The position numbers and the translations under genes were made by a program. Shown here piece by piece: positions 1-64,000 of a stretch of 64,000 nt of DNA. The stretch spans positions 1 through 64,000 of the forward strand of contig NZ_UWYY01000001.1 of NCBI RefSeq assembly GCF_900608595.1, in the 5' to 3' direction. Each line of letters starts with the position of its first letter. The stretch's first letter is position 1. Source of the DNA: Promicromonospora panici. Its GTDB lineage: Bacteria > Actinomycetota > Actinomycetes > Actinomycetales > Cellulomonadaceae. The notes beneath the pieces are model-generated. The model was not told the DNA's origin. It did no database searches and saw nothing but the letters and a program-made list of their open reading frames with translations.

Positions 1-448
1 GCAGATCACGGCCGTCATGTCGGCCCTGGCGACCGCCGGGCTGAATCCCGTGCTGGTCGAGGTCCCGAGCGATCAGCAGCAGGGGATCGTGCTCAGCGTG
101 CAGCACGAGGGCCAAGAGGTGAACCGAGGCTCGGACATCCGGGTCGAGGTCTCGACAGGCCCGGCCGAGCCGGAGACCACGCAGGTGCCCGGGGGGCTGG
201 TCGGCGGCGACGAGAACAACGCGCGGCGGGCGCTTCAGCGTGAAGGGCTGCAGGCGGCCGTCCAGTACCAGGCGTCGGAGGACGTCGCTGAAGGGATCGT
301 CATGGACGTCAACCCGGACGAGGGCGCCGAAGTGCAGCCGAACAGCCAGGTGCAGGTGATCGTGTCGTCCGGTCCCGCGATCGGGTTCCCGGAGCCGTCG
401 GAGGATCCGAGCAACCCCGGGGGCGGCAACGGCAACGGCAACGGCTAG
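1..448 (+). CDS. C-terminal end of a PASTA-domain penicillin-binding protein (5' truncated by the window)
   Basis: The open frame runs in from the left edge (first whole codon at 2) to a TAG at 446-448; about 148 residues are visible. They form two PASTA repeats, the small domains that bind muropeptide or beta-lactam at the end of class A penicillin-binding proteins and Ser/Thr kinases, each closing with a VxVSTGP or VxVSSGP strand. A Pro/Gly/Asn-rich tail (GNGNGNG) follows. In actinobacteria a PonA-type bifunctional transglycosylase/transpeptidase typically lies just upstream of rpsF-ssb-rpsR-rplI, as here, so a peptidoglycan synthase is the likely identity. The catalytic part is outside the window, so a PASTA kinase is not strictly excluded. 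Confidence 0.85.
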   Translation, partial: QITAVMSALATAGLNPVLVEVPSDQQQGIVLSVQHEGQEVNRGSDIRVEVSTGPAEPETTQVPGGLVGGDENNARRALQREGLQAAVQYQASEDVAEGIVMDVNPDEGAEVQPNSQVQVIVSSGPAIGFPEPSEDPSNPGGGNGNGNG

Positions 449-471
449 CGCCGTCGTCCGCGATGCCCGTT

Positions 472-503
472 GAGGGGCCGCCTTCTGCGGGAGGCGGCCC
501 CTC
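472..503 (+). terminator. Hairpin terminator after the PASTA protein
   Basis: Perfect 11-bp stem GAGGGGCCGCC / GGCGGCCCCTC with a 10-nt loop, 24 nt after the stop codon. There is no U-tract, as is common in high-GC actinobacteria. Confidence 0.7.
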
Positions 504-610
504 TGCCGGTTGTCGGACGGCGGAGGCAGCTCTGTGAGAGGACTCTCGCGCGCTCGATTCCGCCGTTTCGCACATGGCGGGTAGGCTTGGCCACTGCTGT
601 GAACCCTCCT

Positions 611-629
611 GTCACGGATAGACCGTGAC
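611..629 (+). other. Short perfect hairpin in the rpsF leader
   Basis: GTCACGG-ATAGA-CCGTGAC, a 7-bp perfect stem ending 30 nt before the rpsF start. Many bacteria have an autoregulatory S6:S18 binding structure in this leader with a conserved CCG, and CCG occurs at the 5' side of the right arm here. Whether this is that structure is inference. Confidence 0.3.
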
Positions 630-658
630 CGCTGAGACCAGAGGAGGTGGGTATACAC

Positions 659-949
659 ATGCGTCAGTACGAACTGATGGTGATCCTGGACCCGGAGGTC
701 GAGGAGCGCACCGTTGCCCCGTCGCTCGACAAGTACCTGTCGGTCATCACGACCGAGGGTGGCTCCGTCGACAAGGTGGACATCTGGGGGCGCCGCCGTC
801 TGGCTTTCGACATCGCGAAGAAGTCCGAGGGCATCTACGCCGTGGTCGACTTCACCGCGACGTCTGCCACCGCCAAGGAGCTGGACCGTCAGCTCGGCCT
901 CAACGAGGTCGTGCTCCGGACCAAGATCCTGCGCACCGGCGACAAGTGA
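659..949 (+). CDS. rpsF: Ribosomal protein bS6
   Basis: 96-residue small-subunit protein S6, which pairs with S18 on the platform of the 30S subunit. The start [16 protein letters not shown] and the [10 protein letters not shown] segment are typical of S6, and the length matches the family. I chose ATG 659 because a strong Shine-Dalgarno (AGAGGAGGTG, 640-649) precedes it; the upstream in-frame GTG at 647 lies within that site. It is first of the conserved cluster rpsF-ssb-rpsR-rplI, all on the plus strand. Confidence 0.97.
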
Positions 950-1059
950 GTCGTCCGAACTGAACTCTCTACGCCCGCGCGAGTGTCAGTGGCTCGTGGT
1001 TGCATTCACTGCGAACCCGGATACCGCGTACGGAACGTCGACTGAATCGAGGAATTGGC

Positions 1060-1608
1060 ATGGCTGGTGAAACTGTCATCACAGTGATCGGGAACCTCAC
1101 GGGGGATCCGGAACTGCGCTTCACCCCTTCAGGTGCTGCGGTCGCCAACTTCACGGTGGCGTCGACCCCGCGTACCTTCGACCGCCAGAGCAACGAGTGG
1201 AAGGACGGGGAAACCCTGTTCATGCGCTGCTCGATCTGGCGCGAGGCCGCGGAGAACGTCGCGGAGTCGCTGACCAAGGGCACGCGCGTCATCGCGCAGG
1301 GTCGCCTGGTCCAGCGCTCCTACGAGACCCGTGAGGGCGAGAAGCGAACCGTCGTGGAGCTGCAGGTGGACGAGATCGGTCCGTCCCTGCGCTACGCCAC
1401 GGCCAAGGTCACCCGGGCCCAGCGGTCCGGCGGTGGCGGCGGCTTCGGTGGCGGCGGCGGTGGCTTCAACGGTGGCGGCGCCCAGCAGGGCGGCGGCTCC
1501 GGCGGAGGATTCAGTTCTTCCGGTGGCGGTCAGAGCAACGACGACCCGTGGGCCACGGCAGGCCCGGCGTCGTCCGGTGGTTCGTTCTCGGACGACCCGC
1601 CGTTCTGA
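1060..1608 (+). CDS. ssb: Single-stranded DNA-binding protein
   Basis: 182-residue SSB that coats single-stranded DNA in replication and repair. An N-terminal OB fold (about residues 1-115, with [18 protein letters not shown] and the [10 protein letters not shown]-like strand) is followed by a Gly-rich disordered linker and the acidic C-terminal tip SDDPPF that recruits partner proteins. ATG 1060 gives the normal N-terminus [13 protein letters not shown]; the frame extends upstream to 1000 without homology. It sits between rpsF and rpsR, the usual actinobacterial order. Confidence 0.97.
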
Positions 1609-1687
1609 TCGGCACCCCCCAGTTCACACTTTTTGTTCGCGCGGCCTGCCAGGCCGAGCGGGCAGCACCTGACGAAGGAGCAACACC

Positions 1688-1924
1688 ATGGCGAAGCCTG
1701 TGGTGCGCAAGCCCAAGAAGAAGATCAACCCGCTGAAGTCGGCGAAGATCAACAACATCGACTACAAGGACACGGCGCTGCTGCGCAAGTTCATCTCCGA
1801 CCGCGGGAAGATCCGCGCTCGTCGTGTCACCGGCGTCTCCGTGCAGGAGCAGCGTCAGATCGCGAAGGCCGTGAAGAACGCCCGCGAGATGGCCCTGCTG
1901 CCGTACACGTCGACGGCTCGCTGA
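1688..1924 (+). CDS. rpsR: Ribosomal protein bS18
   Basis: 78-residue S18, the S6 partner in the 30S platform. It has the basic N-terminus [16 protein letters not shown] and the conserved [19 protein letters not shown] core. There are no cysteines, so this is not a zinc-binding C+ paralog. Shine-Dalgarno GAAGGAG lies at 1674-1680. Only 17 nt separate its stop from rplI. Confidence 0.97.
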
Positions 1925-1941
1925 GGAAGGGATCGAGAACA

Positions 1942-2391
1942 ATGGCAAAGCTGATCCTGACCCACGAGGTGACCGGCCTGGGTGAGCCCGGCGACGTGGT
2001 TGAGGTCAAGGACGGGTACGCCCGTAACTTCCTCATCCCGCGTTCGCTGGCGACGCCCTGGACCAAGGGCGCCGAGTCCGACATCAACGCGATCCGCAAG
2101 GCTCGCAAGAGCCGCGAGATCGCCTCGCTGGACGACGCGAAGGCCCTGGCCGACTCGCTGTCCGCGAAGCCGGTGACCGTCACGGCGAACGCCGGCCCCG
2201 GTGGTCGTCTGTTCGGTGCGGTGACCACGGCGGACATCGCCGGTGCGGTTGCCGCCGCCGGTGGCCCGTCCGTCGACAAGCGCAAGATCGAGATTGGTCA
2301 GTCCATCAAGACGACCGGCGAGTACACCGTCGCGATCCGCCTGCACCCTGAGGTGTCGGCCAAGATCGGCGTGAAGGTCGTCGCCGGCTGA
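1942..2391 (+). CDS. rplI: Ribosomal protein bL9
   Basis: 149-residue L9 of the large subunit at the base of the L1 stalk. The N-terminal RNA-binding domain ([36 protein letters not shown]) is joined by a long helix (about 45-80) to the C-terminal domain (GRLFGAVT..., ending VKVVAG). ATG 1942 is the family start, with a purine-rich site (GGAAGGG) upstream. It is the last gene of the operon, followed by a hairpin terminator. Confidence 0.97.
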
Positions 2392-2422
2392 GCTAGCGCT
2401 GAGCCGATCGTCTGATCGCGAG

Positions 2423-2458
2423 AGGCCCCGGCCTTCCCCTCGTGGGGAGCCGGGGCCT
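2423..2458 (+). terminator. Terminator of the rpsF-rplI operon
   Basis: Ten-base-pair stem AGGCCCCGGC / GCCGGGGCCT with a second inner CCCC/GGGG pairing in the loop, followed by TCTGCTG, 31 nt after the rplI stop. The rest of the gap to 2591 shows nothing I can assign. Confidence 0.8.
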
Positions 2459-2591
2459 TCTGCTGTGCGGAGGTGCGGTGTGCGGACGCCGGGTAGCTGG
2501 CCAAGGTCCGCCTCGAGCACACGTTGCGCATGGATCCGGGGCGATCTGCATGCGTAACCGTGTGGTCGAAGCGGACTTCGCTCGGTCGGCA

Positions 2592-3926
2592 TTACGGGAC
2601 GGGCAGTACCTCCGACTCGTTCGAGAGCAGCGCGTCCAGGGTCAGCGCCGCGGTCCAGGAGAATCGGCGGGTTCCCCGGCCCGCTCCCGTGTCGGGGTCG
2701 GCGTACTCGGGGAATCCCTCCGGTGCGGCGACGGTGAAATGCTCTCCCAGACGGGCGGCGAGATCGTCGCGGCCGAGCGCGCGGGCGGCGCGCAGCAGCA
2801 GCCACGACATGTTGAACCAGGCGGGCCCGCGCCAGTACAGGGCGGGGTCGAACGTCGGGTCCTCACGCGACGTGCTTGGCAGGAACGGCCCGCCGCCGAG
2901 GAATCCGGGACCGGCGAGCGTCGCCAGCAGACGCGCAGTCCGGCCCTGAGCCAGGCTTCTGGCGAGCAGCAGAGGCACCAGCCCGTTCACCGTCGCCCGC
3001 CGAACCCGCTCCCCGGTCGTGTCGTCCAGCGCTACATACAGTCCGAGGTCGTCGTTCCACAGGTGCGCGTCCATCGCGGTGATCACGCGCTCGGCAGCCG
3101 TCTCGTGCGCACCGGCGTCGGCACCAGTCCCAGCACTGCCGTTGACGCCCCACGGCGCGCCGCCTCCGGCGTCGGCCAGCGCTCCCGCCATCCGGGCCAG
3201 GGCGAGCTCTGAGACCGCCAGGACCGAGGCGAACAAGGGGCAGACCATCGCGAAGCCGATCGGGACGTCGTCGGCGCAGCCGGCGTCGCGGTAGGCCTCG
3301 GCGAGGCGGTAGTAGCGACGGTAGTCGCGGCTGCCCGGCCGCTCGCCGGTCCCGGCGTGCCGCAGGTCCGGCCGTCGGATGGCGGTGCGCGCCTCCGGGG
3401 GCACGCGTTCGAGCGCGGCGTCCCACAGCGGCGAGTTGTCCGTACCGGTCTCCCACGGATGCTTCGTCACCGGCAGGCCGACGGCGCCCGCTCGCGGGCC
3501 GTGCAGGTACTCGTGCCAGCGCGCGAGCCGGGGATATAGCCGCGCGAGAAACCCCTCCCGCGCCGAACCCGCAGGGTCCGAGCAGTGCACGAGCCACGCG
3601 GCCCAGGCGTGTACGGGCGGCTGCACCAGCCCCGAGGTGGCGGACCGCCAGAACTCCGCGCCGGGCGCGTAGTCGTCGTCGCGCCCGACGTCGTAGACGA
3701 TCTGCGGCACGCGCCCGTCGGGCCACTGGGCGTCGAGGAGCGTGACGAGCTCCGCCCGTGCGCGTCCCGGCGTCCGGTGCCGTGTGCCGATCGCGACGAA
3801 CGCCGAGTCCCAGCTCCACTGGTGCGGGTACAGCCCGGTGGCGGGGACGGTGTAGCGGCCGGTCCAGTTGGTCTCGAGGACGCGCGCGGCGGCATCGACG
3901 GCGTCTTCCTCAAAGTCCTTGTGCAT
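2592..3926 (-). CDS. GH63-like glycoside hydrolase (MGH1-type)
   Basis: 444-residue cytoplasmic enzyme with no signal peptide. The (alpha/alpha)6-barrel style sequence has YPHQWSWDSAF, QWPDGRVPQIVY and RGPAWFNMSW segments typical of GH63/GH15-like hydrolases, including actinobacterial glucosylglycerate and mannosylglycerate hydrolases. The acidic residues of the WDSAF and YWRGPAW regions are the likely active-site zone. The gene is divergent from an ABC sugar importer and near a ROK regulator, so it probably cleaves the imported glycoside. The start codon lies 6 nt behind a TATTGT hexamer with no clear ribosome binding site, suggesting a leaderless transcript. The exact substrate cannot be read from sequence. 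Confidence 0.8.
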   Translation of the reverse strand: MHKDFEEDAVDAAARVLETNWTGRYTVPATGLYPHQWSWDSAFVAIGTRHRTPGRARAELVTLLDAQWPDGRVPQIVYDVGRDDDYAPGAEFWRSATSGLVQPPVHAWAAWLVHCSDPAGSAREGFLARLYPRLARWHEYLHGPRAGAVGLPVTKHPWETGTDNSPLWDAALERVPPEARTAIRRPDLRHAGTGERPGSRDYRRYYRLAEAYRDAGCADDVPIGFAMVCPLFASVLAVSELALARMAGALADAGGGAPWGVNGSAGTGADAGAHETAAERVITAMDAHLWNDDLGLYVALDDTTGERVRRATVNGLVPLLLARSLAQGRTARLLATLAGPGFLGGGPFLPSTSREDPTFDPALYWRGPAWFNMSWLLLRAARALGRDDLAARLGEHFTVAAPEGFPEYADPDTGAGRGTRRFSWTAALTLDALLSNESEVLPVP

Positions 3927-3986
3927 CTTTCGACAATAGGTTAGACATAAGTGCCAGATCCACTCACTCGATGACGAGGAGATGCC
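3927..3986. promoter_or_regulatory. Divergent promoter region of the glycoside locus
   Basis: 60-bp gap between the GH63-like gene (minus) and the binding-protein gene (plus), locally AT-richer than its surroundings. The minus-strand -10 TATTGT is at 3933-3938. The plus gene has the ribosome binding site GACGAGGAG at 3973-3981. I see no perfect ROK operator palindrome. Confidence 0.55.
3933..3938 (-). promoter_or_regulatory. -10 TATTGT for the GH63-like gene
   Basis: Hexamer with a 6-nt spacer to the ATG at 3926. Confidence 0.5.
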
Positions 3987-5390
3987 ATGTTCCGGCAGAA
4001 CCGGGCGGCCGTGGGTCGCCTGACGATCGCAGCATCAGCGGCCGCCGCCACGGCCCTGACGCTCACCGCCTGCGGCAGCGGCGGCCCGGAGTCCGACGGG
4101 ATCATCACCGTCTGGACCGTCGAGACCCAGCCCGAACGCCTCGCGATCCAGCAGGCCGCGATGGACGCCTGGGCCGAGGACGCCGGCGTCGAGACGGATC
4201 TGGTGCCGGTCGAGGAGGACCAGGTCTCCCAGCTCCTGTCCGCCGCGGCGCTCTCCGGCGACGACATGCCAGACGTGGTCAATGCGATCAGCCCCGGGCT
4301 GGTCCGGTCCTTCGACCGCGACGGCTACCTCGACCGCGACGCCGCGGCGGAGGTGGTCGAGGCGCTCGGCGAGGACACGTTCACGCCGGAGGCCCTGGAG
4401 CTGACCTCGGACGGCGACGAGCTGCTCGCCGTGCCGTCGGATGCCTGGCCGATGATGGTCTACTACCGCACGGACCTCTTCGAGGAGGCCGGGTTGGAGC
4501 CGCCCACCACGTACGACGACCTGCGCGCGGCGGCCGAGCAGCTCACCACCGACGGACGGTACGGGATCACGTTGGCCACCGACGCGGCCGATCCGTTCAC
4601 GCAGCAGACGCTGGAGTTCCTGGCGCAGGGCAACGGCTGCGAGCTGGTGGACGACGCGGGCGAAGCGACCCTCGACAGCCCCGAGTGCACCGAGACGATC
4701 GAGCTCTACGCCGACCTGGTCGGCGAGCTCTCGCCGGACGGCACGCAGGGCGTCGAGTCGACACGGTCCTCCTACTTCGCCGGGCAGGCCGCGATGGCCG
4801 TCTGGTCGTCGTTCCTGCTGGACGAGATGGCGGGCCTGCGCGAGGAGTTCACGCCGTCGTGCGACGAGTGCGCCGACGACCCGGGCTGGCTCGCCGAGAA
4901 CACCGCCGTCGTCCCCGTGGTGGAGGGACCGTCCTCGGGCGGGGAGGCCGCCGGGTACGTCGAGTTCGTGTCCTGGGGCATCACCGATGGCGCGGACCCG
5001 GAGACCACGGACTTCGTGGAGTACATGATGTCCGACGCGTACGTGGACTGGCTGTCGATGGCGCCCGAGGGCAAGGTGCCCGTACGCACGGGAACCGCCG
5101 ACAGCCCCACCGAGTACACGGATGCGTGGTCCGAGCTGGAGATCGGCGTCGACTCCAAGAAGACGTTCTCCGACGTCTGGCCGACCGAGGTGACCGACAC
5201 GCTCGCCGCGGCTCCCGAAGCCGCGGACCGCTGGGCGCTGCCGCAGGGGCAGGGCGCCATCCTCGGCCCGATCACGAGCGAGCTGCCGCTGGCCAAGGCC
5301 GCGGCCGACCTCGGGTCCGGAAGCATCGACGCCGCCCAGGCCCAGACGACCATGCAGGACGCGGTGTCGGACATAGCCGGCCGCGACTGA
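3987..5390 (+). CDS. ABC transporter sugar-binding lipoprotein (family 1)
   Basis: 467-residue solute-binding protein of a carbohydrate ABC importer. It has a lipoprotein signal with lipobox LTAC (Cys29), so it is anchored to the outer face of the membrane. ITVWTVETQPERLAIQQAA, NAISPGLVRSFDRDGYL and the aromatic pair YYRTDLFEEAGLEPPTTYDDL are typical of family 1 sugar-binding proteins. Cys residues near 215-235 and 290-300 may form disulfides. It is first of importer genes 3987-7259. A long hairpin (repeat family A) sits between it and the permeases, which may stabilise its part of the message. The ligand is unknown; the neighbouring GH63-like hydrolase suggests a small glycoside. Confidence 0.9.
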   Translation: MFRQNRAAVGRLTIAASAAAATALTLTACGSGGPESDGIITVWTVETQPERLAIQQAAMDAWAEDAGVETDLVPVEEDQVSQLLSAAALSGDDMPDVVNAISPGLVRSFDRDGYLDRDAAAEVVEALGEDTFTPEALELTSDGDELLAVPSDAWPMMVYYRTDLFEEAGLEPPTTYDDLRAAAEQLTTDGRYGITLATDAADPFTQQTLEFLAQGNGCELVDDAGEATLDSPECTETIELYADLVGELSPDGTQGVESTRSSYFAGQAAMAVWSSFLLDEMAGLREEFTPSCDECADDPGWLAENTAVVPVVEGPSSGGEAAGYVEFVSWGITDGADPETTDFVEYMMSDAYVDWLSMAPEGKVPVRTGTADSPTEYTDAWSELEIGVDSKKTFSDVWPTEVTDTLAAAPEAADRWALPQGQGAILGPITSELPLAKAAADLGSGSIDAAQAQTTMQDAVSDIAGRD

Positions 5391-5398
5391 ACCTGTTG

Positions 5399-5459
5399 GT
5401 TGTGGGCGTGATCGTTGCGGCTATGCGCCCGTTTTAGGCGCAACGATCACGCCCACAAC
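5399..5459. repeat. Dispersed palindrome family A, copy 1 (inverted orientation)
   Basis: Perfect 21-bp inverted arms (5399-5419 and 5439-5459, beginning GTTGTGGGCGTGATCG) around a 19-nt loop. The loop is the reverse complement of the loops in copies 2 and 3, so this copy is inserted in the opposite direction. A partial extra arm end (GCGCCCACAACA) follows at 5466-5477. It starts 9 nt after the binding-protein stop. Confidence 0.9.
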
Positions 5460-5499
5460 AGAGCAGCGCCCACAACAAAGCAGGAGGAGGGAGGTTGGG

Positions 5500-6393
5500 A
5501 TGGCGTCCAAGCTGCGGGGGTTCGAGAACCGGGACGGGATCACGCTTGTCGCGCCGGTGACCCTGGTGGTGGCCGCGATCATCGTGGTCCCCATCGTGTG
5601 GACGGTGGTGCTGTCGTTCCAGGACGCGCGGTACGTGGACGTGGCGCGCAACGGGCTCTTCAACGAGGTCACGCTCGAGAACTATGCGAACGTGCTCACC
5701 GCCCCCGCGTTCTGGCAGTCGCTGCTCACCACCGTCGAGTACTCGGTGGCCACCACCGTCGGCTCGATCACGGTGGGTCTCGTGGCGGCGCTCGCGTTCC
5801 GGGACCGGTTCCGGTTCCGCGCGCCGCTGCGCGCGGTGATGCTGCTCCCGTACGTCGCGCCGGTCGTGGCCACGACCTTCGTCTGGCAGGTCGCGCTGAA
5901 TCCGCAGTACGGCGTCGTGAACGCGATCGGGACGCAGATGCTCGGCTGGGAGCACCCGGTCAACTTCCTGGCGTCGGCGCCGACGGCACTCCTGACCGTC
6001 ATCGTCTACGACATCTGGCGGTACTTCCCGTTCGCGTTCCTGTTCCTCGGGGCGGCCCTGACGGGCCTGAGCCGTGAGATCGAGGAGGCCGCGGTGGTCG
6101 ACGGCGCGACGCCGCTGCAGAAGTTCTGGTTCGTGGTGCTGCCGCAGCTGCTGCCCACGGTCGCTCTGCTGGTGCTGTTCCGCATGGTGATGGCCTTCAA
6201 CGAGTTCGAGGACGTCTACCTGCTCACCGGCGGCGCCGCCGGCACGCAGGTGGCCTCCGTGCGGGTGTTCGAGCAGCTCACCGGTTCGAGCGACATCGGC
6301 GGCGCGAGTGCCACCGCCGCGGTGATGGCCGTGTTCCTGGGCGTCGCGCTGGCGTTCTACCTGCGCCTGACGGCCCGGCAGAGGGAGGCGTGA
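5500..6393 (+). CDS. ABC transporter permease, MalF-type
   Basis: 297-residue inner-membrane permease with six predicted membrane segments, the first at about 20-42. The EAA loop that contacts the ATPase is visible as EEAAVVDGATPLQKFWFVVLP near residues 203-223. ATG 5500 is preceded by the strong site AGGAGGAGGGA (5482-5492). It overlaps the second permease by the TGATG arrangement. No ATPase gene is present in the locus; a shared MsiK-type ATPase encoded elsewhere would be normal for actinobacterial sugar importers. Confidence 0.92.
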   Translation: MASKLRGFENRDGITLVAPVTLVVAAIIVVPIVWTVVLSFQDARYVDVARNGLFNEVTLENYANVLTAPAFWQSLLTTVEYSVATTVGSITVGLVAALAFRDRFRFRAPLRAVMLLPYVAPVVATTFVWQVALNPQYGVVNAIGTQMLGWEHPVNFLASAPTALLTVIVYDIWRYFPFAFLFLGAALTGLSREIEEAAVVDGATPLQKFWFVVLPQLLPTVALLVLFRMVMAFNEFEDVYLLTGGAAGTQVASVRVFEQLTGSSDIGGASATAAVMAVFLGVALAFYLRLTARQREA

Positions 6394-7259
6394 TGAGCGC
6401 GGTGACCGTCCAGGGCAGCGTGCTGAGGGTGCTGCGCGTCGTCGTGATCGTGGCGTTCGTGCTGGCCACCGTGCTGCCGTTCGTCTACATGCTGTCGCTG
6501 AGCTTCGTCCGCATCGACGACCTGCTCCGCGAGCCACTGCGCGTCCTGCCCGCCCTCGACCGGATCACCACGGAGACTTATCGGGAGGTGCTGGCCTCCG
6601 AGGAGGACGGCGGGTACGGGTTCGCGCGGTTCATGCGGAACTCCGCTGTAGTCGCCGTGTCGGCGTCGGCGCTGACCGTCGCCCTGGTCGTCCCGGCGTC
6701 GTACGCGCTGACACGCCTGCGGTTCGCGGGGCGCACGCAGATCTCGTGGCTGTTCCTGGCCGTGTACCTGTTCCCGACGATCATCATCGCGGTGCCGGTG
6801 TTCGTCGGATTCCAGGTGCTGGGGCTCGGGTCGTCCCTGGTGGGGCTCGTCATCGCGTACGTGGCGCTGACCGTGCCGGTCTCCGTGCACATGCTGCGCA
6901 ACTATCTGGCGGGCATCCCGGAGTCGATCGACGAGGCAGCGGTGATCGACGGCGCGTCCCGCTTCCAGATCCTGACCCGGATCACCGTGCCCCTCGCGAT
7001 GCCGACCATCATGTCGACGGCGCTGTACTCGTTCATGATCGCGTGGAACGAGTTCCTGTTCGCGCTCCTGTTCCTCTCCGCCAAGCAGGACCTGTGGACC
7101 GTCTCGCTCGGGCTGACCCGCCTCGCCGACGGTCAGGAGGTGTCGAAGACCGTCCTCATGGCGGGCAGCGTGCTCCTCACGGTGCCGATCGTGATTCTGT
7201 ACGGAATAGCGGAGCGGGCACTCACCGAGGGGCTGACGGCCGGGGCCGACAAGGGATAA
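6393..7259 (+). CDS. ABC transporter permease, MalG-type
   Basis: 288-residue permease with about six membrane segments and the EAA loop DEAAVIDGASRFQILTRITV near residues 180-200. Two starts are possible, GTG 6390 and ATG 6393; both follow GAGGGAGG (6381-6388), and I prefer ATG. It overlaps the stop of the MalF-type gene, implying coupled translation and a heterodimeric channel. Ends 28 nt before the ROK regulator. Confidence 0.92.
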   Translation: MSAVTVQGSVLRVLRVVVIVAFVLATVLPFVYMLSLSFVRIDDLLREPLRVLPALDRITTETYREVLASEEDGGYGFARFMRNSAVVAVSASALTVALVVPASYALTRLRFAGRTQISWLFLAVYLFPTIIIAVPVFVGFQVLGLGSSLVGLVIAYVALTVPVSVHMLRNYLAGIPESIDEAAVIDGASRFQILTRITVPLAMPTIMSTALYSFMIAWNEFLFALLFLSAKQDLWTVSLGLTRLADGQEVSKTVLMAGSVLLTVPIVILYGIAERALTEGLTAGADKG

Positions 7260-7287
7260 TGGGCCGAGGGGAGAACTGAGGAAAGAC

Positions 7288-8442
7288 GTGGCAGCAGGCG
7301 CGGGCGAGATCCTGCAGCTCATCAGGAGCGGACGAGCGACCACGCGCACCGAGGTGCTCGAGGCGACGGGGCTGTCGCGCGTCACCGTGGCCCAGCGGAT
7401 GGATGCCCTGGTGGCGGGCGGCGTCATCCGCGCGGCCGGTGACGCCGGAGCGACGGGCGGACGGCGGGCCGAGCGGTTCGTCTTCGACCCGACCGACTCG
7501 CTCGTGCTCGTGGCGGCCCTGGAGCTGGGTGAGGGGGAGCTCGCCGTCGTCGACCCGCACGGTGCCCTGTTGGCCCGGGCGTCCCTCGCCGTCGACCTCG
7601 CGGCCGGGCCGGACGCCGTCGTGCCGCAGGTTCTGGATGGTTTCGACACGCTCCTGGTCGACCTCGGCATCAAGCCGGACGCCGTCGGCGGCGTGGCGAT
7701 CTCCGTGCCGGGACCCGTCGACCCGGACAGCCACCGCCTGTCCGATCCGCCGGTCATGCCGGGGTGGGGCGCGTGGCCCGTCGTGGAGGCCGTGCGCGAG
7801 CGGTTCGACGTACCGGTGCACCTCGAGAACGACGCCGACGCGATGGCATACGGCGAGTTCACCGAGCTCGGCGCGCGCCGGGAGGGCCGCCCGCAGCCGT
7901 TCGTGCTGGTCAAGGTGTCGGAGTTCCTCGGGGCCGGACTCGTCATCGACGGCCGCACCTATCGTGGGACCGACGGCGGCGCCGGCGACATCGGGCACAT
8001 CGACGTGGGCGGCGACGCCGTCTGCCGGTGCGGCCGCCGAGGGTGCCTCGCCGCCGAGGCGGGCGGTGCCGCGCTGTTGCGGCGCCTCGGGGAGGCGGGG
8101 GCCGACGTCGGCTCGCTCGCCGAGCTGCGCGCGCTCGCCGAGCGTGGCGATCCGCTGGTGACCGCGGAGCTGGATCGGGCCGCCGGGCTGATCGGGAGGG
8201 TGCTGGCCGTGGTGGTCGGCGTGCTCAACCCGGCCGACCTCGTGGTGGCCGGGGAGCTGGCGGTGCCGACAGTGATCGCCGGGATCCGGGCCGGCATCTA
8301 CACGGGCGCGCAGCCCCGGGCGACGGCGCGGCTGCGGATCCGTCCGGCCGTGCTCGGGCCGGACGCCGTCCTGATCGGGCTCGCGCGGGTCGTCGTCGAC
8401 GACCGGTTCTCGGCGGAGGCGGTCGACGCCCGGCTGGGTTGA
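7288..8442 (+). CDS. ROK-family transcriptional repressor
   Basis: 384-residue ROK regulator. An N-terminal winged helix (EILQLIRSGRATTRTEVLEATGLSRVTVAQRMDALV region, residues 6-45) precedes a sugar-kinase-like domain. The zinc cluster CRCGRRGCL and the GDIGHIDVGG motif are present, as in Mlc/NagC-type proteins. GTG 7288 follows GAGGAAAG. It is the last gene of the importer operon and most likely controls the glycoside locus in response to an intracellular sugar. The operator is not identified. Confidence 0.9.
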   Translation: MAAGAGEILQLIRSGRATTRTEVLEATGLSRVTVAQRMDALVAGGVIRAAGDAGATGGRRAERFVFDPTDSLVLVAALELGEGELAVVDPHGALLARASLAVDLAAGPDAVVPQVLDGFDTLLVDLGIKPDAVGGVAISVPGPVDPDSHRLSDPPVMPGWGAWPVVEAVRERFDVPVHLENDADAMAYGEFTELGARREGRPQPFVLVKVSEFLGAGLVIDGRTYRGTDGGAGDIGHIDVGGDAVCRCGRRGCLAAEAGGAALLRRLGEAGADVGSLAELRALAERGDPLVTAELDRAAGLIGRVLAVVVGVLNPADLVVAGELAVPTVIAGIRAGIYTGAQPRATARLRIRPAVLGPDAVLIGLARVVVDDRFSAEAVDARLG

Positions 8443-8485
8443 TGACTTTCGCCGGTTGGCGGGAGCGGGTGATCTTGCGACTCTT

Positions 8486-8504
8486 TACTGAGTTGTGATC
8501 AGTA
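8486..8504. promoter_or_regulatory. Small inverted repeat upstream of the heptad-repeat gene
   Basis: TACTGA-N7-TCAGTA in the AT-richer part of the 218-bp gap. It could be an operator or part of a promoter for the gene at 8661. Nothing else is recognised in this gap. Confidence 0.3.
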
Positions 8505-8660
8505 GAACGTTCCGCCAGGCCACACCCGCCGGTACCTTCAGCGCAGACGCCCGATATGACGGGCTTCGTGCTCGCCAACGGCGGCGGGCCCGGCGAACAG
8601 GGGCGCCGGTCGGACAACTTTTCGCGGGGCAGGGACGCCCGCGGAACGAGAGGTGAACCG

Positions 8661-10757
8661 ATGACGCAGCTTCACGCAGCACGAACACCAGGGCCGGGAC
8701 CAGCACCCACGATCCTGATGGCGGTGGGCGTTGCCCTCCTGCTCATCGGCGCGATCGTGGCCACGGCCTTCATGCTCCTGTTCCAGGGCGAGGTCGTGTC
8801 CGGTGCGGACCGGCTGGACGACGGCGCAGCCGAGCTGAACGACGGCGTCCAGACCAGCCTGGTCTCCGGCGTCGGCGAGCTCAGTGCCGGGGCCACGGAG
8901 CTCAACGACGGCGTGCAGAACGACGTGGTGCCTGGCGTCGAGAAGCTCGCTGATGGCGCGGGGCAGCTCGATTCCGGGGCCGCTGAGCTGCGGGCGGGCG
9001 TGATCAAGCTGCATGACGGGTCGAAGAAGATCGCGGACGGGACTGCCGAGACGGCGGAGGACGTCGCTGACCTGGCGGACGCGTCGCTGCGGCTGACGGC
9101 TGGTTCGACGAAGTTGAACGATGGTTCGAAGCAACTCGACGATGGCTCGAAGCGGCTGAACGACGGTCTCGGCGAGTTGAATGCCGCGGCGCCCGCGCTC
9201 GCAGACGGGGCTGGGAAGCTCGCAGACGGTTCTCTCAAGCTGCAGGGCGGCGTCGAACGACTCAACGACGAGGGCGTGACCCCACTTGCGGACGGAGCCA
9301 AGGACGTCGCGTCCGGGTCTGCCCGGGTGTATGCAGGCAATACGGCACTCAACGGTGGGTTGTCGCAGCTCGCGGCAAACAACGGAGCGATCCTGAACGG
9401 GACCAGCGATCTCCAGTCCGGCGCCGGGACCTTGGCTGCTGGCGCCGTTGCCTTGGACAACGGCGTCGATCAACTCAACGCCGGACTGCAGCAGCTCGAC
9501 GCAGCAACGCCCACGCTCGTGCAGGGCGCGGCAGACACTGCGGCAGGGGCGCAGAAGGTCGCGGCAGGCGCCGCACCGGTGGCGGACGGCGCTGCTGCGG
9601 CGGAGGCCGGCGCGGACGTGCTCGCCACAAAGCTCGGCGGCCTCGTCACGGGTGCGCAGCAGGTCCAGGGCGGCACCCAGGCTCTCCAGACGAAGTTGAC
9701 TGAGCTCGCTGGGGCCACCGACGACCCCGCGCTGAAGCAGCAGCTCGAAGGGCTCGCGGCATCAGCTGGCGGCCTGGCTGCCGGAGCCGGACAGGTCGTG
9801 GAAGGAGCCGGTCAAGCAAAGGAAGGAGCTGCCGGTCTCAGCGGTTCGCTCGGCAAGTTGTCGGCTGGCGCTTCGGCCGTCGCGAGCGGTTCGGCGGCCG
9901 TGGCTGGAGGCTCTGCGCAGGTGTCCGGTGGTGCTCAGCAGGTCGCCGCAGGCGTCGGGGCCCTCGCGGCCGGTGCGGACGCCGCTGCCGTCGGCTCGGA
10001 GAAGGTCAAGGACGGAGGCGTCGCGTTGCAGGGTGGCGTTGGGAGGCTCGCACCCGGCATCCAGGAGTACGTCGCTGGCGTTGGCTCGGCGTATGAAGGT
10101 AGCTCGACCCTTGTCGCAGGGGCCGAGAAGGTGGCTGGCGGCAGTGCGAAGGTCGCAGGCGGGGCCGGCGCGCTCAAGGAGAAGATGCCTGAGGTGCTTT
10201 CGGGAGCAGCGCGAGTGGCCGACGGCAACGCTGCGCTGTTCTCCAAGACGCCCGCGCTCGTCTCCGGCGTCGGGCGGCTGCACACCGGATCCGGGCAGCT
10301 GGTCGACGGAACCGGGCAGCTGGTGGACGGCTCCGGACGCCTCGTCGACGGCATCATCCAGGTGCGCGACCGCGTGGTCCCGAAGGTCGAGAAGTCGCAG
10401 CGCCTCGCCGACGGCTCGGTCAAGGTCCGCGACGGCCTCAAGGACGCTCGCAAGGGCGCGCGCACCCTCGTCGCCGGCACCGGCGCCCTCGACGACGGCA
10501 CGCAGACATTGGCGGCCGGTGCCACCGACCTCGCTGCCGGCACGCAGCTGCTCGCTGATGGTTCCGGCGAGCTGGCGACCGGCACCACGGACCTGGCGTC
10601 CGGGACGATGCGACTCTCCGGGGGTACTGAGAAGCTTCGCACTGACGTCGACGGCGCGCCGCTTGGGGTGGCCGGCATCGTCATCATCATCGGCGCCGCG
10701 CTCGGTCTGCTGGCGGCCCTCGCCGGCCTGATCCTGCTGAACAGGCGCCGCGCCTGA
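8661..10757 (+). CDS. Heptad-repeat membrane protein (xxxLxxG repeats)
   Basis: 698 residues. A membrane segment at about 18-42 (ILMAVGVALLLIGAIVATAF) and another at the extreme C-terminus (VAGIVIIIGAALGLLAALAG, then NRRRA) flank roughly 600 residues of near-continuous heptads of the form LxDGxxxLxxGxxxL. The same xxxLxxG heptads occur in YhgE/Pip-type and MmpL/RND-associated proteins, but the polytopic transport domains of those families are missing here. The expected product is a long extracytoplasmic helical rod anchored at both ends. ATG 8661 has GAGAGGTGA upstream; an upstream in-frame ATG at 8556 gives unremarkable sequence. Function unknown. Confidence 0.75.
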   Translation: MTQLHAARTPGPGPAPTILMAVGVALLLIGAIVATAFMLLFQGEVVSGADRLDDGAAELNDGVQTSLVSGVGELSAGATELNDGVQNDVVPGVEKLADGAGQLDSGAAELRAGVIKLHDGSKKIADGTAETAEDVADLADASLRLTAGSTKLNDGSKQLDDGSKRLNDGLGELNAAAPALADGAGKLADGSLKLQGGVERLNDEGVTPLADGAKDVASGSARVYAGNTALNGGLSQLAANNGAILNGTSDLQSGAGTLAAGAVALDNGVDQLNAGLQQLDAATPTLVQGAADTAAGAQKVAAGAAPVADGAAAAEAGADVLATKLGGLVTGAQQVQGGTQALQTKLTELAGATDDPALKQQLEGLAASAGGLAAGAGQVVEGAGQAKEGAAGLSGSLGKLSAGASAVASGSAAVAGGSAQVSGGAQQVAAGVGALAAGADAAAVGSEKVKDGGVALQGGVGRLAPGIQEYVAGVGSAYEGSSTLVAGAEKVAGGSAKVAGGAGALKEKMPEVLSGAARVADGNAALFSKTPALVSGVGRLHTGSGQLVDGTGQLVDGSGRLVDGIIQVRDRVVPKVEKSQRLADGSVKVRDGLKDARKGARTLVAGTGALDDGTQTLAAGATDLAAGTQLLADGSGELATGTTDLASGTMRLSGGTEKLRTDVDGAPLGVAGIVIIIGAALGLLAALAGLILLNRRRA

Positions 10758-10774
10758 TCCACGCAGATCACTGG

Positions 10775-10813
10775 GATCGCCGGGGTGGAGCACATCGCTC
10801 TACCCCGGCGATC
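10775..10813. terminator. Bidirectional terminator hairpin
   Basis: 17-nt arms (GATCGCCGGGGTGGAGC / GCTCTACCCCGGCGATC, one mismatch) with a 5-nt loop, in the 62-bp gap between two convergent genes. Confidence 0.8.
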
Positions 10814-10819
10814 GTGCGT

Positions 10820-11530
10820 TCACAGCTCCGCGAGCATGTTCGACATCCGGTCGATCTCCGCCATCTGGTCGGCGGCGATATTGGTCGCCAGCTCGATGAC
10901 CCGCTCCTCGCTGCCGGATCCCGCTACCTCTTCGCACATGGTGAGCGCACCCTCGTGGTGCTTGATCATGCCTTCGAGGAACAGCCGGTCGAACTCCGCG
11001 CCCTCGGCCGCCTCCAAAGCCGCCATCTCGACGTCGGTCAGCATCCCGGGCATGCCTGCGGTGTCGTGCTCGTGCTCGGGCGCCCGCGGGCCGGAGCCGT
11101 CCCCGCCGTCGACGTCCAGGGGCACGGGGTAGTCGTTCTCCTCCAGCCAGCCGGACATGAGGTCGATCTCGCTGTCCTGCACGACGTCGATGCGGGCTGC
11201 GAACTTCTTGATCTGGTCGGATGCGCTGCGGTCCGGGACCAGGCCCGACATCTCGATGGCCTGCCCATGGTGCAGGATCATGTCGCTCAGGAAGTCGGCG
11301 TCGGCCTTCGAGAACGGCGCCTGGGCAGGCGCACCCTCGTAGTCCTCGGGCGCGATCGTCTCGGCCTTCTCCCCCGGCTTTCCTGGCTGCAGCACGACGG
11401 AGCTCGGAGTCGAGACGGCTTCGGGCTCCTCGTCCGGGGTGCAGGCCGACAGCACGAGGGCGGGCGCGAGCACGACCACACCGAGCGCGAGGGCCCGGAT
11501 CCGTGCTCGCCGTGCGGTACCTGTCAGCAT
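10820..11530 (-). CDS. DUF305 lipoprotein
   Basis: 236-residue secreted lipoprotein. Signal peptide with lipobox LSAC (Cys30), then a DUF305 four-helix ferritin-like fold. Both histidine motifs are intact: ILHHGQAIEM near residues 85-94 and MIKHHEGALTM near 178-188. A His/Met-rich stretch (EHEHDTAGMPGM) lies between them. Family members are often linked to copper or other metals, but no reaction is established. The start was set at 11530 because the lipoprotein signal begins there, with GAGGA upstream; the frame stays open to 11710 through a region conserved for other reasons. It is divergent from an LVIVD protein. Confidence 0.88.
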   Translation of the reverse strand: MLTGTARRARIRALALGVVVLAPALVLSACTPDEEPEAVSTPSSVVLQPGKPGEKAETIAPEDYEGAPAQAPFSKADADFLSDMILHHGQAIEMSGLVPDRSASDQIKKFAARIDVVQDSEIDLMSGWLEENDYPVPLDVDGGDGSGPRAPEHEHDTAGMPGMLTDVEMAALEAAEGAEFDRLFLEGMIKHHEGALTMCEEVAGSGSEERVIELATNIAADQMAEIDRMSNMLAEL

Positions 11531-11601
11531 CTCCACGGGTGTCCTCTCGTACGGGCTGTCGCGGCGTCGTCGGCGAACCGTAGCCAGGATCCTCTCAGGT
11601 G

Positions 11602-11623
11602 ATTTGTCACCGCTGTGTAAATA
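11602..11623 (+). promoter_or_regulatory. Conserved upstream element, copy 1
   Basis: 22-bp element starting ATTTGTCACC and ending TGTAAATA, which recurs with 20/22 identity upstream of the next LVIVD gene at the same 32-nt gap to the start codon. Candidate promoter or operator. Confidence 0.6.
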
Positions 11624-11655
11624 GCACCCCATTTCCCTGGTGCTGGGAGAACGCT

Positions 11656-13161
11656 GTGAGTCAAAATGCGTCCACCGACCTAGGAGGTGTGACGCCCTTG
11701 CGTCGTCCAACCTTTACCCGATCGCAAGTACGTGGTGCTGGCGCCGCTGCACTCGTGGCGGTCCTCGCGGCGGGCACGCTCGCCGTCGCGGCGCCGAGCC
11801 TTGCATCCCCCGGTGACGGTGAGTCAGAGCTCACCGCGACCACCAACTCGACAATGACGTCGTCTGCCGATCCCGACGTACCCCCGGGCGAGACCCAGTC
11901 GTCGAAGATCACCCACCTCAGCAACCAGCCCAAGAACGGCGCCCTGCTCGGCACCGGTTCGGATATCGCGTTCCAGGGCAAGTACGCGTTCGCCGGCAAC
12001 TACGACGGCTTCACCGTCTACGACCTGTCCGATCCGGAGAACCCCGAGCAGGTCGTGCAGGTCTCCTGCCCCGGCGGCCAGAACGACATCTCCGTCTACA
12101 AGAACGTCCTCGTCCTGTCGACGGACTCGTCGCGCAGCGACGACTCCTGCGCGTCGACGCCGCTCGCGGCCACCAACAAGGAAGCCTGGGAAGGCATCAA
12201 GGTCTGGGATATCTCCAACCCGCTGGAGCCGGAGTACGTCCAGTCCGTCGAGACCGAGTGCGGCTCGCACACGCACTCCCTGGCGCCGTCCAAGGACGGC
12301 CGGAACGTCTACGCCTACGTCTCCTCGTACTTCCCGTCGGAGACGTACCCGGACTGCCAGCCGCCGCACGACACGGTCTCGATCGTGAAGGTCCCGCTGC
12401 GTTCGCCGGAGTCGGCCCGCATCGTCTCCACGCCGAACCTGTTCCCGGACGGCGGGTACGGCGGTGACGACCGCGGCTCGTACACGGAGACCACCGGTTG
12501 CCACGACATCACCACCTACGCCAAGTACGACCTGGCCGCGGGCGCGTGCATGGGTGACGGCATCCTGATGGACATCTCCAACCGGGAGCGTCCGAAGGTC
12601 ATCAGCCGGGTGCGGGACACGGAGAACTTCGCGTTCTGGCACTCGGCGACGTTCAACAACGACGCCACCAAGGTCGTCTTCACTGACGAGCTCGGCGGCG
12701 GCGGTCTCGCGACCTGCACCGCTGAGTACGCGCCGGAGCTGGGCGCCAACGGCATCTACGACATCAAGCGGAAGTGGTTCGGCAAGAAGGAGCTCGTCTT
12801 CAAGTCGTACTACAAGATTCCCCGCATCAACACGGAGAACGAGAACTGCGTGGCGCACAACGGCTCGCTGATCCCGGTCAAGGGCAAGGACCTCATGGTC
12901 CAGTCCTGGTACCAGGGCGGCGTCTCGGTGTTCGACTTCACCGACTCGTCCAACCCGACCGAGCTCGCCTGGTTCGACCGCGGCGAGGGCGTGAGCGGTG
13001 GCGGTACCTGGTCCACGTACTACTACAACGGGTACGCGTACTCGAACGATCTCTCGATCGGTTTCGACACGTTCGAGGTCGACGACTCGATCGACGGCGC
13101 GGCCGAGAAGGTCCGGCTGAGGTCGCTCAACCCGCAGATGCAGGAGTCGTTCGGCCGCTGA
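11656..13161 (+). CDS. Secreted LVIVD-repeat (beta-propeller) protein 1
   Basis: 501 residues. A signal peptide of about 50 residues (hydrophobic 27-45, SLASPG cleavage zone) leads to a mature domain rich in repeats such as YAFAGNYDGFTVYDLSD and IKVWDISNPLEPEYV, the LVIVD type of propeller blade. It has conserved Cys and His segments (GSHTHSLAPSKDG, GCHDITTYAKYDLAAGACMG, WHSATFNND). GTG 11656 with CTGGGAG was chosen because the paralog at 13336 starts the same way (M-S-x-x-A-S-T-D-L-G-G). The two proteins are near-identical in the propeller and differ mainly around the signal peptide. Extracellular; role unknown. Confidence 0.85.
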   Translation: MSQNASTDLGGVTPLRRPTFTRSQVRGAGAAALVAVLAAGTLAVAAPSLASPGDGESELTATTNSTMTSSADPDVPPGETQSSKITHLSNQPKNGALLGTGSDIAFQGKYAFAGNYDGFTVYDLSDPENPEQVVQVSCPGGQNDISVYKNVLVLSTDSSRSDDSCASTPLAATNKEAWEGIKVWDISNPLEPEYVQSVETECGSHTHSLAPSKDGRNVYAYVSSYFPSETYPDCQPPHDTVSIVKVPLRSPESARIVSTPNLFPDGGYGGDDRGSYTETTGCHDITTYAKYDLAAGACMGDGILMDISNRERPKVISRVRDTENFAFWHSATFNNDATKVVFTDELGGGGLATCTAEYAPELGANGIYDIKRKWFGKKELVFKSYYKIPRINTENENCVAHNGSLIPVKGKDLMVQSWYQGGVSVFDFTDSSNPTELAWFDRGEGVSGGGTWSTYYYNGYAYSNDLSIGFDTFEVDDSIDGAAEKVRLRSLNPQMQESFGR

Positions 13162-13202
13162 CGCGTCCGCACGAGCAGGGCGCGTCGGCCCCGGCGCAGT
13201 TG

Positions 13203-13264
13203 GCTGCCCGACGGCGGTCGGGGTGCTTTCCGTACGGAAGGTGCCCCGGACGCCGTCGGGCAGC
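13203..13264 (+). terminator. Long cruciform terminator after LVIVD protein 1
   Basis: Perfect 14-bp outer arms (GCTGCCCGACGGCG / CGCCGTCGGGCAGC) enclose further pairing (GGGGTGC / GTGCCCC and CTTTCCGTACGGAAG), giving one hairpin of 62 nt. Confidence 0.8.
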
Positions 13265-13281
13265 TTGCTGTCGCTCGGGGC

Positions 13282-13303
13282 ATTTGTCACCACTATGTAA
13301 ATA
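13282..13303 (+). promoter_or_regulatory. Conserved upstream element, copy 2
   Basis: Second copy of the 22-bp element at 11602-11623, again ending 32 nt before the GTG start and followed by the same CCTGGTGCTGGGAG leader. Confidence 0.6.
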
Positions 13304-13335
13304 ATCACCAATGGTCCTGGTGCTGGGAGGTTGCT

Positions 13336-14787
13336 GTGAGCGAAACTGCCTCAACCGACCTTGGAGGTGTGGCGCCCGTGCGTCGTTCAACCTTTACTCG
13401 ATCTCGTGCGCGGGGCGCCGCTGGTGTCGCCCTGACGGCGTTCTTCGCCGCCGCGGCAGTGGCGCTCGCGGGCCCAGTGGCCGCTTCTGTCGCAGATCCG
13501 GACGTCCCTCCGGGTGAGACCGCGTCCTCGAACATGACTCACCTGAGCAACCAGCCGAAGAACGGCGCCCTGCTCGGCACCGGTTCGGACATCGCGTTCC
13601 AGGGCAAGTACGCGTTCGCCGGCAACTACGACGGCTTCACCGTCTACGACCTGACGGACAAGGAGAACCCGGAGCAGGTCGTTCAGGTGTCCTGCCCGGG
13701 CTCGCAGAACGACGTCTCGGTGTACAAGGACATCCTCGTGCTGTCGACGGACTCGTCGCGCAGCGACGACTCCTGCGCGTCGACGTCGATGCCGGCCACC
13801 GAGAAGGCGGCCTGGGAGGGCATCAAGATCTGGGACATCTCCAACCCGCTCGCCCCCGAGTACGTCAAGTCGATCGAGACCGAGTGCGGGTCGCACACGC
13901 ACTCGCTGGCCCCGGCCAAGGACGGCCGGAACCTCTATGCCTACGTGTCGTCGTACTCGCCGAACACGACCTACCCGGACTGCCAGCCGCCGCACGACTT
14001 CGTCTCGATCGTGAAGATCCCGGTGCAACGCCCGACGGCGGCCGCGCTGGTCGCCACGCCGAACCTGTTCCCGGACGGCGGCTACGAGGGCGACCCCGAC
14101 CGTCGGGCATCCACCACGAGCGGCTGCCACGACGTCACCACCTACGCCAAGTACGACCTGGCAGCCGGTGCGTGCATGGGTGACGGCATCCTGATGGACA
14201 TCTCGAACCGCGAGCGTCCCCGGGTGATCAGCCGGGTGCGGGACACGGAGAACTTCGCGTTCTGGCACTCGGCCACGTTCAACAACGACGCCACCAAGAT
14301 CGTCTTCACCGACGAGCTGGGCGGCGGCGGTCTCGCGACCTGCACCGGTGAGTACGCGCCGGAGCTGGGTGCCAACGGCATCTACGACATCAAGCGTTCG
14401 CCGTTCGGCAAGACGAAGCTCGAGCTCGCGTCGTACTACAAGATCCCGCGGATCAACACCGCCGCTGAGAACTGTGTGGCGCACAACGGGTCGTTGATCC
14501 CGGTCAAGGGCAAGGACCTCATGGTCCAGTCCTGGTACCAGGGCGGCGTCTCGGTGTTCGACTTCACGGATTCCGACAACCCGCGTGAGGTGGCCTGGTT
14601 CGATCGCGGCGAGGGTGTCAGCAGCGGCGGCACCTGGTCGACGTACTACTACAACGGGTACGCGTACTCGAACGACCTCGGCATCGGCTTCGACACGTTC
14701 GACATCGACGACTCGATCGACGGTCCGGCCGAGAAGGTCCGGCAGAACAGCCTGAACCCGCAGATGCAGGAGCGGTTCGGCCGCTGA
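13336..14787 (+). CDS. Secreted LVIVD-repeat (beta-propeller) protein 2
   Basis: 483-residue paralog of the protein at 11656, with the same signal-peptide layout (MSETASTDLGGVAPVRRSTF, hydrophobic to about residue 50) but lacking the Ser/Thr-rich insert that precedes DPDVPPGE in paralog 1. The propeller blades (FAGNYDGFTVYDLTD, IKIWDISNPLAPEYV) and the blocks HTHSLAP, GCHDVTTYAKYDL and LMVQSWYQGGVSVFDF are conserved, including the cysteines. Its own upstream element and leader make it a complete duplication of promoter plus gene. Its stop codon abuts a family B repeat. Confidence 0.85.
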   Translation: MSETASTDLGGVAPVRRSTFTRSRARGAAGVALTAFFAAAAVALAGPVAASVADPDVPPGETASSNMTHLSNQPKNGALLGTGSDIAFQGKYAFAGNYDGFTVYDLTDKENPEQVVQVSCPGSQNDVSVYKDILVLSTDSSRSDDSCASTSMPATEKAAWEGIKIWDISNPLAPEYVKSIETECGSHTHSLAPAKDGRNLYAYVSSYSPNTTYPDCQPPHDFVSIVKIPVQRPTAAALVATPNLFPDGGYEGDPDRRASTTSGCHDVTTYAKYDLAAGACMGDGILMDISNRERPRVISRVRDTENFAFWHSATFNNDATKIVFTDELGGGGLATCTGEYAPELGANGIYDIKRSPFGKTKLELASYYKIPRINTAAENCVAHNGSLIPVKGKDLMVQSWYQGGVSVFDFTDSDNPREVAWFDRGEGVSSGGTWSTYYYNGYAYSNDLGIGFDTFDIDDSIDGPAEKVRQNSLNPQMQERFGR

Positions 14788-14794
14788 CCCACCC

Positions 14795-14916
14795 CGCCGA
14801 GGTAGAACTCTGGCGAGGTAGAACTCTGGCGAGGTAGAACTGGGGCGAGGTAGAACTCTGGCGAAGTAGAACCGCAGCCAGCCAGAGTTCTACCTCGCCC
14901 TGGTTCTACCTCGGCG
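14795..14916. repeat. Dispersed palindrome family B, copy 1
   Basis: Five tandem 16-bp units (CGAGGTAGAACTCTGG and variants, 14798-14877) followed by two inverted units (14882-14913). The outer 14-nt arms CGCCGAGGTAGAAC / GTTCTACCTCGGCG pair perfectly. The same element with three left units lies at 60574-60664; both are preceded by the identical TGACCCACCC that includes the upstream gene's stop codon. Confidence 0.9.
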
Positions 14917-14987
14917 TAGGGGACGGTCGGCGCATGAGGGGTTTCCGTGATGGCGCGGACGGTGGTTTGTATGGGAGCCTCCCGGAC

Positions 14988-15761
14988 ATGACGCCCCAGG
15001 ACTCGACGATCGAGGAGACCACCCCGCCATCGGGCGATGTGCCGGAACCGGAGGCTACGGCGTCGGCCTACGGGCTGGGGCGACGGCTGCGGATCATGGG
15101 GGCCGTGCTCGCCGGGGGGCTCGCCGTCGTGCTGGCGCTGCTGCTGTGGCTGGGTGTGCTGGTCCCGGCCAAGCAGGAGGCCGCGGGGTATTCGGACGCG
15201 GACGCCGCCTACGCCGCGGTCGCGATCGAGCACAACGCGCAGGCGGTGCAGCTCACGGCGCTCGCCCCCGGACGGTCCACCGACGACGAGGTGCTCGCCC
15301 TGGCGGTCGAGGTGGGCGAGGCGTCGGCGGGACGGGTCGGCGAGCTCGCCGGCTGGCTGGAGGCGCGTGACATCCCGGTGCCGGTGGCGGGCCAGGAGGC
15401 ACTCGCGCTCGCCGAGGACGGCCTGACGACCGAGCTGCCCGACGACGGCAGCGGCCCCCGCGCGGGCGCCACCGCGCACTCGCACGAAGGCGGGAACCAC
15501 GGCATGCTCACCGACGCGCAGGTGAACGGGATCGCCGCACTCCACGCGCGGGACTTCGACATCGCGCTGCTGGCCGCGCTCGTCGAGCACCACTACGGCG
15601 GGCTGCAGCCGGCCGACGAGGAGATCTCGGGCGGCAAGGACGCCGAGGCGAAGGCGCTGGCGCAGGCGGAGGCGGACGCGATCCGGGTCGAGGTGGAGGA
15701 CGTCCGCGACCTGCTGGCCTCGATCGGCGGCCCGGGCTCCAACGACGGTTCAGACTCCTGA
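14988..15761 (+). CDS. Membrane-anchored DUF305-like protein with one altered His motif
   Basis: 257 residues: a cytoplasmic acidic tail, one membrane segment (about 36-60) and an extracytoplasmic DUF305-type domain. The second motif LVEHHYGGLQPA (His201-His202) is intact, but the first reads IEHNAQAVQLT, so the usual His pair is His-Asn. A His-rich TAHSHEGGNHGML lies between. ATG 14988 is preferred over the in-frame ATG at 14934 because the typical acidic tail starts there. It is the fourth gene of the DUF305/LVIVD cluster, and the only DUF305 here held by a helix rather than a lipid. Confidence 0.75.
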   Translation: MTPQDSTIEETTPPSGDVPEPEATASAYGLGRRLRIMGAVLAGGLAVVLALLLWLGVLVPAKQEAAGYSDADAAYAAVAIEHNAQAVQLTALAPGRSTDDEVLALAVEVGEASAGRVGELAGWLEARDIPVPVAGQEALALAEDGLTTELPDDGSGPRAGATAHSHEGGNHGMLTDAQVNGIAALHARDFDIALLAALVEHHYGGLQPADEEISGGKDAEAKALAQAEADAIRVEVEDVRDLLASIGGPGSNDGSDS

Positions 15762-15810
15762 GCCGAGCGGCCGGCTGTGCGGCCTGTGGTCCGGCCGAGA
15801 GCCCGTCCGG

Positions 15811-16629
15811 TCAGGGCGCCGTCACGAAGATGTCGAACAGTTCCGGGTGGTGCCCGTGCACCAGGACGGCGAACACGACGGCGTCGAACAGCAGGTGCAC
15901 CGCCACGACGTAGCTCAGCGACTTGAACTTCGCGAAGATCCAGCCCTGGACCAGCGCGAACGGGATGGTCAGCAGCGGGCCCCACTCGCGGTAGCCGAGC
16001 TCCCACAGGAACGACACGAAGATCATCGACTGCAGCAAGTTGGCCTGCCACATCGGGAAGTGCCGGCAGAGCAGGGCGAACACCACGCAGATGAAGAACA
16101 GCTCGTCCCAGATGCCGACGGCGTTCACGCCGACGAACAGCCGCCAGATGTCCTGCGTCCCCTCGAGGTCGGGCCAGTTCAGGTACGCGCCCGAGCCCAG
16201 GAAGTAGAACGGCAGCAGGAAGTATCCGATGATCACCACGAGGGCGAGGTAGGTCCACTGCCCGGGGCCCCACCGCTTTCCGGTCGCGACGGGGAACTGG
16301 ATGGTGTCCTGCTTCAGCACGAACCGGGACAGCGCCCACGGCACCAGCACCGACCCACCGAGGGCGAGCGTGAAGCGCAGCATCCCGGCGTTGGACAGGT
16401 CCGCCTGCAGCGAGATCATCGAGATGATCCCCATCCCGAGGCCGATCAGCGCGAGGTCGCGGCCCAGCGCGCGGTCGGCCCACAGGCCCAGCGCGATGCC
16501 CAGCACCAGCGGCACGTACGCGATCGGCCGCACGTGGACGGCGAACAGCAGGATCGCCGACGCGCACACGAGAAAGGCGCTCGTGAGGCGCGCCGGAGCG
16601 ATGACCGGGGCGGGCAGAGTGAGGGTCAC
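15811..16629 (-). CDS. CPBP-like polytopic membrane protein
   Basis: 272 residues with about eight hydrophobic segments. The C-terminal half resembles CPBP (Abi) intramembrane proteases: IWDELFFICVVFALLCRHF corresponds to the EExxxR motif, FLWELGYREWGP to the second motif and HLLFDAVVF to the third. The first Glu of the EE pair is Asp and the Arg is displaced, so catalysis is uncertain. GTG 16629 has GGGAG 10 nt upstream; the frame continues to 16734. Divergent from cstA. Could be a protease or a catalytically dead relative. Confidence 0.6.
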   Translation of the reverse strand: MTLTLPAPVIAPARLTSAFLVCASAILLFAVHVRPIAYVPLVLGIALGLWADRALGRDLALIGLGMGIISMISLQADLSNAGMLRFTLALGGSVLVPWALSRFVLKQDTIQFPVATGKRWGPGQWTYLALVVIIGYFLLPFYFLGSGAYLNWPDLEGTQDIWRLFVGVNAVGIWDELFFICVVFALLCRHFPMWQANLLQSMIFVSFLWELGYREWGPLLTIPFALVQGWIFAKFKSLSYVVAVHLLFDAVVFAVLVHGHHPELFDIFVTAP

Positions 16630-16680
16630 GGAGTCGAGGCTCCCACATCCGAACGCGTCAGATGTACCAGTCACTCCCCT

Positions 16681-16701
16681 GACCTGTACGTCCGACAGGT
16701 C
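16681..16701. promoter_or_regulatory. Operator-like inverted repeat between the CPBP-like gene and cstA
   Basis: GACCTGT-N7-ACAGGTC, perfect 7-bp arms, in the divergent gap. It could bind a regulator of either gene. Confidence 0.45.
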
Positions 16702-16812
16702 GGATAGGTGTGTGTTCTTCGTGTTCCGGGGCAACTAGAGTCTGGGGGCAGTCAGGAACTATTCAGGATCCGGCCCCCTCGATGGGCCGGCCACCTCGGC
16801 AAGGAGGCCGCC

Positions 16813-19074
16813 GTGCGCTCACCCGAGCACGTTGAGCTGGTTCGGACCGATCCGGACCTCCCCCCGGTCGCGATCATCGACCGCAGACCCATGACCACCG
16901 GCAAGAAACTGACGTTCGCCGCGATCGGGATCGTCGCGGCGGTCGCATGGGCCCTCGTCGCGTTCGTGCGCGGCGAGGACGTAAACGGCGCGTACTTCGT
17001 CGTCGCCGCCGTCGGCACGTACATCGTCGCGTATCGCTTTTATGCCCGGCTGATCGAGTACAAGGTGGTACGTCCGCGGGACGACCGCGCCACGCCCGCC
17101 GAGGAGCACGAGAACGGCAGGGACTTTGCGCCCACCGACCGCCGCGTTCTGTTCGGGCACCACTTCGCCGCCATCGCGGGCGCGGGCCCGCTCGTCGGCC
17201 CGGTGCTCGCCGCCCAGATGGGCTACCTGCCCGGCACCCTGTGGATCATCATCGGTGCCGTCCTGGCCGGCTGTGTCCAGGACTACCTCGTCCTGTGGCT
17301 GTCCACCCGACGCCGCGGCCGGTCGCTCGGCCAGATGATCCGCGACGAGATGGGCTCGATCGGTGGCGCCGCCGGCCTGATCGGCGTGTTCGTCATCATG
17401 ATCATCATCCTGGCCGTCCTCGCGCTGGTGGTGGTCAACGCCCTGGCGGAGTCGCCGTGGGGCGTGTTCTCCGTGGGCATGACGATCCCGATCGCGCTGT
17501 TCATGGGCGTGTACCTCCGGTTCCTGAGGCCGGGCAGGGTGTCCGAGGTGTCGGTGATCGGCGTCGTGCTGCTGGTGCTCGCGATCGTCGCGGGTGGCTG
17601 GGTGGCCGATACCACCTGGGGCGCCGAGATGTTCACGCTCGAGCCGGTGACCGTCGCCTGGCTCATCGTCGGCTACGGGTTCCTCGCGTCCGTGCTGCCG
17701 GTGTGGCTGCTGCTCGCCCCGCGCGACTACCTGTCGACGTTCATGAAGGTGGGCACGATCGTGCTGCTCGCCGTCGGCGTGCTCATCGCGCAGCCCGCGG
17801 TGCAGGCACCCGCCGTGTCGAGCTTCGCGATCGAGGGCAACGGCCCGGCCTTCGCCGGCGCGCTGTTCCCGTTTCTGTTCATCACCATCGCGTGCGGGGC
17901 GCTGTCCGGGTTCCACGCCCTGATCTCGTCGGGCACGAGCCCCAAGCTGGTCGAGAAGGAGAGCCAGCTCCGGCTCATCGGCTACGGCGGCATGCTCACC
18001 GAGTCGTTCGTGGCGATCATGGCGCTGGTCACGGCCATCTCGATCGACCAGCATCTGTACTTCACGATGAACGCCCCCGCCACGCTCACCGGCGGCGAGC
18101 CGGGTACCGCCGCGGACTACGTGAACGGCCTCGGGCTGGCGGGCCCGCCCGCGACCGGGGCGGAGATCCAGGGCGCCGCCGACGCCGTCGGCGAGGAATC
18201 GATCATCTCCCGCACGGGCGGCGCGCCGACGCTCGCCTTCGGCATGTCCCAGATCCTCGGCTCGTTCCTGGGCGGTGCCAGCCTGCAGGCGTTCTGGTAC
18301 CACTTCGCGATCATGTTCGAGGCCTTGTTCATCCTCACCACCGTCGACGCCGGCACGCGGGTCGCCCGCTTCATGCTGTCCGACACGCTCGGCAACCTCG
18401 GCGGCCCGCTGCGCCGGTTCCGGGACCCGTCCTGGCGCGTGGGCGCGTGGATCTGCTCGGTGGTGGTGTGCGGTCTGTGGGGCGCGATCCTGCTGATGGG
18501 CGTGACCGACCCGCTGGGCGGTATCAACACCCTGTTCCCGCTGTTCGGCATAGCGAACCAGCTGCTGGCCGCCATGGCGCTCGCCCTGGTCACGGTCGTC
18601 GTGGTGAAGAAGGGCTACCTCAAGTGGGCGTGGATCCCTGCGGTCCCGCTCGTGTGGGACCTCGCCGTGACCATGACGGCGTCGTACCAGAAGATCTTCT
18701 CGCCCGAGCCGACGCTCGGGTACTGGGCGCAGCACAACGCGTTCCGCGAGGCGCGGGCGGCCGGCGAGACGTCGTTCGGGACGGCCACCGACACGACGGC
18801 GATGGACGCCGTCATCCGCAACACGTTCCTGCAGGGCACGCTGTCCATCGTGTTCGCGGTGCTCGTGCTGACCGTTGCCCTGGTGGCGCTGTGGGTGTGC
18901 GTCAAGGCGATCCGGGCAGGCGGCCTGCCGACCACGGAGGAGCCGGACACCAAGTCGGCGATGTTCGCACCGTCCGGCCTCGTGTCCACGGATACCGAAC
19001 GGGAGGTGGCTGCCCAGTGGACCGCCTACTACGACGAGAACCCGGACAAGCTCCGGGCGGGGACGCACGCGTGA
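16813..19074 (+). CDS. cstA: CstA-type carbon starvation / pyruvate-peptide transporter
   Basis: 753-residue inner-membrane protein with well over a dozen membrane segments. CstA hallmarks are clear: GHHFAAIAGAGPLVGPVLAAQMGYLPG, then LSTFMKVGTIVLL, SGTSPKLVEKESQLRLIGYGGML and FEALFILTTVDAGTRVARFML. CstA proteins take up peptides or pyruvate under carbon limitation. GTG 16813 follows the strong site AAGGAGG (16801-16807). Its end overlaps the start of the YbdD gene by 4 nt, so the two are translated together, as in many bacteria. Confidence 0.95.
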   Translation: MRSPEHVELVRTDPDLPPVAIIDRRPMTTGKKLTFAAIGIVAAVAWALVAFVRGEDVNGAYFVVAAVGTYIVAYRFYARLIEYKVVRPRDDRATPAEEHENGRDFAPTDRRVLFGHHFAAIAGAGPLVGPVLAAQMGYLPGTLWIIIGAVLAGCVQDYLVLWLSTRRRGRSLGQMIRDEMGSIGGAAGLIGVFVIMIIILAVLALVVVNALAESPWGVFSVGMTIPIALFMGVYLRFLRPGRVSEVSVIGVVLLVLAIVAGGWVADTTWGAEMFTLEPVTVAWLIVGYGFLASVLPVWLLLAPRDYLSTFMKVGTIVLLAVGVLIAQPAVQAPAVSSFAIEGNGPAFAGALFPFLFITIACGALSGFHALISSGTSPKLVEKESQLRLIGYGGMLTESFVAIMALVTAISIDQHLYFTMNAPATLTGGEPGTAADYVNGLGLAGPPATGAEIQGAADAVGEESIISRTGGAPTLAFGMSQILGSFLGGASLQAFWYHFAIMFEALFILTTVDAGTRVARFMLSDTLGNLGGPLRRFRDPSWRVGAWICSVVVCGLWGAILLMGVTDPLGGINTLFPLFGIANQLLAAMALALVTVVVVKKGYLKWAWIPAVPLVWDLAVTMTASYQKIFSPEPTLGYWAQHNAFREARAAGETSFGTATDTTAMDAVIRNTFLQGTLSIVFAVLVLTVALVALWVCVKAIRAGGLPTTEEPDTKSAMFAPSGLVSTDTEREVAAQWTAYYDENPDKLRAGTHA

Positions 19075-19316
19075 GCTCGCTTCCCGGACCGGTACCAGTT
19101 CCGGTGGCGGACGGCGGCGGCGTGCTCGCCGTCGTCCGCCGGGGCTGGCGCGCTGTCGCCTGGTACGTCACCGGCGTGCTGGGCGAGAGCGACTATGCGC
19201 GATACGTGGCGCACCTGCGCCGCGTCCACCCGGACGCCGAGGTACCGACCGTCCGGGAGTACTGGCGGGAGCGGCACGCGGCCCAGGACGCCAACCCGGG
19301 CGCCCGCTGCTGCTGA
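19071..19316 (+). CDS. YbdD/YjiX-family small protein (DUF466)
   Basis: 81-residue partner of CstA-type transporters. The family pattern is present: VLGESDYARYVAHLRRVHPD then REYWRERHAAQDANP, ending in Cys-Cys. GTG 19071 overlaps the cstA stop (GTGA). The N-terminal 20 residues are Pro/Val/Gly-rich and less conserved. Its exact role in CstA transport is not established. Confidence 0.9.
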   Translation: MSSLPGPVPVPVADGGGVLAVVRRGWRAVAWYVTGVLGESDYARYVAHLRRVHPDAEVPTVREYWRERHAAQDANPGARCC

Positions 19317-19322
19317 CTCTTG

Positions 19323-19383
19323 GTTGTGGGCGGGATCGTTGCGGCTAAAACGGACACGTAGTCGCAACGATCACGCCCACAAC
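19323..19383. repeat. Dispersed palindrome family A, copy 2
   Basis: 21-nt arms at 19323-19343 and 19363-19383 with mismatches in one short stretch (GCGGGAT against GCGTGAT), and a 19-nt loop beginning GCTAAAACGG. It fills the gap between convergent ybdD and the aldo/keto reductase. Confidence 0.9.
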
Positions 19384-19388
19384 AAAGG

Positions 19389-20360
19389 TCATCCGCGCAG
19401 GACGCGGGTAGAGACCTCGGCCAGCGTCTCGAGCTCCCGCCCGCTCAGGGCCAGATCGACCGCCGCGGCCGCCTCCTCGGCGTGCCGCACCTTGGACGCG
19501 CCGGGGATCGCCACGACGGTGTCGCCGTAGTAGCCGACCAGCCAGGCGAGGGCGACCTGGGTGGGCGTGGCCCCGTGCACGACGGCGACCGCGCGCAGCT
19601 CGTCGATGAGGGGCCGCGTGCGGTCCAGGGCCCGGCGCGAGTACCCGTAGCGCCCGCCGAGCAGTCGCCGCATGCCGCGCAGCGACGCGGTGCTGCCGGG
19701 GTTGTCGTGGAACTTGCCGGTGAGTGCGCCGGACCGCAGCGGCGAGGACGCGATCAGGGTGACGTCCAGCCGGCGGGCGGCCGTGAGCACGCCGTCCCGC
19801 TCGACGGAGCGGTGCAGCAGGCTGATCTGCACCTGGTTCGAGACCAGCGGCACACCCTGCGCGGCGAGCAGCGCGTGCGCCCGCTCCATGGCCGCCGCTC
19901 CGAAGTTGGAGACGCCGACGCCGCCGATCGTGCCCGCCCGGTAGAGCCGGGCCATCGCGTCGACCTGCCTGGCCAGGGACGAGAAGCTGCCGCCGGGCGC
20001 GTGGATCTGGTGCAGGTCGAGCGGGTATCCCTGCAGCGCGGCGACACGCTGCGGGGCCGTCTTCTCGATGCTGCGGGCGGTCCGGCCGAACGGCGTCCAC
20101 TTGCTCGCGACCAGCACCTCCCCGGGCCGCACACCGAGGTTGTGCAGGGCGGTGGTGAGCGCGCGCTCGGAGCCACCCCCGCCGTACATCTCGGCGGTGT
20201 CGAACCAGGTGATGCCGCCTTTGAGCGCGGCGGCCACTATCGCCTGGACCTCCTCCTGCGGGACCGGCGGGTAGAGATTGACGCCCCGGCCGGCGAACTG
20301 CATGCAGCCGAGTCCGATGGGCGTGATCTGGCGGGTGCCGAGGCGGCGCGTGGATGTCAT
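19389..20360 (-). CDS. Aldo/keto reductase
   Basis: 323-residue NADP-dependent (beta/alpha)8-barrel oxidoreductase. Catalytic residues are in place: Asp and Tyr in FDTAEMYGGGGSE, Lys in VASKWTP and His in LHQIHAP. The cofactor-binding end AIPGASKVRHAEEAAAAV is intact. The start at 20360 has GAGG 5 nt upstream; an ATG 30 nt earlier is in frame but overlaps the operator. Divergent from a TetR regulator with a palindrome between them, so it is probably the regulator's target. Substrate unknown. Confidence 0.9.
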   Translation of the reverse strand: MTSTRRLGTRQITPIGLGCMQFAGRGVNLYPPVPQEEVQAIVAAALKGGITWFDTAEMYGGGGSERALTTALHNLGVRPGEVLVASKWTPFGRTARSIEKTAPQRVAALQGYPLDLHQIHAPGGSFSSLARQVDAMARLYRAGTIGGVGVSNFGAAAMERAHALLAAQGVPLVSNQVQISLLHRSVERDGVLTAARRLDVTLIASSPLRSGALTGKFHDNPGSTASLRGMRRLLGGRYGYSRRALDRTRPLIDELRAVAVVHGATPTQVALAWLVGYYGDTVVAIPGASKVRHAEEAAAAVDLALSGRELETLAEVSTRVLRG

Positions 20361-20382
20361 GGGAACCTCGTGCTCGTCGGGT

Positions 20383-20400
20383 TGAGACAATCCTGTCTCA
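20383..20400. promoter_or_regulatory. TetR-type operator between the reductase and its regulator
   Basis: Perfect palindrome TGAGACA-ATCC-TGTCTCA; a further half-site TGTCTC lies at 20415-20420. The position suits repression of both divergent genes. Confidence 0.7.
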
Positions 20401-20451
20401 CAACCATACCCGTGTGTCTCGGTTTTGCGACAGCCCGCCCCCGCTCTCGTT

Positions 20452-20457
20452 TAGGGT
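20452..20457 (+). promoter_or_regulatory. -10 TAGGGT for the tetR-type gene
   Basis: Hexamer with a 6-nt spacer to ATG 20464; no ribosome binding site. Confidence 0.55.
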
Positions 20458-20463
20458 CGGGAC

Positions 20464-21015
20464 ATGCCCGCACAGCTGTCCCGCCCCGCCACCGCCCTCG
20501 TCGAAGCGGTGGCCCAGACCCTCGGTGTCGGGCTCGCGACCGCGAGCATGACCGAGATCGCCAGCGCCGCCGGCATCAGCCGCGCGACCCTCTACCGCTC
20601 CTTTCCCACGCGGGAGGCGCTGCTGCGCGGCGTCGTCGCCGTCGCCATCGACCGGGTCGCCCAGCGCGTCCAGGACTCCGACCTCGACCGGGTCGACGTC
20701 CGCGAGGGCATCGCGCGCGTGGCGCGGTCGTTCGTCGTCACGGGCAGCGCGTTCACCGTGCTGGCGCGCACGAACGTCAAGGACGCCGAGGACGAGGCCG
20801 ATTTCGACGCGCGCGTCGCCGAGCCCCTACGGGCTCTCCTGGCCCGCGGCGTCGCGGACGGCACCCTACGCGACGACGTTCCCGTCGCCATCCACTTCAC
20901 GGCGCTCTCCGCGTTGCTCGAGATGGGCGTTCACCTCGCCGTCGAGGGCGGCGTCCCGGCCGAGACGGCGGCGGCCACCGTCGCGTCGCTCTTCCTCGAC
21001 GGCGCGGCGGCCTGA
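20464..21015 (+). CDS. TetR-family transcriptional regulator
   Basis: 183 residues. The N-terminal helix-turn-helix is clear (ATASMTEIASAAGISRATLYRSFPTREALLRGV, residues 22-58), followed by an all-helical ligand domain. It is divergent from an aldo/keto reductase with a perfect palindrome between, so autoregulation and control of the reductase are likely. The inducer is not predictable. The start is leaderless-looking (TAGGGT then 6 nt). Confidence 0.92.
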   Translation: MPAQLSRPATALVEAVAQTLGVGLATASMTEIASAAGISRATLYRSFPTREALLRGVVAVAIDRVAQRVQDSDLDRVDVREGIARVARSFVVTGSAFTVLARTNVKDAEDEADFDARVAEPLRALLARGVADGTLRDDVPVAIHFTALSALLEMGVHLAVEGGVPAETAAATVASLFLDGAAA

Positions 21016-21060
21016 GGGCGAGCTGCCTGTCGGCGGCGCCGGGTCCGATGCAGCGCTGCG

Positions 21061-21085
21061 CCTGACGGCCAGACTGCCGGTCAGG
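21061..21085. terminator. Bidirectional terminator
   Basis: CCTGACGGC / GCCGGTCAGG with one bulge and a 6-nt loop, at the convergence of the TetR gene and the F420-type oxidoreductase, overlapping the latter's last codons. Confidence 0.5.
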
Positions 21086-22031
21086 CCCGCGCCGGGTCGG
21101 CGTCCTGCAGGACCGGTATCAGCCGCGCGAGCTCCTTCGCGGACGGGTTGTGCGTGGTGAGGTACGTGAACCCGTGGCGCTCGCGGCTCGCCAGGAGCTG
21201 GTCGACGATCTGTGTGACGGTGCCGACGGCGATCAGCGGCGTGCGGCCGAACTCCGCAGCACGCCCGGCGTCCCCGAACTGTTCCGCGAGGCGGCGGAGC
21301 GTGCCCGTCCGGTCGTCGGTCACCTCGACATGCTGGAGCAGCACGGCGTGCTCGATGTCGCCGAACGAGCGCCCGGCCGCCTCGGCCTCCGCCCGGACGA
21401 AGCCGGTGCGCTCGTCGTACTCGTCGTCGGACATGACGCGGAACGTGCCGAGCTTCGCGCCCCGCACCTGCCGCAGGCCGGTGTGTCCCAGGATCTCGGC
21501 GCTGCGCACGGCCAGCCGGATCAGGCGGTCGCTCGACGAGCCGATGAGCACGGGCGGACGCCGCGGCGCGCCGCCGCCCGTCGCGCGGCTGTCGCCCGCG
21601 CCGTCGTCGCCCGCCGCGCCGTCCTCGCCGCCGGCCTCGGCGAGCAGCCGGTCCAGGTTGCCGACGAACGACTCGACCCGGGCGCAGCGCTCGTCGAACG
21701 GCTGCCACGGGATGCCGGCCATGTCGAACTCGGACTTCATGTGTCCGGCGCCCAGGCCCAGCTCGACCCGGCCCCCGGACAGCACGTCCAGCGTGGCGAC
21801 CTCGCGCGCCAGCAGCGCCGGGTTCCAGAACGGCACGTTGATCACGCACGTGCCCACCCGCACCCGCTCGGTCGCGGCGGCGACCGCCGCGAGCGTGGCG
21901 AACGGGCTGAGCCGCACGCCCAGGTGGTCGGGCAGCAGCAGGCTGTCGTAGCCGGCGTCCTCGGCCCACCGGGCAAACCCGGCGACGTCGGCGGCGTCTC
22001 GGATATTGGTCCCGAACCGGAAGGGATGCAT
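21081..22031 (-). CDS. LLM-class F420-dependent oxidoreductase
   Basis: 316-residue luciferase-like (beta/alpha)8 enzyme. MHPFRFGTNIRDAADVAGFARWAEDAGYDS, the LLPDHLG motif and the LSGGRVELGLGAGHMKSEFDMAG block match actinobacterial F420-dependent oxidoreductases of the MSMEG_2516 type. ATG 22031 gives the usual N-terminus, with GGTGG just upstream. There is a low-complexity Gly/Asp insert near residues 135-155. It lies 77 nt downstream of the MBL-fold gene on the same strand. Substrate unknown. Confidence 0.88.
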   Translation of the reverse strand: MHPFRFGTNIRDAADVAGFARWAEDAGYDSLLLPDHLGVRLSPFATLAAVAAATERVRVGTCVINVPFWNPALLAREVATLDVLSGGRVELGLGAGHMKSEFDMAGIPWQPFDERCARVESFVGNLDRLLAEAGGEDGAAGDDGAGDSRATGGGAPRRPPVLIGSSSDRLIRLAVRSAEILGHTGLRQVRGAKLGTFRVMSDDEYDERTGFVRAEAEAAGRSFGDIEHAVLLQHVEVTDDRTGTLRRLAEQFGDAGRAAEFGRTPLIAVGTVTQIVDQLLASRERHGFTYLTTHNPSAKELARLIPVLQDADPARA

Positions 22032-22108
22032 GGGACCACCGTGCCGGAGCCGGCCGGGCGTCGCACCCGTACTCTGCGCCTGGCGTAAACCAAGACGTGT
22101 GCGAGGAG

Positions 22109-22924
22109 TTACGTGAGGTGGTCGAAGTCGCCGCGCGTCCACGCCGCGTGGCGCTCCGCGGAACGCAGCACGATCTCCCGGGCGTCGACCGGGATGACGC
22201 CCCGGAAGTTGTTGTAGAGCCGGTCGAACTCGAACCGCCCCACATGGCGTGCGACCCGTTGGACCACAGGCCCCGACAGCGGGATCCGGTTCGGATAGCT
22301 GCGCATGAAGGACACCGACGTACGATCCGGGTTCGCGAAGATCGTGTCGCCGCTCAGCAGCACGCCCTTCCCCGCCGCGCCGGACGCCCAGTACGCCACC
22401 GAGGAGCCCGGGAAGTGCCCGCCGGGCTGGCTCAGCGTCACGCCGGGCAGGACCTCGCGGTCGCCCTTCCACAGCTCGACGGCGTCGTCGGACCGGGCGA
22501 GCCAGCCGGCATCCGGCTCGCTGATTAGGATCGGGACGCCGCCCAGCCGGCGGCTCCACTCGACCTGCACCCCGTACATGTGCGGGTGGCTCGCCACGAT
22601 GAACGCGAGCCCGCCGAGCTCCTGGACGGCGGCGACGGCGGCGTCATCGACGTACCCGGGGACGTCGAACATGAGGTTCCCGTGCACCGTCCGGACGATC
22701 TTCGCGGTGGGGCCGATGCCGACGTCGGGCACGGTGTCGAGGGCGAACAGGTCGGGCTCCAGCTCCTCGACAGAGATGCGCTCCCCCTGGGCCGCGAGCT
22801 CCTCCAGCGTGGTCCAGTGCTGGCCATCGGCGGGCACCCACTGGCGTTCGTCGGCGCAGATGGCGCAGACGTCGGGCCGGGACCCGTGCTCCACGCCGCA
22901 CGTGCGGCAGATCCAGAACGTCAT
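22109..22924 (-). CDS. MBL-fold hydrolase with an N-terminal rubredoxin-like zinc ribbon
   Basis: 271 residues. The N-terminus carries two CxxC knuckles (ICRTCG, VCAICA) forming a small zinc ribbon. The rest is a metallo-beta-lactamase fold: the metal motif reads ASHPHMYGVQ rather than HxHxDH, with the later His in GGHFPGSS and the Asp in LSGDTI preserved. The Asp-His of the canonical second metal site is absent from the first motif, so the site may be mononuclear. Start 22924 has AAGGGAAG upstream. Substrate unknown. Confidence 0.8.
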   Translation of the reverse strand: MTFWICRTCGVEHGSRPDVCAICADERQWVPADGQHWTTLEELAAQGERISVEELEPDLFALDTVPDVGIGPTAKIVRTVHGNLMFDVPGYVDDAAVAAVQELGGLAFIVASHPHMYGVQVEWSRRLGGVPILISEPDAGWLARSDDAVELWKGDREVLPGVTLSQPGGHFPGSSVAYWASGAAGKGVLLSGDTIFANPDRTSVSFMRSYPNRIPLSGPVVQRVARHVGRFEFDRLYNNFRGVIPVDAREIVLRSAERHAAWTRGDFDHLT

Positions 22925-23176
22925 GCGACAGCTTCCCTTCGTCGGGCAGGTGCCTCGTCACCATGCGTCAACACTCCGGTCGTGTCCAGCAAATCTCCGC
23001 GGGCTGCGAAAAGTTCCGGCGGTCGTGCGGCCCGTCCGGCGCGTCGCACCGGCGCGTCCGCATGTGAATCGTTTCGGATCACGGCCGGCTCTGGTGTCCC
23101 GACCGCTCGGTCCATACCCTCGTGACCCCGTGGATCTACAACGATGTAGGACTCGAGTACTCCAGGAGGAGTGACC

Positions 23177-24346
23177 ATGGCACCAACGTCATACCGTCGC
23201 CCGCGGCTTCTCGCCGCGGGGGTCGCCGCACTGTCGACAGTCGTCTCCCTGCTCGCCGCCCCAGGAGTTGCTGCCGCCCCGGGCAACGCACCAGCAGTGG
23301 ACGTCGCGGCCGCATCCAGCGGCCCGACGTCGACCCTGGCGCAGGCCGCTGCCTGCGGCGACGGCGCCGACGCCGTCGTCACCGGGAGCCAGTCGTCGGG
23401 GTTCACCACGACGTATCGCGGCCGGACCGTCTACCAGGGCCAGTACTACATCAACGCGATCTGGGAGGGGATCGGCGCGCTCACCCCGGGCCGCACCAGC
23501 CAGGAGAAGGTGTCGGTCATGGCCAGCGCCTGGATCGGCAACAACACGATCGACCTGCCGAGCCACACGGCGTTCGAGGTCTGCGGAACCCTGGACACCG
23601 GCTACGTCGCCGGACGGGGCGCAATCCAGGCCGTCGGGGTCGAGGACGTGTCCATCCCCCACCTGAAGATGACCGGGGCGCCGTACTTCGGGATGCGCTT
23701 CGCCGACGTGCACGGCCTGCACCTGGGCCAGATCGACCTGCGGATGACCGGAGGCATCGGCATCCGTTTCGAACGCGACCTGCCCGGTAGCTCGAACGTC
23801 AGCATGGATTCCGTCTACGCCTCCGGCATGCCCGGCCACGCGATCGAGACCTGGCACATCAACGGGCTGCGGATCGGTACGGTCACCGCGCGGAACGTCG
23901 GCGAGTCCGGGCTGCTGATCCAGGGCACGAGCAACGCGACCATCGGGACGGTCGACGGCGAGAACGTCGCCACCGGCACCGGATACGCCACCTTCCGCAT
24001 GGCCAACGCCAACGGGCCGAACATCACGGTGGACCGTGTGCGGTCGCGCGGCGGCGGGCGGGGCGTGTTCTGCGTGTCCAACTCGCGGGGCGCGCGCATC
24101 AACTCCGTCGACCTGGCGAACAACGGGAACAACTCGATCCTGATCGAGAACTGCTCGGACATCACGATCGCCGGCGGGACGGTCAACGGGGGCGGCGAGG
24201 TGCGGCTCGCCGCGCGCACGGAGTTCCCGAACAACCGGAACATCAACATCACGCTCCGCGTGGACAACACCTCCGTGCGGGAGTCGCCGTGCGGGGAGAA
24301 CACCAACTGGTACCTCTCCGGGAACGGCTCCCGCAACATCTGTTGA
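23177..24346 (+). CDS. Secreted right-handed beta-helix protein
   Basis: 389 residues. A signal peptide (LLAAGVAALSTVVSLLAAPG, cleavage near AAA-APG at about 34) precedes a repetitive domain of short beta strands with Asn-rich turns (NNTIDLPSHTAFEVCG, HLKMTGAPYFGMRFADVHGL, SNATIGTVDGENVATGTGYA). This is the parallel beta-helix pattern of pectate lyase-like enzymes and cell-surface proteins. Conserved Cys pairs are near residues 62/140 and 295/318, with more at the C-terminus. ATG 23177 follows AGGAGGA (23164-23170). No catalytic motif identifies a polysaccharide class. The 252-bp gap upstream has no clear promoter. Confidence 0.8.
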   Translation: MAPTSYRRPRLLAAGVAALSTVVSLLAAPGVAAAPGNAPAVDVAAASSGPTSTLAQAAACGDGADAVVTGSQSSGFTTTYRGRTVYQGQYYINAIWEGIGALTPGRTSQEKVSVMASAWIGNNTIDLPSHTAFEVCGTLDTGYVAGRGAIQAVGVEDVSIPHLKMTGAPYFGMRFADVHGLHLGQIDLRMTGGIGIRFERDLPGSSNVSMDSVYASGMPGHAIETWHINGLRIGTVTARNVGESGLLIQGTSNATIGTVDGENVATGTGYATFRMANANGPNITVDRVRSRGGGRGVFCVSNSRGARINSVDLANNGNNSILIENCSDITIAGGTVNGGGEVRLAARTEFPNNRNINITLRVDNTSVRESPCGENTNWYLSGNGSRNIC

Positions 24347-24365
24347 CAGCCCGGCCATGCGGCGC

Positions 24366-24423
24366 GACGAGAACGGGGTTGTGTCCCGGACCGGGCTCAG
24401 CCGGGACACAACCCGTTCTCGTC
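24366..24423. terminator. Long-stem hairpin after the beta-helix gene
   Basis: GACGAGAACGGG(G)TTGTGTC and its complement make a 23-bp stem with one bulged G around an 11-nt loop (24390-24400). Single copy in this window; it may belong to another dispersed family. Confidence 0.75.
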
Positions 24424-24475
24424 TGCCTGGTCAGTCTCCGTCTTGAGGCGGAAGCGGGGACAGGGTCCGAGTTCC

Positions 24476-24481
24476 TACTCT
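24476..24481 (+). promoter_or_regulatory. -10 TACTCT for the first histidine kinase
   Basis: Hexamer with a 6-nt spacer to ATG 24488. Confidence 0.5.
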
Positions 24482-24487
24482 GGGGAC

Positions 24488-26041
24488 ATGGCCGATGCTC
24501 TACCCCCGTCCGACGTCCGGCAGCCCGACGAGCCGCAGCCCGCCGCGCCCCGTTCCGCCGAGGGCGTGGCCGGGCGCGTGCTGAACTGGTTCGGCGTCGA
24601 CTCCGACTGGGAGCGAGTGCCCGCAGGACGTGTCGCATACCGCCGGGACCTGCTGCTGGGGGCGTGCTTCGGGGTGTTCGCGGCGATCTCGGTAGAGCTG
24701 GGCCGCAGCATGGGCATCTTCGAAGAGACCCCGGAGCCGCTGTGGCTCATCATGCTGCTGGCGGTGGTCAGCATGCTCCCGCTGGCCTGGCGCCGCCGCT
24801 ACCCCCTGGTCTCGCTCGTGCTCGTCTATGGGATGTGGCTCGCGATCGGTCTGACCATCAGTGCCATCACGGTGCTCATGCCGATGCAGATCCTGTACTT
24901 CGTCGCCCTCTTCACGGCGGTGGCCTGGGCGCGCGACCGGCGGGCGATGCTGATCGTGGTCAGCGCCTGCGTGCTGATGATGTTCACGTGGCTCATCTGG
25001 ATGTTCGCCGTGCAGCAGGGCATCGAGACGCTCCTCGAGGAGTTTCCGACCCCTGCGGACTGGCCAGGCCTGATGGAGCCGTATCTCGCGAACGCCGTCT
25101 ACCAGCTCATCATGAACATCGCGTTCTTCGGCGGCGCCGTCGTGGCGGGCCAGATGCAGTGGAACGCAGCCCGGCGGCGGGAGCAGCTCGCTGACCAGGC
25201 GGTCACCATCGAGAAGCAGGCCGCGGCCCTCACGGACCAGGCCATCGTCGCCGAGCGGGTGCGGATCGCACGCGAGCTGCACGACGTCGTCGCGCACCAC
25301 GTGTCGGTGATCGGGATCCAGGCGGCCGCCGCCCGCCGCGTCCTGGGCCGCGACCCGGCCCTGGCCGCGGAGGCGCTCGTCACCATCGAACGCGAGTCGC
25401 GCGAGGGTGTCGCGCAGATGCGGAACCTGGTGGGCACGCTCCGCTCGGTGCCCGACGGCGGCGCCTCGGGCGCAGAGGCCGGGCCGGACGGCGCCTCCCG
25501 GGCGCCCGAGCCAGGGCTCGCGGACCTCCCGGCGCTCACCGCCGCCGACTACGACGGCCTCGACACCACCTTCCACCAGGTCGAGGAGCCGGCGGGCGCC
25601 GCAGCCGACGTGCCCGCCCCCATGGGCCTGAGCCTCTACCGCACCGCCCAGGAGGCGATGGCGAACGTGCGCAAGCACTCGACCGCCCGCTCGGCAACGG
25701 TCACGCTCCGCGTGGTGCGCGACGCCGCGATATCGGCGGGTGACCAGTTCGCACACGGCTTCGCCGAGGTGGAGGTGCTCGACGACGGTCGCGCCCGCCA
25801 CGGGACGTCCGGCTCCGGACTCGGACTGCTCGGGATCCGGGAACGCGCGGTGACCCACCAGGGCGTCGTCGAGATCGGGCCGCGGGCGACCGGCGGGTTC
25901 CGGGTCAGGATGCGGCTGCCGCTGCCCGCACCCGACCCGGGCCCGGTCCCCGCCGTCTCTCCGGCGGAACAGGCGGCGGAGGGCCGGCCGGAGGCCCCCG
26001 CCCAGACCCTGTCGGCCATCCGTCCGGAGGCGGCTCGATGA
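24488..26041 (+). CDS. Sensor histidine kinase, NarL/DesK-type (HisKA_3)
   Basis: 517-residue membrane kinase with about five or six hydrophobic segments between residues 52 and 225, then a coiled coil and the HisKA_3 dimerisation helix ARELHDVVAHHVSVIGIQ, in which His265 is the phosphorylation site. A C-terminal ATPase domain follows, with NVRKHS (N box) and GSGLGLLGIRER. It lacks a sizeable extracytoplasmic sensor, so the stimulus may be sensed in the membrane. Start ATG 24488 is 6 nt behind a TACTCT hexamer. Its stop overlaps the response regulator start by ATGA. Confidence 0.92.
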   Translation: MADALPPSDVRQPDEPQPAAPRSAEGVAGRVLNWFGVDSDWERVPAGRVAYRRDLLLGACFGVFAAISVELGRSMGIFEETPEPLWLIMLLAVVSMLPLAWRRRYPLVSLVLVYGMWLAIGLTISAITVLMPMQILYFVALFTAVAWARDRRAMLIVVSACVLMMFTWLIWMFAVQQGIETLLEEFPTPADWPGLMEPYLANAVYQLIMNIAFFGGAVVAGQMQWNAARRREQLADQAVTIEKQAAALTDQAIVAERVRIARELHDVVAHHVSVIGIQAAAARRVLGRDPALAAEALVTIERESREGVAQMRNLVGTLRSVPDGGASGAEAGPDGASRAPEPGLADLPALTAADYDGLDTTFHQVEEPAGAAADVPAPMGLSLYRTAQEAMANVRKHSTARSATVTLRVVRDAAISAGDQFAHGFAEVEVLDDGRARHGTSGSGLGLLGIRERAVTHQGVVEIGPRATGGFRVRMRLPLPAPDPGPVPAVSPAEQAAEGRPEAPAQTLSAIRPEAAR

Positions 26042-26730
26042 CGCGCGTGCTGCTGGTCGACGACCAGGCGTTGGTGCGCTCCGGCTTCTCGCTCATCCTG
26101 TCGGTGGAGGACGACTTCGAGGTCGTCGGCGAGGCCGGTGACGGCGCCGCCGCGATCGAGCTGACCCGCGAGCTCCGGCCCGACATCGTGCTCATGGACG
26201 TCCAGATGCCCGTCATGGACGGCATCGAGGCCACCCGCCGGATCGTCGCCGAGGACCTCGCGAAGGTGCTGGTGCTGACGACGTTCGACCACGACGAGTA
26301 CGTGTTCGACGGCCTCGCGGCCGGCGCGTCCGGGTTCCTCCTGAAGAACTCGGACGCGGAGCACCTCGTGGAGGCGGTGCGGACGCTGGCGGCCGGGCAC
26401 GCGCTGCTCGCACCACAGATCACCCGGCGGGTAATCGAGCAGATGGTGGCGGGGGAGCGGCTGTCGTCGGCCGAGCGGAACCCGCTGGTCGAGCCCGTCG
26501 AGACCCGGCCCGCTCAGGACCCGGCCCCCGCCGGACTCGCCCTCCTCACACCGCGCGAGCGCGAAGTGTTCGAGCTCGTGGGCACGGGGCTGTCGAACGC
26601 GGAGATCGCCTCGACCCTGTACCTCGGCGAGGCCACGGTGAAGACGCACGTCTCGAACGTGCTGTCCAAGCTGCACCTGCGAGACCGCGTCCAAGCGGTG
26701 GTGCTCGCGCACAGGGTGGGCCTCGTCTGA
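26038..26730 (+). CDS. NarL/LuxR-type response regulator (pair of the upstream kinase)
   Basis: 230 residues. A receiver domain (LLVDDQALVRSGF, phospho-Asp54 in VLMDVQMP, Lys in LLKNSD) and a C-terminal LuxR helix-turn-helix (LTPREREVFELVGTGLSNAEIASTLYLGEATVKTHVSNVL, about 165-205). The linker is unusually long and contains LVEPVETR (residue 149 onward), encoded by a 19-bp repeat also present in the kinase gene at 62.6 kb. Coupled to the kinase by a 4-nt overlap. Confidence 0.93.
   Translation: MTRVLLVDDQALVRSGFSLILSVEDDFEVVGEAGDGAAAIELTRELRPDIVLMDVQMPVMDGIEATRRIVAEDLAKVLVLTTFDHDEYVFDGLAAGASGFLLKNSDAEHLVEAVRTLAAGHALLAPQITRRVIEQMVAGERLSSAERNPLVEPVETRPAQDPAPAGLALLTPREREVFELVGTGLSNAEIASTLYLGEATVKTHVSNVLSKLHLRDRVQAVVLAHRVGLV
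26487..26505. repeat. 19-bp intragenic repeat, copy in the response-regulator linker
   Basis: GGTCGAGCCCGTCGAGACC. It matches the reverse complement of 62595-62613 at 18 of 19 positions and is read in the same frame in both genes (VEPVET). Confidence 0.8.
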
Positions 26731-26750
26731 GGTCGGCCAGCGCGCCCGCG

Positions 26751-26801
26751 GGTGTCAACGATCGTCGACACCGAGAGCCAATGTCAGCGATCGGTGACAT
26801 T
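26751..26801. promoter_or_regulatory. Two tandem 22-bp palindromes with CGATCG cores
   Basis: GGTGTC-AA-CGATCG-TC-GACACC (26751-26772) and AATGTCA-G-CGATCG-G-TGACATT (26780-26801), 7 nt apart and 29 nt centre to centre. They look like paired operator sites or a short repeat. The rest of the 337-bp gap (26731-27067) is relatively AT-rich toward its right end and holds a hairpin and no supported gene. Confidence 0.55.
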
Positions 26802-26986
26802 AGTCCGCTGCGCTCGTCATGGACGAGCAGGAGGCCTTCTACCAGGGCAAGCTCGCGATGAAATTCGGTGACCAGTACGGGATCCGGCGCATCGGCTGGC
26901 GTGCCATGGAGAAGTTGGCCTTTATCCGCTCTGGCGAATGTGTCCCTGGCGGGATGTCCGCTTCTTTGCCTTCCTTGGATATGCGC

Positions 26987-27017
26987 GAGAAGCGGGGCTG
27001 GTGCGGCCCCGCTTCTC
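26987..27017. terminator. Terminator hairpin after the Pro-rich surface protein gene
   Basis: Perfect 12-bp stem GAGAAGCGGGGC / GCCCCGCTTCTC with a 7-nt loop, about 50 nt beyond the stop of the minus-strand gene. Confidence 0.8.
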
Positions 27018-27067
27018 ATCGTCCGCGGAAATGCGACGGGAGAAACGGACTATTAGGTGGAATCTGC

Positions 27068-27820
27068 TTAATTGCTCGGAGAGGGCTCGGGCGAAGGCTC
27101 CGTTGTCGGTTCCGGTGAGGGTTCCGTGGTCGGCTCCTCCGTGGGCTCTTCAGTGGGCTCCGGCGTCGGCTCTTCTGTCGGCTCTTCCGTCGGCTCTTCG
27201 GTCGGCTCTTCCGACGGCGGAGGAGTAGTGGGCTCTTCCGACGGCGGGTTGGTCGGCTCCTCGGACGGCGGGTCCGTCGGCTCCGGCGTGGGCGTCGGGG
27301 TCGGCGTCGGCGTGGGATCCGGCGACGGCGTAGGTGTCGGCGTCGGGGTAGGCGTGGGCTCGGGCGTCGGCCGCGGGCTCTGCGACGGCGGCGGCGTGGG
27401 GCTCTGCGAAGGCGGCCGTGTCGGCTGGACCGAGGGCTTGGACGGGCTGCTGGGCCCTGAACCCTGGCCGAAGTCGATGCCCGGCAGGGGCGCCATGGTG
27501 AAGTTCCCGGTCGGCTGACCGGCGCCCGGGTCGGCCATGTGCCGGGGCGTGTACGCCGGCTTGGGCGCCGGCGTGTACGTGAACGGGCTGCTCTGCGGCG
27601 CCGGCTTCGAGTGCACGTCGACCGTGCCCTTCTCCCCCGGCACCGGCTCGCGCTTCAGCATCATGGGCGGCAGGCCCTGCAGGGCGTCCGGCACGGCGGG
27701 CGCTGCCGTCGTGTCCCGGTCCTGCTCGGGCCCGGGCGGCTGCACCGCCACGGCACCCACGATGCCCGCCGTCAGCACGAAGGCCGCGGCTGTTCCAGTG
27801 ACGATCAAACGGTTGCGCAC
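27068..27820 (-). CDS. Pro/Thr/Glu-rich exported protein
   Basis: 250 residues. A signal anchor or signal peptide (MRNRLIVTGTAAAFVLTAGI) is followed by a poorly conserved middle and, from about residue 130, a low-complexity tail of SP/TP/EP repeats turning into EEPT and EPS repeats. Such stalks span cell walls. No sortase motif or second membrane helix is present at the C-terminus (ends EPSPEPSPSN). GTG 27820 was chosen because GGGGGAG lies 6 nt upstream; the frame extends to 27952 with an unlikely N-terminus. Function unknown. Confidence 0.65.
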   Translation of the reverse strand: MRNRLIVTGTAAAFVLTAGIVGAVAVQPPGPEQDRDTTAAPAVPDALQGLPPMMLKREPVPGEKGTVDVHSKPAPQSSPFTYTPAPKPAYTPRHMADPGAGQPTGNFTMAPLPGIDFGQGSGPSSPSKPSVQPTRPPSQSPTPPPSQSPRPTPEPTPTPTPTPTPSPDPTPTPTPTPTPEPTDPPSEEPTNPPSEEPTTPPPSEEPTEEPTEEPTEEPTPEPTEEPTEEPTTEPSPEPTTEPSPEPSPSN

Positions 27821-28076
27821 GCTTAGCTCCCCCTGCGGGTTCAGATACTGCCTTGTGCCCATCTGCGGCGACGCTTCGGTCTTCGTGATCGAAACTCGAA
27901 ACATCCCCCGGAGCGCAGTGCTCATCTCTCCGTGGACGGACTGTCGAACCATTCAGCGCCGCTGTTGTTCGTGCGGCGTTCCGGACGGGACAATACGTGG
28001 CAGAACACCATTGGCAACCGGAACCTGTAATACCAGGTCAACCCCGGTGGGGGTGCGGAGGGCAAGCCGGAGTGGT

Positions 28077-28132
28077 CGGCAGAATGTCAGGACATCGGCA
28101 ACTCGAAATGCCGATCTCCTGACATTTTGCCG
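28077..28132. repeat. Intergenic 24-bp palindrome
   Basis: Arms 28077-28100 and 28109-28132 pair at 22 of 24 positions (core AATGTCAGGA / TCCTGACATT), 8-nt loop. It lies in a 414-bp gap (27821-28234) that otherwise shows only a small inverted repeat ACCTG-N6-CAGGT at 28023-28038 around TAATAC and the -10 hexamer of the next gene. Confidence 0.8.
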
Positions 28133-28221
28133 AACGCACCAGGTGGGCGGCCCGGGGCGGCCCATTCGAGAGGGGGAGCGGGTTCCACCTCTCGGTGGAT
28201 CCGCGGCCGGAGGCCGGCCTC

Positions 28222-28227
28222 TAGCGT
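28222..28227 (+). promoter_or_regulatory. -10 TAGCGT for the ABC exporter ATPase
   Basis: Hexamer with a 7-nt spacer to ATG 28235. Confidence 0.5.
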
Positions 28228-28234
28228 GGCCGCC

Positions 28235-29179
28235 ATGAGCGATCTGGAGGTGCGGGATCTCACCCGCGTGTTCGTGTCGGGCGGCACACCCCGGCGAGCC
28301 GTGGACGGCGCGGGCTTCACGGCGTCGTCGGGCCTGCTCACGGGGTTCGTGGGGAGCAACGGAGCGGGCAAGACGACGACCATGCGGATGATCATGGGTG
28401 TCCTGGCGATCACGAGCGGCGAGGTGCTGTTCGACGGCGCCCCGGTCACCCGGCAGGACCGCCGCGAGTTCGGGTACATGCCCGAGGAGCGCGGCCTCTA
28501 CCCCAAGCAGCCCGTGCTGGACCAGCTCGTCTACCTGGCGCGGCTGCGGGGCATCGCCGCGTCGGCCGCGCGCCGCGAGGTGCTGGAGCACCTCGACCGG
28601 CTGGGGCTCGCGGACCGGGCGAAGGAGCACGTGGAGAAGCTGTCGCTCGGTAACCAGCAGCGCGTGCAGATCGTCGCGGCGGTCATGGGGCAGCCCAAGG
28701 CGCTCGTCCTCGACGAGCCGTTCAGCGGCCTCGACCCGGCGGCCGTGGACGCCATGGTCGACCTGCTGCGCGAGCACACGCGGCGCGGGGTGCCCGTGCT
28801 GTTCAGCTCGCACCAGCTCGACCTCGTGGAGCGCCTGTGCGAGCGGCTGGTCATCCTCGGCGGGGGCAGGGTCCTCGCGAACGGCAGCCCCGACGAGCTG
28901 CGCGCCCAGGGCGTGACCCGGCACCGGCTCATCCTGTCGGGCGACGCGGGTTTCGTCCGCGGAGTACCGGGTGTCCTGGCCGTGGACGTGGACGGCCCGT
29001 CCGCGCTGGTCGAGGTGCGGGACGACGGCGCGGCCACCCGCCTCCTGTCGGCCGCCCTGGAGCGGGGCGCCGTCCACGAGTTCTCCCCCGTCCGGCCGAC
29101 GCTGGCCCAGATCTACCGGGAGATGACCGCGCAAGCCGGAGCGGAGCCGCAGGCTCACGCGGACGAGGAGACGGTGTGA
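28235..29179 (+). CDS. ABC transporter ATPase (NatA-type exporter)
   Basis: 314 residues. Walker A GSNGAGKTTT, a Q-loop region, signature LSLGNQQR, Walker B ALVLDEPFSGLD and the switch His in FSSHQLD are all present. The C-terminal domain of about 90 residues (residues 225-314) is typical of NatA/EcsA-like exporters. The start is leaderless-looking (TAGCGT, 7 nt). It overlaps or nearly abuts the permease gene and precedes the propeller array on the same strand, so it may be co-transcribed with the first propeller gene. Confidence 0.93.
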   Translation: MSDLEVRDLTRVFVSGGTPRRAVDGAGFTASSGLLTGFVGSNGAGKTTTMRMIMGVLAITSGEVLFDGAPVTRQDRREFGYMPEERGLYPKQPVLDQLVYLARLRGIAASAARREVLEHLDRLGLADRAKEHVEKLSLGNQQRVQIVAAVMGQPKALVLDEPFSGLDPAAVDAMVDLLREHTRRGVPVLFSSHQLDLVERLCERLVILGGGRVLANGSPDELRAQGVTRHRLILSGDAGFVRGVPGVLAVDVDGPSALVEVRDDGAATRLLSAALERGAVHEFSPVRPTLAQIYREMTAQAGAEPQAHADEETV

Positions 29180-29199
29180 GCCGCGAGAGAGGAGACGGC

Positions 29200-30414
29200 G
29201 TGCGCAACGCCTGGATGGTGGTGGCGACCCGCGAGATCGTGGTGCGGGCGCTCAACAAGGGCTTCCTGATCGGCCTCGCGGTCACCATCGCGATGATCGG
29301 CGGGCTGATCGGCTTCACGTCCTACATGGAGAGCCGCACCCAGTCGTTCGACGTCGCGGTCGTCGCCGGGGACGAGTCGGCGGCGACCGCGCTGGAGTCG
29401 GCGGCCGACGGGCGGGGCGCCGCGTCGGCGTCCGACGACCGGGTAGAGCTCACCGTGGTGCGGGTGGACGACGCGGCGGCAGCCGAGGCCGCCCTCGAGG
29501 ACGAGACCGCCGACGCGTGGCTCAGCTCCGGCGCCGGCGTGACCGGCACCGACGGCTGGACCCTGTCCGGCTGGCGGGACCCCGACTCGGACCTCGCCCA
29601 GCTCATCGAGACCACGGTGCGCGACCAGGTCCTGGCGGGCCACGCGTCCGACGCCGGGACCACCATGTCCGCCCTCACCGCGGGCAGCGAGGTCGAGACC
29701 GAACGGCTCGACGGCAACCCGGTGGACCCGCAGATCGTGTTCATGGCCGGGTTCGTGCTCGCGTTCCTGTTCTTCATAGGCGCCGTCGGGTCGGGCGCGA
29801 TGATCGCGGGCAGCGTGATCGAGGAGAAGCAGTCCCGGCTCGTCGAGATCATCGCGACCGCCGTGCCGCTGCGGCAGCTGCTGGCGGGCAAGATCATCGG
29901 CAGCTCGGCGATCGCACTGGGACAGAACCTGTTGCTCGCCGGAGTCGGGCTCGTCGGGGTCTCGTTCACCGACCTCTCGGCGATCCTGCCCGCGATGACG
30001 GCCACGATGGTCTGGTTCGTCGTCTTCTTCACCGTCGGGTTCGTCGCGGTGGCAGCCCTGTACGCGGTCGCCGGCTCCCTCGCGTCGCGCACGGAGGACC
30101 TCCAGTACACGACCAGCCCCCTGATGATGCTGCTCATGGGCGTGTACATCGTGACGTTCTCGGCAGACGGCGTGCTCGAACGCGTCCTGTCGTACATCCC
30201 GCCGGCGTCGATCGTGTCGATGCCCGTGCGGGTGCTCAACGGGGACGCCCTGTGGTGGGAGCCGCTCGTGTCGCTCCTCGTCCTCGTGGCGGCCACGGTC
30301 GGGGCCGTGCTTCTCAGCGAGCGCGCCTACCGCGGGGCGCTCATGCAGACGGGCGGCCGGGTTACCTGGAGGACTGCCATGGCCGGAGAGCGGGGCACTA
30401 CCCTCGGGGCGTGA
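29200..30414 (+). CDS. ABC-2 type permease (NatB-like)
   Basis: 404 residues. A first membrane helix (about 22-43), a large extracytoplasmic domain (about 45-180) and five or six C-terminal helices including SGAMIAGSVIEEKQSRLVEIIATAVPLRQLLAGKI, the conserved cytoplasmic turn of NatB-type sodium or drug exporters. Two starts have good sites: GTG 29200 (AGAGGAG, 29187-29193) and GTG 29176, which overlaps the ATPase stop. I prefer 29200 because it gives the family N-terminus. Its stop overlaps the start of the first propeller gene (GTGA). Confidence 0.9.
   Translation: MRNAWMVVATREIVVRALNKGFLIGLAVTIAMIGGLIGFTSYMESRTQSFDVAVVAGDESAATALESAADGRGAASASDDRVELTVVRVDDAAAAEAALEDETADAWLSSGAGVTGTDGWTLSGWRDPDSDLAQLIETTVRDQVLAGHASDAGTTMSALTAGSEVETERLDGNPVDPQIVFMAGFVLAFLFFIGAVGSGAMIAGSVIEEKQSRLVEIIATAVPLRQLLAGKIIGSSAIALGQNLLLAGVGLVGVSFTDLSAILPAMTATMVWFVVFFTVGFVAVAALYAVAGSLASRTEDLQYTTSPLMMLLMGVYIVTFSADGVLERVLSYIPPASIVSMPVRVLNGDALWWEPLVSLLVLVAATVGAVLLSERAYRGALMQTGGRVTWRTAMAGERGTTLGA
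30399..30404 (+). promoter_or_regulatory. -10 TACCCT for propeller gene 1
   Basis: Lies inside the last codons of the permease gene; 6-nt spacer to GTG 30411. Confidence 0.5.
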
Positions 30415-32165
30415 CCGAACGCACCCAGCACGATGCCACCGGGCCAAGGACCCCCGATCCCGAGAAGGTGCACACCTTCGACCTCATCGACGAGGTGCCC
30501 GGGGTGTCCGACAGCGCGCAGGGCCCGGACGGCGGCGGCGACGGCGACGCACCCGACCCCGAGCCCGCCCCGACCGAGGAGCCCGGCCCCCGCGAGCCCG
30601 GCCGGTTCGCGGTGGCGCTCGCGGGCGCCCGCTCCGCCGTCGGGCGGACGGCGCGGCGTGGTGCGGCGGCAGTCCGACGGCGGATCCCCGCGACGCGCCG
30701 CGGCAAGGCGATGCTGGCCGTGGGGACGGCGGCCGTCGTCGTGCTGGTGGTCGCGGCCGGGGTGCTGGTGGACACGCAGCTCCGGCACCGGGCGCTCCTC
30801 GCCACGCCCGGCGGCGTGCGGAGCCTGGCGGAGAAGCCCGCCGAGCAGTGGTCGATCGGCCTCGACGACCCGATCTCGGCGACCCTGGTCCGGATGCCGG
30901 GTGTGCTCGCGGTCGCCGGCGGGGGAGAGGTCCGCGGTGTGGACCCCGCCTCGGGCGAGGTGCGGTGGACCGCCGACGTCGGGGATGACGCGAGCTGCGG
31001 CCCGGTGGCGGGCCTGGGCAGCGCGGGGCCGGGCGCCGTGGAACCGGCGGACCCCCTGGTCTGTGTCAGCCAGGCTGGTGCGGGCAAGCAGGAGGTCACG
31101 GTGATCGACCCGGACGGTGCCGCGAAGACCCGCGAGGTCGACTCCGGCGTGGTCGTCCCGGCCGCCGGCGGTGGCCTGGTCTCCTTCGAGCTGGCCGGCG
31201 GCGATCAGGAGCGGCGGCCCGTGGTGGTGGACAAGCTCGGCGTCCCTCACCTCCCGAAGGGCTTCGTCGGGCCCGACCTCGTGGTGCGCACCGAGGACGC
31301 CCGGACCGGCGCGGAGCGCTGGAGCGAGACCGTCCCGTTCGCTGCCCCGCGGCCCGAGAGCTGCGTCAGCTACGACCAGAACGAACCGATGCTGGACGTC
31401 GCCGGGGCGCTCGCCTGGGACGTGCGGGACGCCGTCGTGGAGGTGCAGGGTTGCGGTGTCTCGGCGGCGTTCCTGCGCGACGGCACGCGGCTCGACGACC
31501 CGAAAGACCCGGACGACCCGCCGGCCGACGGCATGGACGTCGCGTCGTTCGCGCCGCTGCCGGACGGCGGCTGGGTCGAGCCGGGCAGCGGGTCGGCCGA
31601 CTCGGGCGTGCCCAACGATGTGGTGCACCTGCAGGACGGCGGCAGCGTGACCCTCGACGGCCAGGTCCTCGTGCCGTGGGTCTCGGACGGCCGCGACCCA
31701 GGGCTGGTGCTGGAGCGGGTCGGTCCGGGGACGGAGGCCAGGTCCACCGACGAGGGCGACGCCGGCGCGCGCCTCTGGACGGCCCCCCGCCTCGCGGCCA
31801 CGACGCTGCTGGCCCGCGTGTCCGGCACCGCCGTCGTCGTGGACGAGGAGGGCGCGGTACGCGCCATCGACCTCGGCACGGGTGCCGACCGCTGGACCCT
31901 CGACCCGGAGGTCCTCTCGCTCGGCGACATGGCGTGGGTCGCGCAGTCGCTCGTCTTCGGGGCCTACACGGACGGTGACACCCTGCTGCTTCCGGTGTCC
32001 GCGAGCCCGGACAGCGAGGCGTCGGGCCTGCGGCTGCTCGCGATCGACCTCCGCGACGGCTCCGTGCGCTGGGAGATCGAGCAGGAGACCCCGTACACCC
32101 AGCTCGTCAGCGTCGACGGATACCTGGCGCAGATCACGCAGCAGGGGGTCGTGGGCCTCGGCTGA
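30411..32165 (+). CDS. Membrane-anchored PQQ-like beta-propeller protein 1
   Basis: 584 residues. A cytoplasmic N-terminal tail holds HTFDLIDEV (Phe23-Asp24-Leu25) and a long Pro/Glu-rich stretch, then one membrane helix at about 101-123 and an extracytoplasmic propeller with blades such as VRGVDPASGEVRWTADV and VRAIDLGTGADRWTLD. Conserved Cys positions of the array seen here are SCGP, LVCVSQ, ESC and GCGV; the CxxxxC pair of paralogs 3-5 is absent. Ends GVVGLG. It is the most divergent member and is fused by GTGA overlap to the ABC permease. No PQQ-dehydrogenase catalytic residues are evident. Function unknown. Confidence 0.8.
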   Translation: MTERTQHDATGPRTPDPEKVHTFDLIDEVPGVSDSAQGPDGGGDGDAPDPEPAPTEEPGPREPGRFAVALAGARSAVGRTARRGAAAVRRRIPATRRGKAMLAVGTAAVVVLVVAAGVLVDTQLRHRALLATPGGVRSLAEKPAEQWSIGLDDPISATLVRMPGVLAVAGGGEVRGVDPASGEVRWTADVGDDASCGPVAGLGSAGPGAVEPADPLVCVSQAGAGKQEVTVIDPDGAAKTREVDSGVVVPAAGGGLVSFELAGGDQERRPVVVDKLGVPHLPKGFVGPDLVVRTEDARTGAERWSETVPFAAPRPESCVSYDQNEPMLDVAGALAWDVRDAVVEVQGCGVSAAFLRDGTRLDDPKDPDDPPADGMDVASFAPLPDGGWVEPGSGSADSGVPNDVVHLQDGGSVTLDGQVLVPWVSDGRDPGLVLERVGPGTEARSTDEGDAGARLWTAPRLAATTLLARVSGTAVVVDEEGAVRAIDLGTGADRWTLDPEVLSLGDMAWVAQSLVFGAYTDGDTLLLPVSASPDSEASGLRLLAIDLRDGSVRWEIEQETPYTQLVSVDGYLAQITQQGVVGLG

Positions 32166-32236
32166 CAGCCGATCCCGCCTCGTCGGCAGAGCGCCCTCGT
32201 CGGCAGGGCGCCCCCTGAGCTCGCAGGTCACGCGGG

Positions 32237-32242
32237 TAGGCT
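32237..32242 (+). promoter_or_regulatory. -10 TAGGCT for propeller gene 2
   Basis: 6-nt spacer to ATG 32249. Confidence 0.55.
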
Positions 32243-32248
32243 CCCGCC

Positions 32249-33847
32249 ATGCCGCGGCCGGACAAAAAGGAATCCGTCGTCTTCGACCTGGTCGAGGACA
32301 ACGGGCCGGCTGATGCCGCCGACGGCGGGCCCGACGCCGCCGGCACCGAACCCTCGCTCCTGTCCCGGCTGCCCAGGCCGTCGCGACGCACCTGGGTGAT
32401 CGCGGCCGCGGTGGTCGCCGCCGTGGCGGTCACGCTGGTCTCGGTCGACCTGGTGCGGGACCACCGCCGGGCGGAGCTGATGCGGACCTCGTCCGTGGGC
32501 GTGGCGTCGCTCGCCGATCCGCCCGAGCCGACCTGGACCGTGCCGTTCGACGTCCCCACCGGACGCGCCTCGGACGCCCATCTGGGCCAGCAGCTCGTGG
32601 TCATGGACGGGCTGCTGGTGCTCCCGCCGACGAGCACACCGGGCTACCCGGCCGACTCCGCCACCGGGGTGTTCGAGGCCCCGCCCCGGTTCACGGGCGT
32701 CGTGGCCGTCGACCCGGGCTCGGGCGAGGTGGCGTGGCGAATCCCCGTGGACGAGAACCCTGAGTGCGGCCCGTCGGGTTACGACGCGTCGATCTCGACC
32801 GAGGTGCTCGTCTGCGTGCACGGCCCGGACGTCGACCGGCAGGTGCTGACGATCACGCCCGACGGCACCACCCGGTCGCGGCCCCTCGACCTGGTGGAGG
32901 GCGAGCGTGTGTTCCCCGGGCCCGACGGCATGGTCGTCCGGACCGTGCGGACCGGAGACCCCATCGGATACCTGGCGTGCGACGAGGCGGGGAACTGCCC
33001 GCCCCGGATCCTGGACGAGGGTCGCAGCCTGCGCGTCGCCGCGGAGGACGCCGGGACGGGCGCCGAGCGCTGGACGAGCGTCATCGAGTTCGACCCGACG
33101 ATCTCGGACAGCTGCCAGACATGGCCCGCGGACATCGACTCCACGCCGGACGAACCGACGTACGACCCGGACCTGACCACGGTCAGCGTAGGAGCCGAGA
33201 GCGTCGTCGTCGCCGGGTGCGGCCTGGCGGCGACGCTGTCGGTGGACGGGACGCGGCTGGACCTGGCCGGCGATCTCCTCGATCCGGCACAGGTCTGGGT
33301 CACGGAGCTGGGCTCGGGCCGCTTCGCGGTGGAGGGCGACGCGGCGCAGACCGTCGTCGTGAACGCTGACGGGAAGATCCTGCGTACCGTGCAGGGCCGG
33401 ATGAGCTCCGGCCCCGCCGCGCCCGACGCACCCGACGACCTGTGGTTCGTCACGCGGACGTCCGGCGTCGGGTTCGCCGCCGTCCGCGAGGACGGTTCGG
33501 AGGCCTGGACGGCGCTGCAGGAGTCGCGTGTGGCGCTCGCCGCGCGGGACGTGGTGGTCGTGAACCGGGAGAACCGGCTCCTGGGTCTGGACCGGGCGAC
33601 CGGCGCGAAGATGTGGGGCTGGGCCGACGACGACCCGCGCGGCCTGGCCAACTTCCGGACGCTCACCGACGGGGAGGCCATCGCGGTGCAGCTCCTGCCG
33701 CAGGACGGCGTCGGCGAGGGCGTGCTGGTCGCCATCGACCTGGGGACGGGAGAGGAGCTCTGGGAGGTCCCGCTGACGGGCGCCGTCGTCGCCGTCGACG
33801 GGCAGCTGGTCGAATTCACCTCGGACGGCGTGCGCGGCCTGGGGTGA
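32249..33847 (+). CDS. Membrane-anchored PQQ-like beta-propeller protein 2
   Basis: 532 residues with the shortest cytoplasmic tail of the array (VVFDLVEDN at 10-18, Phe12-Asp13-Leu14), a membrane helix near 50-68, then the propeller. Blade motifs include VAVDPGSGEVAWRIPV and LLGLDRATGAKMWGW. Cysteines: ECGP, LVCVHG, LACDEAGNC, DSC and AGCG. Ends GVRGLG. Separate leaderless-type promoter after an 83-nt gap, so it can be expressed apart from gene 1. Confidence 0.82.
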   Translation: MPRPDKKESVVFDLVEDNGPADAADGGPDAAGTEPSLLSRLPRPSRRTWVIAAAVVAAVAVTLVSVDLVRDHRRAELMRTSSVGVASLADPPEPTWTVPFDVPTGRASDAHLGQQLVVMDGLLVLPPTSTPGYPADSATGVFEAPPRFTGVVAVDPGSGEVAWRIPVDENPECGPSGYDASISTEVLVCVHGPDVDRQVLTITPDGTTRSRPLDLVEGERVFPGPDGMVVRTVRTGDPIGYLACDEAGNCPPRILDEGRSLRVAAEDAGTGAERWTSVIEFDPTISDSCQTWPADIDSTPDEPTYDPDLTTVSVGAESVVVAGCGLAATLSVDGTRLDLAGDLLDPAQVWVTELGSGRFAVEGDAAQTVVVNADGKILRTVQGRMSSGPAAPDAPDDLWFVTRTSGVGFAAVREDGSEAWTALQESRVALAARDVVVVNRENRLLGLDRATGAKMWGWADDDPRGLANFRTLTDGEAIAVQLLPQDGVGEGVLVAIDLGTGEELWEVPLTGAVVAVDGQLVEFTSDGVRGLG

Positions 33848-33885
33848 GGTGGCCGCGAGGGGCTGATCCGCGCGACGCCCGGCAC

Positions 33886-33891
33886 TACGCT
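33886..33891 (+). promoter_or_regulatory. -10 TACGCT for propeller gene 3
   Basis: 7-nt spacer to ATG 33899. Confidence 0.6.
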
Positions 33892-33898
33892 CGGCCGC

Positions 33899-35542
33899 AT
33901 GGCGCGCGACCCGGATGTGGGCGACGCGTACGTCTTCGACCTGGTCGAGGACGACGCGCCCACCGGTGACGCGCCGGAGGTCCAGGACGGCTCGGCGAGC
34001 CCGGTCATGCCGGGCCGGAAGCGGCGGCTCACCGCCCAGGTCGCGGGGATCCTGGCGATAGTGCTCGGCACGGGCATCGCCGTCGACGGCGCGCTGGACC
34101 ACCAGCGGATGGAGCGGATGCGCGACATCCCTGGGGGAGTGGCCGACCTGTCGTCACCCCTGGCGGAGACGTGGGCGTGGAGCAACGCCGTCGGCCCGGG
34201 CGAGAGCACCACCGACGTGGCGGTGCTCGGGGACGTGCTGGCGGTGGAGTCGGACGACGGGCTGGTGGCGCTCGACCCGGCCACGGGCGACGTGGCGTGG
34301 ACCGTCCCGCTCCGCGCGGAGGCGGACTGCGGCCCGATGGTCCCCGCGGCGTGGCTGGACCCGACGACGGAGCTGCTGGTCTGCCTCCAGGGAACGGGCC
34401 GCGACCGGGAGGTCGTCGCGGTGGGACCCGACGGTCCGACGTCGGCCCCGCGGGCCCTCGACGCCGCGGACGCGCGCCGGTACGGGGTGCCCCATACCGG
34501 TCCGGACGGGACCGTGCTGCGTGCGAGACGGGTGGGGCCGGCGTCGGCGGTCGACCTGAGCGGCGCCGTGTGCACGAGCGCCGACGAGTGCACGGGGATG
34601 ATCACGGAGGGCCGGGACCTCGTGCTCCGGGCCGAGGACGCGGCGACCGGCGCGGAGCGCTGGACCGTCACCGTCCCGTTCCGGACGGTGGACGCCACGC
34701 AGTGCACCCGCACGTACGGCGCGTCGTGGGGCAGCTCGGAGACCCGCCTGGTGCTGAGCGGTCAGCTCGCCCCCGATGCCTTCGGCGCGCGCGTCACCGC
34801 CGACCTCATCGACCTCAGCGGCTGCGGCGTGCAGGCTGCCGTCACGCCCGACGGGACGGTGCTCGGCGCCGAGCTCGAACCCGGCACGAGCCTCGTGATG
34901 AGCCTCCGCGAGGGGGGCTACGCCGGCACGAGCTTCGACGGCGCGGCCGGCGCCACCCTGTACGCCGCCGACGGCGACGTCGTCGGCGAGATCACCGGGT
35001 ACCCGCGCCGGCCCCGGGCGACCGACCAGTCCGAGCCGGCGACGGTGCTCGGGGTGGACGAGCCCGGGCGCCGTCTGCGGGCCTACGCCGCGGACGGCAC
35101 GCCGCGCTGGGACGTCACGCTGCAGTCGGGCGGACAGGACTTCCTCGCGCAGGTGGGCGACACGGCGGTGATCACGACGGGGGCGGGGAAGGTGCGCGGC
35201 CTGGATCTCGCCACCGGCGAGGAGCGGTGGGTCTGGGACGGCTCGGACCCGTCGGCCGAGGACGACGTCGGGTACTTCGGGAGCGCCCACGTCGTCCAGG
35301 CCTTCACCGACGGAGAGGTCGTCCTGCTGCTGACGGAGGGCGAGACCGGCAGCACTCAGGGCCTCGTCGCGCTCGACGCGTCCTCGGGCGCCGTGGTCTG
35401 GGAGCGTGCCGGCGGCGGAACCGTCACCTCGTTCGACCCGACGGACCGCGGCCTCGTCGAGCAGGGGATCGTCGGAGGCCTCGTGGCGGTGGACGGGAAC
35501 CTGCTGGAAGTCACCCCGCGCGGCGTCCGTGGCCTCGGATGA
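33899..35542 (+). CDS. Membrane-anchored PQQ-like beta-propeller protein 3
   Basis: 547 residues. The tail MARDPDVGDAYVFDLVEDDA is near-identical in plan to paralogs 4 and 5. Membrane helix at about 46-62, followed by the conserved juxtamembrane MERMRDIPGGVADLSSPLAE. Blades such as LVALDPATGDVAWTVPL and VRGLDLATGEERWVWDG. Cysteine set DCGP, LVCLQG, VCTSADECTG, QCTR, GCGV; ends GVRGLG. Members 3-5 form the most similar subgroup, consistent with recent tandem duplication including the promoter. Confidence 0.82.
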   Translation: MARDPDVGDAYVFDLVEDDAPTGDAPEVQDGSASPVMPGRKRRLTAQVAGILAIVLGTGIAVDGALDHQRMERMRDIPGGVADLSSPLAETWAWSNAVGPGESTTDVAVLGDVLAVESDDGLVALDPATGDVAWTVPLRAEADCGPMVPAAWLDPTTELLVCLQGTGRDREVVAVGPDGPTSAPRALDAADARRYGVPHTGPDGTVLRARRVGPASAVDLSGAVCTSADECTGMITEGRDLVLRAEDAATGAERWTVTVPFRTVDATQCTRTYGASWGSSETRLVLSGQLAPDAFGARVTADLIDLSGCGVQAAVTPDGTVLGAELEPGTSLVMSLREGGYAGTSFDGAAGATLYAADGDVVGEITGYPRRPRATDQSEPATVLGVDEPGRRLRAYAADGTPRWDVTLQSGGQDFLAQVGDTAVITTGAGKVRGLDLATGEERWVWDGSDPSAEDDVGYFGSAHVVQAFTDGEVVLLLTEGETGSTQGLVALDASSGAVVWERAGGGTVTSFDPTDRGLVEQGIVGGLVAVDGNLLEVTPRGVRGLG

Positions 35543-35561
35543 AACCGACACGCACCCGGCA

Positions 35562-35567
35562 TACGCT
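35562..35567 (+). promoter_or_regulatory. -10 TACGCT for propeller gene 4
   Basis: 7-nt spacer to ATG 35575, same hexamer as for gene 3. Confidence 0.6.
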
Positions 35568-35574
35568 CGACCGC

Positions 35575-37260
35575 ATGGCACGTGATCCGGACGAGGGTGG
35601 TGCGTTCGTCTTCGACCTCGTCGACGACGACGTGGCCGATCTCGAGGCGCCGCTCACTCCGTCCGGCGCGGACGGCCCGTCCGGCGCGGACGGCGAGGGT
35701 GATCCCGACGGCGTCGACCTGGCGCCCGGTGAGGTGCTGTCGGGCACGCTGGGCCGGGGGCTGCGTGTGCTCGCGCCGGTCCTGGCGGTCCTGGCGGTCG
35801 TGGTGGGCACGGGTTTCGCGGTCGACGGCGTGCGGGACGGAGCGCGCATGGAGCGGATGCGCGACGTCCACGGGGGCGTCGTCGACGTGTCCGCACCGCT
35901 CCGGGAGACGTGGGAGTGGGACGGCCGGGTCGGTCCCGTCGGGGTCGCGGACGAGGGGCGGTGGAACGAGGTGGCCGTGCTCGGCGACCTGCTCGCGTTC
36001 CAGTCGGGCGAAGACCTCGTGGCCCTGGATCCCGCGACGGGTGACGAGGCGTGGCGGCTCCGGCTCGGCGAGGACCCGGACTGCGGGCCGCAGGGCTCGG
36101 TGGGCTGGGCCGAGGCCGTGACGTCGCAGCTGGTCTGCCTGGCGGACGCCGGACCGGACCGGGTGGCGGTGGTGGTCGGGCCGGACGGTGTCGCCTCCGC
36201 CGAACGCACCCTCGGCGCGGCGGACGCACGCCGGTACGGCGCGGCCCGTCCCGGGCCGGACGGGACCGTGCTGCGCGCCGAGCGCGTGGGTCCCGAGCCG
36301 CCGTCGGGCGCGAACGACGGCGTGTGCACCAGCCCGGGTGAATGCACCGGCACGGTCGAGGTGGGCCGGGCCGTGCGGATCCGTTCCGAGGACGCGGTCA
36401 CGGGCGAGGAACGCTGGCGCGTGACCGTTCCCTTCCGGTCCACGCGCGCCGACCAGTGCACCAACTGGTACGCCACGCACTGGGACGGGTCGAGCAACAT
36501 GATGGACCTGGACGACATGGTCGACGACGACGGCTTCGGCGCACGGATCACCGCCGACGTGGTGCAGCTGTACGGCTGCGGCGTCGAGTCGGCGGTCACC
36601 GGCGACGGGGTGCTGCTCGGCGCGGAGAGCGAACCGGGGACACGCGGCGTGGAGAGCCTTCGCACCGGCGGGTACATGCTGTACACCTTCGACGGCGCGG
36701 TCAGCAGCACCCTCTACGACGCCGACGGCGGTCTCGTCGGCGAGATCGACGGGTACGTGCTCGAACCGACCGCGGTCGACGGGTCGGAGCCGGAGACGCT
36801 CCTCGCCTCGGGGGCGTCGGGCCCGTCGGTGCGGTCCTACGCCCTGGACGGCACCTCGCGCTGGGACGACGCGGCCCCGGGGGAGATGCAGCTGTTCCTG
36901 GCGCAGGTGGGCGGGGCGGCGATCTTCCAGACCGGGGCGGGGCAGGTGCGCGCGCTGGACCTCGCGACGGGGACGGAACAGTGGACCTGGGACCCGGCGG
37001 AGCCCGACGAGGCGTACCCGAACGATCTGTACGTGACCCGGGCCTTCACCGACGGGCAGTTCGTGCTGCTGGTCGTCGAGACCTCGGCCGGCGGGAAAGG
37101 GCTGGTGGCGCTCGACGCGGTCTCCGGCGAGGTGGCCTGGGAGCAGCACGGCTTCGAAGTGAGCTCGTCCGACAAGGCCCTGGGACCCAGCTCGGGGCTG
37201 GTCGCCGTCGACGGCAACCTGCTGGAGGTCGCGCCGGGCGGCGTCCGCGGGCTCGGCTGA
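35575..37260 (+). CDS. Membrane-anchored PQQ-like beta-propeller protein 4
   Basis: 561 residues. Tail MARDPDEGGAFVFDLVDDDV, then a Ser/Gly/Asp-rich spacer with a short duplication (SGADGPSGADG), a membrane helix at about 64-82 and MERMRDVHGGVVDVSAPLRE. Blades include LVALDPATGDEAWRLRL and VRALDLATGTEQWTWDP. Cysteines DCGP, LVCLAD, VCTSPGECTG, QCTN, GCGV; ends GVRGLG. The frame is open far upstream, so the start was fixed by the tail shared with its neighbours and by the -10 hexamer. Confidence 0.82.
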   Translation: MARDPDEGGAFVFDLVDDDVADLEAPLTPSGADGPSGADGEGDPDGVDLAPGEVLSGTLGRGLRVLAPVLAVLAVVVGTGFAVDGVRDGARMERMRDVHGGVVDVSAPLRETWEWDGRVGPVGVADEGRWNEVAVLGDLLAFQSGEDLVALDPATGDEAWRLRLGEDPDCGPQGSVGWAEAVTSQLVCLADAGPDRVAVVVGPDGVASAERTLGAADARRYGAARPGPDGTVLRAERVGPEPPSGANDGVCTSPGECTGTVEVGRAVRIRSEDAVTGEERWRVTVPFRSTRADQCTNWYATHWDGSSNMMDLDDMVDDDGFGARITADVVQLYGCGVESAVTGDGVLLGAESEPGTRGVESLRTGGYMLYTFDGAVSSTLYDADGGLVGEIDGYVLEPTAVDGSEPETLLASGASGPSVRSYALDGTSRWDDAAPGEMQLFLAQVGGAAIFQTGAGQVRALDLATGTEQWTWDPAEPDEAYPNDLYVTRAFTDGQFVLLVVETSAGGKGLVALDAVSGEVAWEQHGFEVSSSDKALGPSSGLVAVDGNLLEVAPGGVRGLG

Positions 37261-37318
37261 GCGGATGGCAGGCCGGCGCCTGCGTCGCTTTTGGAGGAAA
37301 TGCGGGCCCGCGTGGGCA

Positions 37319-37324
37319 TACTCT
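37319..37324 (+). promoter_or_regulatory. -10 TACTCT for propeller gene 5
   Basis: 7-nt spacer to ATG 37332. Confidence 0.6.
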
Positions 37325-37331
37325 CAGCCGC

Positions 37332-39020
37332 ATGGCACGCGATCCGGGCGAGGGCGAGGCGTTCGTCTTCGACCTCGTCGACGACGACGGGGATGTGCCC
37401 ACGTCCCCGCTGGGCCCTGACGCCGGCGCGGAGGGTGACGTGGACGGCGTCGGGCCGGATGGCGCCGGGCTTGAGGCGGGCGGGCCGCTGCCTCACGGTG
37501 CGCTCGGCCTGAGGCTGCGCGCGCTGGCGCCGGTCGCGGCGGTGCTGGCCGTCGTCCTGGGCACGGGGTTCGCCGTCGACAGCATGCGGGACGCCGCGCG
37601 GACCGAGCGGATCCGCGAGGTGCCCGGCGGCGTCGTGGACGTGTCCGCGCCGCTCGAGGAGGCCTGGGCCTGGGAAGCGCCGATGGATGCCGCCGACGCC
37701 ATGGGGTGGTTCGGGGTAGCTGATCTCGAGGGCATGCTCGCCTTCCGCTCGGAGCAAGAGCTCATCGGGCTGGACCCGGCGTCGGGCGAGCGGGCGTGGT
37801 CCGTGCGGCTCCGCGAGGACTCGGAGTGCGGGCCGCTCGGCTACCCGGGTGGGACGGGGCTCGCGACGTCGGTCCTGGTCTGCGTCCAGGATGCGGGCGC
37901 GGCGCGGGAGGCCTTCACGGTAGGGCCGGACGGTGTCGCGTCGGAGCCCCGAGCGCTCGACACGGCGGACGACCGCCGCTACGGGAGGGCGCGGCCCGGC
38001 CCCGACGGGATGGTGCTGCGGGCCAAGCGGATCGGCCTCGAGTCCGCGATCGACGTGGGAGACGCCCGGTGCACGGAGACGACGGGGGAATGCAGCGGGA
38101 CCGTCGAGGCCGGGCGGGACCTCCAGCTCCGTGCGGAGGATGCGACCACCGGCGAGGAGCGCTGGAGCGTGACGATCCCGTTCCGGGCGACGGCCGCCCA
38201 GCAGTGCAACCCCTGGTTCGGTGAGCCGTGGAACGGGTGGGAGGACGTGCCTGCCGACGAGGCACTGGCCCCCGACGTGTTCGGTGCCTACTTCGGGACC
38301 GGGCTCATCGACCTGTGGGGCTGTGGCACGGCGGCTGCTGTGACCACCGGTGGTGCCCTGGTGAGGGTGCACGAAGAGGCAGGGCCGGCCACGGTGCTCA
38401 GCCTCGGCACCGCCCGGCATGCCGGGCAGGCGACGACCATGGCGGTGATCGAGTCCGGCGGTCCGCCGCGCACCATCCTGTTCGGGCCGGACGGCGACGT
38501 CGTCCGCGAGATTCCCGGGAGTGCGAGCGTTCCGCAGACCACCGACGAGGGCGAAGCGCTGACCCTGCTCGTGTCCGACGAGTCCGGATATGGCCTGCGT
38601 TCCTACGCGGCGACGGACGGGGCGGAACGCTGGAACGTCGACAGCGCGGGCAGCTCTTCGGGCTTCCTCGCGCAGGTGGCCGGCATCGCGGTGACCGCGA
38701 CCTGGACCGGGAGTGTCCGAGGGTTCGATCTCGCCACCGGTGCGGAGCAGTGGTCATGGGACATCGGCGAGGTCGAGGGCAGCTCGTCCTACGGGAGCGA
38801 GTACGCGGTCCAGGCGTTCACCGACGGCCGGTTCGTGCTTCTCGTGCTGCAGGGCGGGGACGGCACGATGGGGCTGGCGTCGCTCGACGCCACGTCGGGA
38901 GAGCTCGTCTGGGACGGGAGGCCGGCGGGCGACGAAAACCTGCCCCCGGGCGCCATGCTGCTCGCGGTCGGCGGTCGCCTGGTCGCCATGACATCGGAGG
39001 GCATCAGCGGGCTGGGCTGA
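37332..39020 (+). CDS. Membrane-anchored PQQ-like beta-propeller protein 5
   Basis: 562 residues. Tail MARDPGEGEAFVFDLVDDDG, membrane helix at about 65-84, juxtamembrane TERIREVPGGVVDVSAPLEE. Blades LIGLDPASGERAWSVRL and VRGFDLATGAEQWSWDI. Cysteines ECGP, LVCVQD, RCTETTGECSG, QCNP, GCGT; ends GISGLG. It is the last of the array; a 50-nt gap separates it from the endonuclease IV gene, which has its own leaderless-type promoter. Confidence 0.82.
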   Translation: MARDPGEGEAFVFDLVDDDGDVPTSPLGPDAGAEGDVDGVGPDGAGLEAGGPLPHGALGLRLRALAPVAAVLAVVLGTGFAVDSMRDAARTERIREVPGGVVDVSAPLEEAWAWEAPMDAADAMGWFGVADLEGMLAFRSEQELIGLDPASGERAWSVRLREDSECGPLGYPGGTGLATSVLVCVQDAGAAREAFTVGPDGVASEPRALDTADDRRYGRARPGPDGMVLRAKRIGLESAIDVGDARCTETTGECSGTVEAGRDLQLRAEDATTGEERWSVTIPFRATAAQQCNPWFGEPWNGWEDVPADEALAPDVFGAYFGTGLIDLWGCGTAAAVTTGGALVRVHEEAGPATVLSLGTARHAGQATTMAVIESGGPPRTILFGPDGDVVREIPGSASVPQTTDEGEALTLLVSDESGYGLRSYAATDGAERWNVDSAGSSSGFLAQVAGIAVTATWTGSVRGFDLATGAEQWSWDIGEVEGSSSYGSEYAVQAFTDGRFVLLVLQGGDGTMGLASLDATSGELVWDGRPAGDENLPPGAMLLAVGGRLVAMTSEGISGLG

Positions 39021-39058
39021 CCGCGCCGTCCGCCATCGTGCGTGTCAGTGGGTCGTCC

Positions 39059-39064
39059 TAGGGT
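39059..39064 (+). promoter_or_regulatory. -10 TAGGGT for the endonuclease IV gene
   Basis: 6-nt spacer to ATG 39071. Confidence 0.55.
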
Positions 39065-39070
39065 GGGGCC

Positions 39071-39856
39071 ATGGTGAAGATCGGCGCGCACGTGGACCTG
39101 ACCGACGCGATCGGTGCGGCGAAGACGCTCGGCGCGGACACGGTGCAGGTGTTCCTCAGCGACCCCCAGGCCTGGAAGGTCCCGGACCTCCCGTACGAGG
39201 GCGGCGCGGAGGCGCTCCGGGCCGACGCCGCCGCGGCCGGCATCGACCTCTACGTGCACGCGCCGTACGTCATCAACGTGGCGTCCACCAACAACCGCAT
39301 CCGCATCCCGAGCCGCAAGCTGCTGCAGCAGATCATGGACGGCGCCGAAGCGATCGGCGCCCAGGGCGTGGTGGTGCACGGCGGGCACGTGACCGCCAAG
39401 GACGAGCCGGCCAAGGGCTTCGACAACTGGCGCAAGGCGATCGACGCCCTGGAGACCGACGTCCCGGTGCTCATCGAGAACACGGCGGGCGGCGACTACT
39501 CCATGTCGCGCCGCCTGGAGCGGATCGAAGGGCTGTGGGCGGCGGTCACCACGGCGAACGGCGGGGACAACGTCGGGTTCACCCTCGACACGTGCCACGC
39601 CTGGGCCAGTGGGTTCGACCTCGCGACGGCCGTCGACGACATCCGTGCGATCACGGGCCGCATCGACCTGGTGCACGCGAACGACTCGCGCGACGCCGCC
39701 GGGTCCGGCGCCGACCGGCACATCAACTTCGGCAAGGGCATGATCCCCGAGGAGCTGCTGGTGGGCGTGATCGCTGCGGCGGACGCCCCGGTCATCTGTG
39801 AGACCAAGGGCGACATGGCGCCGGACATCGCGTGGCTGCGGGAGCGGCTGGGCTGA
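39071..39856 (+). CDS. nfo: Deoxyribonuclease IV (AP endonuclease, Nfo-type)
   Basis: 261-residue TIM-barrel enzyme that incises DNA 5' of abasic sites in base excision repair. All motifs that carry the three zinc ligands are visible: GAHV at the N-terminus, HAPYVIN, VVHGGH, IENTAGG, LDTCHAWASG, VHANDSRDAAGSGADRH and ICET. Length is normal for the short bacterial form. Followed 34 nt later by an NAD-dependent oxidoreductase gene with no functional link that I can see. Confidence 0.93.
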   Translation: MVKIGAHVDLTDAIGAAKTLGADTVQVFLSDPQAWKVPDLPYEGGAEALRADAAAAGIDLYVHAPYVINVASTNNRIRIPSRKLLQQIMDGAEAIGAQGVVVHGGHVTAKDEPAKGFDNWRKAIDALETDVPVLIENTAGGDYSMSRRLERIEGLWAAVTTANGGDNVGFTLDTCHAWASGFDLATAVDDIRAITGRIDLVHANDSRDAAGSGADRHINFGKGMIPEELLVGVIAAADAPVICETKGDMAPDIAWLRERLG

Positions 39857-39877
39857 TGTTCTCAGCCGGATGACTGG

Positions 39878-39883
39878 CAGGAT
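39878..39883 (+). promoter_or_regulatory. Weak -10-like CAGGAT before the SDR gene
   Basis: 7-nt spacer to ATG 39891; first base deviates from TANNNT. Confidence 0.3.
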
Positions 39884-39890
39884 CTGACGC

Positions 39891-40754
39891 ATGGCAACGA
39901 CGCAGCGAGTAGTGGTCACCGGAGCGAGCGGGAAGCTCGGCCGGTTCGTGGTGGAGCACCTGGCGGACTCGGGCTACCACGTGGTCTCGACGGACCGGGT
40001 GGCGCCTCCGCAGGGCAGCCCGGGCAACTTCACGGTCGCCGACCTGACTGACCTCGGCCAGGTGATCGAGCTGCTGTCCGGCGTGGACGAGGGGCAGGCC
40101 GCCGACGCCGTCGTGCATCTGTCCGCGATCCCCGCACCCGGGCTGGCGACCAACGCCGCGACCTTCCGCAACAACGTGCCCAGCACGTACAACGTGCTGC
40201 GGGCCGCCCAGGTGGTCGGCATCCGGAACGTCGTGACGGCGTCCTCCGAGACGGTGCTGGGCCTGCCGTTCGACGTGCCGCCGCCATACATCCCGGTGGA
40301 CGAGGAGTACGACGTGCTGCCGCAGTCGACCTACTCGCTCGGCAAGTCGCTCGAGGAGGAGATGGGCAAGCACTTCACGCGCTGGGACCCGGAGCTGAAG
40401 GTCGCCGCGCTGCGGTTCTCGAATGTGATGCGGCCGAGCGACTACTCCAGCTTCCCGTCCTGGCAGGACGACGCCGCCGCCCGACGCTGGAACCTCTGGG
40501 GCTACATCGACGGCCGCGACGGCGCGCAGGCGGTGCGCCGGGCCCTGGAGGCCGACTTCACGGGGTTCGAGGCGTTCGTGATCGCGAACGAGGACACCGT
40601 GATGCGGCGGGATTCCGCCGACCTGGTGGCCGAGGTGTTCCCCGACGTGCCGCTCAAGCGTCCGCTGCAGGGGCGCGAGACGCTCCTGAGCATCGACAAG
40701 GCCCGCCGCATCCTCGGCTACACCCCGCAACACCACTGGCAGGACAACCTCTGA
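39891..40754 (+). CDS. Extended short-chain dehydrogenase / NAD-dependent epimerase-like protein
   Basis: 287 residues. The Rossmann motif VVVTGASGKLGRFV (GxxGxxG) is at the N-terminus, followed by VADLTDL, VVHLSAIP and the catalytic pair in STYSLGK (YxxxK). The C-terminal half (SIDKARRILGYTPQHHWQ) is typical of UDP-sugar epimerase-like and uronate dehydrogenase-like proteins. The substrate cannot be named. No ribosome binding site is evident. Convergent with a nuclease gene across a family A palindrome. Confidence 0.88.
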   Translation: MATTQRVVVTGASGKLGRFVVEHLADSGYHVVSTDRVAPPQGSPGNFTVADLTDLGQVIELLSGVDEGQAADAVVHLSAIPAPGLATNAATFRNNVPSTYNVLRAAQVVGIRNVVTASSETVLGLPFDVPPPYIPVDEEYDVLPQSTYSLGKSLEEEMGKHFTRWDPELKVAALRFSNVMRPSDYSSFPSWQDDAAARRWNLWGYIDGRDGAQAVRRALEADFTGFEAFVIANEDTVMRRDSADLVAEVFPDVPLKRPLQGRETLLSIDKARRILGYTPQHHWQDNL

Positions 40755-40757
40755 CGC

Positions 40758-40824
40758 CTTGTTGTGGGCGTGATCGTTGCGCCTAAAACGGGCGGGTAGT
40801 CGCAACGATCACGCCCACAACAAG
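40758..40824. repeat. Dispersed palindrome family A, copy 3
   Basis: Perfect 24-bp arms (40758-40781, 40801-40824) around a 19-nt loop beginning CCTAAAACGGGCGG. It starts 4 nt after the SDR stop. Confidence 0.9.
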
Positions 40825-40832
40825 AAAGGGGG

Positions 40833-41741
40833 CTAGTTCGGCGGGAGGGGGAGGGTGATCTGGTCGGGGGTTCGGATCTCCGACCAGGCGCGCGCCCGCG
40901 GCAGGCGGTGGATGGTGATGTCAGGAGGCCGGACGCCCGACGGCGTCGGGGGCGGCTCCGCGAGCACGTCCGCCCCGGGCAGCGGGCCGAGGCCCAGGCG
41001 GGTCAGCGCGGCGATGTCCTCCACCGGCACCTGGTAGGTCCGGAACGGGCCCAGCGGCGGGATGTCGTCCCTGGCCAGTGCCTGTGCCGTGATCTCCTGG
41101 AGACGGGCGTCGTCGAGCTGCGGGGTCTGGTCCAGCACGAACCCGGTCGCCTGCAGCAGGTCGCCCGGCCCGACCCAGGCGACGATCTTCCAGAACAGGC
41201 GCGGGATGCGGACGCCGCGGTAGAGCGGGTCGTCGATGGTGAAGACCGGGCCGGTCTGGACCGCGAGGCGGTGGTCGTGCGTGGCGGCGTAGGTGAGCAC
41301 GTGGTCCTCGAGCCCGTTCCACAGCTCCTTGGACTGGTTGAACCTGTTCACCTGCGGCGCGGCGTTCGTATACGTGAACGTGTCGTGGTTGGCCCGGGCG
41401 GCCGTCTCGGCGTCGCCCCAGACGGGGTCGAGACGGCGCACCAGGTGACCGCGGTCGAGCGGGTTGCCCGAGTAGAGCTCGCTGCCCGACTGCTCGCCGG
41501 TCGGGACGCGGCCGTCCAGCCGCCACCGGCCGGTACGGCGCAGGGCCAGCAGTGTGGAGCCGTCGACCATGCAGGCGGTGGCCGCGGCCAGCCGCCGGCT
41601 CGGGTCCAGCAGGACCGAGAAGTGGGTGTAATCCAGAACACGTACCTCGACGGGCGAGACGGGGAGCGGGACGGTGAAACCGAGGAACTCTGCGTCGTAG
41701 CCGGTCACAGACAGACAGCCAACCAGAGTCGGACAGGTCAT
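40833..41741 (-). CDS. DNA/RNA non-specific endonuclease
   Basis: 302-residue beta-beta-alpha-metal nuclease. The DRGH motif is intact (LDRGHLVRR, His99 as general base) and the magnesium-binding Asn lies in APQVNRFNQSKELWNGLE. Usually such nucleases are secreted, but I see no convincing signal peptide from ATG 41741; starting at GTG 41708 does not create one. So it may be cytoplasmic or exported by another route. Convergent with the SDR gene, divergent from ppc. Confidence 0.85.
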   Translation of the reverse strand: MTCPTLVGCLSVTGYDAEFLGFTVPLPVSPVEVRVLDYTHFSVLLDPSRRLAAATACMVDGSTLLALRRTGRWRLDGRVPTGEQSGSELYSGNPLDRGHLVRRLDPVWGDAETAARANHDTFTYTNAAPQVNRFNQSKELWNGLEDHVLTYAATHDHRLAVQTGPVFTIDDPLYRGVRIPRLFWKIVAWVGPGDLLQATGFVLDQTPQLDDARLQEITAQALARDDIPPLGPFRTYQVPVEDIAALTRLGLGPLPGADVLAEPPPTPSGVRPPDITIHRLPRARAWSEIRTPDQITLPLPPN

Positions 41742-41790
41742 GGCCAGACCAACAATCGGACGCGATGAACGGGGAATGGCAATCTGGTCC

Positions 41791-41796
41791 TAGGCT
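41791..41796 (+). promoter_or_regulatory. -10 TAGGCT for ppc
   Basis: 7-nt spacer to GTG 41804. Confidence 0.6.
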
Positions 41797-41803
41797 CTAG
41801 CCC

Positions 41804-44491
<2,688 letters not shown>

Positions 44492-44500
44492 GCTGAGGTG

Positions 44501-44660
44501 GGGTGCGGTCGGTTGCGCGGGCGTTGTCCGTGAGTTCGGTCGGTCGCGCGGGTGTCGGCCGTGAGTTCGGTCGGTTGCTTCGAGATCGGTCCAACGATTG
44601 ACCGATCTCGAAGCATCGGACCGATCTCGACGAGGCAGCGATGCAACTGACCGAACTGGC
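44501..44660. repeat. Composite repeat region with a 16-bp hairpin
   Basis: Direct repeats of GTGAGTTCGGTCGGT (44530-44576) lead into a perfect 16-bp stem TGCTTCGAGATCGGTC / GACCGATCTCGAAGCA (44576-44591, 44600-44615). Another copy of the arm (ACCGATCTCG) and an inverted GCAACTGACCGAACTGGC follow. It occupies most of the 232-bp gap between ppc and the chelatase gene; no gene is supported in it. Confidence 0.75.
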
Positions 44661-44723
44661 GGCGTCTCGCGGACGTCAGGGCAGCGTCGGGCACGGAAGG
44701 ATCCAGCGAACGATGGGAAGACG

Positions 44724-45518
44724 ATGAGCGCAGTACTGGTCGGGACGTCCCACGGGACCGACGATCCTGCAGGTCAGGCCGCCGTTCGTGCACTGCTCGA
44801 CGGCGTCCGCGCGGCGCGGCCCGAGCTCGACGTGCGCGAGGCGTTCGTGGACGTGCAGCAGCCCGAGGTCGATGAGGTGCTGACCAGGGCGGTGCGGGAC
44901 GCACACACCGCCGCTGGCTACGGCGGCGGGTCCGGCCCGGTAGGGCCGACGGCGGTCGTCGTGCCGCTGCTGCTGTCGACCGGGTATCACGTGCGGCACG
45001 ACATCGCGCAGGCCGTTGGCACGGTGAACGCGGCGGGCGAGGGCGTCGCGGTCGCCGCCGAGCCACTTGGGCCGCACCCGCTGCTCGTCGACATCCTCGC
45101 CGACCGGTACGCCGCCGCCGAGGCCGCGCACGGCCCTTTCCGGTCCGACGACGCCGTCGTGCTCGCCGCCGCCGGCTCCTCGGTGGCGGCCGCGGCGATC
45201 GCCGTCGAGGAGGTCACCAGCGCGCTGGCGCAGCGGCTGGGGCGGCCCGTGACGCCGTCGTACGGGGCGGGCGCCGAGCCGCGCGTCCCTGCCGCGGTGG
45301 CCGCGGCACGGGCTGCCGCCGGCACCGCTGTCTCAGGCGCGGCGCGCGTGATCGTCGTGTCCTACCTGCTCGCGCCCGGATACTTCCTGGACCGCGTGCT
45401 GGAGGCGGGCGCCGACGTCGTGACCGAACCGGTCGCCGGCCCGGCCGGAGCCGAGAAGGCGGACCCGCGCCTGGTCCAGGTGGTGCTGGACCGCTACGAC
45501 GCGGCGATCAGCTCCTGA
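44724..45518 (+). CDS. CbiX/SirB-type sirohydrochlorin chelatase
   Basis: 264 residues with two similar halves of the class II chelatase fold. The N-terminal half has the metal-site GTSHGT and the strand VVVPLLLSTGYHVRHDI with His residues; the second half begins LAAAGSS and has VVSYLLAPGYFLDRV. Such enzymes insert Co or Fe into sirohydrochlorin for cobalamin or siroheme. No other porphyrin genes are nearby. ATG 44724 gives the family N-terminus MSAVLVGTSHG. Confidence 0.87.
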   Translation: MSAVLVGTSHGTDDPAGQAAVRALLDGVRAARPELDVREAFVDVQQPEVDEVLTRAVRDAHTAAGYGGGSGPVGPTAVVVPLLLSTGYHVRHDIAQAVGTVNAAGEGVAVAAEPLGPHPLLVDILADRYAAAEAAHGPFRSDDAVVLAAAGSSVAAAAIAVEEVTSALAQRLGRPVTPSYGAGAEPRVPAAVAAARAAAGTAVSGAARVIVVSYLLAPGYFLDRVLEAGADVVTEPVAGPAGAEKADPRLVQVVLDRYDAAISS

Positions 45519-45521
45519 TCC

Positions 45522-45569
45522 ACCTGTCAGACGCACAGGTCACCGGAGTGACCCGTGGGTCTGACAGGT
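45522..45569. repeat. Dispersed palindrome family C, copy 1
   Basis: 22-nt arms (45522-45543, 45548-45569) pair at 20 of 22 positions around a CGGA tetraloop, in the gap between convergent genes. Copy 2 is at 61292-61336. Confidence 0.85.
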
Positions 45570-45579
45570 CCGGGAGCGC

Positions 45580-46512
45580 TCAGGCCCAGCCGAACGCGAT
45601 GCGCACCCGCTCCACGCTGGACCTCAGGCCCCACTGCTCGGTCAGCGCCGCGAGCGCCTCGGGATCGGCGGGCGCCGTGGGCACCTTCGGATCGAACTCC
45701 GGCAGCGGCACGTCCCGCGCCACCTGCACCACGACGGGCGCGACCTGAAGGTAGGCGTCGGCCTCCAGGAGGCGACGACGCTGGGTCGAGGTCAGGCCAG
45801 GGTCTCCGGCGTCCCGGGCCGCGAGGATCCCTGCCAGGGTGCCGTACTGGGCGAGCAGCCTTGCGGCCGTCTTCTCGCCGACGCCGGGTACGCCCGGCAA
45901 GCCGTCGCTCGGGTCGCCGCGGAGGGTCGCCATGTCGGCGTAGGCCTGCCCCGAGGCCACGCCGTACTTCTCGGCCAGCCGCTTCTCGTTCACCACGTCG
46001 GGGTCGCGGATGCCGCGCGCGGGGTACAGCACCCGGACGCCGGCGGCGTCGTCGACCAGCTGGAACAGGTCGCGGTCGCCCGTGACGATGTCCACCGGCC
46101 CGGTCTGCTCCGTGACCGCGCGGGTGGTCAGGGTGCCGATGACGTCGTCCGCCTCGTAGCCGGGTACCCCCACGCGCGCGATGCCGAGCGCCGCGAGCAG
46201 GTCCACGATGATCGGCACCTGCGCGAGCAGCACCTCGGGCACCTCCTCGATGCCGGTGGTGCCGGGCACCTCCTGCGCGACCCGGTGCGCCTTGTAGCTG
46301 GGGATGGCCTCGACCCGGAAGGCGGGTCGCCAGTCGTCGTCCCAGCACGCGACCATGCGGTCGGAACCGTGCGTCGTGGTGAGCCACGCGATGGTGTCCA
46401 GCAGGCCGCGGACGGCGTTGACCGGCATGCCGTTGGGCGCCCGCAGCGAGTCGGGGACGCCGAAGAACGCGCGGAAGTACAGCGAGGCGGTATCGAGGAG
46501 CATGAGGCTCAT
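45580..46512 (-). CDS. 5'-3' exonuclease (Pol I N-terminal type)
   Basis: 310 residues. MLLDTASLYFRAFFGVP, the acidic metal cluster (WDDDWRP, YEADDVIGTL, VTGDRDLFQLV) and the helix-hairpin-helix GDPSDGLPGVPGVGEKTAARLL place it with the flap/5'-3' exonuclease family. It is a stand-alone version without polymerase domains, common in actinobacteria. Start 46512 has no ribosome binding site; CAGGCT 6 nt upstream could be a -10. Convergent with the chelatase gene. Confidence 0.93.
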   Translation of the reverse strand: MSLMLLDTASLYFRAFFGVPDSLRAPNGMPVNAVRGLLDTIAWLTTTHGSDRMVACWDDDWRPAFRVEAIPSYKAHRVAQEVPGTTGIEEVPEVLLAQVPIIVDLLAALGIARVGVPGYEADDVIGTLTTRAVTEQTGPVDIVTGDRDLFQLVDDAAGVRVLYPARGIRDPDVVNEKRLAEKYGVASGQAYADMATLRGDPSDGLPGVPGVGEKTAARLLAQYGTLAGILAARDAGDPGLTSTQRRRLLEADAYLQVAPVVVQVARDVPLPEFDPKVPTAPADPEALAALTEQWGLRSSVERVRIAFGWA

Positions 46513-46518
46513 GCAGGA

Positions 46519-46524
46519 AGCCTG
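46519..46524 (-). promoter_or_regulatory. Weak -10-like CAGGCT for the exonuclease gene
   Basis: 6-nt spacer to ATG 46512. Confidence 0.3.
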
Positions 46525-46639
46525 CCACGACCCTCTGACACGCGTGTGCTCGAGGCGCCGGCGTCCGCCGTCGTGGCGCGTTGCAGGACTGATCCCGATG
46601 AAATACGCGCCGAAAGCCGGTTCCGGGCCGGTGTGCCCG

Positions 46640-46645
46640 TAGTGT
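46640..46645 (+). promoter_or_regulatory. -10 TAGTGT for the hypothetical at 46652
   Basis: 6-nt spacer to ATG 46652. Confidence 0.5.
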
Positions 46646-46651
46646 CCGAAC

Positions 46652-47050
46652 ATGGCAAGCAAAGAACAACAGGTGACCGAGGTCATCGAGGGCCTCGGCC
46701 TTGGCATGACAGCGGCCGGCGAGACGAGCGTGACCTCCGCGAGGGCGGACCTCGAGCGCGCACTGCGCCACGCCTGGTCGAGCTGGGCGCACACGAGCGA
46801 CTACCCGTTGATCGACCGGGTGCAGAAGCCGGAGAACGAGCTCCGGTCCGGGATCCAGGGCTCGAACCGGCGGACGAACGCGGCAGTCGTCTGGCGGGAG
46901 GTCGACGGCCGGTTCGTCGTCGACGTCACGCTGGTGAACAGGACGCCGGAGGAAGCGGCGCGCTTCGTCGGCGATCGGCCGCTCGAGGAGTGGACGCAGC
47001 TCGCAGAGCTCTTCCTCGGCGCGCTCGACCCCGGCGGGGTGCCTGTGTGA
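46652..47050 (+). CDS. Conserved hypothetical protein
   Basis: 132 residues, soluble, no signal peptide. I do not recognise a named family. It has a predicted alpha/beta make-up: N-terminal helices (QQVTEVIEGLGLGM, ARADLERALRHAWSSW), a charged loop and two strands (TNAAVVWREVDGRFVVDVTLV), then an amphipathic end (EWTQLAELFLGAL). GC3 is high throughout and the -10 hexamer 6 nt upstream supports a real gene. Isolated between an exonuclease (divergent) and the fluoride-channel operon (convergent). Confidence 0.7.
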   Translation: MASKEQQVTEVIEGLGLGMTAAGETSVTSARADLERALRHAWSSWAHTSDYPLIDRVQKPENELRSGIQGSNRRTNAAVVWREVDGRFVVDVTLVNRTPEEAARFVGDRPLEEWTQLAELFLGALDPGGVPV

Positions 47051-47107
47051 GGGACGGTGCCCACGGCACACGGATGACGGCGATCGCAGGCGACGCTTCG
47101 AGCCCGG

Positions 47108-47503
47108 TCAGCCGAACAGTCTGCCCACCGCCACGCCCAGTCCGGCTGCCGTGACGGTGATCATCAGCGTGCCCAGGGTGTTCGCCACCGCGAGGTGCAT
47201 CCGGCCGGACTGGGCCAGACGCACGGACTCCACGGTGGCTGTGGAAAACGTGGTGAACCCGCCGCACAGTCCCACCGTGACGGCGAGCTGCAGCACCGTG
47301 GCGGTGTCGGCGGACACACCGAAGCGCATCAGCGCGAAGAACAGCGTCGAGAACACCCCGATGAGGAACGAGCCCACGACGTTCACGACGAACGTCCCCC
47401 ACGGGAACCCGCCGCTGTGCCGGGAGCGGATCTCGCCGTCGACCACGAACCGGGCGGCGGCGCCGATGCCACCCCCTACGGCCACCACGAGCAGCTCGAT
47501 CAT
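47108..47503 (-). CDS. crcB: Fluoride ion channel Fluc subunit 2
   Basis: 131-residue CrcB/Fluc protein with four membrane helices. Motifs VGGGIGAAARFVVD and VGLCGGFTTFSTATVES match the sodium-site and pore signatures. In many Gram-positives two adjacent Fluc genes encode a heterodimeric fluoride exporter, and the companion lies 4 nt upstream. ATG 47503 follows AGGTGACGGG, which contains the stop of the first subunit. No fluoride riboswitch was recognised upstream of the operon. Confidence 0.93.
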   Translation of the reverse strand: MIELLVVAVGGGIGAAARFVVDGEIRSRHSGGFPWGTFVVNVVGSFLIGVFSTLFFALMRFGVSADTATVLQLAVTVGLCGGFTTFSTATVESVRLAQSGRMHLAVANTLGTLMITVTAAGLGVAVGRLFG

Positions 47504-47507
47504 CCCG

Positions 47508-48029
47508 TCACCTACGCTTCCGACGTTGATCGGCGCGCGCCGCGATCGCGATCCCGCCGAGACATGCAGCGGTGCCGCCCACGAGCGTGAGCACCACGTA
47601 CAGCAGGGCGAGCCAGGCGGACACATCGACGAGCAGCCGCTGCGTCTCCAGGGCCAACGCCGAGTAGGTGGTGAACCCGCCGAGCACGCCCGTGCCGATG
47701 CCGAGTCGGATCTTGCGACGTCGCACGGTCTCGCGGCCGCGGCGGGAGAGGGCTTCCAGAAGGTATCCCAGGGCGAGCGCGCCGACCACGTTGACCACGA
47801 GCGTCCCGATCGGGAACCAGAGCACCGTCTCGGCCGTGCTCGGGAACAGGATGGTCAGCGGCGTCAGGAGCACGCCCGCCCAGATGCTCAGCAGGTACCG
47901 GGCAACTGAGCCGCCGGCCCCGCCGAGCGCGACCAGCCCGACGTACCGCCAGTCGCGGTGCGGTGCTCGTGTCACGCGGCGTGCTCCCTCGTGAGCGCTC
48001 GACAGGTCTTGGGAGAACCTATCGTTCAC
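47508..48029 (-). CDS. crcB: Fluoride ion channel Fluc subunit 1
   Basis: 173 residues, longer than usual because of a 25-residue hydrophilic N-terminus and an internal basic loop (SRRGRETVRRRKIRL). Motifs LGGAGGSVARYLLS and GVLGGFTTYSALALE are present. GTG 48029 overlaps the stop of the universal stress protein gene (GTGA), so usp-crcB-crcB are one operon with coupled translation. Confidence 0.93.
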   Translation of the reverse strand: MNDRFSQDLSSAHEGARRVTRAPHRDWRYVGLVALGGAGGSVARYLLSIWAGVLLTPLTILFPSTAETVLWFPIGTLVVNVVGALALGYLLEALSRRGRETVRRRKIRLGIGTGVLGGFTTYSALALETQRLLVDVSAWLALLYVVLTLVGGTAACLGGIAIAARADQRRKRR

Positions 48030-48487
48030 GGGGCCGACGTCGTCTCGGGGAGGACTACGACAGGGCGCGGCTGGTTATGGATGAGCCGGCCGGCGACGGT
48101 CCCGCCCACGAGGTTCGTCGCCCAGCCGCGCAGGCCGGGCCGTGCGGCGCCGACGACGATCATCGCGGCCCCCACCTCGTCGGCCACGCGACCCAGCTCG
48201 GCGGCCGGGTCACCGGCGCCCCGCAGGGCGCTCCATGGCAGGCCGACGTCGGCCATCGCCCGGTTCAGCCCGTCCAGGACGTCGGCACCGTACGCGTCGG
48301 AGGACACGGCAATGTCCGGGTCCACCGACACGGTGAATCCTCGTGAGTCCGAGACGGCTGTCTCGTCCACCCACACACATACGAGCTCGATCAGGCTTCC
48401 ACCCAGCGACTGGACGAGCGACGCTGCCCGCCGAGCCAGGTCTGGGTGCTTGTGGTCGACGCCGACCACCACGGATCGCACAGTCAC
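48026..48487 (-). CDS. Universal stress protein (UspA fold)
   Basis: 153-residue single-domain Usp. N-terminal strand VVVGVDHKHPDLARRA and the ATP-loop-like end IVVGAARPGLRGW...VVVLPE are typical, although the glycine pattern of the nucleotide loop is degenerate. It is first in the operon with the two fluoride-channel genes, which is unusual and suggests a link to ion stress. GTG 48487 sits 7 nt behind TACCCT with no ribosome binding site. Confidence 0.85.
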   Translation of the reverse strand: MTVRSVVVGVDHKHPDLARRAASLVQSLGGSLIELVCVWVDETAVSDSRGFTVSVDPDIAVSSDAYGADVLDGLNRAMADVGLPWSALRGAGDPAAELGRVADEVGAAMIVVGAARPGLRGWATNLVGGTVAGRLIHNQPRPVVVLPETTSAP

Positions 48488-48494
48488 CCTCGTG

Positions 48495-48500
48495 AGGGTA
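48495..48500 (-). promoter_or_regulatory. -10 TACCCT for the usp-crcB operon
   Basis: 7-nt spacer to GTG 48487. Confidence 0.55.
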
Positions 48501-48511
48501 TTGCCAAATGC

Positions 48512-49534
48512 CTAGTCGAGGTGGCTCGGCAGGCCGAATCGGGGGAACCACTTCTCCGTGTCGAGGAAAGTGGTGATGCCGGTGATGTGCGTGCCGTCGT
48601 TCTCCAGCACCACGACACCCCAGGGGTAGTGGCCACCCTTCGGGTCCTGCTTGTACTGCGCGAACCCCGGCGTGCCGTTGACGTGGATGGGCACGCAGCG
48701 CGAACCCTCGCATGCGCTGCCAGGCCCGAGCAGCCACGCCTGGATGTTCTCGATGCCCTCCAGCCACATGGCGTAGGGCGGCATGTTCATGACCGCGTCC
48801 TCGCGGAGCAGGTTGGCCAGCGCCGTCATGTCGTAACGCTCGAACGCCTCGACGTACCGCTCCAGCAGCTTCGACTCGTCCGCCGACGTAGGCGCCGACG
48901 ACCCCGAGGTGTCCGACCGGTCCGGTGCCTTGTCGGCGAGGGTGGCCCGTGCGCGCTGGAGCGCACTGTTCACCGAGGCCACCGAGGTGTCGAGCAGCGT
49001 GGCGACCTCCGTGGCCGGCCACCGCAGCACCTCCCGCAGGATCAGCACCGCGCGCTGCTTGGCCGGCAGGTGCTGCAGGGCCGCGACGAACGCGAGCCGC
49101 ACCGACTCCCGCGCGACGGCCGTGTCGGCGGGATCGCTGGCTCCGGGCAGCACGTGCTCGGTCGGCACCGGCTCCACCCAGGCGTACTCGGGCAGCACCG
49201 TCGCGAGGCTCTCCTCGACCGGATCGACGGAGGCGCCGAGGCCCATGGGCCGCTCGCGCTTGGCCCGGCTGGAGCCAAGCTGGTCGAAGCACACGTTGGT
49301 GGCAATCCGGTACAGCCACGTGCGCAGCGAGGAGCGGCCCTCGAACCGCTCGTACGACCGCCACGCGCGAAGGAGTGTCTCCTGTACCGCGTCGTCGGCG
49401 TCGAACGCGCCGCCAAGCAGCCGGTAGCAGTATCCGGTGAGCTCCCGGCGGTAGACCTCAAGTTCGGCCGATAGCTCGTCCGGGGCGAGGTCTCCGCCGG
49501 TACTTTGCTTTGGGTGTGACGCTGTCTGTGCCAT
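48512..49534 (-). CDS. ECF sigma factor with a SnoaL-like C-terminal domain (SigG type)
   Basis: 340 residues. Sigma region 2 (YCYRLLGGAFDADDAVQETLLRAWRSYERFEGR, about 35-100) and region 4 (LPAKQRAVLILREVLRWPATEVATLLDTSVASVNSALQRAR, about 160-200) are followed by about 130 residues of a SnoaL/NTF2-like domain (MNMPPYAMWLEGIENI). Such factors lack a classical anti-sigma and are thought to be controlled by the extra domain. ATG 49534 lies 7 nt behind TACGGT. It heads away from the GAF/PP2C regulator on the same strand. Confidence 0.92.
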   Translation of the reverse strand: MAQTASHPKQSTGGDLAPDELSAELEVYRRELTGYCYRLLGGAFDADDAVQETLLRAWRSYERFEGRSSLRTWLYRIATNVCFDQLGSSRAKRERPMGLGASVDPVEESLATVLPEYAWVEPVPTEHVLPGASDPADTAVARESVRLAFVAALQHLPAKQRAVLILREVLRWPATEVATLLDTSVASVNSALQRARATLADKAPDRSDTSGSSAPTSADESKLLERYVEAFERYDMTALANLLREDAVMNMPPYAMWLEGIENIQAWLLGPGSACEGSRCVPIHVNGTPGFAQYKQDPKGGHYPWGVVVLENDGTHITGITTFLDTEKWFPRFGLPSHLD

Positions 49535-49541
49535 GCATCAC

Positions 49542-49547
49542 ACCGTA
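49542..49547 (-). promoter_or_regulatory. -10 TACGGT for the SigG-type gene
   Basis: 7-nt spacer to ATG 49534. Confidence 0.5.
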
Positions 49548-49623
49548 CGCGGGACCACTGACACGCCGGCCGGGATTCGACCCTGGCCGAAGCAGCTTGC
49601 CGAAGTTCACCCTGGTGTGCGGG

Positions 49624-51819
49624 TCACGCCAAGTCGAGCTCGAACCAGACGGTCTTGCCGATCCGCCGGTTCGTGCGTACGCCCCCCGGGCGCTGCGCCG
49701 CCGGAGGCTCACCGTGCCGGTCCACGCCCCAACGGGACGCGAGCCGCTCGAGGAACTGCACGCCGCGCCCGCCGAACTCGGTGACCGTCGGGTCGCGCAG
49801 CTCGGGCTGCACGGTCGACGAGTCGCGCACACCGATCCGCAGCCGCTTCAGGTCGACCTCGACGGTCGCGGTGAACGGCGCCTGCCCGTGGTCGACGGCG
49901 TTGGTCAGCACCTCCGACGTCAGCAGCATCACCGTGCGGCGCAGCGGCATCGGCACGCCGCAGCTCTCCAGCACGTCGTCGACCCAGATACGGGCGGGGC
50001 CGACGTCGCACAGCGAGGGGGCGAGCTTGCGTTCCGCCGTGGCGGGACGCCCGAGCGACGGCGGGCCCGACGGCGCCGCGGCCCGCACCCGGACGGCGAG
50101 CACGGCGACGTCGTCCCGCTGGTCGTCCGATGCGAGGCGGCGCACCAGGGTGACCGGCAGCGCGGCGGTGGCCGTGTCGCCTAGCACGCCGAGCGTCTTC
50201 TGCAGGCGGTTCAGCCACTGGTCGGGCGTCGTGCCGCGCTGCTCGGCGAGGCCGTCCGTGTAGAGCAGGAGGGTGTCGCCGGGATAAAGGGTGGTGACGT
50301 GGTCGGTGCGTTTCGACGTCGGGCGAACGCCGAGCATCATGTCCGGCAGCACCGCCAGGCGCTCCACGTTCCCGTCTTGCCGGAGCACGAGGGGCGGCGG
50401 GTGACCGGCCGTGGACCAGGTGAGGTGGTAAGCCCCTGGAACCCGCTCCAGGCGGGCCACCACGGCGGTCCCGCTGGCGAGCAGCCCCAGGCCCGAGTTG
50501 GCCTTGTCCAGCAGGGACAGCAGGGCCGACGGCGACTCGTCGTGGCTCCATGCGAACGCACGCAGCAGGGACCGGAGCTGGCCCATCTTGGCCGCTGCGC
50601 GCATGTCGTGGCCGGTCACGTCGCCGATCATGAACATGGTCACGTCGTCGTCGACCGCCACGGCGTCGTACCAGTCGCCGCCGATCTGGTCGGAGCGCGT
50701 GGCCGGCGCGTACGTGGCCGCCATGTCGAGGTGAGGTACCTCGGGCAGGCGGCTGAGCATCGCGCGCTGCAGGGTCTTCGCGGACTCGCGGCGCTCCTCC
50801 AGGAGGCGTGCGCGTTCGAGAGCGTGTCCCGTGTAGTGCGCGAGGCCGGTCTGGAGCGCGTACGAGTCCTTGTCCGGTCCGCGGTCGTGGTCCCACGACA
50901 GCGCGATGACGGCGACCACGGCCCCGGCCGTCACGACGGGGAGGAATGCCCGGGCGCCGATCTCCGGGTCGCACAGGTCCTTGACCTCGGGGTATGCCGA
51001 GAACATCTCGTCGCCCGTCCGGAAGAACAAGGGCTGCCCGGTGCGCGCCGCCTCGGCCAGCGGCCGCTGCTCGTCCAGCTTGGCCTGCCGGAGCCGCTGG
51101 GGGAACTGCGGCTCCGCGTGAACGAGGGAGCGGTAGGTGATGCCCCGGCCGTCCGCGTCGGCCACGGCGAACGCGCAGTACCGCGCGCCGATGCCCGCCG
51201 TGCCGACCTCGATGATGACCTCTTCCACCTGGTCCATCGTGTTCGCGTTGGCGAACGCCTCGCTCAAGGACAGCAGGAACCGGCTGCGGCGGTTGGCCCG
51301 GACCGCGGTCTCCTGGATGCGCCGCGCTCGCTCGCGCTCGGCGCGCAGGCGTAGCTCGGCGGTGCACGCCGCGGCGAGGTCGGCGAGCGAGTCCCGGTCG
51401 TCCTGGGACCACTCGCGCGGCTCATCCACCACCGCGCAGAGCGCCCCGACGGCGCGCCCCCGCAGATCGAAGACCGGATAACCGGCGAGCGCGACCAGGC
51501 CCATCTCGCGCACCAGGTAGCTGTCGCGCAGCACGGGGTCCTCGCGGGCGTCAGATGTCACCACCGGCTCGCCGCGAGTAGTGATGACGTTGGTGAGCGT
51601 GCCGGGGTGCTGCAGCATCCGGTTCGACTGCATGGGCTCCGGCATCCCCGACGCGCCCGCGAGCACTTGCCCCTCGCGGACCACGAAGTACACGACGGCG
51701 GCGGGCACGCGCAGGTGGCGTCGAACCAGACGAGCGAACCGGTCGAATGCCTCGTCCGCAGTGGGTGAACCGAGACCGACGTGCTCGAGGTCTCGCAACG
51801 CCTGGAGGTCCGTCGGCAT
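49624..51819 (-). CDS. GAF-GAF-PP2C (SpoIIE) phosphatase with C-terminal anti-sigma-type ATPase domain
   Basis: 731 residues, soluble. Two GAF sensory domains (about 15-160 and 185-340) precede a SpoIIE/RsbU-type PP2C domain (SDQIGGDWYDAV, MIGDVTGHDMRAA, LLYTDGLAE; about 360-575) and an RsbW-like HATPase domain (LTSEVLTNAVDHGQAPFTATVEV, GGRGVQFLERLA; about 600-731). Phosphatase and kinase activities toward anti-sigma antagonists thus sit in one chain, common in actinobacteria. The start has AATACT 6 nt upstream. Confidence 0.92.
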   Translation of the reverse strand: MPTDLQALRDLEHVGLGSPTADEAFDRFARLVRRHLRVPAAVVYFVVREGQVLAGASGMPEPMQSNRMLQHPGTLTNVITTRGEPVVTSDAREDPVLRDSYLVREMGLVALAGYPVFDLRGRAVGALCAVVDEPREWSQDDRDSLADLAAACTAELRLRAERERARRIQETAVRANRRSRFLLSLSEAFANANTMDQVEEVIIEVGTAGIGARYCAFAVADADGRGITYRSLVHAEPQFPQRLRQAKLDEQRPLAEAARTGQPLFFRTGDEMFSAYPEVKDLCDPEIGARAFLPVVTAGAVVAVIALSWDHDRGPDKDSYALQTGLAHYTGHALERARLLEERRESAKTLQRAMLSRLPEVPHLDMAATYAPATRSDQIGGDWYDAVAVDDDVTMFMIGDVTGHDMRAAAKMGQLRSLLRAFAWSHDESPSALLSLLDKANSGLGLLASGTAVVARLERVPGAYHLTWSTAGHPPPLVLRQDGNVERLAVLPDMMLGVRPTSKRTDHVTTLYPGDTLLLYTDGLAEQRGTTPDQWLNRLQKTLGVLGDTATAALPVTLVRRLASDDQRDDVAVLAVRVRAAAPSGPPSLGRPATAERKLAPSLCDVGPARIWVDDVLESCGVPMPLRRTVMLLTSEVLTNAVDHGQAPFTATVEVDLKRLRIGVRDSSTVQPELRDPTVTEFGGRGVQFLERLASRWGVDRHGEPPAAQRPGGVRTNRRIGKTVWFELDLA

Positions 51820-51825
51820 CTGCTC

Positions 51826-51831
51826 AGTATT
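51826..51831 (-). promoter_or_regulatory. -10 AATACT for the GAF-PP2C gene
   Basis: 6-nt spacer to ATG 51819; five of six match TATACT. Confidence 0.4.
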
Positions 51832-51910
51832 GCCAGAGAAGGGCGCGTGCGCGACAGATGTACCGGATGTGTCCCTTTTGCGCCGGGCAGATAGTCTCCG
51901 GCGCTCGCGG

Positions 51911-54900
51911 TCACACCTCGAGCAGGCCGCGCTGGTGCGCGAGGCTCACCGCCTCGGCGCGTCCCGAGGCGCCGAGCTTGGCCAGCAGATTGGACACGTG
52001 CACGCTGACCGTCTTGGTCGAGATGAACAGCCGCTCACCGATCTGCCGGTTCGACAGGCCCTGCGCGACCAGACCGAGCACCTCCTCCTCGCGTTCGGTG
52101 AGCGTTGACGCCGTCGCGCGGCGTACTCCGGGCAGGTCGAGCCGGGCCCGCCGGGCCAGCGCACGGACGGCGTCGGCCAGGGGTCTCGCACCCATCCCCT
52201 CCGCCTCCGAGAGTGCCTCGGCCGCCTCGACCTCCGCCGCCTGCCGTTCGCCGGCGCCGAGCAGGGCCTCGGCCCAGCGGTAGCGCGAGCGGGCCACCTC
52301 GTAGCGGTAGCCGAAGTCGAACGCGTTCACCGTGTCCTGCCAGGTGGCGGCCGCCTCCCGCCACAGCGCGGCCGACGTCGGATCGCTGCTCTCGGCGCCT
52401 GTCGCTCCGTGTGCGTTCCCCACCACCGCGTGGAGACGGGCGTTCTCCGCGGCAGTTCGCTGCAGCCAGGCACGGCCCTCAGGCCCGAGCACGCCGCCGC
52501 GCGGGCGTCCTCGGTCAGCCGTCTCCCGAGCGATCGCGAGGAGCGAGTCGCCCCGGTCCAGCCGTTCGGCGGCTCGCGTCTCGACAGCCGTGGCCGCGGC
52601 CGAGCCCGGGGCACCGACGCGTCCGGCGGACCGGTCCGCCTCCGCGGCGTCGGCCAGCGCGGCGATCGCCAGCGCGGACAGCCAGATCCGGGCGAGGAAC
52701 AGCTCGGACCACACCTCGCCGAGGTGGCTGGTGATCCGCTCGGCCAGCGCCGCCGCGTCGTCGTACCGGCCGGCCCAGGTGAGGGCGTCGACGAGGCAGC
52801 CGCCGCCGAGGAGCGCGATCATGCCGTCGCTCTTCCAGTGGTCGAACAGGGCCTCGCCGCGGGCGATCACGTCGTCGTCGCCGCGGGCGACCGCCGCGTA
52901 CATCCGGCTCGCGTCCATCACCTGCTTGGACGTCGCGGGGACGCCGTCGGCCGAGCGCGGTGTCAGGTCGCCGCGGAAGTACAGCATGATCTCCTGCAGG
53001 ATCCGCAGGTTGACGGTGTACGTGCTCCACGCCAGGCCCAGCTCCTCGGCCCGGGCGAGCGCCTGCCCCACGCGCTGCTCGGCGGGGGCGAGGTCGCCCG
53101 CGTAGAAGCGGTTGGCCGCGGCGTTGTAGAGCGCCCGCATCTCGGTGAGCACGTCACCGGCGTCGGCGGCGGCGGTGCGGGCCTCGTCGAGGAGCGCCGC
53201 GGCCCGGTCGGGGTCGGCGACGTCGAGCACGGCGAGCGTGGACAGGGCGTCGGCGAGGGCGCCCGACTGCCCGGTCTCCCGTGCCTCCTCGATGGCGCAG
53301 GCGGCGTGCCCGCGGGCGTCGTCGTCCAGGTCGATGATCATCGTGACCCGGGCCAGCAGCGCGTTCGTCCAGATCCGGTCCGGGCTGCGCTCCGGCAGCA
53401 CGTCGAGCGCGGCGCGCAGGTCCGCCACGGCGGCCTCGAGCCGGCCTGGTATCTCGTCCCAGTCCGGCAGGTCGAGATACCGGTGCACGAGCACGTGCTG
53501 CAGGCCTGCCCGCCGCACGGGGTCGTCGACGCCGTCGACCGCGCGCCGTGTCAGCTTGACCGCGCGTTTCGGGTCACCCGCCCGCGCCGCCGCCTCGCCC
53601 GCCAGGAGCGCGACGGCGACCCGGTCACGGCCGGTCCGCTCCTCGGCGTCCGGCACCGACTCCCAGAGGGCCAGCACCTGCTCCCAGTGCCGCAGCTCCT
53701 CCTCCGGGGCGAGCAGCTCACGAGCCCGGAGCGCCGCGGCGCGGGAAGCGCTCAGCGCCGCGGGTAGATCGTGGCCCTCGAAGGCGTGGTGTGCACGTTC
53801 GGCGGCGCTGCCGATCGGCATGCCGTCGGGCCCGTCCTGCTCGATCACCGCGAGGTAGGCGCGGTGTACCGCGGACCGTTCACCCGGCAGGAGGTCGGCG
53901 TACAGTGCCTCGGCGAGCAGCGCGTGCCGGAACTCCAGGTGCGCGCCTGACACGACGAGGACCTGCGCGGTCACGGCCTCGCGCAGTGCGGCGTCGACGT
54001 CCAGCGCGCCCGACCGTGCGGCGGCGGCTCGGAGCAGCTCCTCACGGACCCGGCGTCCGGCGACCGACGCGATGCGCAGCACCTGCTGCACCTCGGGGTC
54101 CAGCCGTTCGAGCCGGGTACGCAGCACCTCGGTGAGCGTCCAGGGCAGGCTGGCCGAGTCCGGGCCCGCGTCCAGGAGCTCCTCCGCGAAGAATGCGTTG
54201 CCCTCCGACCGGTCCAGCACCTCGGCGAATCCCGCGGGCGCCAGCGGCCGGCCGGCCAGGGCAGTGGTGAACTCGCGCAGCTCGTCCTCGTTGAAGGGCT
54301 GCAGGTCTATCCGCTCGACGTGCTCCAGCCGGGACAGCTCGGCGAGCAGCGGGCGCAGCGGGTGGCGCCGGTCGACGTCGTCCGACCGGTAGGTCACCAC
54401 GATCAGTACGTTCTCGGAGCGGGCGCGGGCCGCGAGGAACCGCAGCACGTCGCGCGTCGACGCGTCGGCCCAGTGCGCGTCCTCGATCACCAGCACGAGC
54501 GGATGCTCGGGTGCACCGGAGAGCGCGAGACTGCGCCCGATGCCTTCGAAGAGCTGTAGCCGCTCGTCGTGCTCGGCGTCGCCGGTCCCGCCGGGCTCCA
54601 GGAGCCGCCACAGCGCCGGCCGCTCCGCCACCAGCTCGGCGACCCGCGCGGCGGCGTCCGGCCCTGCCGCACCGGCCTGCAGCTGGGTCAGCGCCTCCGT
54701 GAACGGCAGGTACGGGATGCCCACCTGCCCCAGGTCCACACAGTGCACGACGACGACGCTCGCCCTCGCCTGTTCGGCGGCCTGGGCGACATGGCTGATC
54801 AAACGCGTCTTGCCCACGCCGGCGTCGCCGCCCACGAGGACGAAGCCGGGACGGCCCGCCGAGGCGCGCCCCACTGCCAGCAGGAGGGAGGCAACCTGCT

Positions 54901-55009
54901 CCTGCCGGGAGACCAAGGGGATCGCCGTGGACCGTCGCACCTGCACATCGTGCCACCGGTCACTGACACTCCCCCCAGCCTTTTGCGTCCCGGCGCTCGT
55001 CCCGATCAT
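51911..55009 (-). CDS. Large ATP-binding LuxR-family regulator (LAL type)
   Basis: 1032 residues. An N-terminal AAA/STAND ATPase has Walker A GGDAGVGKTRL (60-70) and Walker B LVLVIEDAHWAD; a long helical TPR-like region (about 400-900) follows; the C-terminus is a LuxR helix-turn-helix (LTEREEEVLGLVAQGLSNRQIGERLFISTKTVSVHVSNLL, about 967-1006). These regulators act as ligand- and ATP-switched activators. ATG 55009 overlaps the stop of a small basic protein gene by ATGA, so the two are translationally coupled. Confidence 0.92.
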   Translation of the reverse strand: MIGTSAGTQKAGGSVSDRWHDVQVRRSTAIPLVSRQEQVASLLLAVGRASAGRPGFVLVGGDAGVGKTRLISHVAQAAEQARASVVVVHCVDLGQVGIPYLPFTEALTQLQAGAAGPDAAARVAELVAERPALWRLLEPGGTGDAEHDERLQLFEGIGRSLALSGAPEHPLVLVIEDAHWADASTRDVLRFLAARARSENVLIVVTYRSDDVDRRHPLRPLLAELSRLEHVERIDLQPFNEDELREFTTALAGRPLAPAGFAEVLDRSEGNAFFAEELLDAGPDSASLPWTLTEVLRTRLERLDPEVQQVLRIASVAGRRVREELLRAAAARSGALDVDAALREAVTAQVLVVSGAHLEFRHALLAEALYADLLPGERSAVHRAYLAVIEQDGPDGMPIGSAAERAHHAFEGHDLPAALSASRAAALRARELLAPEEELRHWEQVLALWESVPDAEERTGRDRVAVALLAGEAAARAGDPKRAVKLTRRAVDGVDDPVRRAGLQHVLVHRYLDLPDWDEIPGRLEAAVADLRAALDVLPERSPDRIWTNALLARVTMIIDLDDDARGHAACAIEEARETGQSGALADALSTLAVLDVADPDRAAALLDEARTAAADAGDVLTEMRALYNAAANRFYAGDLAPAEQRVGQALARAEELGLAWSTYTVNLRILQEIMLYFRGDLTPRSADGVPATSKQVMDASRMYAAVARGDDDVIARGEALFDHWKSDGMIALLGGGCLVDALTWAGRYDDAAALAERITSHLGEVWSELFLARIWLSALAIAALADAAEADRSAGRVGAPGSAAATAVETRAAERLDRGDSLLAIARETADRGRPRGGVLGPEGRAWLQRTAAENARLHAVVGNAHGATGAESSDPTSAALWREAAATWQDTVNAFDFGYRYEVARSRYRWAEALLGAGERQAAEVEAAEALSEAEGMGARPLADAVRALARRARLDLPGVRRATASTLTEREEEVLGLVAQGLSNRQIGERLFISTKTVSVHVSNLLAKLGASGRAEAVSLAHQRGLLEV

Positions 55010-55248
55010 GCGAACAGGCCGTGCCGAGGGCTGCTCGCCGGACGCATGCCCCCGATGCCCTTCCTGATCTGCTCGGTCCGGCTCGGCCGCTCGGAGTGCT
55101 TCTCCGGGGCCTTCTTCTGAGACTTCTCGTCACGAGAGGTGCGGTCCTTGCGGTCCGACCAGCTCGTCCGCTTGCCGCCCCAGGCCTTCTTGGCCTCGGT
55201 CTGGCGGTACTCGATCTCCGCGTCGAGCGCGGGTCCCCACAGCGACAT
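55006..55248 (-). CDS. Small basic protein coupled to the LAL regulator
   Basis: 80 residues, highly charged (MSLWGPALDAEIEYRQTEAK, then Lys/Arg/Ser-rich RTSWSDRKDRTSRDEKSQKK). A strong ribosome binding site (GGAGG, 5 nt from ATG 55248) and a 4-nt overlap with the LAL start support it. No family recognised. It could be a DNA-binding or disordered accessory of the regulator, or just a leader for coupled translation. Confidence 0.65.
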   Translation of the reverse strand: MSLWGPALDAEIEYRQTEAKKAWGGKRTSWSDRKDRTSRDEKSQKKAPEKHSERPSRTEQIRKGIGGMRPASSPRHGLFA

Positions 55249-55362
55249 GATTCCTCCGGATGTCCCCGGCGGGCCGTGTGCCCGTCCGGCTGATGAGGAA
55301 GACACTCGTCCTGAGGCGCGGGAGCCCGGATCGGGAGGTCGGGCAGTCCTGAGCGGCGGGGT

Positions 55363-55406
55363 ACCTCAGACCGGTGCCTCAGGGGGTGCCTGAGGTGGTC
55401 TGAGGT
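55363..55406. repeat. Nested hairpin of CTGAGGTGG units
   Basis: ACCTCAGACC pairs with GGTCTGAGGT, and inside it CCTCAGG pairs with CCTGAGG (55377-55383, 55389-55395). A further direct unit GCCTGAGGTG follows to 55417. Divergent gap, so not a simple terminator of convergent genes. Confidence 0.7.
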
Positions 55407-55464
55407 GGCCTGAGGTGCCGTGACGCACTCGCGTGTGGCGCCGCGACGGGCGGAATTCAGCCAG

Positions 55465-55493
55465 TTCACAGGCTCACTATTGCGATCTACGTC
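55465..55493 (+). promoter_or_regulatory. Candidate promoter of the hypothetical at 55545
   Basis: TTCACA, 17-nt spacer, TACGTC, in an AT-richer stretch 52 nt before the start codon. A palindrome ACTGGAACCAGT lies at 55507-55518. Confidence 0.4.
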
Positions 55494-55544
55494 ACAACGG
55501 ACGCACACTGGAACCAGTAGCGGACCCAATTCGGGGGTGGAATC

Positions 55545-56249
55545 GTGACCGGAACCGAAGCTGGAACGTACGACATCTTGCCCATGCTGGGTCGTGGGAA
55601 GCACCGCAACCCCAAGAAGGGCGCGTGCTTCATGGAGCTCGCTTCCTTCCTCGCAGGCGAGAAGTGGAGCGACCACCCCGCCTGTACGCACCCGCTGATC
55701 GCGATGCTGGCCCGCGCGGTGAACGACCTCACGGCAGACCACGCCCGCCCGCAGCTCGCGCCACTCATCCCGTCGGTCATCGGCCTGACCAGCACCGACC
55801 CGCGCTGGGACGTGCGCATCGCGCTGCGCGCCGCGCAGACGGCGCTGCCGGTCTCGCCCGCCGACCGGCAGCAGACGCTGGCCGTCGCGATCCTCGGCTC
55901 CGAGCGCATGCTCGACGTCCTGGAGGACCGCCCGGCGGGGACGCTCGCGCCGGAGAGCAAGGACGCGCTGGCGGCCGTGCCGAAGACGGCGGCCTGGGCC
56001 GAGCGGTTCTGCGCGGGCACCAGCGTGCGGCCCAAGCGCTTCGTGCGTGACGCCGCGCCGAGCGTCGTCTCCACAGCGGTGCAGGGCATCTCCGAGGCCT
56101 TTGTCCCCGACGTGGACGCGCGCCTCCGCAACCTGCTCGAAGCCACTATCGCCGACGCACGCCAGTGGGCCGGGAATGCGGACGACGATGCCCGCATGCT
56201 CGACCCGCTGGCGTGGGGACCGGTGGTGAAGGCGGCGCCGACCGCCTGA
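55545..56249 (+). CDS. Conserved hypothetical protein with an ELASFLAGE motif
   Basis: 234 residues, soluble, no signal peptide. The N-terminal block NPKKGACFMELASFLAGEKW followed by SDHPACTHPLIAMLARAVND looks conserved and contains two Cys; the remainder is mostly helical. I recall similar blocks in actinobacterial proteins of unknown function, but cannot name a family. GTG 55545 is preceded by GGGGGTGG. It ends 24 nt before a perfect terminator and is transcribed alone. Confidence 0.75.
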   Translation: MTGTEAGTYDILPMLGRGKHRNPKKGACFMELASFLAGEKWSDHPACTHPLIAMLARAVNDLTADHARPQLAPLIPSVIGLTSTDPRWDVRIALRAAQTALPVSPADRQQTLAVAILGSERMLDVLEDRPAGTLAPESKDALAAVPKTAAWAERFCAGTSVRPKRFVRDAAPSVVSTAVQGISEAFVPDVDARLRNLLEATIADARQWAGNADDDARMLDPLAWGPVVKAAPTA

Positions 56250-56272
56250 CACATCGACCGGACAAGGGAGAA

Positions 56273-56307
56273 CGGGTCGGGGCGCACCAGGGGGTCGCCC
56301 CGACCCG
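56273..56307 (+). terminator. Terminator of the hypothetical gene
   Basis: Perfect 12-bp stem CGGGTCGGGGCG / CGCCCCGACCCG with an 11-nt loop. Confidence 0.8.
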
Positions 56308-56340
56308 AACCATGTCCGGCGGGCTGAACCATGTCCGGCG
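56307..56340. repeat. Two direct 15-bp repeats before the DGPF gene
   Basis: GAACCATGTCCGGCG occurs at 56307-56321 and 56326-56340 (19-nt period), upstream of the ECF42-type promoter. Confidence 0.6.
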
Positions 56341-56367
56341 ACTCATGTCCCGCGAGTTCGGCGGACC

Positions 56368-56394
56368 TGTCGATCGAGCGCCGCCGAGATCGTC
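56368..56394 (+). promoter_or_regulatory. ECF42-type promoter
   Basis: TGTCGA (56368-56373), 17-nt spacer, CGTC (56391-56394), 39 nt before the DGPF gene start. ECF42 factors are reported to use TGTCGA in the -35 and CGA/TC in the -10 region. Autoregulation is the usual pattern. Confidence 0.6.
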
Positions 56395-56433
56395 ACCCCG
56401 GTGTCAGACAGACGCCGACCGGAGGACAGAACC

Positions 56434-56805
56434 ATGCGATACACCATCTTGCTGCACTACCCGGAGATGACGCCGGAGGACCTCGGCGAAGGTGGCTGGG
56501 AAGAGGGCGAGCGCGAGTTCGACGCCTACGCCACGGCGCTCGACCAGGCCGGGGTGCTCATCTCGGCCGAGGTGCTGCAGCCGTCGTCGTCCACCACGAC
56601 CGTGGCCGTACGCGACGGTGAGCTGCGCATCCAGGACGGTCCTTTCGCCGACACCAAGGAGCAGCTCGGCGGCACGTTCGTGCTCGACGTGCCGGACCTC
56701 GACGCCGCGCTCGCCTGGGCGCAGAAGGCGCCGTCGGTCCAGTGGGGCACCGTGGAGGTGCGCCCGTCGGCAACCCACTTCGAGAACGGCGCGTGGACGA
56801 GCTGA
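56434..56805 (+). CDS. YCII/DGPF-domain protein
   Basis: 123-residue ferredoxin-like fold protein. MRYTILLHY opens the domain, and the name-giving DGPF motif is intact (RIQDGPFADTKEQLGG). DGPF proteins are constant neighbours of ECF42 sigma factors; their reaction is unknown. Strong ribosome binding site GGAGGAC (56421-56427). The sigma factor gene starts inside its last codons. Confidence 0.93.
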   Translation: MRYTILLHYPEMTPEDLGEGGWEEGEREFDAYATALDQAGVLISAEVLQPSSSTTTVAVRDGELRIQDGPFADTKEQLGGTFVLDVPDLDAALAWAQKAPSVQWGTVEVRPSATHFENGAWTS

Positions 56806-58049
56806 CCGACCGCCAGGACGTGCGGGCTGCCGCCGAAGCGGCGGCCCGCACGTCGTACGGCCGCCTGCTGGCCCTGCTCGCGGCGCGCGACGGCGACATC
56901 GAGCGCGCCGAGGACGCCCTCGCCGAGGCCTTCGAGCGCGCCCTGCGGCACTGGCCCGACGACGGCGTACCGGACAACCCCGACGGCTGGCTCCTCACCG
57001 TGGCCCGCAACCGGCTGCGCGACCTGTACCGCTCCGCGGCCCAGCGCACCAGGGCCCCCGCCGACGAAGGGCCCGAGCCCGCGGTCCCGCCCGACGAGCC
57101 CGATCCCGACGCCATCGGGGACCGCCGGCTGGAGCTCATGTTCGTCTGCGCCCACCCCGCCATCGAGGCGGGCATCCGCACGCCACTCATGCTGCAGACC
57201 GTGCTCGGTGTCGAGGCGCGCGACATCGCCGCGGCGTTCGCCGTACCCGCACCCACGATGGCGCAGCGCCTGGTCCGCGCCAAGCGACGCATCCGCGACG
57301 CGCGCATCCCGTTCCGGGTCCCCGGCCGCGACGAGGTTCCCGACCGGCTGCCACCCGTGCTGGAGGCCGTGTACGGCGCCTACGCGATCGACTGGCGCGG
57401 CGCAGCGCCGGAGGTGCGCGGGTCGCTCACCGGCGACGCGCTCACCCTCGCCCTGCTGCTGGCACGCCTGCTCCCGGAGCCCGAGGTGCTCGGGCTGGTC
57501 GCACTGCTGTGCTTCTCCGTGGCGCGCGCGGACGCGCGCGAGGTCGACGGCGCCTTCGTGCCCCTCGACGAGCAGGACGCCGCCCGCTGGGACGCGGCGC
57601 TCATCGAGCGCGGCGAGGCGTTGCTCCGGCGCGCCCTCACGGGCCCCGACGGCCGGCCCGCCGGGCTGCCCGGCCGGTTCCGCCTCGAGGCGGCGGTCCA
57701 GTCCGTGCACTGCGCGCGGGCACGGACCGGGCGCACCGACTGGCCCGCGCTGCTCACCCTGCACCAGGCACTGCTGCGCGTCGCCCCGACTCTCGGCGGG
57801 CGGGTGGCACTCGCGGCGGTGCTCGCCCGGGCCGAGAGCCCGGAGGCAGGGCTCGCCGAGCTGGACGAGGTGGCAGCGTCCGATCCCGCATCGAGCCGGT
57901 TCCAGCCCTTGTGGGCGACCCGAGCGCACCTCCTGGCCGAGGTCGGCGACGTCGACGCAGCCCGCGCCGCCTACGACAAGGCGCGGTCGCTCACCACCGA
58001 CCCGGCGCTGCGGGCCTTCCTGACGGACCGAGCTGCCGCGACCGGATGA
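56793..58049 (+). CDS. ECF42-type sigma factor with TPR-like C-terminal extension
   Basis: 418 residues. Sigma region 2 (ARDGDIERAEDALAEAFERALRHWP, then PDGWLLTVARNRLRDLYR) and a reduced region 4 (DIAAAFAVPAPTMAQRLVRAKRRIR) are followed by about 220 residues of helical repeats, the hallmark of ECF42. The extension replaces an anti-sigma as the control element in this group. GTG 56793 overlaps the DGPF stop by 13 nt, so the two are translated together. Confidence 0.92.
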   Translation: MDELTDRQDVRAAAEAAARTSYGRLLALLAARDGDIERAEDALAEAFERALRHWPDDGVPDNPDGWLLTVARNRLRDLYRSAAQRTRAPADEGPEPAVPPDEPDPDAIGDRRLELMFVCAHPAIEAGIRTPLMLQTVLGVEARDIAAAFAVPAPTMAQRLVRAKRRIRDARIPFRVPGRDEVPDRLPPVLEAVYGAYAIDWRGAAPEVRGSLTGDALTLALLLARLLPEPEVLGLVALLCFSVARADAREVDGAFVPLDEQDAARWDAALIERGEALLRRALTGPDGRPAGLPGRFRLEAAVQSVHCARARTGRTDWPALLTLHQALLRVAPTLGGRVALAAVLARAESPEAGLAELDEVAASDPASSRFQPLWATRAHLLAEVGDVDAARAAYDKARSLTTDPALRAFLTDRAAATG

Positions 58050-58183
58050 CCCGCGACCGGGTGGACATTTTCGCCGCGGTCACGAATCGCGGTTCCGGGC
58101 CTCCCTCACAACGAAACATGGTCCCGGTACGTCCTGCCCAGTAGAGGGCGGCCACCAGAGGGGCCAGGGAACGGGGATCGACC

Positions 58184-58369
58184 ATGACGACCAGCACAGC
58201 AGTGATCACCGGCGGCGACGTCGCCGCGATCGAGCGGGACCTGCGGCGCATGGAGCTGCTCAACCGGCGCGAGCACCGGATTCGTGCCGCCGGCCGGGCG
58301 GTCCCCACGATCTCGTACCTCAAGCTCGCCACGCGCCCTCGGGACCGCTGGCGGTATCCCGACGCCTGA
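58184..58369 (+). CDS. Small hypothetical protein
   Basis: 61 residues (MTTSTAVITGGDVAAIERDL..., ending DRWRYPDA). Codon use is strongly GC3-biased like its neighbours, and a strong terminator follows 8 nt after the stop, both of which argue that it is real. The site upstream (GGGAACGGGG) is weak. No family recognised; an amphipathic helix with many Arg is predicted in the middle. Confidence 0.5.
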   Translation: MTTSTAVITGGDVAAIERDLRRMELLNRREHRIRAAGRAVPTISYLKLATRPRDRWRYPDA

Positions 58370-58377
58370 CGTCGGAC

Positions 58378-58424
58378 GGGCGGGGCCGCAGATCCAGGGG
58401 GTTCGGCGGCTCCGCCCTTTTCTT
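58378..58424 (+). terminator. Rho-independent terminator
   Basis: GGGCGGGGCCGC / GCGGCTCCGCCC stem followed by TTTTCTT, the only hairpin here with a good T-tract. Confidence 0.8.
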
Positions 58425-58483
58425 CACCTGGACCCGCCCCATTTCACCCAGGAGATAACACGTGCCGATCATGACCCGGCCCC

Positions 58484-58489
58484 TAGGCT
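58484..58489 (+). promoter_or_regulatory. -10 TAGGCT for the penicillin-binding protein gene
   Basis: 7-nt spacer to ATG 58497. Confidence 0.55.
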
Positions 58490-58496
58490 CCTGGGC

Positions 58497-60566
58497 ATGA
58501 GCGGATACCCGTCACCTCACCCGTCAACGGATGGTCATGCGCCGGTCCCGCCACCACCAGGTGGGTACGCCCAGATTCCGCCCGTGGGCGGGCCGCCGCC
58601 CGTTGCCCCGACCCCGCGGCGCCGGGGCCGTGTGGCCCTGATCGTCGCCGCCGTGGTGGTGTTGCTGGCGGCAGCCGGCGTCGGGCTGTGGTTCCTGCTC
58701 CGCCCGCCGCCGATTCCCGACCCCGAGCCCGCCGCCGAGGAGCTCGCGGCAGCGCTCCAGGCGGGCACGCCGGCGGACTTCCCACTCGTCATGGGTACGT
58801 CGGCTTCGCCGGACGAGCAGTACACCCAGGTGTTCGAGCAGCTCCTGGCCGCCGTCGGCGAGGACGGCGGGACCGTCACGGTCAAGAGCGTCACGCCCGT
58901 CGAGGAGGGCGACGACGGCACGGCTACCGCGACCGCGACGTTCGCCTGGACCTGGCCCGTCGCGACGAAGACCGCCTGGGAGTACGAGACCGTCGCGCAG
59001 CTCACCTATCCCGGTGCGACCGACGGTGAGGCCGGGACCTGGCAGGCCGAATGGAACACCGGCGTGATGGTGCCGGGCCTGGAGCCGGGTGAGCGGCTCG
59101 CCGTCGAGCGCACCGAGCCGGCGCGCGGCGAGATCGTCACGACGAGCGGCGACACGATCGTGGGCATGACCCCCGTGCACCGCGTGGGCATCGACAAGAC
59201 CCGCCCGGGCTGGGACACCGCCACGGCCAAGCTCGGGAACGTGCTGGGCTTCGACCAGGCGACCACCGACGACATCGCCGCGCAGGTCCAGGCCGCAGGT
59301 GACAAGGCGTTCATCGAGGTCATCACGATCCGCGAGAACGACCCGGAGTACGACTTCGACGCGGCCATGGCGATCGACGGCGTCGTCGGGATCCCGGATG
59401 AGCTGCCGCTCGCACCGAACCGCGACTTCGCGCGGGCCGTGCTCGGTTCGGTCGGCGACGCGACCGAGGAGATCATCAAGGAGTCCAAGGGCACGATCAA
59501 GGCGGGCGACAGGGTCGGCGTCTCGGGCCTGCAGGCCGCCTACGACGAGCAGCTGCGCGGCGTCCCCGGCCTGGCGGTGACCATCGAGCCGGTCGAGGGC
59601 GGCGGCGAGGGCCGCGAGGCATTCACCATCGAGAAGAAGGACGGCGAGCCGCTGACGATCTCGCTGGACCCGGCGACGCAGCTCCGCGCCGAGGCTGCGC
59701 TGGCCGACATCACCGACCTGGCCAGCGCGATCGTCGCGATCAAGCCGTCCACCGGCCAGGTGCTCGCGGCGGCGTCAGGTCCCGGGTCCGAGGGGTACAA
59801 CACGGCGACGCTGGGCCAGTACCCGCCGGGCTCCACGTTCAAGATCGCCACGTCGCTCGCGATGCTGCGCGCCGGGACCACCCCGGACTCCACGCTGCCC
59901 TGCACCGACACGATCAACGTCGAGGGCCGCGAGTTCCGGAACGTGCCCGGGTATCCGGCGTCCGCGCTGGGCGACGCCGTGCCGTTCCGGACCGTGTTCG
60001 CGAACTCGTGCAACACCGCGTTCATCGCCCAGCACCAGGCGATCACGCAGCAGCAGCTGCACGACGCCGCCGCGTCGCTCGGCCTGGGCGTCGAGGCCGA
60101 GGGCTTCGGCGCGGCAGGCACGATGGGCGACGTGCCCGCGGACGCGTCGGGCACGGAGCACGCGGCGTCGATGATCGGGCAGGGTCAGGTGCTGGCCACG
60201 CCGCTGGCGATGGCCACGGTCGCGGCCAGCGTCTCAGCGGGCCACACCGTCTCGCCGTGGATGGTGAAGCCGTCGGACGAGGAGGCGGCCGAGGCGCCGT
60301 CGGGAAACCTGACCGCCGACGAGGCGGCGACGCTGCGCGACCTGATGGGCGGGGTGGTGCAGGACGGCTCGGCCCAGGTGCTGCGGGACGTGCCCGGGAT
60401 CGTCGGGGCGAAGACCGGTACCGCCCAGTTCGGTGACGGGACCAAGGCCCACGTCTGGACGGTCGCGATGGCGAACGACCTGGCGGCAGTCGTGTTCATC
60501 GAGGAGGGCGAGCTCGCGTCGACGGACGCAGCCCCGGTGATGCACGAGTTCCTCACGGGCAACTGA
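58497..60566 (+). CDS. MecA-like class B penicillin-binding protein (NTF2-like N-domain)
   Basis: 689 residues. A Pro-rich cytoplasmic tail and one membrane helix (45-68) lead to an NTF2-like domain (about 75-185), a dimerisation domain and a transpeptidase domain. Catalytic motifs are complete: STFK (Ser446, Lys449), SCN (Ser504) and KTGT (Lys639). The NTF2-MecA_N architecture is shared with staphylococcal PBP2a and actinobacterial low-affinity PBPs; antibiotic affinity cannot be inferred. No lipobox. Leaderless-type start. Its stop abuts family B repeat copy 2. Confidence 0.92.
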   Translation: MSGYPSPHPSTDGHAPVPPPPGGYAQIPPVGGPPPVAPTPRRRGRVALIVAAVVVLLAAAGVGLWFLLRPPPIPDPEPAAEELAAALQAGTPADFPLVMGTSASPDEQYTQVFEQLLAAVGEDGGTVTVKSVTPVEEGDDGTATATATFAWTWPVATKTAWEYETVAQLTYPGATDGEAGTWQAEWNTGVMVPGLEPGERLAVERTEPARGEIVTTSGDTIVGMTPVHRVGIDKTRPGWDTATAKLGNVLGFDQATTDDIAAQVQAAGDKAFIEVITIRENDPEYDFDAAMAIDGVVGIPDELPLAPNRDFARAVLGSVGDATEEIIKESKGTIKAGDRVGVSGLQAAYDEQLRGVPGLAVTIEPVEGGGEGREAFTIEKKDGEPLTISLDPATQLRAEAALADITDLASAIVAIKPSTGQVLAAASGPGSEGYNTATLGQYPPGSTFKIATSLAMLRAGTTPDSTLPCTDTINVEGREFRNVPGYPASALGDAVPFRTVFANSCNTAFIAQHQAITQQQLHDAAASLGLGVEAEGFGAAGTMGDVPADASGTEHAASMIGQGQVLATPLAMATVAASVSAGHTVSPWMVKPSDEEAAEAPSGNLTADEAATLRDLMGGVVQDGSAQVLRDVPGIVGAKTGTAQFGDGTKAHVWTVAMANDLAAVVFIEEGELASTDAAPVMHEFLTGN

Positions 60567-60573
60567 CCCACCC

Positions 60574-60664
60574 CGCCGAGGTAGAACTCTGGCGAGGTAG
60601 AACTCTGGCGAGGTAGAACCGAAGCTCGGCTGCGGTTCTACCTCGCCCTGGTTCTACCTCGGCG
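60574..60664. repeat. Dispersed palindrome family B, copy 2
   Basis: Three left units of 16 bp (60577-60624) and two inverted right units (60630-60661), with the same outer arms as copy 1 and the same TGACCCACCC junction at the upstream stop codon. Confidence 0.9.
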
Positions 60665-60675
60665 TGAGGGGAGCG

Positions 60676-61143
60676 TCAGCCCTCGAAGCCTGCCTCGGTG
60701 CACGTGGCCCGGTAGTCGTCGATGGCGTTCTTGACCGCCGTGGGGCGGGCGATCGAACCGTCGAGTGCCTGGTCGAACGGCGCACGGACCGCCTCGAGGT
60801 GCGCGATGCTGACCTCGTCGGCCTTGCCGATGATCAGGCCGATGTTCCTGCTGACGTCGCTGGCCTTGCCGGTCAGCTCCTCGTTGAGCGGTGCCTGGAC
60901 GGCGGGCGCGAGGTTGCTGATGCCGGTCACGAGCGGGCCGCTGAAGAATGCGTTGCACGACTCGACGAGGTTGTACTCACCGGTGCTGATCGGCGCCTCG
61001 ATCACTGGTGACGGTGCGGCCTGCGAGACCTCTTCGCCGGAGGGCGTGAAGTCGCTGGCCATGTCTTCGAGGGCCGCGCATCCGGACAGCAGGAGTGCAC
61101 AGGAGACCAGTGCGGCCGTTGCCCAGTTCTTGCTGGTGCTCAC
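60676..61143 (-). CDS. Small lipoprotein of unknown function
   Basis: 155 residues. Signal peptide with lipobox LLSGC (Cys22), then a mostly helical domain with two Cys (ESCNAFFSGP and ATCTEAGFEG) that could form a disulfide bridging the N- and C-terminal ends. Helices ELTGKASDVSRNIGLIIGKA and PFDQALDGSIARPTAVKNAI are amphipathic. GTG 61143 has GAGGGAAG upstream. No recognised family. Confidence 0.75.
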   Translation of the reverse strand: MSTSKNWATAALVSCALLLSGCAALEDMASDFTPSGEEVSQAAPSPVIEAPISTGEYNLVESCNAFFSGPLVTGISNLAPAVQAPLNEELTGKASDVSRNIGLIIGKADEVSIAHLEAVRAPFDQALDGSIARPTAVKNAIDDYRATCTEAGFEG

Positions 61144-61291
61144 GATCTACTTCCCTCACGTCATCGGGTCATTGAGTGCGGTTCGGTCGCACTCGCCCGC
61201 GAGTCTAGCGCCACGCCTGTGACGGAAGGCGAATTGCTGCGGGGTAATAGCGGGAGCGCTTCCACGTGCGCGGTGCGACGCATCCTCGGAT

Positions 61292-61336
61292 GTGGTCAGA
61301 CGCCCAGGTCACCGGAGTGCCCTGAGCGTCTGACAC
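61292..61336. repeat. Dispersed palindrome family C, copy 2
   Basis: Arms 61292-61312 and 61317-61336 pair with one bulge and two mismatches around the same CGGA loop; shares the core CAGGTCACCGGAGTG with copy 1, same orientation. Confidence 0.85.
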
Positions 61337-61348
61337 GTTCGTGAGGGG

Positions 61349-61765
61349 TCAGCGGTCGTTGTCAGTCGGCGGCTGGTCCTGGGGCGTGGGGGCTGCGGGA
61401 GGCGCGTCGGGCGTCGTCGGGCCTGCGGCCGGCTGGTCCGTCGGGCCGGCGCTCGGGTGGGCCGTCGGGTACGGGTCCGCCGAGCGGAGCACGGCGAGCC
61501 GGGAGCGGTACTCCGCCTCGTCGATCTCCCCGCGGGCGAAGCGGGTGCCGAGCAGCGTCACCGGGTCGGACCCAGCCGCCGCGTGCGCGGCCCACGGACC
61601 GCCCCATCCGCCGCGCGGCCCGCGCCGCGCCCGCCGGGCGATCAGGAAGATCACCGTGGCGAACAGCAGGAACCACAGCAGCGGGAAGATGAAGAAGAAC
61701 GGGCCGGGTCCGCCCCAGCCGTAGTGCGGCCCGTTGGCGAGGACCTCCGTCGTCGCGGTGAGCAT
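61349..61765 (-). CDS. SHOCT-domain membrane protein
   Basis: 138 residues. A single membrane helix (about 19-41, FFFIFPLLWFLLFATVIFL) followed by a basic turn, then a SHOCT domain (DPVTLLGTRFARGEIDEAEY) and a Pro/Thr-rich disordered tail. SHOCT is a short C-terminal oligomerisation-like helix pair found in many actinobacterial membrane proteins. Start 61765 was preferred over 61780 because GGAGG lies 5 nt upstream. It lies downstream of the two-component genes on the same strand and may be regulated with them. Confidence 0.85.
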   Translation of the reverse strand: MLTATTEVLANGPHYGWGGPGPFFFIFPLLWFLLFATVIFLIARRARRGPRGGWGGPWAAHAAAGSDPVTLLGTRFARGEIDEAEYRSRLAVLRSADPYPTAHPSAGPTDQPAAGPTTPDAPPAAPTPQDQPPTDNDR

Positions 61766-61905
61766 GTCGACCTCCAGCATTCGGTTCGGCCGGTAGTTCC
61801 GGCCACAGCACCAGGCTCCGCCTGCCCGACGCCGGGGTCGTCACCCCCGCGTACCTGCTCCCCTACACCCGTGGTGCCGCGCCGGCAGTCCCGGCGCCCG
61901 GGCGG

Positions 61906-62571
61906 TCAGCCGGCCCATCCCGGCCGCACCAGCCCGGCCTCGTACGCGAGCACCACGAGCTGCGCGCGGTCGCGCGAACGGGTCTTCATCAGCACCCGGG
62001 AGACGTGGGTCTTCACCGTCGATTCCGAGAGGTACAGCTTGGCGGCGATCTCGTCGTTCGCGAGACCGCCCGCAACCTCGACGAGCACCTCGCGCTCCCG
62101 CGGCGTGAGCTCCGCCAGCGCCGGAACCGGCCGGACCGTGCGGGTCGCCTCGGCGACCTTGGCCAGCAGCCGCCGCGTCACCGTGGGCGAGAGCAGCGCG
62201 TTGCCCGACGCCGCCACCCGCACCGCGCGCACCAGCTCCGCGGGCTCGGTGTCCTTGACCAGGAACCCCGACGCCCCGGCACGGATCGCCTCCGTGACGT
62301 ACTCGTCCAGCTCGAACGTCGTCACGACCACCACGTGCACGTCAGCGGCCCGGGGCTCCGCGATGATCCGGCGCGTCGCCTCCAGCCCGTCCAGGCCGGG
62401 CATGCGGATGTCCATCAGCACCACCTGTGGCAGGTGGTCGAGGGTCAGCGCGACGGCGTCGTCGCCGGTCGCTGCCTGGGCGACGACGCGCATGTCGTCC
62501 TCGGAGTCGATCAGCGCGCGGAACCCGCCGCGCACCAGGGCCTGGTCGTCGGCGAGCAGGACGTCGATCAT
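61906..62571 (-). CDS. NarL/LuxR-type response regulator (second pair)
   Basis: 221 residues. Receiver with LLADDQALVRGGF and phospho-Asp54 (VLMDIRMPG), and a LuxR helix-turn-helix (LTPREREVLVEVAGGLANDEIAAKLYLSESTVKTHVSRVL). A compact version without the extended linker of the regulator at 26 kb. ATGA overlap with the kinase stop. Confidence 0.94.
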   Translation of the reverse strand: MIDVLLADDQALVRGGFRALIDSEDDMRVVAQAATGDDAVALTLDHLPQVVLMDIRMPGLDGLEATRRIIAEPRAADVHVVVVTTFELDEYVTEAIRAGASGFLVKDTEPAELVRAVRVAASGNALLSPTVTRRLLAKVAEATRTVRPVPALAELTPREREVLVEVAGGLANDEIAAKLYLSESTVKTHVSRVLMKTRSRDRAQLVVLAYEAGLVRPGWAG

Positions 62572-63959
62572 GCGGTCTCTCCGGTCTCGGTGGTGGTCTC
62601 GACAGGCTCGACCCGCGATGTGCTGGTCGACCTGGTCGAGATCGGGAGCGTAGCCCGCACCTCCCAGCCTGGCCCGTCCGGACGCGGGCCGGCTGTGAGC
62701 GTGCCCCCGGCGCCCTCGACGCGCTCGCGCATCCCGAGCAGCCCGTAGCCGGGCTCGACCGGTCCGCCGGAGAGGACGCCGTCGTCGGCCACGACCACGG
62801 TGATGCCGTCGCCCCTGGTCACGCGCAGGGTGACCCGGCGGGCCGACGGCGCGTGCCTGCGCACGTTGGTCAGCGACTCCTGGACCACGCGATGCACGAC
62901 CCCGGCGATGTGGTCGGGCAGCTCGGCCACGTCGGGTCCGAGCTCGACGACGACGTCGAGCCCGTCCGCGCGGGCCTGGTCGGCCAGCCGGTGCAGCGCC
63001 GTCAGGTCCCAGGTCGGCGTGAGCGGCGCGGCGTCGTCGGGCAGCGTGACCGAGGCGGGCGGGGACGCGCCCTCGCGGACTATCCCCAGCACCGTACGAA
63101 CCTCGGCGAGCGCGTCCTTGCTGGTGTCGCGGATGTTGGACAACGCCTCGCGGGCCTGGCCGGGATTCTTCTCGAGCAGGTGCAGCCCCACCCCCGCCTG
63201 GACGTTGATGGCGGACAGCGAGTGCGCCAGGACGTCGTGCAGCTCACGCGCGATCCGCAGACGCTCCGAGGCGACGGCGGTACGCTCCCGCTCCGCGGCC
63301 GTCTCCCGGGCGGCGGCTCGTGCCGCGACCCGGCGGGAGATGCGGTCCCGCGCGGCGCTCGCGATCAGCAGCACGACGGTCAGCCACGCGGCTCCCGCGA
63401 TCAGCGCGTCCGGCGTCAGGAGCCAGGCGCCGTCGCCACGCATCCAGCCGGGGCCGTAGGAGCCGGGCCCCCAGTCGCCGTGCGGGTTCCACGGCCGATC
63501 GGACCGGACCCGCTCGACGCGCGGGGCGATCAGCACCGCGACGCTCGCCACGCCACCGGCGAACAGGGCGGCGCCCGACCAGGCGATCCGTCTGGCCCGC
63601 CGCACGTCGCCGCTGAGCATGACGGCGGCGAGCACGGCGACCGGGCCAAGGAACACCGGGCCCCACGGGTAGCCGGCCAGCAGGAACGTCACGGTCGCCG
63701 CGACGGACAGAGCGGTGGCGAGCGCCGGACGCCGGGGAAGCAGGAACAGCAGCACCGCGGGCGACACCAGCAGCAGGAGCGTTCCGAGGAGGCCCGGCCT
63801 GGTCGCCCAGGCCTGGCCCTGTGCGGCGCCGATCGAGCCCAGGTTGGCGGCGACGGCCACGGCGATCGCGACGAAGGCGCGCGGTCGCGTGCGGTCGAAG
63901 GGCCCGGTGGTGAGTGTGTCCGCGGGGGCGTCGCTCTTCGGACGGATGGTGCCCAGCAT
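62568..63959 (-). CDS. Sensor histidine kinase, NarL/DesK-type (second pair)
   Basis: 463 residues. About six hydrophobic segments (28-45, 57-75, 80-95, 100-116, 126-145, 185-202), a Trp/Pro/Gly-rich extracytoplasmic loop (about 150-180), then the HisKA_3 helix with ARELHDVLAHSLSAINVQ (His241) and an ATPase domain (NVRRHA, GYGLLGMRERV). The C-terminus STSTSRVEPVETTTETGETA is encoded by the 19-bp repeat and looks like an added tail. Start has TAGCGT 6 nt upstream. Confidence 0.93.
   Translation of the reverse strand: MLGTIRPKSDAPADTLTTGPFDRTRPRAFVAIAVAVAANLGSIGAAQGQAWATRPGLLGTLLLLVSPAVLLFLLPRRPALATALSVAATVTFLLAGYPWGPVFLGPVAVLAAVMLSGDVRRARRIAWSGAALFAGGVASVAVLIAPRVERVRSDRPWNPHGDWGPGSYGPGWMRGDGAWLLTPDALIAGAAWLTVVLLIASAARDRISRRVAARAAARETAAERERTAVASERLRIARELHDVLAHSLSAINVQAGVGLHLLEKNPGQAREALSNIRDTSKDALAEVRTVLGIVREGASPPASVTLPDDAAPLTPTWDLTALHRLADQARADGLDVVVELGPDVAELPDHIAGVVHRVVQESLTNVRRHAPSARRVTLRVTRGDGITVVVADDGVLSGGPVEPGYGLLGMRERVEGAGGTLTAGPRPDGPGWEVRATLPISTRSTSTSRVEPVETTTETGETA
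62595..62613. repeat. 19-bp intragenic repeat, copy in the kinase C-terminus
   Basis: GGTCTCGACAGGCTCGACC; a second, diverged copy-like stretch (CTGGTCGACCTGGTCGAG) lies at 62623-62640. Confidence 0.8.
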
Positions 63960-63965
63960 GCTCGC

Positions 63966-63971
63966 ACGCTA
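63966..63971 (-). promoter_or_regulatory. -10 TAGCGT for the second kinase gene
   Basis: 6-nt spacer to ATG 63959. Confidence 0.5.
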
Positions 63972-64000
63972 CGCCGCGGCGCGTCCGGCCGCGTCGCCCC

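What the first reader, a model, noticed from the sequence alone, without database searches (positions are those of the whole stretch)
30411..39020. Array of five tandem membrane-anchored beta-propeller paralogs
Five consecutive same-strand genes (584, 532, 547, 561 and 562 aa) share one layout: a short acidic cytoplasmic tail, one membrane helix, a juxtamembrane PGGV.D(L/V)S.PL block, an extracytoplasmic PQQ-like propeller, a recurring cysteine pattern (CGP, LVC, GCG in all; C-x5/6-C in 3-5) and a C-terminus ending G-x-x-GLG directly at the stop. Such expansion next to an ABC exporter suggests a surface system with interchangeable members, perhaps cell-envelope sensors or assembly factors (BamB-like propellers are scaffolds). 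I know of no described role.
Basis: partly seen in the sequence, partly recalled or inferred. Interest (0 to 1): 0.8.

Follow-up and report, generated by a model that had tools for sequence, protein, structure and literature searches.

The report
Variable propeller receptors sharing cytoplasmic motif
An actinomycete carries a row of five fast-changing, membrane-anchored propeller proteins that differ outside the cell but share one small motif inside it, which suggests a set of interchangeable surface receptors or scaffolds with one common internal partner.

Summary
The array is real: five tandem genes, 30411-39020, the only profile matches in this Promicromonospora-type genome. Each encodes an acidic tail, one membrane helix and a PQQ_2-type beta-propeller; two were modelled, and I read both models as nine-bladed, not proven. 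They fail the tests run for BamB, Rv3212 and PQQ dehydrogenases. (2) 54 of 57 scored genus starts have a -10-like TANNNT box 12-13 nt upstream, so probably separate, leaderless genes. (3) Propellers diverge fast (dN/dS 0.33-0.81 in five species pairs, neighbours 0.06-0.36), mostly on one face, though synonymous change is raised too. An ABC exporter lies alongside in four genera. Best reading: non-catalytic receptors or adaptors with variable outside faces and one shared inside partner. Partner and ligand are unknown; an Rv3035-like envelope scaffold is the main rival.

The parts
24488..26041 (+). sensor histidine kinase (HisKA_3, DUF7134, HATPase_c), neighbour
   Evidence: Pfam; synteny
26038..26730 (+). 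NarL/LuxR-type response regulator, neighbour
   Evidence: Pfam; synteny
28235..29179 (+). ABC exporter ATPase (ABC_tran, DrrA1-3_C)
   Evidence: Pfam
29200..30414 (+). ABC-2 permease (ABC2_membrane_3, NatB-like); its stop codon overlaps the start of P1
   Evidence: Pfam; sequence; family search
30399..30404 (+). -10-like box TACCCT, 12 nt before the P1 start
30411..32165 (+). P1, 584 aa membrane-anchored propeller; older slot with relatives in g3 and g15; lowest dN/dS of the array members in 3 of 5 species pairs
30477..30488 (+). cytoplasmic motif of P1 (FDLI, residues 23-26)
32237..32242 (+). -10-like box TAGGCT before P2
32249..33847 (+). P2, 532 aa membrane-anchored propeller; second slot, next to a g15 pair in the tree
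32282..32293 (+). cytoplasmic motif of P2 (FDLV, residues 12-15)
33886..33891 (+). -10-like box TACGCT before P3
33899..35542 (+). P3, 547 aa membrane-anchored propeller; AlphaFold2 model pLDDT 83.9, pTM 0.81
33935..33946 (+). cytoplasmic motif of P3 (FDLV, residues 13-16)
34016..34123 (+). predicted membrane/juxtamembrane helix of P3 (residues 40-75)
35562..35567 (+). -10-like box TACGCT before P4
35575..37260 (+). P4, 561 aa membrane-anchored propeller
35611..35622 (+). cytoplasmic motif of P4 (FDLV)
37319..37324 (+). -10-like box TACTCT before P5
37332..39020 (+). P5, 562 aa membrane-anchored propeller
37368..37379 (+). cytoplasmic motif of P5 (FDLV)
39071..39856 (+). deoxyribonuclease IV (nfo), downstream border of the array; not thought to be part of the system
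   Evidence: NCBIfam PRK01060.1-3, 377.4 bits against cut-off 244; synteny

Best explanation
A lineage-specific family of non-catalytic surface receptors or adaptors. Each protein sits in the membrane by one helix with its N-terminus inside. Outside is a disulphide-pinned, PQQ_2-type propeller (perhaps nine-bladed) whose one face varies quickly and presumably binds different envelope or external partners. Inside is a disordered acidic tail whose main conserved element, around F[DE]L[VI]x[DE], presumably docks every member onto the same cytoplasmic partner. Members are transcribed separately, so any can be added, lost or tuned. P1 is an older slot and may still work with the adjacent ABC exporter and two-component system. 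SHOWN from sequence: array, motif conservation, -10-like boxes, fast change concentrated in one set of loops, four conserved cysteines, linkage to the exporter in four genera. PREDICTED: propeller fold. INFERRED: blade number, topology, disulphides, leaderless transcription, docking, ligand binding, any joint function with the exporter.
For: Motif core in 96 of 109 non-redundant tails against 1.35 expected in shuffled tails, fuller form in 66 against 0.02. Within the five ortholog sets the 13 residues around F keep 68-92% identity, against 30-66% in the rest of the tail and 56-68% in the ectodomain. dN/dS of the propellers is 0.33-0.81 in five species pairs against 0.06-0.36 for neighbours. 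Loops b-c and d-a vary more than a-b and c-d in 5 of 5 slots, permutation p 0.0006-0.048; same direction with short loops only or clear blades only, where P3 loses significance, p 0.08 and 0.06. Four Cys in 42, 43, 43 and 43 of 43 diverse rows. A -10-like box at -12/-13 in 54 of 57 scored genus starts; the other 3 fit if the start is moved to a nearby start codon; against 28 of 175 other called genes. ABC exporter alongside in g1, g3, g9 and g15. Tree: P1 and P2 slots have relatives in g3/g15; P3-P5 fall in a genus-only clade of 35 rows.
Against: No ligand, partner or phenotype is known. Whole-gene dN/dS never exceeds 1. Synonymous divergence is also raised in the propellers in most pairs (G190-G192: dS 0.33-0.44 against 0.13-0.27 for neighbours), so drift, recombination or alignment error may explain part of the speed. 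In that pair P3 (0.34) does not exceed the permease (0.34) or the nuclease (0.36), and in a sixth pair, G187-G193, P1 is only 0.17. Loops b-c and d-a are commonly the more variable ones in propellers (recalled); no unrelated propeller was run as control. Strand boundaries were set by hand from DSSP without coordinates. The exporter link fails in five genera, in G196 (11 kb apart) and in G220 (another contig); the kinase and regulator were not seen in the two g15 loci. The motif expression was written after seeing the sequences.
Confidence: 0.4

Rival explanations
1. Envelope-assembly scaffolds, working like mycobacterial Rv3035 (with FecB and the arabinosyltransferase AftB) or BamB: the propeller holds together enzymes that build or modify the cell wall, and the five members serve different enzymes.
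For: Structural matches include BamB (P3 model: Z 15.2, 289 residues, rmsd 4.3) and Rv3035 (P1 model: Z 13.6, 311 residues, rmsd 5.7). PMC12802301 (passages read) reports that FecB co-precipitates AftB and the Rv3035 ortholog MMAR_1667, and that a frameshift mutant of the latter grows poorly; the authors could not co-purify tagged AftB with tagged FecB.
Against: A scaffold of core wall enzymes would be expected to evolve slowly; these evolve faster than nearly every neighbour compared and change in number between species. No clear wall-building enzyme among the 19 neighbouring proteins that I scanned with Pfam (a GH3 hydrolase lies near one g18 locus); most other neighbours in the fetched loci were not annotated.
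Confidence: 0.3
2. Accessory subunits of the adjacent ABC-exporter/two-component system only: P1 senses or gates export and the others are spares.
For: The permease stop codon overlaps the P1 start. In 31 of 38 genomes with a permease homologue at E<=1e-100 a propeller lies within 10 kb on the same contig; 5 could not be judged (contig breaks or unlisted positions) and 2 are not adjacent (counted by hand).
Against: Propellers occur without a close permease homologue in g6, g16, g17, g18 and g24, with the motif in g6, g17, g18 and g24 and only near variants of it in g16. In g6 pairs or triplets lie beside another ABC cassette, annotated as BPD_transp_2-type in L074.
Confidence: 0.15
3. Dispensable proteins under relaxed constraint: duplicates drifting, with no shared function.
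For: High dN/dS and raised dS; copy loss, for example three copies in G195.
Against: The tail motif and four cysteines stay conserved across genera at about 30% overall identity; most rows listed have no stop inside; scored copies keep a -10-like box.
Confidence: 0.12
4. Quinoprotein (PQQ-dependent) dehydrogenases.
For: Pfam PQQ and PQQ_2 hits.
Against: No adjacent Cys-Cys pair in any of 105 rows; NCBIfam PQQ enzyme models score at most 26.8 bits against cut-offs of 480 and more.
Confidence: 0.02

Closest known systems
BamB (outer-membrane assembly factor, PF13360 fold)
   Same: Same propeller superfamily; among the best natural structural matches of both models, tied in Z with other propellers such as 9xrl_C for P3
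   Different: BamB is an eight-bladed lipoprotein of Gram-negative outer membranes (recalled). Here: a membrane helix, a cytoplasmic motif, conserved cysteines, perhaps nine blades; TIGR03300 score at most 31.8 bits against a cut-off of 285.2
Mycobacterial Rv3035/MMAR_1667 (FecB-AftB complex)
   Same: Actinobacterial extracytoplasmic propeller held at the membrane; fold match to P1 Z 13.6
   Different: Predicted eight-bladed and possibly a lipoprotein, with a growth phenotype (PMC12802301, passages); not among the 60 PDB sequence hits shown (of 69) for the 43-row profile
Rv3212 family (NF050114)
   Same: Actinobacterial propeller family; weak similarity to P1, best stretch residues 101-187
   Different: Highest score 24.9 bits against a cut-off of 150; no match in this genome. 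Rv3212 appears in co-precipitation lists of FtsB and of Rv0954 (PMC6872210, PMC8093794, passages)
PknD-type receptor kinases (recalled)
   Same: Extracytoplasmic propeller, one membrane helix, cytoplasmic signalling part
   Different: No kinase domain; only a disordered tail with a short motif
Nine-bladed propellers: S. pombe eIF2A, designed Cake9
   Same: Nine four-stranded modules by my reading; Cake10 and Cake9 rank first for the P1 model and eIF2A (3wj9) is listed
   Different: Unrelated in function; eIF2A conserves its top face (PMC4125824, abstract and passages), here one face is the variable part; blade number here is not proven

Membership tests
PQQ_2 / BamB-like propeller superfamily (PF13360) | Profile match above the gathering score | tested here: met
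   All five 39.3-44.7 bits against 27.6
PQQ_2 / BamB-like propeller superfamily (PF13360) | Predicted beta-propeller fold | tested here: met
   Models of P3 and P1, pLDDT 83.9 and 82.2; top PDB matches are propellers; P2, P4 and P5 were not modelled
BamB orthologs (TIGR03300, PRK11138) | Score over the equivalog cut-off | tested here: not met
   At most 31.8 against 285.2 bits, and 17 against 423
PQQ-dependent dehydrogenases | Adjacent Cys-Cys pair (recalled as typical of the PQQ site) and model score over cut-off | tested here: not met
   No CC in 105 rows; scores far below cut-off
PQQ-dependent dehydrogenases | PQQ binding and activity | not testable with these tools
   Needs protein
Rv3212 family (NF050114) | Score over cut-off 150 bits | tested here: not met
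   24.9 bits at best; no match in the genome
PknD-type receptor kinases | Cytoplasmic kinase domain | tested here: not met
   No kinase family among Pfam hits up to E 10; tail largely under pLDDT 50 in both models
Nine-bladed propellers | Nine blades in one ring | tested here: inconclusive
   Nine four-stranded modules read by hand from the DSSP of two models. The P1 model aligns over more residues with Cake10, Cake9 and eIF2A (325, 323, 336) than with any BamB row shown (at most 296), but rmsd is 4.8-5.1 and other propellers also align widely (9xrl_C 339, 7t1y_B 319); for P3, Cake10 and 7t1y_B both align over 316. By profile, modules 1, 3, 6, 7 and 8 repeat (E down to 6e-9, though hhalign probabilities stay under 9%), module 5 at best E 0.01, modules 2, 4 and 9 not significantly. 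No coordinates to inspect
Rv3035-type scaffold | Complex with a lipoprotein and a glycosyltransferase | not testable with these tools
   Fold match only
Known anti-phage defence systems | Match to PADLOC models | tested here: not met
   0 families for P1-P5 at E<=0.001

The most novel reading that the evidence does not exclude
A bacterial receptor repertoire. One lineage of actinobacteria keeps a birth-and-death array of separately transcribed surface receptors whose nine-bladed ectodomains diversify on one face under ligand pressure (phage, toxin, competitor or glycan), while an unchanged N-terminal F[DE]L[VI]x[DE] motif plugs every one of them into the same unknown cytoplasmic signalling or transport partner. 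It would include a natural nine-bladed propeller family in bacteria.
Probability: 0.2. Interest if true: 0.75.

Novelty: new variant of a known kind. Interest (0 to 1): 0.5.

Why it matters
If the reading holds, bacteria can build receptor sets the way animals build receptor families: one inside plug, many outside faces. The short motif makes this directly testable, because one pull-down with a tail peptide should fish out the shared partner. A natural nine-bladed bacterial propeller would also be a structural rarity: in the titles, abstract starts and passages that two searches on 'nine-bladed' propellers showed me (16 and 6 papers listed; passages of three papers read), the examples were eukaryotic or designed; most of the listed papers were not opened.

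Tried and rejected
Dehydrogenase reading: rejected. Rv3212 membership: rejected. Defence system: no PADLOC match for P1-P5; the regulator and the ATPase gave only domain-level matches, not followed. Whole array as one operon: disfavoured by separate -10-like boxes, although readthrough is possible and there are no expression data.

Another protein with the tail motif as a clue to the partner: a DNA pattern of the motif found four array sites (P2-P5) and one other in the genome, with 0 for the reversed pattern. The other site is not at the N-terminus of a called protein. Among gene calls of the fetched loci, the non-propeller proteins with the looser motif in their first 40 residues were four FDVVVIGAG-type (FAD-type, recalled) starts and two others.

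The promoter pattern of P3-P5 is not unique: 11 sites in the genome with up to one mismatch, the three array sites included (P5's with one mismatch), against 0 for the reversed pattern. So a dedicated regulon is not shown.

PDB search by sequence with P3 alone: best E 1.5e-4, BamB. Paper searches: Promicromonospora with beta-propeller, 0 papers; PQQ-binding-like beta-propeller with actinobacteria, 1 paper, not opened; a five-term search, 8 papers, passages of one read and unrelated.

Limits. In the family and order searches only a few candidates per genome were scored (6, 4, 7 in most rows), so matches are lower bounds and distant relatives could be missed. Gene calls in fetched loci came from my own simple caller; part of the listing was cut from view and I used the compact map. 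Tail starts were chosen partly with the motif in view, which can favour its position but not its presence. For the tail count, loci before L048 were represented by a hand-picked part, propellers with a weak membrane helix were skipped, and of 123 tails 4 (no usable start or masked) and 10 (85% identical to another) were dropped. Of the 13 misses most carry near variants, and two look like wrong starts. In the identity table, pairs with little overlap were left out (55 of 78 kept for P1, 66 of 78 for P3 in the motif core). Rows under 400 aa were left out of the tree, which also carries a long-branch warning.

Full report
WHAT IS THERE. A profile of the five finds no further copy in the 6.58 Mb genome at E<=0.001, with all 72 first-look candidates scored. 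The nearest named records are Promicromonospora (L035, P. soli, 73% in the best segment).

ANATOMY. In the P3 model residues 1-38 are under pLDDT 50, then comes one helix (40-75) and a propeller to the last residue. P1 is alike with a longer tail and an extra helix before the membrane helix. Reading strands in order by hand gives nine modules of four strands in both models; the ninth is made of the C-terminal strands plus the strand that follows the membrane helix. VIA-align ranks the designed Cake10 and Cake9 first for P1 (Z 15.3 and 14.8; 325 and 323 residues aligned of 360 and 359; rmsd 4.8 and 5.1), then BamB (Z 14.2, 290 of 349, rmsd 4.3), and lists eIF2A 3wj9 (Z 12.4, 336 of 396); but propellers such as 9xrl_C (339 of 449) align as widely. 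For P3, BamB is first (Z 15.2, 289 of 349), tied with 9xrl_C (Z 15.1), and Cake10 has Z 14.2 with 316 of 360. Cake9 is described as nine-bladed, and its sequence as able to fold with eight or nine blades (PMC8458387, passages); eIF2A was reported in 2014 as the first nine-bladed propeller structure (PMC4125824, passages). I put about 0.65 on nine blades. Four cysteines are kept in 42, 43, 43 and 43 of 43 diverse rows: C144/C162 in blade 2 and C269/C309 around blade 4 of P3, so two disulphides are likely (inference).

THE CYTOPLASMIC MOTIF. In the acidic tail, [VTSAI]F[DE][LVIMF] occurs in 96 of 109 non-redundant tails against 1.35 expected from shuffling each tail 300 times. The tighter F[DE]L[VI]x[DE] occurs in 66 of 109 against 0.02. 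F is at residue 12-14 in 74 of the 96. Across orthologs of each slot the 13 residues around F keep 68-92% identity, while the linker keeps 30-66% and the ectodomain 56-68%. That is what a docking motif in a disordered tail looks like. The partner is unknown; since propellers with the motif occur in genera without a close relative of the neighbouring permease, it is probably not the exporter itself (inference).

TRANSCRIPTION. In 54 of 57 scored starts in the genus a TANNNT box begins 12 or 13 nt before the start codon; copies whose start lay beyond a contig end or in masked sequence were not scored. The remaining 3 (L052, L059, L061) fit if the start is moved to an adjacent ATG or an upstream GTG. 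The same position holds TANNNT in 28 of 175 other called genes and at 0.1% of 20,000 random positions; my crude gene starts may make 28 an undercount. Such spacing is what leaderless actinobacterial genes show (recalled). So each gene probably has its own start, including P1 inside the end of the permease gene and the dispersed single copies in L051 and L056.

EVOLUTION. The 13 genus genomes gave 3-6 matches each. In fetched arrays not broken by contig ends, 3-5 genes lie between the permease and nfo. The tree of 105 rows groups P1 orthologs (13 rows, 100), P2 orthologs (12 rows, 100) and P3 orthologs (13 rows, 99). P1 lies in an 18-row clade (98) with rows of g3 and g15, and P2 next to a g15 pair (92). 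P3-P5 and two dispersed singletons fall in a genus-only clade of 35 rows (100) (quick SH-aLRT support; the program warns of long branches). So P1 and P2 look older than the genus and P3-P5 look like expansions within it. dN/dS by Nei-Gojobori in five species pairs is 0.33-0.81 for the propellers, 0.23-0.36 for the permease and 0.06-0.36 for the other neighbours. In 4 of the 5 pairs every propeller exceeds every neighbour; in G190-G192 P3 (0.34) equals the permease and is below the nuclease (0.36). In a sixth pair, G187-G193, P1 is 0.17 and P2 0.44 against 0.09 for two neighbours. None exceeds 1. Synonymous divergence is higher in the propellers too in most pairs (for example G193-G192: 0.32-0.45 against 0.15-0.22), so selection on the protein is not the whole story.

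WHICH PART CHANGES. Using the strands of the P3 model, loops b-c and d-a, which lie on one face of a propeller (recalled geometry), are more variable than a-b and c-d in 5 of 5 slots (permutation of loop means: p 0.0026, 0.0006, 0.0482, 0.0016, 0.0066 for P1-P5). With loops of at most 7 residues P3 gives p 0.08 and the others stay at or under 0.02. With only the five clear blades P3 gives 0.06 and the others are under 0.01. No unrelated propeller was run as control, so part of this may be ordinary propeller behaviour.

NEIGHBOURHOOD. Upstream lie a histidine kinase, a response regulator, an ABC ATPase and an ABC-2 permease; downstream nfo, an epimerase-like gene, a nuclease and PEP carboxylase. 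Propellers lie beside the same ABC pair in fetched loci of g1, g3, g9 and g15; the kinase and regulator are seen in g1 and g9, the regulator in g3, and neither in the two g15 loci. A permease homologue at E<=1e-100 is found in 38 of 221 family genomes. By hand from the two listings, a propeller lies within 10 kb on the same contig in 31 of the 38 (11 of 13 in g1, 2 of 2 in g3, 14 of 16 in g9, 4 of 4 in g15). Five could not be judged (G184, G187, G144, G149, G197) and two are not adjacent (G196, about 11 kb; G220, another contig). Genera g6, g16, g17, g18 and g24 have propellers with no such permease. In g6, pairs or triplets lie next to another ABC cassette (BPD_transp_2 permeases, annotated in L074 only), with an S9 peptidase nearby in L074; in g17 (L076) an S9 peptidase follows directly.

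DISTRIBUTION. 140 of 221 genomes of the taxonomic family match at E<=1e-3, many of them weak PQQ-type matches; strong ones (E<=1e-30) are in a subset of genera. In a sample of the order, the five-row profile at E<=1e-18 matched 10 of 297 genomes, all in the window's own family, and P3 alone at 1e-15 matched 6 of 198, all in the same family. The phylum was not searched successfully. So the family was not seen outside one taxonomic family in what was searched, apart from two short partial matches in the named-genome scan; it is not shown to be absent elsewhere.

MECHANISM AND STATUS. I commit to receptors or adaptors with one inside plug and variable outside faces (0.40), with an Rv3035/BamB-like scaffold (0.30), an exporter accessory (0.15) and relaxed duplicates (0.12) as rivals. 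Shown: array, motif, boxes, rates, linkage. Predicted: fold of two members. Inferred: everything about partners, ligands, blade number and transcription start. As a kind, membrane-anchored propellers are known; the combination of family-wide tail motif, separate -10-like boxes, tandem turnover and one-faced variability was not met in the papers that my searches listed, which cover only open-licence PMC texts and most of which I did not open.

Noticed in passing
L051:5431-7107 and L056:5319-6974: Single dispersed copies of the P3-P5 clade in genomes G186 and G188, away from the array, each with its own TATGCT box 12 nt before the start.
   Followed up: partly
L071, L072, L074, L085 (genus g6) and L076 (g17): Pairs or triplets of related propellers beside a different ABC cassette (g6; BPD_transp_2 permeases annotated in L074) or before an S9 prolyl oligopeptidase (L076).
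   Followed up: partly
L055:17399-18688 (- strand) and L054:1565-2191: Genes whose start resembles HipA (recalled resemblance) lie near the ABC ATPase in two genus genomes; L054 is a scrambled scaffold.
   Followed up: no
27068-27952 (- strand): 294-aa ORF between the response regulator and the ABC ATPase with no Pfam or NCBIfam match at E<=0.001; may not be a gene.
   Followed up: no
nfo start at 39071: The downstream nfo gene also has a TANNNT box (TAGGGT) just before its ATG, so start-adjacent boxes are common here; 28 of 175 other called genes in the genus loci show one at the same spacing.
   Followed up: partly
genus loci, table: Synonymous divergence of the propeller genes is about twice that of their neighbours in several species pairs, which selection on the protein alone does not explain; recombination or weaker codon constraint are possible.
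   Followed up: no
L052, L053, L054 (genome G187): Fragmented, N-filled assembly with scrambled gene order at the array, a likely effect of near-repeat paralogs; not judged in the adjacency count.
   Followed up: yes
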